Origin: a virus
IMG/VR virus record: IMGVR_UViG_3300010430_006937
Coordinates: 1-30,576 of that record
Strand: one strand, 5' to 3'
DNA: 30,576 nucleotides
A program made the position numbers and the translations under genes. Position 1 is the stretch's first letter. The number at the start of each line of letters is the position of its first letter. Positions 1-30,576 of the stretch are shown here, piece by piece. The notes beneath the pieces were generated by a model. It made no database searches. It had not been told where the DNA came from and saw only the letters and a list, made by a program, of their open reading frames with translations.

Positions 1-99
1 CTCGGGTGCCTCCGCCTCGGGTGCCTCCGCCTCGGGTGCCTCCGCCTCGGGTGCCTCCGCCTCGGGTGCCTCCGCCTCGGGTGCCTCCGCCTCGGGTGC
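1..99. repeat. Perfect 15-nt tandem repeat, about 6.6 copies
   Basis: The unit ctcgggtgcctccgc is repeated without a mismatch from the first base to about 99. On the minus strand it encodes Glu-Ala-Glu-Ala-Pro in the tail of the ParB-like protein. Identity at the DNA level suggests recent slippage expansion. The array is cut by the window edge, so its true copy number is unknown; such arrays also commonly break assemblies. Confidence 0.95.
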
Positions 100-2043
100 G
101 GTGTCGGTCATCCACTGGTCGCGCCGGTAGGCCGCACCGCGCAGGACGGCAGGCAACCAGCGTTTGCCATCGAGTTCCCGTGCGGCGCGGGCGACGGAAT
201 TGTCGTGTGTTGTTTTCCGGATCACGTCCGCCGCCTTGACGGCACCGACGCTCAACGCCGCGTCTGCCAGTTGCGCCTTCGTCAGATGCTGCAGCCAGTC
301 GGTGTCGGCCTGCCAGTGGTCGCGCATGTCCACGTCAGCCGCGTCTGCCAGTTGGGACACGAGATGCGGCATAGTCGAACCGGTGTGCTGGTCGATGCTG
401 TTGCCGGATTTCAACATTGTAGCGACCAGCTTCGCCAGCAGTGCCGCCTTGTCGTGCTGCTGCATGGTGCGAACGGTCGCGAGCACATCAGAGAAGGTCG
501 ATCCGTCAACAGCGAGTGCGGCAGTGCTGGCCGTGTCGTTGAGTTCGCGGAAGGTCTCGCCGCGCGGGCTGTGGTGCAGATTGCCGTTCAAGTGCATGGG
601 CGCTGCGCAATAACCGGGCCTGATCTCGCAGATGATGGTGGCCAGCATCACGTCATATGCGAGGGCGTGGTTTTCGGCGATTGCCATTTTCACGGCGAGG
701 GCGTGGTCGTCCAGGAGTTGCGCGATGACGTGCGCCTTGTAGTCCGTCAATCCGGTTTCTTCGGGTTCCTCGCCGTGATCGGTGACGCTGGCGGCGGGCG
801 GTGCGCTGGACAGTGCCGGGTGGTCAGTGCCGGTGCCGCGCTTCTGATCCGCTGCCATCTTCGCGGCCATCATGGCAGCGTAATCCTTGGGCTTCCACCA
901 GCCACGCTCGACGACATAGCCGCGCCCGGTCTTGTCGTGGGCATGGTGTTGCAGTTCGCGCACGATGATACCAAGGCGCGGGCGCATGTCGTTCCCTTCG
1001 TCGTCCGTCCAGCGCATGTTGCGGGTTTCGATGGCGTCGATCTGGACGCTTATTTCGCGATCCTTGGCGTCGTGCCTCTCTGTCCATTCGGACCAGTTCT
1101 CTTGCAGGTCGTTCCTCTCCTGCTCGAGCTTGTCGATTGCCTCCTGTTCTTCGTCCGGCAGCGGGCCGTGGTCAGGATAGGCGCGTTTCTCGTCGTTTTG
1201 GTCCTCGGTGGCGAACCGGACTTCGGACCATCCCCAACCCTCCGCCTGGCAAATCTCGGCGGCAATTTCTTCCATGGTGTTACGTGCGAGGGTGATAGCG
1301 ATTTTCCTGTCGAGCCATGTCTGTTCCCGGTTGCTGAACAAGTCCGCGCGGATGGTTCCGCCAGCGTCGAGATACGCCTGCTCTGTTGCGATCCGCGCGA
1401 TCGGCGAGGTGGGGCTGAGGTCGTGTTTCGCCAAGGCAAACCGGATGACGTGTTCGGTTTGCTGGCAAGCCCGGTCGATGCCTCCCCATTCCTCGATCAG
1501 ATCGACCTGTTCACCGACGTTCGTGGCAGTGGTGAACGCCTTGGCCTGTTCCATGGTCAGGCGACCGATGCGCAGGGCTTCGCGCAGCGGTTCGGCGAGG
1601 CCAGCAAGGGCGAGGCGCTGGTTGATGTAGCGGGTCTCGGTTCCGAACCGCTTGGCGATGGCTTCGGGGGCGTATCCGGCCACGACAAGCGCGGTGAATG
1701 CCTCGAACTGGTCAACCGGGTTCATCGGCAGCTGGGTGATGTTCTCGGCCAGCGAGATTTCGCGGGCGGTGCCGTCGTCATGCTCGGTGATCTGGCAGGA
1801 GACCACGACCGTTGCCGGGTCGGTGCCGTCCTGCAGCGCGATCCGCTCCAGTGCCAGCAGGCGGCGCTGTCCGGCTGTCACCGCCCAGGTATTGCCATGC
1901 TTGCGCACGGTGAGCGGCTGGATAAGGCCATGGGATCGGATCGAGGCCATCAGCTGCTCGAGGTCGGTGTCAGCCTCGCAGACGCGGGCGTTCATGGCAT
2001 CGACTTCGAGCTGATCGAGGGTGATTGCGGTTATCTTGGACAT
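1..2043 (-). CDS. ParB-like partition/DNA-binding protein, C-terminus cut by window edge
   Basis: The reading frame is open from ATG at 2043 to the window edge (681 codons, no stop), preceded by a good AAGGGA ribosome site. Residues ~1-110 look like a ParB N-terminal domain: an AGQRR motif at 57-61 matches the ParB GERR-type box and EISLAEN lies at 95-101. Residues ~122-150 resemble the ParB helix-turn-helix (YAPEAIAKRFG). The remainder is long, as in the ~650-700-residue ParB/RepB/Spo0J-family proteins of alphaproteobacterial plasmids and phages, including a WLPAVLR-type motif near residue 635. Residues 649-681 are a perfect Glu-Ala-Glu-Ala-Pro repeat. No ParA partner is visible. It is the last visible gene of the leftward operon. 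It may act in partition of an episomal prophage or as a regulator; family assignment is firm, role is inference. Confidence 0.85.
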   Translation of the reverse strand, partial: MSKITAITLDQLEVDAMNARVCEADTDLEQLMASIRSHGLIQPLTVRKHGNTWAVTAGQRRLLALERIALQDGTDPATVVVSCQITEHDDGTAREISLAENITQLPMNPVDQFEAFTALVVAGYAPEAIAKRFGTETRYINQRLALAGLAEPLREALRIGRLTMEQAKAFTTATNVGEQVDLIEEWGGIDRACQQTEHVIRFALAKHDLSPTSPIARIATEQAYLDAGGTIRADLFSNREQTWLDRKIAITLARNTMEEIAAEICQAEGWGWSEVRFATEDQNDEKRAYPDHGPLPDEEQEAIDKLEQERNDLQENWSEWTERHDAKDREISVQIDAIETRNMRWTDDEGNDMRPRLGIIVRELQHHAHDKTGRGYVVERGWWKPKDYAAMMAAKMAADQKRGTGTDHPALSSAPPAASVTDHGEEPEETGLTDYKAHVIAQLLDDHALAVKMAIAENHALAYDVMLATIICEIRPGYCAAPMHLNGNLHHSPRGETFRELNDTASTAALAVDGSTFSDVLATVRTMQQHDKAALLAKLVATMLKSGNSIDQHTGSTMPHLVSQLADAADVDMRDHWQADTDWLQHLTKAQLADAALSVGAVKAADVIRKTTHDNSVARAARELDGKRWLPAVLRGAAYRRDQWMTDTAPEAEAPEAEAPEAEAPEAEAPEAEAPEAEAPE

Positions 2044-2124
2044 GTTAATTTCCCTTCATGCTGTCCGGTTCCGTGCAGGGCGCACGATGGGCCAGCCGTT
2101 GCTATCCGGCTGGCCTGTGATGCG

Positions 2125-2331
2125 TCATGCGTCGGACTGGACCAGCAGTTCGTGCAGGTAGTCGGCGGCAGCGGCGGAGGCGTCGAGCGTTATCGATACC
2201 TCGGCCAACTCGAACTCGGTCAGGCGCGGGTCGTCGGCGGTGCGGACGGTGGCGACGGCGCTGTCCAAGACGGCGACGGCGTTGACCAGTGCCCAAGCCT
2301 GCGCAGTGGTCAGTGTCACGGTGTCAGTCAT
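2125..2331 (-). CDS. Small acidic hypothetical protein (68 aa)
   Basis: This short leftward ORF starts at ATG 2331 with an AAGGA motif about nine bases upstream and lies in the same direction as its neighbours, 81 bases before the ParB-like gene. The product is acidic and rich in Ala, Val and Thr, predicted helical, with no signal peptide or membrane segment. I do not recognise a family. Its place between the DUF2958 gene and the ParB-like gene suggests an early/accessory role, but no function can be assigned. Confidence 0.6.
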   Translation of the reverse strand: MTDTVTLTTAQAWALVNAVAVLDSAVATVRTADDPRLTEFELAEVSITLDASAAAADYLHELLVQSDA

Positions 2332-2367
2332 GGTTCGGGTTCCTTCGGGTGGATGAATGGAGAGGGT

Positions 2368-2727
2368 TCAGGCGACGATGCGGCGTTCTCTGGCGGCGTC
2401 GGTGGCATAGGCGCTCAGGTAGCGGTCGGGCGTGAACCAGTAGTCGCGCTCGATGCGGAGAAGTCCGGGGCCGCGCAGTGCCTCCAGTTCCTTGCGGGAG
2501 ACGTAGCCGAGTTCCGGTTCACCGTGGCCAAGGTCACAGAGACCGAACAGCACATCGGGGTTGGTCGGGTTCATTTCAGAAATCAGCCACGTAGCCGCGC
2601 CCCACGGGCAGAACAGCTTGACGACAGGTCGGCATTCGCGCGCCTTCCCGGTGCGTTCTTCATGCTCGGCGTTGCGTGTCCAGTTCGTGCGCAACGTGGT
2701 TTCTTGTGCCTTCGTGAAAAGCTTCAT
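2368..2727 (-). CDS. DUF2958 family protein
   Basis: This 119-residue protein starts at ATG 2727 with AGAAGGA upstream. It follows the DUF2958 pattern: an N-terminal LFTKAQ segment, a central VVKLFCPWGAATWLISEM stretch (~35-52), then GLCDLGHGEPELGYVSRKELEALRGP (~62-87) and an IERDYWF segment. DUF2958 proteins are small single-domain proteins common on plasmids, conjugative elements and phages, often near ParB-like and antirestriction genes; their biochemical activity is not established. It shares its direction and ribosome-site style with the ParB-like gene, consistent with an accessory operon. Confidence 0.8.
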   Translation of the reverse strand: MKLFTKAQETTLRTNWTRNAEHEERTGKARECRPVVKLFCPWGAATWLISEMNPTNPDVLFGLCDLGHGEPELGYVSRKELEALRGPGLLRIERDYWFTPDRYLSAYATDAARERRIVA

Positions 2728-2748
2728 TGTCTCGTCCTTCTGTTGGGT

Positions 2749-3045
2749 TCAGTCGTCCGCCAAGGCGCGGAGAATGTGGTGATCCGCAAGGGTTTGCGTC
2801 CTGCCGTCCGCCAGCTTGCGAACGGTTGCCAGATGCCCGCCACGGGCAACGAACGTGTTCTCGTACTGGCCAGCCGCCGTGCGCCGAGCGGCCCCGATTT
2901 CGCGCGGCAGCCAAGCGGTGACGATGTGGCGGCGACCGTTCAGCGGGTGCGTAAAGATCGTGCCAATGGGGATGGTTCCGACCGCAACGGACCTGTTGCG
3001 GATCACGGCGCGGCGCTGCCGCTGTGGGGAGTACTGGTGAAGCAT
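2749..3045 (-). CDS. Hypothetical basic protein, first gene of the leftward operon
   Basis: This 98-residue protein starts at ATG 3045 with GGAGA about nine bases upstream and is the promoter-proximal gene of the left leftward operon. The N-terminus is rich in Arg and Gln; the middle reads as a compact beta-rich fold (VGTIPIGTIFTHPLNGRRHIVTAW, ~22-45), and the C-terminus is polar. No signal peptide, membrane segment or known catalytic motif is visible and I do not recognise the family. Being first after the divergent control region it could be regulatory, but that is only positional inference. Confidence 0.6.
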   Translation of the reverse strand: MLHQYSPQRQRRAVIRNRSVAVGTIPIGTIFTHPLNGRRHIVTAWLPREIGAARRTAAGQYENTFVARGGHLATVRKLADGRTQTLADHHILRALADD

Positions 3046-3099
3046 CGTGCGTTGTCTCCGGTGTGGTCAGGGTGCCGGATCATGCCGAACCGACAATTC

Positions 3100-3126
3100 A
3101 TAAATGGGCGACCATTTCCCATTTAT
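3100..3126. promoter_or_regulatory. Perfect inverted repeat, candidate operator
   Basis: The arms ATAAATGGG (3100-3108) and CCCATTTAT (3118-3126) are perfect 9-bp inverted repeats with a nine-base spacer. They centre about 1.3 helical turns apart or more, as for many dimeric repressor sites. A leftward -35-like TTGATA (3129-3124 on the minus strand) overlaps one arm, so binding here could block leftward transcription. No repressor gene is recognised nearby except possibly the ParB-like or first-operon protein. Confidence 0.45.
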
Positions 3127-3159
3127 CAAGAAGAAAATGCGCAATCTATGCCGCTTTTT

Positions 3160-3188
3160 TTGCAACAGACTGAAATCATTAAAATATT
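3160..3188 (+). promoter_or_regulatory. Possible sigma70-like promoter for the late operon
   Basis: TTGCAA (3160-3165) and AATATT (3183-3188) are separated by 17 bases; each matches four of six consensus positions. The predicted start (~3195) would lie only a few bases before the ATG at 3200, giving a nearly leaderless message, which weakens the call. Confidence 0.25.
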
Positions 3189-3199
3189 GGGTGGATATT

Positions 3200-3805
3200 A
3201 TGTCTAAGGACGCACCGAAGCCGCCCGCCGGGCTGTCTGGCATGGCCGCTGCGCTGCAAGGCGTGGTCGCCGGGCAGGACGCGGGCGATGACGAAACGAC
3301 CGGCGGCGAGCAGGTGTCGTTCGCGTTCGCCGAGCCGCCGGAACCGGACGAGATCGGGGCGAAAAGATCGGGGCCAGGACGGCCACCGGGTGCGAAGAAC
3401 AAGACGACGACCGAATGGGCGGACTACCTGAACGCCCGGTTCCGGTCGCCGCTGGTAGGCATGTCGCAGATCGCGGAGATGCACCCGTTAGCGCTGATGA
3501 GTTGGGGATTCGACAGCATCGAGAAGGCTTGCGCGTTCTGGCTCGGCTGCTGCCGCGAGGTCGCGCGATACCGGCATTCGCCGATGCCGATTTCAGCGCA
3601 GGTCGATGTAGGCGGACAGGTCGCCATCAGCTTCTCGGTCGGTGCGCCGCCGGAACCTGGACACGAACCCGGCAGGGTTTCGGATGCGGTAGAGACGACT
3701 TGGGCGACTGTGACGCCAGAAATGGAAGATGAGCAAATTCAAGGACTTAGCCGAAAGATGGCAACAGCGTTGGAAACCAACAGGTTGGAAGAAACAACTA
3801 AATGA
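3200..3805 (+). CDS. Probable small terminase subunit (TerS)
   Basis: This 201-residue protein is directly upstream of the terminase large subunit and opens the late operon. Residues 1-55 are Ala/Pro/acidic-rich and probably disordered. A GRPPGAKNK motif at 60-68 is the AT-hook-like element typical of phage small terminases and their DNA-binding relatives. It is followed by a helical core (~72-128) and a C-terminal tail. TerS recognises the packaging site and hands DNA to TerL. The start at 3200 is preferred over an upstream in-frame ATG at 3104 because the extra 32 residues are Lys/Arg/Phe-rich and encoded by the AT-rich control region; the ribosome site (GGGTGG) is only fair. The role rests on position plus motif, not on a firm family match. 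Confidence 0.6.
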   Translation: MSKDAPKPPAGLSGMAAALQGVVAGQDAGDDETTGGEQVSFAFAEPPEPDEIGAKRSGPGRPPGAKNKTTTEWADYLNARFRSPLVGMSQIAEMHPLALMSWGFDSIEKACAFWLGCCREVARYRHSPMPISAQVDVGGQVAISFSVGAPPEPGHEPGRVSDAVETTWATVTPEMEDEQIQGLSRKMATALETNRLEETTK

Positions 3806-4035
3806 TTGATATTGCTCACACTTTCTACAGCAGACCGGCGGACTTCCTCTCCGCTGTCGTTCGTTCTGCCCGGCAGCGGCCAGCGGCAGCTGGCAGCGCC
3901 GCGCCTCCGCCGAAACCGCCGACCAGCTGCAGGGCTTCGGAAAAGAGGCACCGGGGGGGGGCCTCGGCCTCACGCCTTCCTGCGGGTCTGTGTGAGGATT
4001 TTTCAGTCGTCGGCGATTCAGGAGAGGCACAGTGA
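3802..4035 (+). CDS. Doubtful small ORF bridging TerS and TerL
   Basis: A 77-codon ORF begins at ATG 3802, overlapping the TerS stop (ATGA), and ends at TGA 4033-4035, overlapping the TerL GTG start (GTGA), so it fills the TerS-TerL gap exactly. The product is Ala/Pro/Arg/Ser-rich without a recognisable domain. Against coding: its composition is unlike the neighbours, it contains a nine-G homopolymer (3953-3961), and it spans two hairpins, one followed by a T-run. It may be a non-coding leader for terL rather than a gene. I keep it because both overlaps match the coupling pattern of the operon. Confidence 0.3.
   Translation: MIDIAHTFYSRPADFLSAVVRSARQRPAAAGSAAPPPKPPTSCRASEKRHRGGASASRLPAGLCEDFSVVGDSGEAQ
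3879..3894 (+). other. Small stem-loop in the TerS-TerL gap
   Basis: GCCAGC (3879-3884) pairs perfectly with GCTGGC (3889-3894) around a GGCA loop. It lies in the middle of a GC-rich, repetitive stretch (agcgg/ggcag words), upstream of the T-run hairpin that precedes terL. Confidence 0.4.
3968..4003 (+). terminator. Terminator-like hairpin upstream of terL
   Basis: CCTCACGC (3968-3975) can pair with GTGTGAGG (3990-3997), with one G-T wobble and a 14-base loop, and is followed by ATTTTTC. The form matches a modest intrinsic terminator or attenuator 29 bases before the terL start. If it acts, it would lower terL expression relative to upstream transcription or demand antitermination. Confidence 0.45.
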
Positions 4036-5540
4036 GCGCGAGGAAAACTAGGGGCCTCGCAATGGGGCGTGGGGTAGAGATCAACCTCAAGACGACGGGT
4101 CCGGTGTCGAACGCCTATTTCTGGACGAATGCGCTGCTGGCGGCGATCATCGGTCCGGTCGGGTCCGGAAAGACCTACACCAGTGTTCAGCGGGCGATCT
4201 ACCGGGCGACCCTGATGCCGCGGAACCCTGCAGATGGCGCCAGATACTACCGGCTGGCCGTGTTCCGCCAGGACTACCGGACGCTATGGCGAACATCAGT
4301 TCGGTCATGGCAGCAGATCCTGCCGCCCGACAAGGTCGGTGAATGGCAAGGCGGGCAGAATCAGCCGGCGACGCATGTGATCTCGTTCAATGACGGCAAG
4401 GGCCCGGTCATCATGCAGGCCGATTTCATATCCATTCCGCAGGACACCAGCATCGAGGACGCGTTGCGAGGTTTCGAGGCTACCGATGGCTGGATCAACG
4501 AGATCGACACGGAACGAAAGGAACTTGTCGAAGCGCTGTACGGCCGTCTCGGCAGGTTTCCGCCGGCAAGCTGGGGCGAGAAGCCGCCGCCGCAGCTGTG
4601 GGGCGACATGAACATGCCTGTCGTGACCAACTGGGCCTACCAGTATTTCGTCAAGAGCGATAACCCGGACGTGGCCTGCTACATTCAGCCGGGCGGCATG
4701 GACCCGGGTGCAGAGAACCTGGAGAACCTGCCGGGCGGGCGTGAATACTATCTCCGACAGATGGCGGTGACGACTGACACAAGGCAGGTCAGCCGGATGG
4801 TTCACAACCGTCCCGGATATCCGTCCAATTCCAAGGCGATATACGGCGACTTGATCAACTCCGAGTTCCATGTTTCGAAAGTGAAAATCGCTCCGCATCC
4901 GAGGCTTGCGTTGCGTCTTGGCGTCGACGGGGGACGCACACCGGCCGTCGTGATCCTGCAGTTTCATCCTGATGGTCGGGTGTGGGTGCTGGGAGAAATC
5001 ATCGGCGAGAATGTCGGTGTCGATGCGTTCAGCCTGCAGGTCATGAAAGACCTGCAGGAGAGGTACGGCGGAACCCGGCTCATGCCACCGGAAGGTGCGT
5101 GGCATGACCCCTCAAACGATTTCGCGTCGGCGCAGCCGGGGGTCACAGAGACCGGCGAAGAAGCAACCTGGATGGAAGAATTCGAGAAGCTGACAGGTAT
5201 CCCGTCGCAGTCGGCGCGGGGTGAAAACCGGTTGGTGATCCGCGACCAGGCCATCGAAACCCGTCTGACCAGCAACATCAACGGGCAACCGTCGGTGCTC
5301 ATTGATCCTTCGTGCAACAACGTGATTGAGGGACTCGCTTTTGGCTACCAGACCGCGCGGGTCACAAGCGAGAACAGTGCCAGCAGCAGGCTGAAGAACA
5401 ACTATTCGCATCCGGTCGAGGCCCTGCAATACGGACTGCTGTCCGACGATGCGGAAATCACCGTGCTGTCGGAACGGTCCAACGTGCGGCCGCCTCAAGA
5501 CTTGATCGTGGAGGATGAATATGATCCTCTCGCGTTCTGA
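4032..5540 (+). CDS. terL: Terminase large subunit (TerL)
   Basis: This is the 502-residue packaging motor ATPase/nuclease that translocates DNA into the prohead and cuts the concatemer. The ATPase domain has a Walker A GPVGSGKT at 41-48, a Walker B-like GWINEID at 153-159 and a coupling-type GDMN at 191-194. The RNase H-like nuclease domain has LGVDGG (Asp299), HDPSND (Asp359) and SHPVEALQYG at 459-468, where Glu463 takes the place often held by Asp. The GTG start at 4032 is chosen because GGAGAGG sits just upstream; an ATG at 4062 lacks such a site. Length is normal for the family. The order terS-terL-portal-scaffold-capsid differs from T7 (terminase genes last) and resembles BPP-1-like podoviruses. 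Confidence 0.93.
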   Translation: MSARKTRGLAMGRGVEINLKTTGPVSNAYFWTNALLAAIIGPVGSGKTYTSVQRAIYRATLMPRNPADGARYYRLAVFRQDYRTLWRTSVRSWQQILPPDKVGEWQGGQNQPATHVISFNDGKGPVIMQADFISIPQDTSIEDALRGFEATDGWINEIDTERKELVEALYGRLGRFPPASWGEKPPPQLWGDMNMPVVTNWAYQYFVKSDNPDVACYIQPGGMDPGAENLENLPGGREYYLRQMAVTTDTRQVSRMVHNRPGYPSNSKAIYGDLINSEFHVSKVKIAPHPRLALRLGVDGGRTPAVVILQFHPDGRVWVLGEIIGENVGVDAFSLQVMKDLQERYGGTRLMPPEGAWHDPSNDFASAQPGVTETGEEATWMEEFEKLTGIPSQSARGENRLVIRDQAIETRLTSNINGQPSVLIDPSCNNVIEGLAFGYQTARVTSENSASSRLKNNYSHPVEALQYGLLSDDAEITVLSERSNVRPPQDLIVEDEYDPLAF

Positions 5541-6054
5541 CGCCATTCCCCCCGGCGGACTATTCTGCGACGGCTTCAACATGTCGTCGGTTATCGAGGT
5601 CTGCCGGAACATGCGGGAATGGGATCGCCGCGAAATCTTCGCCCTGCGCGAATATGACAGCGCCATGGATCTGGCCATGGAGATCTACGCGCTGAGGCGG
5701 CAGTTCACGCTTTTCAACATCCTTCGCACGCACGAAGCGGGTCCGGCCGTCGCCGTGTTCGGCGTTGTTCCGCGCCATCCAGGCGTCGCAACGGTGGGGC
5801 TTTTCGCAACACCGGAATTTTCCCGGATCGCCGCGGCGACCGTCTTCTGGATCAGGGAGCACGTGCGCTGGCACCTGTTCCGAAACACGGATCTGCACCG
5901 GCTTGAATGCAAGGTTCTTTGCGGCCACCGGTCGGCGGAGCGTTTCGTCAGGTACTGCGGGGCCAGGTCCGAGGGTATCCGGGCGGCGATTGGGCGAAAT
6001 CGCGAGGACTATCAGGAATTTGTCTGGCTGCGATCTGAACTGGAGGCGATCTGA
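5521..6054 (+). CDS. GNAT-like / DUF2833-type virion-associated protein
   Basis: This 177-residue protein overlaps the end of terL by 20 bases. Start 5521 is preferred to ATG 5515 because GGAGG (5510-5514) lies six bases before it and directly abuts 5515. The fold pattern is GNAT-like: helix-rich N-terminus, strands around AVAVFGVVPRHPGVATVGLFATPEF, a helix with RIAAATVFWIREHV, then LECKVLCGHRSAERFVRYCGA, the segment where acetyltransferases bind CoA. Proteins of this type (DUF2833, similar to T7 gp13) sit next to the portal gene in many podoviruses and are often called acetyltransferases without proof. No clear acetyl-CoA pyrophosphate loop is visible. Confidence 0.6.
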   Translation: MILSRSDAIPPGGLFCDGFNMSSVIEVCRNMREWDRREIFALREYDSAMDLAMEIYALRRQFTLFNILRTHEAGPAVAVFGVVPRHPGVATVGLFATPEFSRIAAATVFWIREHVRWHLFRNTDLHRLECKVLCGHRSAERFVRYCGARSEGIRAAIGRNREDYQEFVWLRSELEAI

Positions 6055-6251
6055 TGTGCATGTTCGGTGGTGGGAAGCAGGATGCGATTGCCGCTCCGCG
6101 GATCAGTTCGGTCAATTCGGAAGACAATCGCCGGGCACAGGATGCCGAGGTGCGGCGGCGGCGCCGGGGTGGCATCGCCTCTCAGATCCTGACGAGCTCG
6201 CAGGGTGTGCAGGCGGTACCGCTGATCCAGCGCGCCGCATTGGGGGAATGA
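6054..6251 (+). CDS. Small Arg-rich phage head protein
   Basis: This 65-residue protein starts at the ATG overlapping the preceding stop (TGATG). It begins MCMFGGGKQ and has a central run of arginines (RRRRR near 35-39) followed by GIASQILTSSQGV. The layout, a Gly-rich start, helix with basic run, and short tail ending near a Leu-Gly, matches a small protein encoded beside the portal in many podoviruses. Its function is unknown; association with connector or head assembly is inferred from location. Confidence 0.6.
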   Translation: MCMFGGGKQDAIAAPRISSVNSEDNRRAQDAEVRRRRRGGIASQILTSSQGVQAVPLIQRAALGE

Positions 6252-6255
6252 CAGA

Positions 6256-7857
6256 ATGGCGTGGTCCGACAAGCATCTGATTGGCGTCTACAATCGACTG
6301 CTGCGCGATCGCGCAGAGCATGAGCCGATTTTCAACCTGATTGCGTCACTGTTGAGCCCGTGGCGTGGGGACTTCTCTACGGAAACCACACCCGGTCGCA
6401 ATCGAATGCTGAAGCTGTTTGATTCAACCGGGATCACGGCGCTCGACAATCTCACCGCCGGCCTGTACGGAACCACGACAAACGAAGCACAACGCTGGTT
6501 TTCGCTATCGCATCCTGATCCAGGTCTGATGAATATCGAACGGGTCAAGCAATACGTCCAGCTGGTCGAGTCGTGGGCCGTGCAGAGCTATGGGCCGGCG
6601 GTGTCCAACTTCTATGCGGCAGTTCCGCCGCTGTTCCGTGACGCGGCTGGTTTCGGGACTGGCGTGTTCTTCGAGGAAGAGATTCCGGGGCGGGGTGTCT
6701 TTTCCCGCTGCCGGCCGATCCGCGAGATCGTGTTCGAGGAAGATTCCTATGACGAGGTGGAAACGCTGATCCGCTGTTTCCGCCCGACCTACAGCCAGAT
6801 GGTCGGATACTACATGCCGCGCGCCGGAAAGGTTCCGGAGAAGCTGGCCGAACTGGCGCGGAAGTACCCGGAACGCAGATCGCGGGTCTATCACGGCACC
6901 TACATGAACCCGGACTGGAAGCCGGGGAAACTCGGGCCCGCAGGAATGCCGGTGCTGTCTCATCACGTTTGGGCCGAGTCCGAGACACGGCTTTACATGG
7001 GCGGATTCTGGCGGTTCCCCTGGTACGTGCTGCGCTGGTCGCGCGAGAACGATACGCCATGGGGGATCGGCCAGGGGCATCGGGCGTTGTCCGACGTCCG
7101 GATGCTTCAGGCCATGAAGAAAACCCAGCTGGAGGCCGGGCAGCGGGCGGCCAACCCGTCCTTGCTGGCAGTCGACAAGGATTCCCTGCAGACGCTGCGC
7201 ACCACACCGGGCGGCGTGACGGTCGGCGGGCTGGACAAGCGCGGCAATCCGCTTGTGAAGCCGCTCTATACCGGTCACCGCGCCGATATCCCATTGGAGC
7301 TGATGCAGGACACCCGCGAACAGATCAAGGATGCGTTCTATTTCTCCCTGCTGCAGCTCGTCGGGCGCAGCGGCATGACGGCAACGGAAGTGCTTGACCG
7401 GCAGGAAGAACGCATGCGGCTGATGGCGCCCCATGCCACGCTGATCAATCAGCATTTTGCGGCCAAGTCGGTCGCGCGGCGGGTCGATATGGGCGTTCGG
7501 AACGGTCAGCTGCCGCCGCCGCCGCCGGAACTGCAGCAACAGCCGCTGGTTGTCACCTTCCAGAGCGCGTTGCACCAGGCGATGAAGTCGGCGCAGGCAT
7601 CGTCGAGCGCGCGGCTGGTCGAGGATATCCTGCGGGCGACGGAACTGGACCCGGCCGCTGCGGATCTGTTCAACGGCGACGCGTTCGTGCGGCACATGCG
7701 CGAGGGCCGCGGTGCGCCGCCAGACCTGATCCTGGGCGACGACGTCGTCGCGCAGCGTCGCAAGGCGCGGGCGGAACGAGAACAGCAGCAAGCGGCACTC
7801 GACGTCGGACAGCAGGGCGCGAACATCGTGCAGCAGATGCAGAAGGCCGTGGCCTGA
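6256..7857 (+). CDS. Portal (head-to-tail connector) protein, T7-like
   Basis: This 533-residue protein belongs to the podovirus head-tail connector family (as T7 gp8). Recognisable parts are the N-terminal YNRLLRDRAEHEPIFNLIASLL helix, LTAGLYGTTTNEAQRWFSL (~66-84), DAAGFGTGVFFEEE, and the late stem segments LVGRSGMTATEVLDRQEERMRLMAP (~375-400). The C-terminus is a Gln/Ala-rich helix. Portals form a dodecameric ring at one capsid vertex through which DNA passes. A strong GGGGGA ribosome site precedes ATG 6256. Length is typical of the family. The gene ends with a TGATG overlap with the next gene. Confidence 0.93.
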   Translation: MAWSDKHLIGVYNRLLRDRAEHEPIFNLIASLLSPWRGDFSTETTPGRNRMLKLFDSTGITALDNLTAGLYGTTTNEAQRWFSLSHPDPGLMNIERVKQYVQLVESWAVQSYGPAVSNFYAAVPPLFRDAAGFGTGVFFEEEIPGRGVFSRCRPIREIVFEEDSYDEVETLIRCFRPTYSQMVGYYMPRAGKVPEKLAELARKYPERRSRVYHGTYMNPDWKPGKLGPAGMPVLSHHVWAESETRLYMGGFWRFPWYVLRWSRENDTPWGIGQGHRALSDVRMLQAMKKTQLEAGQRAANPSLLAVDKDSLQTLRTTPGGVTVGGLDKRGNPLVKPLYTGHRADIPLELMQDTREQIKDAFYFSLLQLVGRSGMTATEVLDRQEERMRLMAPHATLINQHFAAKSVARRVDMGVRNGQLPPPPPELQQQPLVVTFQSALHQAMKSAQASSSARLVEDILRATELDPAAADLFNGDAFVRHMREGRGAPPDLILGDDVVAQRRKARAEREQQQAALDVGQQGANIVQQMQKAVA

Positions 7858-8165
7858 TGGCGGCCAGGACAAGTGCGCTGAACTGGGTGCTCGGCCTCTA
7901 CGGCAAGCGCGGTGCGGTTGCGGTCTGCCAAGCATACCAGCGGGCTTTCGCCGACAATCACATCGTGCTCGCGGATCTCGCGCGACTCGGTTTCGACCGG
8001 GAAACCCCGTTCATACCGGGAGACACCACGACAACGGCTTTCAACTGCGGAATGCAGGCCATGTGGTTCCATATCCGCGACCGACTGGACCTGACGTCCG
8101 AAGAAATCGAGGCGGCAGAGCGAGATCTGCTGCGATTCCAGACACAGGAGAATCACGATGGCTGA
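7857..8165 (+). CDS. Bbp19-like phage protein
   Basis: This 102-residue protein starts at the ATG overlapping the portal stop. The segment from ~23 to 80 (YQRAFADNHIVLADLARLG, ETPFIPGDTTTTAFNCGMQAMWFHIRD) follows the pattern of the Bbp19-like domain found next to portal and scaffold genes in Bordetella phage BPP-1-like and related podoviruses. Its role is not established; the conserved position suggests head assembly. It overlaps the scaffold gene by eight bases. Confidence 0.7.
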   Translation: MAARTSALNWVLGLYGKRGAVAVCQAYQRAFADNHIVLADLARLGFDRETPFIPGDTTTTAFNCGMQAMWFHIRDRLDLTSEEIEAAERDLLRFQTQENHDG

Positions 8166-9009
8166 AGAAAACGGAAACCCGGCAACCACAACCATGACCG
8201 GCGGCGAGGGCGGCGGAGGCGAGGGCGGCGGAGGCGAGGGCGGGGGCGGTGCCTGGTACGAAGGACTGGGGCTGAACGAAGCGCAGACTGCCGTGATCGA
8301 GAAGAACGGGTTCAAGTCCGGTGCGGACGTGGTGACGGCTTACGACAAGCTGTCAACGCGGGTCGGGAGCAGCCTTCCCGCCGTGAAGGACGGTGACGTG
8401 AAGAACTGGGACGGCTGGAAGGAACTCGGCGTGCCGGAGAAGCCTGACGGATACGAACTGGCCAACCCGGAGGGCCTGCCGGAAGGGTTCGAGATCGACA
8501 ATGCCCGCCTGGAGGCATTCCGGGCGGTGGCACACGAGAACAATGTACCGCCGCACGCTGTTGCTGCGCTGTATGACTGGTACGTCAAGGACAGCGCCGG
8601 CAGTTTCGCCAGCGGCATGGCGTCGGTGAAGGAACAGACGGAGGCCTATAAGGCGGCGCTGGAACAGGAATGGCCCGGTGAGACAGACGGCGCGCTGGAT
8701 ATTGCCCGGCGCGGGTTCGCCTGGCTCGGGTTTGACAGCGAGGCCCTGAAGGATCTCGAAAGCGTCGTCGGCGGTGTGGCGCTGACCAAGGCGCTGCACA
8801 AGCTCGGCAAGGAACTCGGCGAGGATGGCGGCGGCATGACGGGCGGCGGCGACATGACCGCCGACGAGGCCAGTGAGCAGCTGGCAGCGTTGAAGGACGA
8901 CAAGGAATTCCAGGCCGCATTCCGGACGGCCGGTCATCGCGACCATGACGCTGCAGTGGAGAGGTACAACAAGCTCTCATTGCTGGCGAAAGCGAAAAAC
9001 GCGAATTAA
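8158..9009 (+). CDS. Scaffolding protein
   Basis: This 283-residue acidic, highly helical protein lies between the connector genes and the capsid gene, where the scaffold is expected. After a Gly-rich linker (residues ~15-32, EGGGG units) come YEGLGLNEAQTAVIEKNGFKS and a WDGWKELGVPEKPDGYEL segment; this pair is characteristic of podovirus scaffolds (helical QxGW-like segment then GVPExPDxY). The C-terminal region (TADEASEQLAALKDDKEFQAAF, then LLAKAK) resembles the basic capsid-binding end of scaffolds. It directs prohead assembly and leaves before maturation. The ribosome site AGGAGA precedes ATG 8158. Confidence 0.85.
   Translation: MAEENGNPATTTMTGGEGGGGEGGGGEGGGGAWYEGLGLNEAQTAVIEKNGFKSGADVVTAYDKLSTRVGSSLPAVKDGDVKNWDGWKELGVPEKPDGYELANPEGLPEGFEIDNARLEAFRAVAHENNVPPHAVAALYDWYVKDSAGSFASGMASVKEQTEAYKAALEQEWPGETDGALDIARRGFAWLGFDSEALKDLESVVGGVALTKALHKLGKELGEDGGGMTGGGDMTADEASEQLAALKDDKEFQAAFRTAGHRDHDAAVERYNKLSLLAKAKNAN
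8202..8249. repeat. Three-copy 15-nt Gly-rich repeat in the scaffold gene
   Basis: About three copies of a ggcgagggcggcgga-like unit encode Gly-Glu-Gly-Gly-Gly in the N-terminal linker of the scaffold. The third copy has diverged (gggcgggggc). It is a likely slippage-derived flexible linker. Confidence 0.7.
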
Positions 9010-9046
9010 ATCATTTGCGATTTGTCGAAGTGCGGCAATACGATCC

Positions 9047-9080
9047 GGGGCGTCGGGTAGTCCGTCGCCCCGTTTCTTTT
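9047..9080 (+). terminator. Intrinsic terminator between scaffold and capsid genes
   Basis: GGGGCG (9047-9052) pairs with CGCCCC (9066-9071). After one T-T mismatch, CGG (9054-9056) pairs with CCG (9062-9064) around a five-base loop. The stem is followed by GTTTCTTTT. This is a well-formed Rho-independent terminator just after the scaffold stop (9009). It would limit read-through into the capsid gene unless a new promoter follows. Confidence 0.7.
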
Positions 9081-9106
9081 GAAACCGGGCCGGGTCCGGC
9101 TACATG
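9079..9106 (+). promoter_or_regulatory. Possible promoter for the capsid gene
   Basis: TTGAAA (9079-9084) matches five of six -35 positions and is followed after 16 bases by TACATG (9101-9106), a weak -10. It lies immediately after the terminator and 115-140 bases before the capsid start, where a dedicated capsid promoter would be useful. The -10 is poor, so this is tentative. Confidence 0.25.
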
Positions 9107-9218
9107 CTGGCAAGACAGCACGCCCAGGCAGCGAGAAAAGCCAGGTAGGGTCCGGCATCGATCCGGGTAGTCCTTCTGAAAAAACCGTCACTTCAACACG
9201 GAAATTCAGGAGGCAGAG

Positions 9219-10109
9219 TTGCCCACAGCTGACGAAACACTCCACTACGGCACCACCTATACCGAGCATGTCGAGCACCTGCTGCAGCAGAAGACGTCCC
9301 GGTTCATGGACAAGTTCTCGACGCAGAGCTATCGCGGCGAGAACGCGGTGCCGGTCAAACAGTACGGCCAGGCCGAGGCGCAGGACGAAGATGACGTCTT
9401 TGGCGACACGCCGATCAACAGTGTCCCGCGCGAGCGCCGCTGGATCTTCCCGAAGCCGAAGATCGAGTTCGGTGAACTGCTGGCCGAAACGGATCTGGTC
9501 AAGGAACTGACCGACCCGACGAGCGATCTGGTGAAGGCGGGACACCAGGCGGTCTACCGCAAGCTGGATGACCGGCACATTTCGGCATTCTTTGCCGACG
9601 TGAAGGCCGGCAAGGAAGCCGGTGACACGACCATCAGCTTTCCGGCCACTCAGAAGGTCCTGTCGAGCGTCGGTGCCTCAGGTGCAACGGGGATGAACAA
9701 GGCCAAGCTCGATGCCGTCATCACCCAGTACCAGAAGAACGAGTTCGAATTCGATGAACCGATCTGGATGGCGATGTCCGCAACCGATCTCCAGGATCTG
9801 CGCACGCTCTACGAGGCCCAGGACAAGAACATCCGGGGATTCCGGTTCGACCAGAACGACGGGCTGGTCGGCTACCATCAGATCAACTTCATGCACTCCG
9901 AACGGTTGCTGACCAACGCCGGAGGCACCGAACGGCTGCTGCCCGTGTGGGTGCCGTCCGGAATGCAGATGGGGACATGGCTGCCGCTGAACACACAGGT
10001 CGGCCAGGACTCGACCAAGAAGTTCAACTGGCGGGTCTACATGTCGCAGATGGTCGGCGCCGTGCGCCTTCAGGAAGAAAAGGTGATGCAGGTCGCCGTC
10101 GCGGTGTGA
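9219..10109 (+). CDS. Major capsid protein
   Basis: This 296-residue protein follows the scaffold gene. Its features fit the HK97-fold-like capsid proteins of BPP-1-type podoviruses: an N-terminal helix (VEHLLQQKTSRFMDKF), FGDTPINSVPRERRWIFPKP (~68-88), LTDPTSDLVKAGHQAVYRKLDDRHISAFFADV (~97-130), a central helix pair, and a C-terminal WLPLNTQVGQDSTKKFNWRVYMSQMVGAVRLQEEKVMQV. The start is TTG at 9219, set by a perfect AGGAGG six bases upstream; no ATG or GTG is near. A rare start codon on what should be the most abundant virion protein is unusual. The gene is bracketed by strong hairpins at 9047-9080 and 10110-10153. Confidence 0.88.
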   Translation: MPTADETLHYGTTYTEHVEHLLQQKTSRFMDKFSTQSYRGENAVPVKQYGQAEAQDEDDVFGDTPINSVPRERRWIFPKPKIEFGELLAETDLVKELTDPTSDLVKAGHQAVYRKLDDRHISAFFADVKAGKEAGDTTISFPATQKVLSSVGASGATGMNKAKLDAVITQYQKNEFEFDEPIWMAMSATDLQDLRTLYEAQDKNIRGFRFDQNDGLVGYHQINFMHSERLLTNAGGTERLLPVWVPSGMQMGTWLPLNTQVGQDSTKKFNWRVYMSQMVGAVRLQEEKVMQVAVAV

Positions 10110-10153
10110 CGCAAGGGCGGGCGGTGGCTGAACGCCGCTGCCCGCCTGCGTTT
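10110..10153 (+). terminator. Large hairpin directly after the capsid stop
   Basis: CGCA (10110-10113) and GGCGGGCGGTGGC (10116-10128) pair with GCCGCTGCCCGCC (10134-10146) and TGCG (10147-10150), with two G-T wobbles, a two-base bulge and a TGAAC loop. A short TTT follows. The stem is much more stable than needed, but the U tract is short, so it may be a partial terminator or an mRNA 3'-end protector for capsid transcripts. Confidence 0.65.
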
Positions 10154-10199
10154 CCCGGACTTCCCGAAGACAGCAAGCGAACAACAGAGGAGACTGATA

Positions 10200-10682
10200 A
10201 TGGCACTGGTTGCCCTTTTTTCGAATGCGGTGCGCGATCCGTCCGACGATACGACGCGCATCGAGGCCAAGCTTTCCGGCGGCAAGGTCCGCCAGGTGAC
10301 GGGGACTGTCCAGGTGGTGACGGCCAACAACGCCGAATCCACCTACGCGATGGCGAAGATCCCCACCGATGCGGTCATCGATCCCGACTCGAAGCTGTAT
10401 TTCGACGCCTTTGGTGCCGGCAAGACCGTCGATATCGAGGCTGTCATTTCCGGCACCGTGCAGACCCAGCTGCTGACGGATGGCCTGGACGTCGAAAACG
10501 CCGGCAGCGCGTCGGTCCTCGATTCCAACATCGCGATCCAGAACTATGCAAAGCCGCTGTGGTCGCTGATGGGCATGACGAGCGATCCGGGCGGGCTGGC
10601 GACCATCCGTTGCCGCATCAAGGCCGTCGCGGGTGCCGATTCCGACCTGACGATGGTCCTCAAGTACGCCTCGAACAACTGA
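10200..10682 (+). CDS. Hypothetical structural protein after the capsid gene
   Basis: This 160-residue protein starts at ATG 10200, after GAGGAGA about eight bases upstream. It is predicted all-beta (alternating short Val/Ile/Thr strands such as VRQVTGTVQVVTA and TVDIEAVISGTVQTQL), with few charged residues, as expected of a head decoration or minor head protein. It lies alone between two strong hairpins, so its transcript level may be set separately from the capsid gene and the tail genes. I do not recognise a named family; decoration protein is an inference from fold character and position. Confidence 0.6.
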   Translation: MALVALFSNAVRDPSDDTTRIEAKLSGGKVRQVTGTVQVVTANNAESTYAMAKIPTDAVIDPDSKLYFDAFGAGKTVDIEAVISGTVQTQLLTDGLDVENAGSASVLDSNIAIQNYAKPLWSLMGMTSDPGGLATIRCRIKAVAGADSDLTMVLKYASNN

Positions 10683-10694
10683 GGCGGACACCTG

Positions 10695-10722
10695 TTCCCG
10701 GCGGCCGACCTGCCGCCGGGAA
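10695..10722 (+). other. Perfect 11-bp stem-loop between two virion genes
   Basis: TTCCCGGCGGC (10695-10705) pairs perfectly with GCCGCCGGGAA (10712-10722) around the loop CGACCT. There is no downstream T run, so it is not a classical terminator. It could stabilise the upstream mRNA end, be a processing site, or hide the next ribosome site (gene at 10751). Confidence 0.6.
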
Positions 10723-10750
10723 TTCCTGAACCGAGGACTGGAGCGACGCA

Positions 10751-10942
10751 ATGGCCGATACCCTTCGATACGACTACAACCGCGGCGAGGAACAGCACGA
10801 AATCACCCAGGCCACCGCCTCCGCGCAGACGCCGGAATTCCGGTTGGATTTCAAGGGCACGATGACGCGCGATGAAGTGCTGTTCGCCCTGGAACGCTAC
10901 CGCGCGCGCATCCTGAGCGAACCCAACTTCCCGCCCGCGTAA
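10751..10942 (+). CDS. Small hypothetical protein (63 aa)
   Basis: This short ORF begins at ATG 10751 with GGAG about ten bases upstream and ends eleven bases before tail tubular protein A. It begins MADTLRYDYNRGEEQHEI, with mixed charge, and ends in a helix DEVLFALERYRARILSEP. No known domain is visible. Its place in the virion gene cluster suggests a small head or connector component. Confidence 0.55.
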   Translation: MADTLRYDYNRGEEQHEITQATASAQTPEFRLDFKGTMTRDEVLFALERYRARILSEPNFPPA

Positions 10943-10952
10943 GGGGCACGCC

Positions 10953-11561
10953 ATGAGCGGCCTCACCAGCCCATATTCGGAAGTGACGGTTGCCAATCTG
11001 GCGCTGTCACACTGTGAAAGCCCGCAGCTGGTCAGCCTTGATCAGAGCGGGCTTGCGGCGTCTCAGTGCCGGTTGCATCTGCCTGTCGCGCGCGACGCCG
11101 CATTGCAGGATCACGACTGGGGCTTTGCCAGCCGATTCCACACGCTGAGCAAGGATATTGCCGCGCCGTCGTTCGGATTTCCGTCGGCCTATACGCTGCC
11201 CGGATCGGTCCTGGTCGTGCGCCAAGTCAATCGCGATCCCTATGCGCGCTGGAAACGGAACGGAGCACAGATCCACGGCAATTTCGGTACGACTGTGAAG
11301 ATCCGGTCGACCGATCGCGTGACGCGCCCCGCGGACTGGTCCGCGCTGTTCGTCACGGCGTTTGCGCTGCGCCTGGGTATTGCCATTGCACCGCAGCTGG
11401 TGCGATCGACAAGCAAGCTGCAGGAGCTGCGCGCGGCATACGATAGTGCGCTGCACGAGGCGAAGCGGGTCAACAGCCAGGAAGGCTGGCTGGACGAGTT
11501 CGAGGGGGACGAGGAGGGGGAAATCCTCTGGACCGACGCGCGCAGCGGAGGTTACTTCTGA
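10953..11561 (+). CDS. Tail tubular protein A-like (T7 gp11-like)
   Basis: This 202-residue protein matches the podovirus tail tubular protein A family in length (T7 gp11 is about 196) and in key segments: VANLALSHCESPQLVSLDQSGLAASQCRLHLPVARDAALQDHDWGFASR across residues ~14-62, and a C-terminal helix ELRAAYDSALHEAKRVNSQEG. The family forms the adaptor ring between the portal and the tail nozzle. The acidic end (DEFEGDEEGE) is extra. AAGGGG precedes ATG 10953. It is directly followed by tail tubular protein B, the normal order. Confidence 0.85.
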   Translation: MSGLTSPYSEVTVANLALSHCESPQLVSLDQSGLAASQCRLHLPVARDAALQDHDWGFASRFHTLSKDIAAPSFGFPSAYTLPGSVLVVRQVNRDPYARWKRNGAQIHGNFGTTVKIRSTDRVTRPADWSALFVTAFALRLGIAIAPQLVRSTSKLQELRAAYDSALHEAKRVNSQEGWLDEFEGDEEGEILWTDARSGGYF

Positions 11562-11562
11562 C

Positions 11563-13764
11563 ATGCCGGACAGGTCACAGGAACAGGCCAGTTTTGCCGG
11601 TGGCGAACTTGATCCGGAACTGCTGGCGCGGCGCGATCTCAGGCGATACCAGATCGGTCTGCGGCGCTGCCGCAACTTCGTCGTCAAGAGGTCCGGCGCG
11701 GTCACGCGGGCGCCAGGCACAAGGTGGATTGCCGAGACCAAGGGTAGCGGCGGTGTCCGTCTGATTCCCTTTGTCTTCTCGGTCAACGATTCCTTCGTTC
11801 TGGAGTTCGGGAACCTCTATATCCGTTTCTTCAGTGACCAGGCGCAGGTCGATGATGGCAGCGGTTCGCCGCTGGAAATCACCTCGCCCTATGCGACGGC
11901 CGATATTCCGAACCTGCAGTGGTCGCAGACGGCGGATTTTATCTATCTGGTCGACGGCAATCACAAATGGCAGCAGCTGCGCCGCAACTCCGCGACCAGC
12001 TGGACGATCGAGGAATTCCCGCACGCAAACGGACCTTTCGCACCACAGAACCTGGACGAAAGCCTCACCGTCAGCGCCAGTGCAGCGACCGGTACCGGGA
12101 TCACTCTGACGGCGTCGGCAGCGCTGTTCGTTGCCGGCGACGTCGGCAGCTTCTTCCGCCTAAACGAAGTTGACCAGAGCGCGGTACCGGAGTGGACAGG
12201 CAACACGACGGTTTCGGCCGGGTCACGGATGCGATCAGTGGGTGCGGTCTACGAGGTTGTCAGCGGCACGAACACGGGCGTGAACCCGCCAGTGCACATC
12301 GAGGGCGATTCCCTGTCGGAACAGGGTGGCGTCATCTGGCGGCACATCCACAACGGCTTCGGCGTGGTGAAGATCACGGCGGTGGCCAGCGGCACATCGG
12401 CGACGGCCGACGTGGTCGGTGAACTGCCGGACGGCGTGATTTCGTCGAAGACCACGTATCGCTGGCACAAGGCGGCATTCTCGACAGCGACCGGAAACCC
12501 GCGGGCGATCTGCCAGAAGGAACAGCGGATATGGGTTGCCGGCACTGAATCACAGCCGCGCACGATCTGGTTTTCCGCGGTGGGTCGCCCGACGGACTTT
12601 CAGCCCGGCGAGACCGAGGCCGATTCCTCGGATTTCACGCTGTCCGAGTCGGCCGAGGGCTTCAACAACATCAACTGGCTGCTGGACATGGTGCAGCTGC
12701 ACATCGGCACGGAAGGCGAGGAACATGTTGGTCAGGCAACGACCCAGCTGGAAGCGCTGACTCCTGCCAATACGGTCATCCGGCCCCATTCGAACCGCGG
12801 GTCGGCGCGCCTGCAGCCGGTGAAGATCGGCACCACGGCCGTATTCTCGAGCGCCGACGGCACCGGGCTCTACGAGATCAGTTTCGACCCGGACAGCGAG
12901 CGTTTCGCGCCGCGCGACATTTCCATTGCCTCGGCACATTTCTTCAAACCCGGCATCAAGGAAATGGCCTGGTCGAAAACGCCGTTCGGGCTTCTCTGGA
13001 TCGTCATGCAGGACGGCAGCTGCAGCTGCATGACCTTCGAACAGCACGAACAGGTCCTGGCGTTTGCCGGTCGGTCGACAACGTCAGGTGACAGCTTTCG
13101 CTCGGTGGCTGCCGTGCCGGCGGACAATGGCAAGCGGACGGACGTCTACTTCATTGTCGACCGCGTCGTCGGGGGCGTGACCAAGCGATATATCGAGTGC
13201 GTCCAGCAGCCCTGGGATGGCGAGGGGAAGACGGATGCCGCTGCCGCCTGGTATCTGGACAGCGCCTTGCGCGGATCATTCGGGTCGCCGACCACAACGG
13301 TTACAGGTCTTGGCCACCTTGAGGGCCGCGAGGTGGCAATCTGGGCGGACGGGGCGGCACAGCCGTCCAGGACGGTGTCAGGCGGAGCGATAGAGCTGCA
13401 GATTCCGGCCAGCGAGGTTCTAGTCGGCCTGGACTACGGCGGCGAGATTGCGCCGCTTTCCGTTCTGGACGTGCCCGATCGGGCGCCGGGCAACAAGCTG
13501 AAGAACATCATCCGGCTGGCGGTGCATCTGAAGGATTCAATCGGCGGCATCGTGCGGATGGATCCGAACAACCCGGGCCTTGATGAACTGCTGAACCCTT
13601 CCGGTCATGTCGATGGCGCGGCGCTCGAGATCGTCTCGGGTGTCCGCGAGGTGCCCTGCAATCTGGACTGGAGCACCGATCCCTATGTCCCCCTGCTGCC
13701 GTCCGCCGGTGCACCCATGACGGTGCTGGCGCTGACGCCGGTCTATCAAACGAGTTCTGACTGA
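11563..13764 (+). CDS. Tail tubular protein B-like nozzle protein (T7 gp12-like)
   Basis: This 733-residue protein starts at ATG 11563, one base after the preceding stop. The N-terminus (QASFAGGELDPELLARRDL, then YQIGLRRCRNFVVKRSGAVTRAPGTRWI) is the diagnostic start of the gp12-like nozzle family. The rest is a large beta-rich body, as expected of a hexameric tail tube, with a WFSAVGRPTDFQPG motif near residue 340 that is also conserved in the family. Length is close to T7 gp12 (about 794). The frame is open further upstream to 11362, but that part overlaps tail tubular protein A and is a shadow. Confidence 0.88.
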   Translation: MPDRSQEQASFAGGELDPELLARRDLRRYQIGLRRCRNFVVKRSGAVTRAPGTRWIAETKGSGGVRLIPFVFSVNDSFVLEFGNLYIRFFSDQAQVDDGSGSPLEITSPYATADIPNLQWSQTADFIYLVDGNHKWQQLRRNSATSWTIEEFPHANGPFAPQNLDESLTVSASAATGTGITLTASAALFVAGDVGSFFRLNEVDQSAVPEWTGNTTVSAGSRMRSVGAVYEVVSGTNTGVNPPVHIEGDSLSEQGGVIWRHIHNGFGVVKITAVASGTSATADVVGELPDGVISSKTTYRWHKAAFSTATGNPRAICQKEQRIWVAGTESQPRTIWFSAVGRPTDFQPGETEADSSDFTLSESAEGFNNINWLLDMVQLHIGTEGEEHVGQATTQLEALTPANTVIRPHSNRGSARLQPVKIGTTAVFSSADGTGLYEISFDPDSERFAPRDISIASAHFFKPGIKEMAWSKTPFGLLWIVMQDGSCSCMTFEQHEQVLAFAGRSTTSGDSFRSVAAVPADNGKRTDVYFIVDRVVGGVTKRYIECVQQPWDGEGKTDAAAAWYLDSALRGSFGSPTTTVTGLGHLEGREVAIWADGAAQPSRTVSGGAIELQIPASEVLVGLDYGGEIAPLSVLDVPDRAPGNKLKNIIRLAVHLKDSIGGIVRMDPNNPGLDELLNPSGHVDGAALEIVSGVREVPCNLDWSTDPYVPLLPSAGAPMTVLALTPVYQTSSD

Positions 13765-14264
13765 TGTGTGAACCTGCAACAGTCGCGATGGCGTTCACCG
13801 CAATCTCGGCAGCCGCCTCGATTGCCGGCGGCATCAGCGCGGCCAACGCTGCAGACGAGCACGCTCAGAACCTGCGCGCGCGCGCGGCCTTCGAGGAACG
13901 CCGTGGCGTCCTGGAGGAAGAACGGGCGCGCGTCGAGTTCCGGCAGGTCATGGGGCGGCAGGTCGCCAGCCTGGGCGCGCGCGGCATAGATCTCGGGTCC
14001 GGTTCGTCGGAAGTGCTGGCGCGGCAGAGCAGGCAGGCACTGGAAGCCGATGCGCAGGCCATCAGATCCGGGGCCCGGTTCTCCGCCATGATCTCGCGGC
14101 AGGATGCGGCGAACGCTCAGGCGCAGGGCCGAACCGCGATGTTCGGTGCGCTGGCCGGTGCAGCGTCGTCGACCATCAGCGGCGTGACCGCCTGGAAGGG
14201 ACTGAAAGGCAACACGGTTCAAACGACGCGGACGTCGAACCCCGGCCCGTCAGGAGTGCCCTGA
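13764..14264 (+). CDS. Internal virion protein B-like (T7 gp14-like)
   Basis: This 166-residue protein starts at the ATG overlapping the nozzle stop. It begins MCEPATVAMAFTAISAAASIAGGIS, the Cys-containing hydrophobic start of gp14-type proteins, followed by a long Ala/Arg/Glu helix (~30-120) and a second Ala-rich hydrophobic stretch (FGALAGAASSTISGV). In T7 this protein forms the outer-membrane part of the DNA ejection channel. Length and position, after the nozzle and before the large internal proteins, support the call. Confidence 0.8.
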   Translation: MCEPATVAMAFTAISAAASIAGGISAANAADEHAQNLRARAAFEERRGVLEEERARVEFRQVMGRQVASLGARGIDLGSGSSEVLARQSRQALEADAQAIRSGARFSAMISRQDAANAQAQGRTAMFGALAGAASSTISGVTAWKGLKGNTVQTTRTSNPGPSGVP

Positions 14265-16339
14265 TGGCCATAGAACGCTTCGAATCAAGCCTGCGACTGC
14301 CAGCGGCGCCCCAACCAAGGGCGCCGGAACCCGTTGATCTGAGTGCCGTGACGCGCGCTGCAGATCGGGGACTCCAAACCATCGACGTGCTGGCCCGACA
14401 GAAGCGGGTCGCGGAGGTTTCCGACGCGCGGACCCGGGCAGTCGGAGAGCTGGGTGAAATCAAGCGGCGCTATCAGGAGGGCCGCGACGAGGAACAGCTG
14501 CGCGCCGGTTTCGGCGAGGACGTCGCCGAGATGCGTACCCGGATCGGCGACACGCTGACGACCGAACTGGCGCGGGAGGAATTCGACAATGTCGTGAATT
14601 CCCTGTCGGCGCCGACGTTCAATTCATTGGCGGAGAAGGTGCGGCGCAACCGCATCGGCTACGAGCGCACAAACCTCGACAACCGTCTGGCGGTGATTGC
14701 GGGCGAAGCGGCACTGACGGATGACAGCGAGGAACGCGAAGCGCTGGTGGCGCAGGCCCTGGACCTGATCTCTGACGGCACGGTTGCCGGGTTCGTTCCG
14801 GATGCCGCATCGGCAACGAAGATCGGCCGGGCATTTCTCTCGCAAGTAGATGACGCGCGGGCGACCAGGCTGGTGACGGATGATCCGCGGGCGGCCGATG
14901 CGGCGCTTGCCGTCGCTGACGACTTTTCCGACCTTGATCCGGATCGCAGGAACGTGCTGCGCGATCGCGCACGGCGGCGGGTGGAAAGCCTGGACCGCGA
15001 AGCCGAACTGACGGCGCGGCGTGAACATCAGGAACAGACCCGCCGTGACCGCGCCAGGATCATCGAGACGCGCGATCGGGCGCGGCTGGCGCTGACCATG
15101 GCACTGGCTGGCGAAAGGCATCCGGACGAAGCCGACATTCTGGCCGATGCCGAACGGGTGTCGGCAGCGGGCAACGTGGATCTGTCGGACACGGCGGAAC
15201 TGACACGGGAAACGGCGAGCGAACTGCGTCTGGCGCGCTCTATCCGGCTAGAGGGCGAGGACTTCCGCGCGATGCCGGTTCAGGAACAGATCCGCGACGT
15301 GGAAACGATGACAAAGGACGGCGTCAAGTCGCCGACCGAATTGCGCGTCGTGGACATGAAGCGGCAGTTGATCGCTGCGACCGTCAAGAGCGTCGAAAAG
15401 GATTTCGTAGGCCATCTGATGAAGGTGGGCCACGAGTTGCCGGCGCTTCAGTTCGGAGATCCTGACAGTTGGCGCGAGCGGGCAGAAACCGTGGCCGGTC
15501 ACGCCGAGGCTTTCGGGGTGCCGGACGCTGCGGTTCTGAGCGATCCGGAGGCTGACGGCCTGTTTCGGGCATGGAACCAGGCCAACGCGGATGACAAGTC
15601 GGCGCTGCTGATCGCCATGGTCGATGGCCTCGGCACTGATCGGGCGCGGCGGGTCATGCAGCGGGTGGCGCGGCAGGATGGAGCGGGCATTTTCGCGGCG
15701 CAGGGATATATCGCCGCCGGGTTTCCCGAAATCGGGCCGCAGATGGTCAAGGGCGAGGAACTGCGGCGGACGGCCGACAACGTCTTGCCATCGGCCAACG
15801 AACGCGGCGAATCCGTGACCAAGGTCTACGGGACTGCCTTCGCCGGCCAGGGGGCAACCGAGGCGCTGTACGTCAAGGCGGCGGAGAATGTCTATCTGGC
15901 GATGCGCGAGGAGCGCGGCGAGCTGCATGCGCCCTTCGACCCTGACCTGTTCGACGAGGCCCTGGAGCGGACCACCGGCCCGTTGGTCGATTTCAACGAT
16001 TCCCGCGTGATCCTGCCGCGCGGCTGGGATGAAGACCGGCTGGAAGATCTCATGGACGGGCTGCAGGACGAAGATCTCGACGGCGCGCTGGCAGGTCTCG
16101 AGCCGGTAACGGCGGAGGCGGTGCGGGACAGCGGCACGTTGCAGACAATCGGGCCGGGTGTGTACCTGCTGAAATTCGGCGTGCTCGGTTCGGTCGTAAC
16201 CGCCGAGGGCGAGCCCGTGGTGCTGGATCTCGCGGCGCTGGAACAGCGGATTGCGGATCGCCGTGCGTCGCTGTCAAAGGCTCAGAGCGGCATCGGCCGT
16301 GCGATCCTTGCCGGGCAGCGCAAGGATGCTCCGCGATGA
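14264..16339 (+). CDS. Internal virion protein C-like (T7 gp15-like)
   Basis: This 691-residue protein overlaps its upstream neighbour by one base and its downstream neighbour by four (ATGA). It is almost wholly helical and very rich in Ala, Arg, Glu and Asp, with no hydrophobic segment. That fits gp15-type core/ejection proteins (T7 gp15 is about 747 residues), which form the periplasmic part of the ejection tube. No catalytic motif is visible. The assignment rests mainly on order, size and composition. Confidence 0.7.
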   Translation: MAIERFESSLRLPAAPQPRAPEPVDLSAVTRAADRGLQTIDVLARQKRVAEVSDARTRAVGELGEIKRRYQEGRDEEQLRAGFGEDVAEMRTRIGDTLTTELAREEFDNVVNSLSAPTFNSLAEKVRRNRIGYERTNLDNRLAVIAGEAALTDDSEEREALVAQALDLISDGTVAGFVPDAASATKIGRAFLSQVDDARATRLVTDDPRAADAALAVADDFSDLDPDRRNVLRDRARRRVESLDREAELTARREHQEQTRRDRARIIETRDRARLALTMALAGERHPDEADILADAERVSAAGNVDLSDTAELTRETASELRLARSIRLEGEDFRAMPVQEQIRDVETMTKDGVKSPTELRVVDMKRQLIAATVKSVEKDFVGHLMKVGHELPALQFGDPDSWRERAETVAGHAEAFGVPDAAVLSDPEADGLFRAWNQANADDKSALLIAMVDGLGTDRARRVMQRVARQDGAGIFAAQGYIAAGFPEIGPQMVKGEELRRTADNVLPSANERGESVTKVYGTAFAGQGATEALYVKAAENVYLAMREERGELHAPFDPDLFDEALERTTGPLVDFNDSRVILPRGWDEDRLEDLMDGLQDEDLDGALAGLEPVTAEAVRDSGTLQTIGPGVYLLKFGVLGSVVTAEGEPVVLDLAALEQRIADRRASLSKAQSGIGRAILAGQRKDAPR

Positions 16340-18789
16340 CCGGACTCCTGGAAAGTGACACGCGGGAAGTCATGAACCGGGCGCGGCGGACCCCTGTTGC
16401 GGGGCTGCCTTCGACTGCGACCGATGCGTTTCTGGCGGAGTTCGAGCGGGTCGGCCTGGTCGACACCATGGAAGGTGAAACGATCACCAACCGCCGTGCC
16501 GTCGCGGAGCGGAACGAAGCAGTCCTTTCGATCACCGGCCGCCCTTTCGACGCATGGGTCGAGGAAATCGCGCCGCAGGTGCTGACGCGCGGTACCGAGG
16601 GTCGCAGTGCAGCGGATCTGATGGACCCGATCATAGAAGAGATCCGGCGCAGGGTGCCGGCACAGGAACGGTCGCGGATCCTCGACAGCGGTGGCGTCGA
16701 AGCGCGCTCGCGCGAAATCGCTCTGGAGGCGGAGGCACGCGCCAGCCGGATCGCGGGACTTTCCGATTCCTTCTGGACCGACGCTGCCGGGGTTGCTGGC
16801 GGGATGCTGCGGACGACGATCTCGCCGATCAACCTCGCGACCTTGCCCGTTGGCTTCGGCGGTGGCGGTCTCGCGCGGATCATGGCGCGCGAAGCGGCGC
16901 TGGGTTTCGGTGTCGAGGGTGTGCAGCAGCCGGACGTGCAGGCGCGGCGCGCGGAACTGGGACTTGAATCAGGTTTCGGGCCGGCGCTCGAAAACATGAC
17001 GATGGCGGCAGGCGGTGCGGCCGCATTCTCCGGCGGCGCCGTATTGCTGGGCAAGGCGTGGCGGCGGGCTTTCGGCCGACCTGGTGATCCGCCGCCCGAA
17101 ATCGACAGCGCCATGGCGGCGTTGGACCGGCAGGAGCTGGAGGCAGCATCCGCGGCGGATTCGTTCCGGGACACCAGGTCTCACAGGGAAGATCTGGATG
17201 CGGCGCGCGCGTCGTTCGATCTGGACCGGCAGGACCGGTTCCGTCCGGTCGAAACCGCGTCGGAACCTGCGGCGCCGCCCGCTTCGGATGGCCCGGTCGT
17301 GCTGCCGCGGGTCGAGCCGGCCACCCTGCCGGCGACCCGGGAAGGGGGCGACAGTGTCTTCGTGCCTGGCGGCGGCCGGATCGACGTCGGCTATGCCGTT
17401 GTCGAGGCGCGGGATCTGATCACCAGCCATGCCGATGATCTGGCGCGCAATGAGAAGTTTGACCCGACCTTGCAACCGCGGCAGCGCGACCGTGCGGCCA
17501 GCCGGGCGCAGATCGATCAGATGGTGCGGACACTGCAGCCGGAACTGCTCGGCAGGTCGCCGACCGCTGACACAGGTGCGCCGATCATAGGGCCCGACAT
17601 GCAGGTCGAGAGCGGCAATGCGCGCGCGATCGCACTGCGGCGGCTGTTCCGTGAGCGGGCGACAGGTCCGGAGGCCGAGGCGTACCGGAAGTTCCTGCAG
17701 GACCAGGGGCTGAACCTGGACGGTTTCGAGGCACCGGTGCTGGTGCGGCAGCGACGTACCAACCTGACGGACGCGCAGCGCCGAGAATTCGTCAAGGCAG
17801 CGAACGAACGGGCGACGGCGGGGCTGTCACCGGGCGAACGGGCGGCAGCAGATGCCGACGCGATAGACGATGCCATGCTGGCGCTGCACGAAGGCGGCGA
17901 CGCCAGCCTGTCCCGGAACAGCCAGTTCGTGCGCCGATTCATGGAGCGCGCGGTCGCGGCAAACGACGTCGCGGAGCTGGTGACAGCGGACGGCCGGTTG
18001 AGCCAGGCCGGCGAAGCGCGCATTGAAGCCGCGTTGGCGGCGAAAGCATACGACGACCGGAAGTTGCTCGAGCTGTTCTACGAACAGACGTCGCCGGAGG
18101 CGCGCGGGCTGCTCGGCGCCATGGCCGATGCTGCGCCGGCGTGGGCCCGCTTGCGCGAGGCGCAGACTGCAGGACGCATCAGTGAAGGACTGGACGTGAC
18201 CGAAGAACTGGTCGCCGCGATCCGGCTGATCGTCGAGGCACGCCGCGCGCGCGTGAAGCTGACCGACCGGGTTTCACAGATGGATCTTTTCGGCGGTGAG
18301 ATGCCGCTGCGCGACCTGATCGTGCGTGCCATGTTCCGTGATGACAACCTGACCCGCGCGGTCGGCCGTCCACAGATGGCGGCCAGGCTGAACCGCTATG
18401 TCGAGCAGGCGATGCTGACCCGGGCGGGACCGGGTCTGTTCGAGGATATGGAGCCGGTGACGGCCAGTGACATCTTTCGCAGCATCATCGCGGGCGACCG
18501 CGCAAGCGGCATGAACGCCGGCGGCGACATGTTCGCGGATACGGCGGACGCGGCGGCGGATGGCAGTGCCGATCGGGCGCAGGCGCGGGAGGTCGAACGG
18601 ATTGTCGCGCAGCGCGAGAACCCGGAGCCGGGCCAGGACAACGACCACGCCCTTGATGGCCCTGTCTGGATCGAAGACCCGGAGACCGGCGAGCCGCGGG
18701 CCATCGAGGCGCGGGAGCTGCTGGACGAAGCCGATGCGGATGAACGGGCGGCAGCGGAGCTGCGCGACTGTGTAGAGGGCGGGATCTGA
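16336..18789 (+). CDS. Internal virion protein with DdrB-type ParB-like domain
   Basis: This 817-residue protein sits between gp15-like and gp16-like genes. Residues ~1-150 are helical; two hydrophobic Gly/Ala-rich segments (~150-190 and ~218-240) could insert in a membrane. Residues ~345-510 match the DdrB-like ParB-superfamily domain: VGYAVVEARDLITSH (351-365), LQPRQRDRA (near 380), GAPIIGPDMQVESGNARAIALRRLF (414-437), VLVRQRRTNLTDAQRREF and a following KAANERAT segment. That domain is known from polyvalent proteins, large multidomain effectors delivered by phages and conjugative elements with their DNA. The remaining C-terminal part is helical and acidic. Ejection into the host is inferred from position; activity of the domain is not known. 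Confidence 0.75.
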   Translation: MTGLLESDTREVMNRARRTPVAGLPSTATDAFLAEFERVGLVDTMEGETITNRRAVAERNEAVLSITGRPFDAWVEEIAPQVLTRGTEGRSAADLMDPIIEEIRRRVPAQERSRILDSGGVEARSREIALEAEARASRIAGLSDSFWTDAAGVAGGMLRTTISPINLATLPVGFGGGGLARIMAREAALGFGVEGVQQPDVQARRAELGLESGFGPALENMTMAAGGAAAFSGGAVLLGKAWRRAFGRPGDPPPEIDSAMAALDRQELEAASAADSFRDTRSHREDLDAARASFDLDRQDRFRPVETASEPAAPPASDGPVVLPRVEPATLPATREGGDSVFVPGGGRIDVGYAVVEARDLITSHADDLARNEKFDPTLQPRQRDRAASRAQIDQMVRTLQPELLGRSPTADTGAPIIGPDMQVESGNARAIALRRLFRERATGPEAEAYRKFLQDQGLNLDGFEAPVLVRQRRTNLTDAQRREFVKAANERATAGLSPGERAAADADAIDDAMLALHEGGDASLSRNSQFVRRFMERAVAANDVAELVTADGRLSQAGEARIEAALAAKAYDDRKLLELFYEQTSPEARGLLGAMADAAPAWARLREAQTAGRISEGLDVTEELVAAIRLIVEARRARVKLTDRVSQMDLFGGEMPLRDLIVRAMFRDDNLTRAVGRPQMAARLNRYVEQAMLTRAGPGLFEDMEPVTASDIFRSIIAGDRASGMNAGGDMFADTADAAADGSADRAQAREVERIVAQRENPEPGQDNDHALDGPVWIEDPETGEPRAIEARELLDEADADERAAAELRDCVEGGI

Positions 18790-21326
18790 TGAGCGTCAAG
18801 TTCTGCGTCAACGGCAAGATCGGAGCGGGCAAGCTGGACGATACCCGCGGCACCCAGTTGCTCGACCTGGTCGACGAGCTGGAACAACAGTACCGGAGCA
18901 CCATGAGTGACGAGAGCGCTGCGCGACAGGCTGCGCTCGATGCGGCAGACATAGCCGAGAAGGAAGCTGCCCGGAAACGCCGCCTGGTCCGCCTGACTGT
19001 CACGGCACAGGCGCGGGCGCGGACACAGATTCTCAGCCACCCGAAAGGGCCGCGGTGGGGCGCGATCTCGATGTTGACGCGCGATATTTGGGAACTGGCG
19101 CCGTGGCACAACGTGGACAAGCTGCGGGCTGTCATCCGGGCAGAAGCGCATGCGCTGTTTGCCAAGGGGCTGGACACGCTGGGGCCGGGATTTCTCGGCA
19201 TCGAAGCCAGCCGCGCGCGGAACCGCGATATTCTGAAGGCGATCTTCGGCGAGGGTGACGCCAGCGCCGCTGCCGGCGACGTCGCGCGCAGCTGGAAGGC
19301 GACGACGGATCATCTGCGTCGGCGATTCAACAACGCCGGCGGCAACATCGGCGAGCTGGATACCTTTCACCTGCCGCAACGCCATGATGCCCTGAAGGTC
19401 GGGTCGGTCAGTTTCCAGGCATGGCGCGAGTTCATTCAGCCGAAGCTCGATCGGTCGCGGATGCTGGACACGCGCACAGGGCGCGTCCTGGACGATGCGC
19501 GGCTCGAGCTGGTGCTGCGCGAAGTCTATGAAAGCATCAGTACGGGTGGACTGTCGAAGACGCAGCCATCGGCGCAGGCGCGCGGGCGGGCGATGGCGAA
19601 CCGCCGCGGCGAGCAGCGGGTGCTGCATTTCAAGCGTGCCGACGACTGGATGGCCTATCAGCAGCAGTTCGGTACCGGCGGTGTGTTCGAGGTCATGACC
19701 GATCATATCGAGCGGCTGGCCAATGATGTTGCCTGGCTCGAGATCTTCGGGCCGAACCCGGCCGCAACACAAAGGTTCGTCGCGGATCTGATCGATCGCC
19801 ACGACGCGGCAGGCGGCGCCGGTGTGGATGTGCCCGTCGATGCCGACGGCAATCTGGTCAAGGGACCGGAGGCGCGGGCGGCGGCAAAGAATGCCAGGGG
19901 GCGCAACAAGCTTCTCAGCCCGATTGCCGACTGGCGCGACGTCTGGGATGACGTGTCCGGTGTCACCGCGTCACCGGCCAACCCCTCGCTTGCGCGGTCG
20001 GCGCAGAACGTCCGGTCATGGCTGGTGGCATCGCAGCTCGGCAGCGCCATGATTTCGGCGCTGTCGGACAATGTGACCAACATGCTGACCGGCTACATGA
20101 ACGGCATCCCGCCCGCGAAGATCCTCGGGCGCAGCATCAGGCAGATGGTGGAGCCGGGTGCGGAACTGAACGCGGTGGAGCTCGGCCTGCTGGGCGACGA
20201 CATGGCACGCATCGCCGGCGCGGCGTCGCGCTTCGGTGGCGAGATCCTGCACCGCAACACGATGAGCCGGATCGCCGACGTGACCTTGCGGGCCAGCCTG
20301 TTGCGGCGCTGGACGGCGGCCGGCCGACATGCCTTCGGCGTCGAGTTCTCGGCGCTGCTCGGGCGGAACCGCAATCAGGCGTTCCAGGATTTGCCGGACA
20401 TGCTGCAGCAGTCGTTCGAGCGTTACGGCATCGGGGCGGACCAATGGGACGTGATCCGCCAGGCGAAGCTATACGAACCGCAGGCCGGGGCGCGGTTCCT
20501 GCGCCCAATGGATGTGGCGGCCGTCAACGCCAGTGGGGCGCTGGACGCTGCACAGCAGCTGCACCGCATGGTGCTGCAGGAGATGGACTACGCCGTTGTG
20601 ACGACAGATCCGCTGACGCGGGCGATCTGGCACCGTGGCACCCAGGCGGGCACCGCCAAGGGCGAAGGCGCGCGGCTGGTGGCGATGTACAAGAGCTTTC
20701 CGACAACCGTGATCACGACGCACCTGATGCGGGCCACGATGCGGCCAACCACGGTAGGCAAGGTCGGCTATGCCGGAACCCTTTTCATCGGCATGACCCT
20801 GTTCGGGATGATGGCATTCCAGGCCAAACAGGTCTCGCGGGGCAAGGACCCGGTGACGACCGACCCATTGAAGCCGGAGGGCCGCGCGGCCTGGGCGGCG
20901 GCAATGCTGCAGGGCGGTGGCCTCGGCATCATCGGCGATTTTGCGTTCGCCGATCAGTCCAGATTCGGCAACGACCTCGCAGTGACGATCGCTGGCCCGG
21001 CCGCGGGACTGGCCGACGACGTGTTCCGTGACTTCATGGTGGCGAACATCCAGCGCGGCATCAGGGGCGAGGAAACCGACTTCGCGGGCGACGCACTCTG
21101 GCTGGCCACCCGGTACACGCCGGGATCCTCGCTCTGGTATCTGCGGCTGGCCCTCGAACGGGAGGTGTTCGACCAGGCCGCACTGATGATTGACCCGAAG
21201 GCTCCGCAGCGGTTCCGGCGGGCCCAGAGACGCGCCCGAAAGGATCTCGGTCAGCGGTACTGGTTGCCGCCGGGCCAGCATCTTTCAAGCGCGCGCCGCC
21301 CTGACTTCAGCGAGGTAGTCAAATGA
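18789..21326 (+). CDS. Large internal virion protein D-like (T7 gp16 C-terminal-like)
   Basis: This 845-residue protein has the conserved gp16-type C-terminal half: a mid-region AQNVRSWLVASQLGSAMISALSDNVTNM (~400-430), YKSFPTTVITTHLMRA, a membrane-like segment (VGYAGTLFIGMTLFGMMAFQ), and the hallmark end SSLWYLRLALEREVFDQAAL followed by RAQRRARKDLGQRYWLPPG. It is probably ejected into the inner membrane and cytoplasm at infection. T7 gp16 is longer (about 1,318) and starts with a lytic transglycosylase domain; none is visible here, so wall degradation must come from elsewhere. Overlaps are one base upstream and four (ATGA) downstream. Confidence 0.8.
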   Translation: MSVKFCVNGKIGAGKLDDTRGTQLLDLVDELEQQYRSTMSDESAARQAALDAADIAEKEAARKRRLVRLTVTAQARARTQILSHPKGPRWGAISMLTRDIWELAPWHNVDKLRAVIRAEAHALFAKGLDTLGPGFLGIEASRARNRDILKAIFGEGDASAAAGDVARSWKATTDHLRRRFNNAGGNIGELDTFHLPQRHDALKVGSVSFQAWREFIQPKLDRSRMLDTRTGRVLDDARLELVLREVYESISTGGLSKTQPSAQARGRAMANRRGEQRVLHFKRADDWMAYQQQFGTGGVFEVMTDHIERLANDVAWLEIFGPNPAATQRFVADLIDRHDAAGGAGVDVPVDADGNLVKGPEARAAAKNARGRNKLLSPIADWRDVWDDVSGVTASPANPSLARSAQNVRSWLVASQLGSAMISALSDNVTNMLTGYMNGIPPAKILGRSIRQMVEPGAELNAVELGLLGDDMARIAGAASRFGGEILHRNTMSRIADVTLRASLLRRWTAAGRHAFGVEFSALLGRNRNQAFQDLPDMLQQSFERYGIGADQWDVIRQAKLYEPQAGARFLRPMDVAAVNASGALDAAQQLHRMVLQEMDYAVVTTDPLTRAIWHRGTQAGTAKGEGARLVAMYKSFPTTVITTHLMRATMRPTTVGKVGYAGTLFIGMTLFGMMAFQAKQVSRGKDPVTTDPLKPEGRAAWAAAMLQGGGLGIIGDFAFADQSRFGNDLAVTIAGPAAGLADDVFRDFMVANIQRGIRGEETDFAGDALWLATRYTPGSSLWYLRLALEREVFDQAALMIDPKAPQRFRRAQRRARKDLGQRYWLPPGQHLSSARRPDFSEVVK

Positions 21327-23914
21327 CCGTCGATACCGACGTAGCCGAATGGACGTTCAACTTTACCGGCGCTGAAACGTCCTATGCCATGAACCCCGGC
21401 TATTTCGCGGCCAACAGCGATATCCAGATTGCACTGCGCCCCGCAAGCGGCGCAGATTCGACGTTGACGGAGGGTGTGCATTACAGCCTGACCGGCGCGG
21501 GGGTGCAGAACGGTGGCGTGATCACGGTCATCAGCTTCCCGCTTTCGGCCGGGACGGTGATTGTCGAACGTGTCGTCGCAATCACTCAGGAAACCGACCG
21601 TGCCGAGTCGATCGCCTACCCTGAATCGGTGACAGAAGCCGACTTCGACAAGATCGTGATGATCGCGCAGCAACTGAACCGCAAGATCCTGCGGGCGCTG
21701 CGCCATCCTGCCGGCGAGACGGCCGGTGCCTTGCCCGGAAAGGCCGCCATGGCGTCGCGGCTGCTGGCGTTCGATGCTTCCGGCGATCCGGAAGCCGGGC
21801 CGCTGACAAGCACGGTGACGGATCTCGCCACGGCGGTGGATGACGCGGAGGCAGCCGAGGCGGCGGCGGCGGCCAGTGCTGTCGCGGCAGCGGCCAGTGC
21901 CACGGCAGCGGCTGCCGAGGCGCAGGACGTGTCCGCGCTGGTGCAGAACATTCCGAACATGGCGACCGCGACCGGTGACGGCGCGACCGCGACCGTGACC
22001 CTGCCGGCGGAGCCGGTCGACGAAAAGGCGCTGCTGGTCAGCCTGGATGGCATCTTCCAGCACACGGACGCATTCAGTGTCTCCGGCACCACGCTGACCT
22101 TTTCCGCTGCGCCGCCAAACGGTGTGGCGATCGAGGTCCGTGACCTGTCGTCAACGGCCATCGTCAACGCAACGGACGTGTCGGCGCTCGCCGCCATCGC
22201 CGCCGCGATCTCCACGGTCGCCGGCATCAGCGCGGACGTGTCCACGGTCGCGGCCAATGACAGCGACATCAGCGACGTGGCCGATGACCTGAACGGGTCG
22301 AACACCATCGGCGCGGCGATCACGGCGGCGAGCAACGCGGCCAGCTCCGCGACGGCAGCGGCGGGAAGTGCCACGGCGGCGGCAGCCAGTGCGACGGCAG
22401 CGGCAACCGCCGAGACCAATGCGGAGACGGCGGAGACCAATGCCGAGACGGCGCAGGCGGCAGCCGAGACGGCGCAGACGGCAGCCGAAACAGCGCAGAC
22501 GGCAGCCGAAACAGCGCAGACGGCGGCGGAGACGGCGGAGACCAATGCGGAGACGGCGGAGACGAACGCCGCAGCATCCGAAACGGCGGCAGCGGCCAGC
22601 GCTTCGAGCGCGGCCAGTGCCGTGGCGGACGCCATCATCGCCGCTGCGCGGGCCGGGTTCCGACAGCGGTTCGCACTCATGCCGCCGTCAATCTTCGGCT
22701 TCGATCTGGGCGAAGTCAGCCAGATCGCCCTGACGCGGGCAACGGTGGGCTTCACGAACCTGATCGACGGCAGCATCCAGAGCAAGGCCATAGATGCGCT
22801 CAGGCTGACACACGATCCTGAAACCGGGGAACCGCTCGGATTGCTGGTGGAGCCGCAGCGAACAAACCGCGTCAAGACTCACAACAACATCGCAGTGAAC
22901 ACCTTCCTCCGGCTGACACGGGTGCAGAATGATGTTGTGGCCCCGGACGGCACTACAACGGCGGATCGGCTGACTGAGACTACCGACACCGGCACTCATC
23001 AATGGGGCGGGAGCCTCAACGTCACCGACACCTTCACGGGTGGAGAGATCGTCGTAGCCTCGGTCTGGGTAAAGAGCACCGGGTCTGTGGTCCGCCATAT
23101 CGCGCTGAAGGGAGGTCAGGCCCTGGCGGCGGAGGCTCCCGCGAATACCAATGACCATCTCGGGTTTGTCTTCGACCCCACCGCAGAGACCATCCGCACG
23201 TACTGGGACAACGTGTCTTCCGGAATTGTCGTCGGGTTCGAGAAATACGCGAACGGCTGGTATCGCTGCTGGGCGGCGGGTCCGGTGAAGGCAGCGGGAG
23301 GAACTGGCGGGCTTGTCGTCGAAGTCCGAGAGGACGACACGACCACAAGCTACACGGGCGACACCAACGCTGAAGTGTCTTATTGGGGCGCCCAAGTCGA
23401 AGTCGTGACGGGTACGAATAGCCGCCCCACCAGCCTGGTCAAGACAGCGGGTGCCGCCGCGACGCGCTCCGCCGATCTGGCAACCGTTGACCTGTCTGCC
23501 GTATCCGCTTTCAGGCCGGACGGCTTCTCTGTTCTGATCGAAGGCGAAATACACGATACCAACGGCACATTCCTGTCGATCGGGAAAACGGCCACACAGG
23601 AAGTGGCGCTGGACATGCAGTCCGGAGCCTTGCACGTGACGTCCTCCAGCGGCCTTGACCTGACCGCCGCCTCCGGCCTGTCTGCGGGCGACCGGATCGT
23701 CGTTGCGCTGCGGATGGCGGAAGACGATGTGGCCGTCGCGGTAGATGGAGCGGCAGTGGTCACAGATATCAGCCACACGCTCTACGGCGATGCGGATGAG
23801 ATGCAGCTTGGCGCAAACATCGCCGGTGCATCCGGCCTGCCGTGCGCTATTCAGCAGATCGCCATCTTCGGCCCCCTGCCCGATGCAACTCTGGAGGCCA
23901 TGAGCAATGGGTGA
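21323..23914 (+). CDS. Tail fibre protein with heptad stalk and lectin-like end
   Basis: This 863-residue protein starts with a T7 fibre-type attachment domain (~1-135: TFNFTGAETSYAM, LTEGVHYSLTGAG, YPESVTEADFDKIVMIAQQLNRKILRAL). Ala-rich coiled-coil segments follow (~175-205 and ~330-450), the second made of AETAQTA/AETAETN heptads. From ~455 the protein becomes beta-rich: a region around 535-670 (VVASVWVKSTGSVVRHIALKG, WYRCWAAGPVKA) resembles carbohydrate-binding jelly-roll domains of fibres. The final ~130 residues (FSVLIEGEIHD through MQLGANIAG to IQQIAIFG) resemble a concanavalin/LamG-type sandwich. It is the likely receptor-binding protein. ATGA overlap joins it to the preceding gene. 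Confidence 0.85.
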   Translation: MTVDTDVAEWTFNFTGAETSYAMNPGYFAANSDIQIALRPASGADSTLTEGVHYSLTGAGVQNGGVITVISFPLSAGTVIVERVVAITQETDRAESIAYPESVTEADFDKIVMIAQQLNRKILRALRHPAGETAGALPGKAAMASRLLAFDASGDPEAGPLTSTVTDLATAVDDAEAAEAAAAASAVAAAASATAAAAEAQDVSALVQNIPNMATATGDGATATVTLPAEPVDEKALLVSLDGIFQHTDAFSVSGTTLTFSAAPPNGVAIEVRDLSSTAIVNATDVSALAAIAAAISTVAGISADVSTVAANDSDISDVADDLNGSNTIGAAITAASNAASSATAAAGSATAAAASATAAATAETNAETAETNAETAQAAAETAQTAAETAQTAAETAQTAAETAETNAETAETNAAASETAAAASASSAASAVADAIIAAARAGFRQRFALMPPSIFGFDLGEVSQIALTRATVGFTNLIDGSIQSKAIDALRLTHDPETGEPLGLLVEPQRTNRVKTHNNIAVNTFLRLTRVQNDVVAPDGTTTADRLTETTDTGTHQWGGSLNVTDTFTGGEIVVASVWVKSTGSVVRHIALKGGQALAAEAPANTNDHLGFVFDPTAETIRTYWDNVSSGIVVGFEKYANGWYRCWAAGPVKAAGGTGGLVVEVREDDTTTSYTGDTNAEVSYWGAQVEVVTGTNSRPTSLVKTAGAAATRSADLATVDLSAVSAFRPDGFSVLIEGEIHDTNGTFLSIGKTATQEVALDMQSGALHVTSSSGLDLTAASGLSAGDRIVVALRMAEDDVAVAVDGAAVVTDISHTLYGDADEMQLGANIAGASGLPCAIQQIAIFGPLPDATLEAMSNG
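22409..22590. repeat. 21-nt heptad-coding repeats in the tail fibre
   Basis: Near-identical 21-nt units (two consecutive copies of gcgcagacggcagccgaaaca are exact) encode seven-residue AETAQTA and AETAETN units. They give a uniform coiled-coil stalk of about eight heptads. DNA identity suggests copy-number change by slippage or recombination. Confidence 0.8.
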
Positions 23915-24185
23915 TTTCTTTCTGAAGTTTGATGACGCCGCCGCAGCCGCCGCAGCATTGTCAGCCGACGGGATGGACGGAAAGCCCGATGGATCGTGGG
24001 CACTGGACCACGTAGGGGCTGTATGGACCCAGGACGTGCTTGATGAGGCTGGAAACGTGGTGACGCCGGCGGCTCCGGTAGCCGGGTATCACGTGAACGT
24101 CAGGCTGCTGACGGGATCGCTGCCGGAGTCCCTGACCGCGTTTGAAGTGTTCCCGGCAGCGCCGTACAGGAGGTTTGCACAATGA
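23907..24185 (+). CDS. Small tail-fibre-associated hypothetical protein
   Basis: This 92-residue protein starts inside the end of the fibre gene (8-base overlap) and ends with an ATGA overlap into the next. It begins GDFFLKFDDAAAAAAALSADGM and ends in a beta-like VAGYHVNVRLLTGSLPESLTAFEVFPAAPYRRFA. Short proteins of this kind, with a DxAAAxAAL start and a YHVNxR-type middle, commonly follow fibre genes in phages of Gram-negative bacteria, perhaps as fibre chaperones or tip subunits. The exact role is unknown. Confidence 0.6.
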   Translation: MGDFFLKFDDAAAAAAALSADGMDGKPDGSWALDHVGAVWTQDVLDEAGNVVTPAAPVAGYHVNVRLLTGSLPESLTAFEVFPAAPYRRFAQ

Positions 24186-24742
24186 CACTCACGACACCTG
24201 GCCGGGCGATGCTCAATGGCATCGGCGATGCGGCGGAGAAGACGGTCGGGTCGGGCGCGGGGCAACTGCCGACGAACGCGGATCTGCCCACATTTCTGGC
24301 GCAGGCCATAGCCAGCCAGGGCGAGGCGGAGGCGGGAAGCGAGAACACAAAGCGGATGACCGCGCTCAGGGTGGCGCAGGCTATCGCGGCGATGATACCC
24401 GCGCGCTTCACGTCATCACCTATCGTTGCCTCGACGCTGGCGACGGGGGACCAGACCTACAGCGCTGCCCATGGCTTCGGGGCCGAGCCGTTCGATGCTC
24501 TGGCCGTGCTGAAATGCACGACAACGGATCTTGGCTATCCGGTCGGGCAGTCGATCATCCTGCGCGACAACCTGACGAAGCTTTCCAGTTCGAGCATCTG
24601 GGGGGGGTTCTGGGTCGGCTATGATGCGACGAATATCTATGGCCATCAGGAAGACGGTATCCGGATCCCGCACAACTCGACCAAGCTGGTGACAGAGATC
24701 ACCTATGCCTCCTGGTCGCTCTATCTGAGGGCGGTGGCATGA
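24182..24742 (+). CDS. Tail-fibre/tail-tip-like protein
   Basis: This 186-residue protein carries an AEAGSENTKRMTALRVAQAI segment (~48-67), the common xAxAGxDNTxxMTPLRVxQAI motif that precedes receptor-binding parts of many phage fibres. Residues ~80-186 are predicted beta-rich (FDALAVLKCTTTDLGYPVGQSIIL, SSIWGGFWVGYDATNIYGHQ). It may be a second host-recognition or distal fibre protein. The start ATG overlaps the preceding stop, and its own stop overlaps the next ATG, so expression is coupled to the fibre genes. Confidence 0.65.
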   Translation: MTLTTPGRAMLNGIGDAAEKTVGSGAGQLPTNADLPTFLAQAIASQGEAEAGSENTKRMTALRVAQAIAAMIPARFTSSPIVASTLATGDQTYSAAHGFGAEPFDALAVLKCTTTDLGYPVGQSIILRDNLTKLSSSSIWGGFWVGYDATNIYGHQEDGIRIPHNSTKLVTEITYASWSLYLRAVA

Positions 24743-24918
24743 TGCGCGGGCTGGCTGTCCTGGTCGTTGCGGCGCTGCTGGCCGCCTGCGGTCCCGTAAA
24801 CGCGCCGGACCATCATCCGGTCGGCACACCGGTGATTGATCGCGGGCTTGAGTTTGACTGCCTGGTCAATCCCGACGAGCCGGGTTGCCCGGCGCGGATT
24901 CGGGAGCTGGTGCAGTGA
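24739..24918 (+). CDS. Small lipoprotein (59 aa)
   Basis: The ORF is ATGA-coupled to the upstream gene and starts MMRGLAVLVVAALLAACG: a short basic start, hydrophobic core and LAAC lipobox, so Cys18 should be lipidated. The mature part is about 42 residues with two more cysteines (FDCLVNPDEPGC). Phage lipoproteins in this position can be outer-membrane spanins or superinfection-exclusion factors. The mature part is only mildly Pro-rich and no coiled-coil inner spanin partner is seen, so the role stays open. A start at the second ATG (24742) is equally possible. Confidence 0.65.
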   Translation: MMRGLAVLVVAALLAACGPVNAPDHHPVGTPVIDRGLEFDCLVNPDEPGCPARIRELVQ

Positions 24919-25370
24919 GCGGGCGCGTCGCCATTCCGCTGGCGCTGCCCTATCAGGTGCAGGACGAATTGCTCCGGCACGTGACCTATGACCCGGATCA
25001 GCCGCGCTGGGAAAGCTGGCCCGCCTTCACGCGCGGAGAGGCTGGGGAGGTCCGCCGCTACAACTGCAAGGGCTTCGCGAGGCTGGCGGCGTCCCGGCTG
25101 TTCTGGCTGGCGGACGGTCATCATGCGGGGGTCGAATCCATTGAGGACGTGGCCCGGTCGATCCGGCTCTACAAGGCCGATGCGCTGCCGCCGCCGCCCG
25201 ATCCGGACCACGTGGACGCCTATTTCTGGGATGGCCGCTACTGGCGGCGGTTCTGCAGTCCGATGGATAAAGATTGGGGATCGCTGGAGAGGATCTCCGA
25301 CGTTCCCTATCCGGTCGTGAGCTGGGCCGACATGACGGACGTGACGAAATACTGGCCGGTGGAGGCGTGA
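24915..25370 (+). CDS. Hypothetical soluble protein (151 aa)
   Basis: The start is placed at GTG 24915, which overlaps the lipoprotein stop (GTGA) and has GGGAG upstream; an ATG at 24885 would intrude into the lipoprotein gene. The protein is rich in Trp, Tyr, Arg and Asp (for example YFWDGRYWRRFC and YNCKGFARLAASRLFWL) and lacks a signal peptide or membrane segment. I do not recognise the family. It lies at the junction between tail and lysis genes. Confidence 0.6.
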   Translation: MSGRVAIPLALPYQVQDELLRHVTYDPDQPRWESWPAFTRGEAGEVRRYNCKGFARLAASRLFWLADGHHAGVESIEDVARSIRLYKADALPPPPDPDHVDAYFWDGRYWRRFCSPMDKDWGSLERISDVPYPVVSWADMTDVTKYWPVEA

Positions 25371-25374
25371 CCGG

Positions 25375-25545
25375 ATGGCCGAAACGACGCCGGCGGTCAA
25401 TGCCAGCAACATCGAGGCGCTGCGCCGTGACCTGGACCGGCTGGAGCGGTGGGTGACACGGCTGGTGATCGCCTGCGGGTCCGTCGGCGGAGGCGCGGTG
25501 CTGATCCTGCTTACCGCCATGCTGAAAGGGAGTGGTTTGATATGA
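25375..25545 (+). CDS. XhlA-like small membrane protein (56 aa)
   Basis: This short ORF encodes NIEALRRDLDRLERWVTRL, an amphipathic coiled-coil helix (~12-30), followed by one membrane segment (LVIACGSVGGGAVLILLTAML, ~31-51). This is the layout of haemolysin XhlA-type proteins, which help holins at the inner membrane. The previous gene ends four bases before ATG 25375, and its stop overlaps the next ATG (ATATGA). Neighbouring lysis genes support a role in lysis. Confidence 0.6.
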   Translation: MAETTPAVNASNIEALRRDLDRLERWVTRLVIACGSVGGGAVLILLTAMLKGSGLI

Positions 25546-26057
25546 GCCTGACCGACCTGGAGGAAAGCATTACCTGCCGTCCGTGGATGCGCTGGACTGC
25601 CGTGCTGATCGGTTCGGTGCTGCTCTATCTGGCTGTCTGGCCGGTCGTTGGTGATGACGTGATCCGTGCGATCAAGGGGCCGCCGATCCGTCACCACGCG
25701 GTCGCGGTTGTTCAGCCTGAACCCGCCGCGCCGGGCGAGGTCGTGCGGGTGCGGTTTGATCAGACGCGCCGCTACGCCTGTCCCGCGCGGATAGTCCGCT
25801 GGTGGCTGGATGAGGCGGGCAATCGCCTGGTGGATCTGCCGATGAGAACCGGGGGCTACAGCGCCATCGGACATCGCGTTCTGGAAATCTCGCTACGGAT
25901 TCCGCCGGAAGCTGCCGGCCATCGCCGCATCGGCTATCGCGCCATGGTCATTCATGAGGGACCGGGCTGCGAGCCGGGCTTCGTGACCGAACCGCCGGTG
26001 GCCTGGATACCGATAAAGAGCAGCGACGGCCAGCCCGGCCCTCGCAAGGTAGGATAG
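25542..26057 (+). CDS. Membrane-anchored protein with Ig-like periplasmic domain
   Basis: The start ATG 25542 overlaps the preceding stop; the longer frame back to 25449 is a shadow. The 171-residue product has one membrane segment (~18-37, WTAVLIGSVLLYLAVWPVV) and then a beta-rich region (~50-160) with PAAPGEVVRVRFDQTRRYACPARI, VLEISLRIPPEAAGHRRIGYRAMV and GPGCEPGF. Two cysteines in it could form a disulphide. The pattern, a membrane anchor plus an immunoglobulin-like fold after a proline linker, is found in phage proteins of unknown function near lysis genes. It is not coiled-coil and so does not look like a standard inner spanin. Confidence 0.6.
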   Translation: MSLTDLEESITCRPWMRWTAVLIGSVLLYLAVWPVVGDDVIRAIKGPPIRHHAVAVVQPEPAAPGEVVRVRFDQTRRYACPARIVRWWLDEAGNRLVDLPMRTGGYSAIGHRVLEISLRIPPEAAGHRRIGYRAMVIHEGPGCEPGFVTEPPVAWIPIKSSDGQPGPRKVG

Positions 26058-26066
26058 GAGCCACCC

Positions 26067-26522
26067 ATGAACCTCGATCATCTGCTTGAAGTGAGCCGCG
26101 GCGGCGGCACGCGGATCAACATGAAACCGGGCGTCGAGCCGGGCACGGCATATCTGCATGTTGACGGCGTCGACTGCCAGTCGGTCGATGCGGTTGTCAC
26201 GCGGGATGCGATCTTTCCCAAGCCCGGAACGTTCGGCAGCGATGTCATGTCGTACTCCGCGGCGCTGGCCGCGGTGAAGTCAGGATACCGGGTGGCGCGG
26301 GCAGGTTGGAACGGCAAGGGAATGTTCCTGTCGTTCGTCAACGACATTCACGACATTCAGGAGGGCGGGACAAGGCAGCCTTGCTATCGACTGACCTGGT
26401 TCCCTGAGCAGGAATACAAGTCCCTGCCGTGGATCGGGCTGAAAACCGCGGACGATTGTTTCGTGCCGTGGCTGGCGTCTCAGACCGACATGCTGGCCGA
26501 GGACTGGCAGTTCTTCGACTAG
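26067..26522 (+). CDS. tad2: Tad2-like (DUF2829) anti-Thoeris protein with N-terminal extension
   Basis: Residues ~62-151 match the DUF2829/Tad2 domain: YSAALAAVKSGYRVARAGWNGKGMF (63-87), WIGLKTADDCFVPWLASQTDMLAEDW (122-147). Tad2 proteins are phage-encoded sponges that bind the cyclic ADP-ribose-type messenger of Thoeris defence and so block NAD+-depleting effectors; related sponges bind other nucleotide signals. The sequence shows the domain; ligand choice is not visible. Residues 1-61 are an added region not part of the usual ~90-residue protein. The start is supported by AGGAG upstream, and the internal ATG (26247) lacks a ribosome site. It lies between membrane/lysis genes, outside a typical early anti-defence cluster. 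Confidence 0.85.
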   Translation: MNLDHLLEVSRGGGTRINMKPGVEPGTAYLHVDGVDCQSVDAVVTRDAIFPKPGTFGSDVMSYSAALAAVKSGYRVARAGWNGKGMFLSFVNDIHDIQEGGTRQPCYRLTWFPEQEYKSLPWIGLKTADDCFVPWLASQTDMLAEDWQFFD

Positions 26523-26546
26523 CCAGATGAAACAGGGAGAAACACC

Positions 26547-27083
26547 ATGAAGACAGTCGCAACGGAGTACCGGGATTTTGTCATCCGTCCGGTGCTGGAG
26601 ATCATGGGTGGTGCCTTCAATTCCGAAGCTGCCGTGCAGCTCCTGGCGCTGACAGCGGCGGCGGAATCCGGGTTCGAGTTCCGCCGCCAGCGCGCGGACT
26701 ATCGGGATGGTGAGTGGATCTACGGGCCGGCGCGCGGGATCTACCAGATGGAGCCACCGACCTTCGATGACGTGCGGCGGTATCTGCGCGAGCGCCACGG
26801 CAGTGACCAGTGGCGCGCGGTGCAGATCTTCATGCCAGAGCCTGAAACCGTGACGGCGGACTGGCTCTGCTTCGATGATGCCCTGGCCACGGCCATGGCG
26901 CGCATCAGGTACTGGATGGATCCGGAGCCGCTGCCGGAGCCGGATGATCTCGACGGTCTCTGGCGGACATACAAGCGTGTCTGGAATACCTGGCGCGGTG
27001 CGGCGACACGCGCGCATGTCGCGGAGGCGGTGCGTGTCTGCTTCTCCACGACCGCGCCCTATTCAAAAGTGAGGTCGATCTGA
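26547..27083 (+). CDS. Putative endolysin (lytic transglycosylase/lysozyme-like)
   Basis: This 178-residue protein starts at ATG 26547 after CAGGGAG. The segment LLALTAAAESGFEFRRQ (~32-48) followed by GPARGIYQMEPPTFDDV (60-76) follows a phage family with a lysozyme/SLT-like core, in which Glu40 in AESGF would be the catalytic acid and GIYQMEP the substrate-cleft strand. Helices follow, including LATAMARIRYWMD. No signal peptide is visible, so release would depend on the adjacent holin, whose ATG overlaps this gene's stop. Alternative: a virion-associated wall hydrolase. Confidence 0.6.
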   Translation: MKTVATEYRDFVIRPVLEIMGGAFNSEAAVQLLALTAAAESGFEFRRQRADYRDGEWIYGPARGIYQMEPPTFDDVRRYLRERHGSDQWRAVQIFMPEPETVTADWLCFDDALATAMARIRYWMDPEPLPEPDDLDGLWRTYKRVWNTWRGAATRAHVAEAVRVCFSTTAPYSKVRSI

Positions 27084-27724
27084 TGGTTTTCTCGATCATT
27101 GGTGGCGTCCTCGCCGCGATCTCGGGCGTCTCCGAGCTGCTGGATGCCGGCAACGAGGTTTACGAGACCGTCACCGGCCAGAAGTCCGGTGCGACCAGTG
27201 GTGCCGACCTGAGACAGAAGGTCGAGGCCATGACGCCAGAGCAGCAGCAAGCCTGGGCCGATGCCATGCAGATCTCGATTGACCGCTATCGTGCGGAGAC
27301 CGAGCGCCTAAAAGCCGAGCAGGGCACGCTGGAAGCCGGGGTTCTGGCCACGCTTGATGAGGCGACCCGCGCACGGGTTGCGGATCTGCGGATGACAACG
27401 CGGCCATTGATCGTGCGGCGTTCATTCCATGTGATCGCCCTGCCCTTCTATGTCGCGCTTGCCGATACCGTGATGGGGCTGATCGAGGCCACGGGTCAGG
27501 CGCTGGGTTTCGCGTTGCCGGTGTTGCCGAGAATTGGCCCGGCTGTATTCGAGGGGGCGATGCTGGAGGCATACACCACCGCCGCCGTGTCCTGCACGGC
27601 GTTCGTGAGCGGCTACATGCTGCTGCGCGAGATCGGCAAGGCGCGGGAGGGTGGCAACGCTCCCAGCGTCGGCGGTGCGATCTCGAAACTGGTGGGCGGC
27701 GTAAAGTCCATCGTCGGCCGCTGA
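27083..27724 (+). CDS. Holin, three-TM gene-transfer-agent type
   Basis: This 213-residue protein has an N-terminal amphipathic helix, a charged helical middle (~42-103, with QQQAWADAMQISIDRYRAETERLKAEQ) and a C-terminal part with a TTRPLIVRR motif (105-113) and hydrophobic segments at ~115-133, ~138-150 and ~164-182. This layout fits the GTA_holin_3TM family, first described from the gene transfer agent of Rhodobacter and common in alphaproteobacterial phages. It would open the inner membrane for the endolysin encoded just upstream. It is the last gene before the palindrome at 27736. Confidence 0.8.
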   Translation: MVFSIIGGVLAAISGVSELLDAGNEVYETVTGQKSGATSGADLRQKVEAMTPEQQQAWADAMQISIDRYRAETERLKAEQGTLEAGVLATLDEATRARVADLRMTTRPLIVRRSFHVIALPFYVALADTVMGLIEATGQALGFALPVLPRIGPAVFEGAMLEAYTTAAVSCTAFVSGYMLLREIGKAREGGNAPSVGGAISKLVGGVKSIVGR

Positions 27725-27735
27725 CCAGGCCACGC

Positions 27736-27764
27736 GATTGACGCACCCGGCCGGGTGCGCAATC
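27736..27764. promoter_or_regulatory. Near-perfect 14-bp palindrome/hairpin between holin and nuclease genes
   Basis: GATTG, a bulged A, then CGCACCCGG (27736-27750) pair with CCGGGTGCG and CAATC (27751-27764). The central 18 bases (27742-27759) are a perfect palindrome. No T run follows. It could be a hairpin that partly ends late transcription, an RNA processing site that lowers nuclease translation (ATG is ten bases on), or a protein-binding palindrome. Confidence 0.6.
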
Positions 27765-27773
27765 GTGGGCGGC

Positions 27774-28382
27774 ATGCGCACGATCATCAAAGCATTGCTG
27801 CTGCTGCAGCTGGTCGCCCTGCCCGCCGTGGCGGAGGTGATAGAAGGTCGCCCGATCATCCTGGATGGCGACACCCTGCTTTTCGATCCGGACGGCGCGA
27901 AGATCCGCGTTCGGATCTTCGGCATCGATGCCCCTGAAATGAAGGATGCGCCGCGCGGCGTCTTCGCCAGGCGCGCCATGGACCATCTGGCAGGCGGCCG
28001 GGAACTGCGCTGCATCGGCACGGGCAAGGATCGCTACGGTCGCACTGTCGGCGTTTGCGGCCTGCCGGGGCCTGGAGGCACCGTCAGTGGCGATCTGGCC
28101 ATTGGCATGCTGCAATCAGGCTGGGCGACCGTGCACCGCCTCTACGCCGCCGAGAATCCATTCCTGTTGCGGGAGTATGATCAGGCCGAAGCGGCGGCGG
28201 TCAATCTCGGGTGTGGACAGTTTGCGGTGGCGCTTGTGCCGCCTCCGCTGCTTCAGCTCTATCCGGAGCCGCTGGCGGCTGATGCAGATCTGCGGTCCAG
28301 CACACGACGCCGGGTGCTGGACCGTTCAGATCAATGGCGCTGTCAGGTGCTGCCGCTCGAGGCGCTGGTTATCGGTGACTAG
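27774..28382 (+). CDS. Secreted thermonuclease (SNase-like)
   Basis: This 202-residue protein starts at ATG 27774 (a TTG at 27738 and GTG at 27765 are in frame but give a poor start and run through the palindrome). Residues 1-20 form a signal peptide ending AVA. The staphylococcal nuclease core follows: DGDT (31-34), Arg47, IDAPE (51-55) and DRYGR (86-90), matching Asp21, Arg35, Asp40, Glu43 and Arg87 of the classic enzyme, so it should be a calcium-dependent nuclease. The C-terminal ~60 residues are extra. It closes the late operon and overlaps the converging gene by 14 bases. It might digest host or extracellular DNA at lysis; that is inference. Confidence 0.85.
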   Translation: MRTIIKALLLLQLVALPAVAEVIEGRPIILDGDTLLFDPDGAKIRVRIFGIDAPEMKDAPRGVFARRAMDHLAGGRELRCIGTGKDRYGRTVGVCGLPGPGGTVSGDLAIGMLQSGWATVHRLYAAENPFLLREYDQAEAAAVNLGCGQFAVALVPPPLLQLYPEPLAADADLRSSTRRRVLDRSDQWRCQVLPLEALVIGD

Positions 28383-28396
28383 GGTTGTCACCCAGC
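28364..28396. terminator. Hairpin at the convergent gene junction
   Basis: GGTGAC (28374-28379) pairs with GTCACC (28387-28392) around TAGGGTT, and the flanking GCTG (28364-28367) can pair with CAGC (28393-28396). It sits exactly where the rightward and leftward operons meet, so it is a candidate two-way terminator, but there is no T run on either side. Confidence 0.35.
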
Positions 28397-28647
28397 ACCT
28401 CTCGGACATGGGCTTTCGTTATCCCGCCATTCCGGCGGAACCAGGCGCCAGATCCGGACTTGAGAATGCCGATCCTTTCCATCCGATCGACAACCTGCAT
28501 CGGTGTAACGTCAGCCATCAAGGCGATGTGGATTGCCATGCGCCGTGTGAACATTGACTGCCCCTTAGTGTGAGCGGCATGCGCTGCCCTCAGATCGTCG
28601 TCAGTCATGCCGGCGTGCGCTAGTAGCCATCGTGAATCAGCAACCAT
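28369..28647 (-). CDS. Hypothetical phage protein (92 aa)
   Basis: This leftward ORF starts at ATG 28647 and overlaps the upstream gene by 28 bases and the converging nuclease gene by 14. It is helical; residues ~40-88 (IALMADVTPMQVVDRMERIGILKSGSGAWFRRNGGITKAHVREVLG) look like a winged or helix-turn-helix-type segment. A start at residue 14 (28608) would shorten the overlap; neither start has a clear ribosome site. I recognise no named family. Confidence 0.55.
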   Translation of the reverse strand: MVADSRWLLAHAGMTDDDLRAAHAAHTKGQSMFTRRMAIHIALMADVTPMQVVDRMERIGILKSGSGAWFRRNGGITKAHVREVLGDNPSHR

Positions 28648-29087
28648 TCGTTCACGGGTGCGGCTGTGGCCTGTACGGAAAAGAAGGGGTTCTGATCGCC
28701 GACAGCTTCGACGATGACATTGGGCAGGACGTTAAAGGCGATGGCGGCATCGCCGACAGTGACCTGGTCTGTCCGTTGCTGAAACAATGACCAGACGGTC
28801 ACGGCCTGACGCAGGTCCTGCATTGAAATCCCGATCTGCGTGCCGTCATCATCTTCGTACAGCCCGATCTGGATGCGGGGGAATGTCTCGACCGGGGGCA
28901 TAGGAACTTTCCCGCTGCCGTCGCAGCCGTCACACGGTCGGGGTTTCACGATGCCCGCGACGACGGCGAACGCTGAACCAACCGGCAAGGCGAGCCAGCT
29001 CGACCATGGTTCGGCGCTTTCGGTATCGGCGACCTGCCCGCACCCGTCGCAGCGCGCGCATTTCGTGGACCAATTCATTTCAAGCAT
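28620..29087 (-). CDS. Hypothetical protein with two CxxCxGxG zinc-binding motifs
   Basis: The start is placed at ATG 29087, with AAGGGA seven bases upstream; the frame continues to 29261, but that part overlaps the previous gene and is Arg/Ser-rich shadow. The 155-residue product has CARCDGCG (10-17) and CDGCDGSG (52-59), each a DnaJ-type CxxCxGxG motif, about 34 residues apart, likely forming one zinc site. The remainder (~68-155) is an acidic alpha/beta domain (IQIGLYEDDDGTQIGISM). No J-domain is present. Function unknown; zinc-ribbon proteins of this size often bind nucleic acid or partner proteins. Confidence 0.65.
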   Translation of the reverse strand: MLEMNWSTKCARCDGCGQVADTESAEPWSSWLALPVGSAFAVVAGIVKPRPCDGCDGSGKVPMPPVETFPRIQIGLYEDDDGTQIGISMQDLRQAVTVWSLFQQRTDQVTVGDAAIAFNVLPNVIVEAVGDQNPFFSVQATAAPVNEWLLIHDGY

Positions 29088-29574
29088 TCGGGTTTCCCTT
29101 CTCTGGCGGTGCCGGCAGCTGCAGCGGCGGCGTCCCGTTCTCGTCATAGGCTTCGAGGATCTTCGGCAGCAGGTGCCGTTCGACAGTCTGACCGTCCGGC
29201 ATGACCAGCTGCGCCATGAACGCCGCCTCGAACTGCTCGATGCCGGAGGCGACGGATTCAAGCTTTGCCTTGATGGTCAGAAGCAACGCCCGCCACAGTC
29301 GGCGGCGCTCCGCCTCGGCGGCCTCCCGGGTGGCTGAGAGGGTCCGCTTTCGGGGCGGATTGTGATTGGTCCACTTGAACCGCTCCTCGGTCACGTCCGG
29401 CAGCTTGACGGCGAAATGCACGATGCGCTTGCGCATTTCGAACGACAGCAGCGCGTAGCCCTGCCGCTCGCCCTGAATGAAGTCGATCGCGCCGTAGCGG
29501 CGCAACAGCGTCTGGATCTCCGCCAGCGTCTGGCTGGCGGAGACCTCCGTTCCCTTGGCGTACTCAGCTGCCAT
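29080..29574 (-). CDS. Conserved phage protein of unknown function
   Basis: The start ATG 29574 overlaps the upstream gene by 11 bases; the gene's stop overlaps the next start by eight. The 164-residue product has a recognisable phage pattern: LAEIQTLLRRYGAIDFIQGERQGYALLSFEMRKRIVHFAVKLPD (~18-61) then RLWRALLLTIKAKLESVASGIEQFEAAFMAQLVMPDGQTV (~94-133). This family is widespread in phages of Gram-negative bacteria, often among early or replication genes; no function is known to me. The short beta-rich front and long helical back suggest a nucleic-acid or replication accessory role, but this is weak. Confidence 0.7.
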   Translation of the reverse strand: MAAEYAKGTEVSASQTLAEIQTLLRRYGAIDFIQGERQGYALLSFEMRKRIVHFAVKLPDVTEERFKWTNHNPPRKRTLSATREAAEAERRRLWRALLLTIKAKLESVASGIEQFEAAFMAQLVMPDGQTVERHLLPKILEAYDENGTPPLQLPAPPEKGNPNA

Positions 29575-30136
29575 TGTCGCCGGGCCCGGAATTGGGGAAC
29601 GCCGGGTCGCCCTCGATGGCGACACGCATGGCCATCGCGGCGACCTGGACCGCTTCGTTCCAGATATCATCGCGGCGCTGCTTCGGGTCGCCCTCACCGG
29701 AATCCATCAACGCCTTGGCCAGCTCGCCGACTTCCTCGGTCAGCGCGGCGAGGGTCGTGTTCGGCATCGGGAACTTCTGCCGTGCGCGCTGCACCTCCCG
29801 CACCGCCGCGTGCATGAACACAGCGTCGCGCGGTGTGCGGGACTCGATGGCCGTGTCGCTCATGTCCGGGGGTGACAGATCCTGGTCGACCTGCGCGGCC
29901 GAAAGCGGAATGTCGTCGAAGGCGGCCAGGGCGCGATATGCGTCGCGGACGTTGCGGATCTGCCGTCGGAGCCAGTCGATGTTCAGTTCCCGATCCATTG
30001 GCGGGACCGTCGGGTTGAAGCTGTTGCACCCGAACCGGATGGTCTTTCCGAGGGCGGCGGTGGCCTCCCCCAGTTCTTCGCTGAGATGCGCCAGCGCCTG
30101 CTGCGGGAATTTCGGGGCGTATTGGTTGTCGTCCAT
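29564..30136 (-). CDS. Tandem MazG-like protein
   Basis: The start at ATG 30136 is set by AGAAGGA eight bases upstream; an upstream ATG (30202) lacks a ribosome site. The 190-residue product contains two MazG-like all-alpha segments. The first (~8-72) has EELGE at 20-24 and an IRFG turn, but its second metal motif is degenerate (QIRN where ExxD is usual). The second (~105-176) has EEVGE at 134-138 and IWNEAVQVAAMAMR. Enzymes of this type cleave nucleoside triphosphates to monophosphate and pyrophosphate; phage versions may adjust nucleotide pools or counter (p)ppGpp signalling. There is no internal start with a ribosome site, so it reads as a real fusion. Confidence 0.7.
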   Translation of the reverse strand: MDDNQYAPKFPQQALAHLSEELGEATAALGKTIRFGCNSFNPTVPPMDRELNIDWLRRQIRNVRDAYRALAAFDDIPLSAAQVDQDLSPPDMSDTAIESRTPRDAVFMHAAVREVQRARQKFPMPNTTLAALTEEVGELAKALMDSGEGDPKQRRDDIWNEAVQVAAMAMRVAIEGDPAFPNSGPGDNGS

Positions 30137-30201
30137 TGGTCGTGTCCTTCTGTGCTGCCGGAACAGCTGTGCTGTCTCGACGATTGTGATCGGTGGAAAC
30201 A

Positions 30202-30576
30202 TCAGGCGGCAGGCTCGGTCGCCTTCGGCACCTCGTAGTAGATGCGCCCCTGGTCATCGATGCCGAGGACGACAGCCTTCCGGCTCTTTTCCTCGTTCCG
30301 GATGGAAGGCCAGAGACAGTTCGGATGGCGCACATGGATCGATGCATATTCGTAGCAGACCCACTGGATCAGTTTCGTTTTCCGCGCTTCCTCGCGGGCG
30401 ATCGCAAGGATCTTCCTGATGTGGTGCTCCCAGTCCGACATGCTGCGGAACGACGCCGGCGCGTGATAGCCCGGCACGCTGAAAGGTTTCGGCCGGGTCT
30501 TCCGCGCGGCGATCGCCGCCTGGGTCTCGGCAATGTTTCGCACATTGTCGATGTGATGCTTGATGGTGATTTGCAT
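30202..30576 (-). CDS. Hypothetical protein touching the right window edge
   Basis: The frame gives 124 residues from an ATG that is the last three bases of the window, so the true start could be here or further on. It has a helical His/Arg-rich front (~1-70) and a beta-like end (KAVVLGIDDQGRIYYEVPKA). No known domain, signal peptide or membrane segment is visible. It lies 65 bases before the preferred start of the MazG-like gene, in the same direction. Confidence 0.55.
   Translation of the reverse strand: MQITIKHHIDNVRNIAETQAAIAARKTRPKPFSVPGYHAPASFRSMSDWEHHIRKILAIAREEARKTKLIQWVCYEYASIHVRHPNCLWPSIRNEEKSRKAVVLGIDDQGRIYYEVPKATEPAA

Follow-up and report, generated by a model that had tools for sequence, protein, structure and literature searches.

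The cos site of phage lambda adjoins its terminase genes. To our knowledge, few phages have packaging sites that have been worked out in detail, and such sites are seldom marked in the annotation of metagenomic phages. A lambda-type cos is built as cosQ, cosN and cosB over ~200 bp, comprising the cut site and a downstream part that is needed for packaging to start (PMC7617512, in excerpt). The cohesive end of lambda is GC-rich, and the pac site of P22 lies inside the TerS gene (PMC9611059, in excerpt for both). The TerS of PaP3, p01, has no domains by BLASTP and binds cos DNA specifically (PMC3488191 and PMC7672466, in excerpt).

We have analyzed the terminase region of a virus record of 30,576 bases (here called the window). 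From comparison of related loci we consider it likely that the 3′ end of TerS, the gap between TerS and TerL and the first codons of terL together make up a cis-acting site in the DNA for the initiation of packaging, of cos or pac type. No such site is described in the titles and abstract openings surveyed, which come mostly from outside the subscription literature.

Organization of the terminase region

The gap between the putative TerS and terL is filled by an open reading frame that overlaps its neighbor by 4 nt at each end (Table 1). The start lies in an ATGA that overlaps the stop of the upstream ORF, and the end lies in a GTGA that overlaps the GTG start of terL. An earlier sequence-only reading of this DNA had reported the 77-codon frame with both overlaps, together with stem-loops, a run of nine G and a T run within the gap, and every one of these can be located. 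RNA folding places a further stem inside 3815-3862. The stem-loop formed by GCGGCCAGC and GCTGGCAGC is a predicted structure. The TCTGTGTGAGG sequence is common to the window and relatives such as L171.

Table 1. Features of the terminase region of the window (positions in window numbering)
Feature	Position	Strand	Basis or remark
TerS-like gene	3200..3805	+	position and iterated HMM; 3′ end holds the direct-repeat pair
Direct-repeat pair GTTGGAA / GTTGGAA, period 15	3769..3790	+	within TerS 3′ end; candidate TerS-binding repeats
77-codon (77 aa) ORF	3802..4035	+	ATGA and GTGA overlaps
Stem-loop GCGGCCAGC / GCTGGCAGC	3876..3897	+	arms 3876-3884/3889-3897; predicted
Conserved downstream block: G core, CTGTGTGA stretch, T run, GCGCGA, GGGG motif	3949..4077	+	sole profile R1 match in window
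G9 core	3953..3961	+	candidate center of packaging site
Second stem	arms 3968-3973/3992-3997		
TCTGTGTGAGG, A, then T5	3987..4003	+	T5 at 3999-4003; no terminator call
terL, terminase large subunit	4032..5540	+	phrog_2, E 1.2e-9; tblastn against BcepC6B TerL, 30%
GCGCGA	4036..4041	+	alignment of relatives
GGGG motif GGGGCGTGGGG in terL 5′ codons	4064..4074	+	102 nt past end of G core

On its own the region is unremarkable. Few stop codons are expected at such a base composition and open frames are therefore cheap (two were observed in the window gap against ~1.03 expected from shuffles), the fold of the whole gap is no better than that of shuffles (z −0.61), and a consensus terminator scan found none in the gap. 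Exact 4-nt overlaps alone are no proof of a gene. Four sub-stretches were folded, of which 3967-4006 was the strongest (z −3.1) and 3815-3862 the second (z −2.1). The stem at 3968-3997, in which 18 nt separate the 6-bp arms, is followed by ATTTTT and is absent from the list of the terminator scan. The T run, taken for terminator-like in the sequence-only reading, lies within a conserved block in which no terminator is called. There were no matches to Rfam covariance models at E up to 1 in window 3000-5000, and a scan for sigma-70-like promoters, the one type covered, found none in window 3200-4600. Runs of six or more G or C are rare in the window, with 3 observed and ~20 expected under a Markov-1 model, and a run of nine or more arose somewhere in the window in 0.35 of Markov-1 simulations. 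A second run, G8 at 24600-24607, is unmatched by the packaging-site profile described below. It is the comparative evidence that is decisive in indicating that the region exceeds chance.

Relatives of the locus

The window TerL is only ~30% identical to those of named phages, with best matches at 30-32%. Scans with TerL, portal and TerS as single proteins found as close relatives only 3300005588_000182 and 3300027828_000155, both of which are 100% identical to the window wherever they match. The first of these (L002) is identical over window 42-10087 (10,046 bases) and carries the same G9. The very end of the window record, at 1-99, is a perfect 15-bp tandem repeat of 6.6 copies; L002 also terminates inside this repeat, so that assembly stops in it. 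Tandem repeats of 21, 42 and 63 bp are also present at 22393-22571, within an ORF of 863 aa (21323-23914) whose product is perhaps a repetitive structural protein.

To collect wider relatives we scanned IMG/VR by alignment and genome contigs in a single scan, and more relatives exist than the matches listed. In a tree the window lies on a long branch inside a set of 36 rows (SH-aLRT 98) that contains a clade of 27 rows. We refer to this clade as LIENQ, a name taken from a peptide motif encoded by the frame in its gap. Among the matches listed we distinguished 66 distinct LIENQ loci, 20 other loci of gap type (the window included) and 13 of adjoining type, in which the Walker motif of TerL lies no more than 250 nt from the TerS stop. 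At least six matches are to genome contigs, and five of the six listed fall in the clade, namely a Rhodobacter MAG, Albimonas, Oceaniglobus, Pseudogemmobacter and Pacificibacter. Albimonas and Pacificibacter belong to the order Rhodobacterales, as do the other three. The sixth, a Nevskia MAG (Gammaproteobacteria), is in a looser group.

The window TerS has no useful relative of family or fold in PHROG, Pfam or PDB, and its identity is a prediction from position and a purpose-built HMM only. When this HMM was iterated from the TerS of L016 with the window left out, the window was reached in round 4 at E 1.5e-15, having been missed in round 1; with the window included E was 6.5e-20. By this measure the window protein joins the TerS family of its relatives. 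The alignment of that family (A6) contains the motif GRPxGAxN.

A G/C core and conserved DNA block

We counted runs of six or more G or C over the interval that begins 60 nt ahead of the TerS stop and extends to the Walker motif of TerL. All 66 LIENQ loci have such runs in this region (6.14/kb versus 0.356/kb over the remainder of the loci), as do 19 of the 20 other gap-type loci, window included (4.41 versus 0.128/kb), a density 17- to 35-fold above that found elsewhere. They occur within the 200 nt that follow the TerS stop in 66/66 and 18/20, respectively. The sole G7 on either strand of L101 (38.8 kb) and of L103 (35.9 kb) is that in the terminase gap; this holds for two of 20 records, most others having more, with up to 12 overlapping matches. 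No G/C run of six or more was seen on reading the terminase gap of BcepC6B.

Starting at the G core, the alignment of 54 loci contains CTnTGnGA(CC or GG), then a patch rich in T, followed by GCGCGA and TGGGGTnGGGGG. CGCGA occupies the corresponding alignment position in 37 of the 54 relatives, and 11 of these 37 rows lack a start codon where one usually stands (L115, L121, L130, L145, L204 and L237 are examples). Its retention where there is no start codon points to conservation of DNA rather than of codons. In those six rows of the alignment (A5) the terL start may be elsewhere.

We constructed a profile (R1), using sequence only, of the stretch from the G run to terL in 54 distant LIENQ loci, with the window excluded. 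It matches the window once over both strands of its 30.6 kb, at 3949-4077 (the conserved block of Table 1), with 29 bits and E 1.8e-8, where E-values are rough as a property of the tool. This is consistent with one site per genome, in a record that may be incomplete. Of 36 more distant loci, 31 have no match up to E 5; L116 alone gave a clear match (E 0.001), that of L161 is correctly placed but weak, and that of L022 lies elsewhere. In a further 46 loci, six that had served for training match their own site and other matches reach E 0.044. The profile therefore links the window to LIENQ. The link of the window to the looser relatives rests on the position of the run, the motif, the repeats and the order of parts. 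In L013 (human faecal phage record MT835618) there is a weak R1 match (E 0.058) at 79-128, where GGGGTCGGGGGAGTGAGCGG lies right at the terL start; this may represent a distant form of the site. The pattern GGGGGGG-TCTGTGTGA proved too strict, being found in only four of 248 loci.

A GGGG motif is part of the block. This is present 40-300 nt past the core in 62/66 LIENQ, 13/20 other gap-type and 7/12 adjoining loci, at densities of 5.89, 3.46 and 2.88/kb compared with 0.04-0.07/kb, and is absent from that interval in seven of the 20 other gap-type and five of the 12 adjoining loci. We sought the distance from the end of the G run to the motif in the range 70-140 nt. The pair was found in 65 of 66 LIENQ loci, of which 60 have a spacing of 93-103 nt with a mode of 101; the spacing in the window is 102 nt. 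It is nearly fixed despite a distance between TerS and TerL that varies from 113 to 418 nt. The placement of the motif relative to a start codon ranges from 152 nt before to 34 nt after.

Direct repeats and a covarying dyad

We searched around the TerS 3′ end for direct repeats of at least 7 bp with a period of 13-18. Pairs are found in 51/66 LIENQ, 16/20 other gap-type and 6/11 adjoining loci, compared with 15-19% of control windows, which leaves 15, four and five loci, respectively, with no pair by this criterion. Some of the pairs counted are of a different kind, such as those of L116 (period 18) and L148. The period in LIENQ is mostly 14, often with the sequence TCGGAC, and that in the others is 14-15 nt; the sequence of the repeat is lineage-specific and its spacing is constant. 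Since 14 is not divisible by three, repetition of codons provides no explanation. The pairs in or beside TerS are suggestive as predicted TerS-binding sites.

In LIENQ the repeats are followed by a dyad that exhibits compensatory changes. Six of its eight base pairs are altered on both sides (shuffled mean 4.3), and there are 55 double-change cells, compared with 22.0 on shuffling and no more than 24 when the dyad is slid. If only the inner two pairs are used as anchor, pairs 4, 5 and 6 are still clearly above shuffles. This covarying dyad was sought in the window and not identified there. A long-range pairing of CCGACCCCAT with ATGGGGTCGG, noticed by eye in LIENQ, is broken where GAGGCC replaces GACCCC and is not claimed.

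Position of the element relative to TerS

In the adjoining loci only one of 13 has a G/C run between TerS and TerL. Over the 400 nt that precede the open frame of TerS, runs occur in 10 of these 13 (4.20 versus 0.18/kb), in 21 of 62 LIENQ loci (0.88 versus 0.34/kb) and in two of 19 other gap-type loci (0.24 versus 0.13/kb). Several adjoining loci have the same order of parts, as judged by eye, and six of eight examined have the GGGG motif, at 67-152 nt ahead of the TerS start. Profile R1 itself matches weakly upstream of TerS (L110, E 0.016; L046, E 0.091), near the background of secondary matches. The element is thus found beside the terminase genes whichever gene follows, and its position upstream of TerS in the adjoining loci speaks against a leader of terL and in favor of a TerS-linked DNA site.

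The reading frame across the gap

The distance between TerS and TerL is 1 mod 3 in 56 of 66 LIENQ loci, a class that includes 25 distinct lengths. Among the 54 loci at less than 0.75 similarity the figure is 45 (nominal p 5e-14, ancestry ignored). An ORF of 50-130 codons that starts in NTGA is present in 57 of 66 gaps. Maintenance of frame through insertion and deletion was found in LIENQ only; in the 20 other gap-type loci, window among them, the frame is random (8/8/4).

The peptide gives a different result. Pooled over 13 LIENQ pairs at 64-99% identity, with members partly shared, pN is 0.150 and pS 0.133, so that no purifying selection is seen on it. One close pair, L179/L231, has pS (0.164) greater than pN (0.084), and GC3 of the LIENQ ORFs is slightly raised (0.735 versus 0.609 at position 2). 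The codon score of the window ORF does not reach the 5th percentile for real genes and is near the 95th for off-frame reading, and its GC by codon position is flat, so its codon usage is not gene-like. The 77-aa sequence has no relative in named phages (E up to 1), PHROGs or Pfam.

The similarity of pN and pS, the codon usage and the random frame in other loci together favor a bridge over a gene selected for its product. We conclude that translation of the ORF most likely forms a bridge over the site, and that its peptide would not be under selection. The simplest account is that in LIENQ ribosomes must cross the site, so that insertions and deletions preserve the frame and the peptide drifts. 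The arrangement in the window may be the same adaptation, or may have arisen by chance. The sequence-only reading had offered an unrecognized gene coupled to terL; the coupling is supported by conservation of frame in LIENQ, whereas selection for a product finds no support in pN, pS and the codons of the window.

Alternative explanations

A small gene translationally coupled to terS and terL, with a functional product, would explain why the frame is kept in LIENQ (56 of 66 gaps, or 45 of 54 at lower redundancy), why 57 of 66 gaps carry NTGA-started ORFs with slightly raised GC3, and why L179/L231 has pS above pN, and the window shows the same double overlap. We nevertheless hold this to be very improbable, given the pooled pN and pS of the 13 pairs, a window ORF outside the gene range in codon score and flat in GC, the lack of a relative in named phages, PHROGs or Pfam, and the 8/8/4 distribution of frame in the other gap-type loci. 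Similar doubt attaches to a structured RNA, the leader or attenuator raised in the sequence-only reading, as a control on expression of terL or the terminase, and we find this very unlikely. The covarying hairpin of LIENQ and the hairpin at 3967-4006 (z −3.1) with T5 after it would suit such an RNA, as would the fact that the element precedes a terminase gene wherever it is found. But the whole-gap z is −0.61, no terminator is called and Rfam gives no match. Moreover, other loci carry similar parts upstream of TerS, and the GGGG motif varies in place around start codons, being 67-152 nt before that of TerS in six of eight adjoining loci and inside terL codons in many of gap type. The repeats likewise lie inside TerS coding DNA in gap-type loci and upstream of the TerS ORF in others. 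The same reading had also suggested a packaging-related RNA. This was the closest guess as regards packaging, with the site placed in DNA instead of RNA.

On the evidence of sequence alone the main rival is a replication origin, which we have weighed together with a late promoter or regulatory region beside the terminase genes. Direct repeats resembling iterons, a dyad and a T-rich patch suit an origin equally well. However, in the loci where it was found the element is next to TerS, on one side or the other, which is what a TerS-bound site would be expected to show. A scan for promoters of the sigma-70-like type found none in window 3200-4600, and we regard this family of explanations as unlikely. 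Coincidence in a GC-rich spacer would draw on the rarity of stops, which makes open frames cheap, and on the occurrence of a run of nine or more in 0.35 of simulations. It is scarcely credible against an R1 match of E 1.8e-8 at the right place, a spacing of 102 nt as in LIENQ and a 17- to 35-fold enrichment of runs, and is already disfavored by the repeat pairs, the GGGG motif and the enrichment of upstream runs too.

A putative site for packaging initiation

A packaging-initiation site could function as follows, by analogy with known terminase systems (PMC7617512 and PMC9611059, in excerpt). TerS would bind the direct-repeat pair, the downstream GGGG motif or both, and TerL would cut at or near the G/C-rich core. 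A cut near the core would leave terL at one end of the packaged genome. On the branch of the window the site would be placed between TerS and TerL, and the open frame overlapping both genes would allow ribosomes to cross it, so that translation of terL stays coupled to that of terS. Contig ends near terL, read in 23 loci, have no common end point.

We judge it an even question whether this is a new class of phage packaging site. Such a class would combine a TerS-linked repeat pair, of 14-15 nt period and a sequence that differs among lineages, with a covarying dyad, a core of G/C homopolymer and, ~100 nt further on, a GGGG motif. It would change sides of TerS, and in one clade, where it comes between TerS and TerL, would be crossed by a frame-conserved bridge ORF selected for translation and not for product. 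With a signature recognizable across a broad group of phages and prophages, several of them in Rhodobacterales genomes, packaging strategy and the specificity of TerS for DNA might be read from sequence. The lineage-specific repeats would provide natural pairs of TerS and site with which to address specificity. The bridge ORF, if true, would be a frame kept for the passage of ribosomes and not for a protein.

Comparison with known systems

Like p01 of PaP3, the window TerS has no recognized domains, a resemblance that is drawn apart from homology or comparison of cos sequences. The likeness to lambda cos is one of layout, and not of compared sequence: the window has a GC core and then, ~100 nt on toward terL, the GGGG motif. 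In contrast to lambda cos, the candidate site separates TerS from TerL or, in relatives, is found upstream of TerS, and it has G/C homopolymers and a repeat pair inside TerS. As with the pac site of P22, the candidate site is partly within the coding sequence of TerS; unlike that site, its conserved block extends through the gap into terL, and in relatives its parts are found upstream of TerS.
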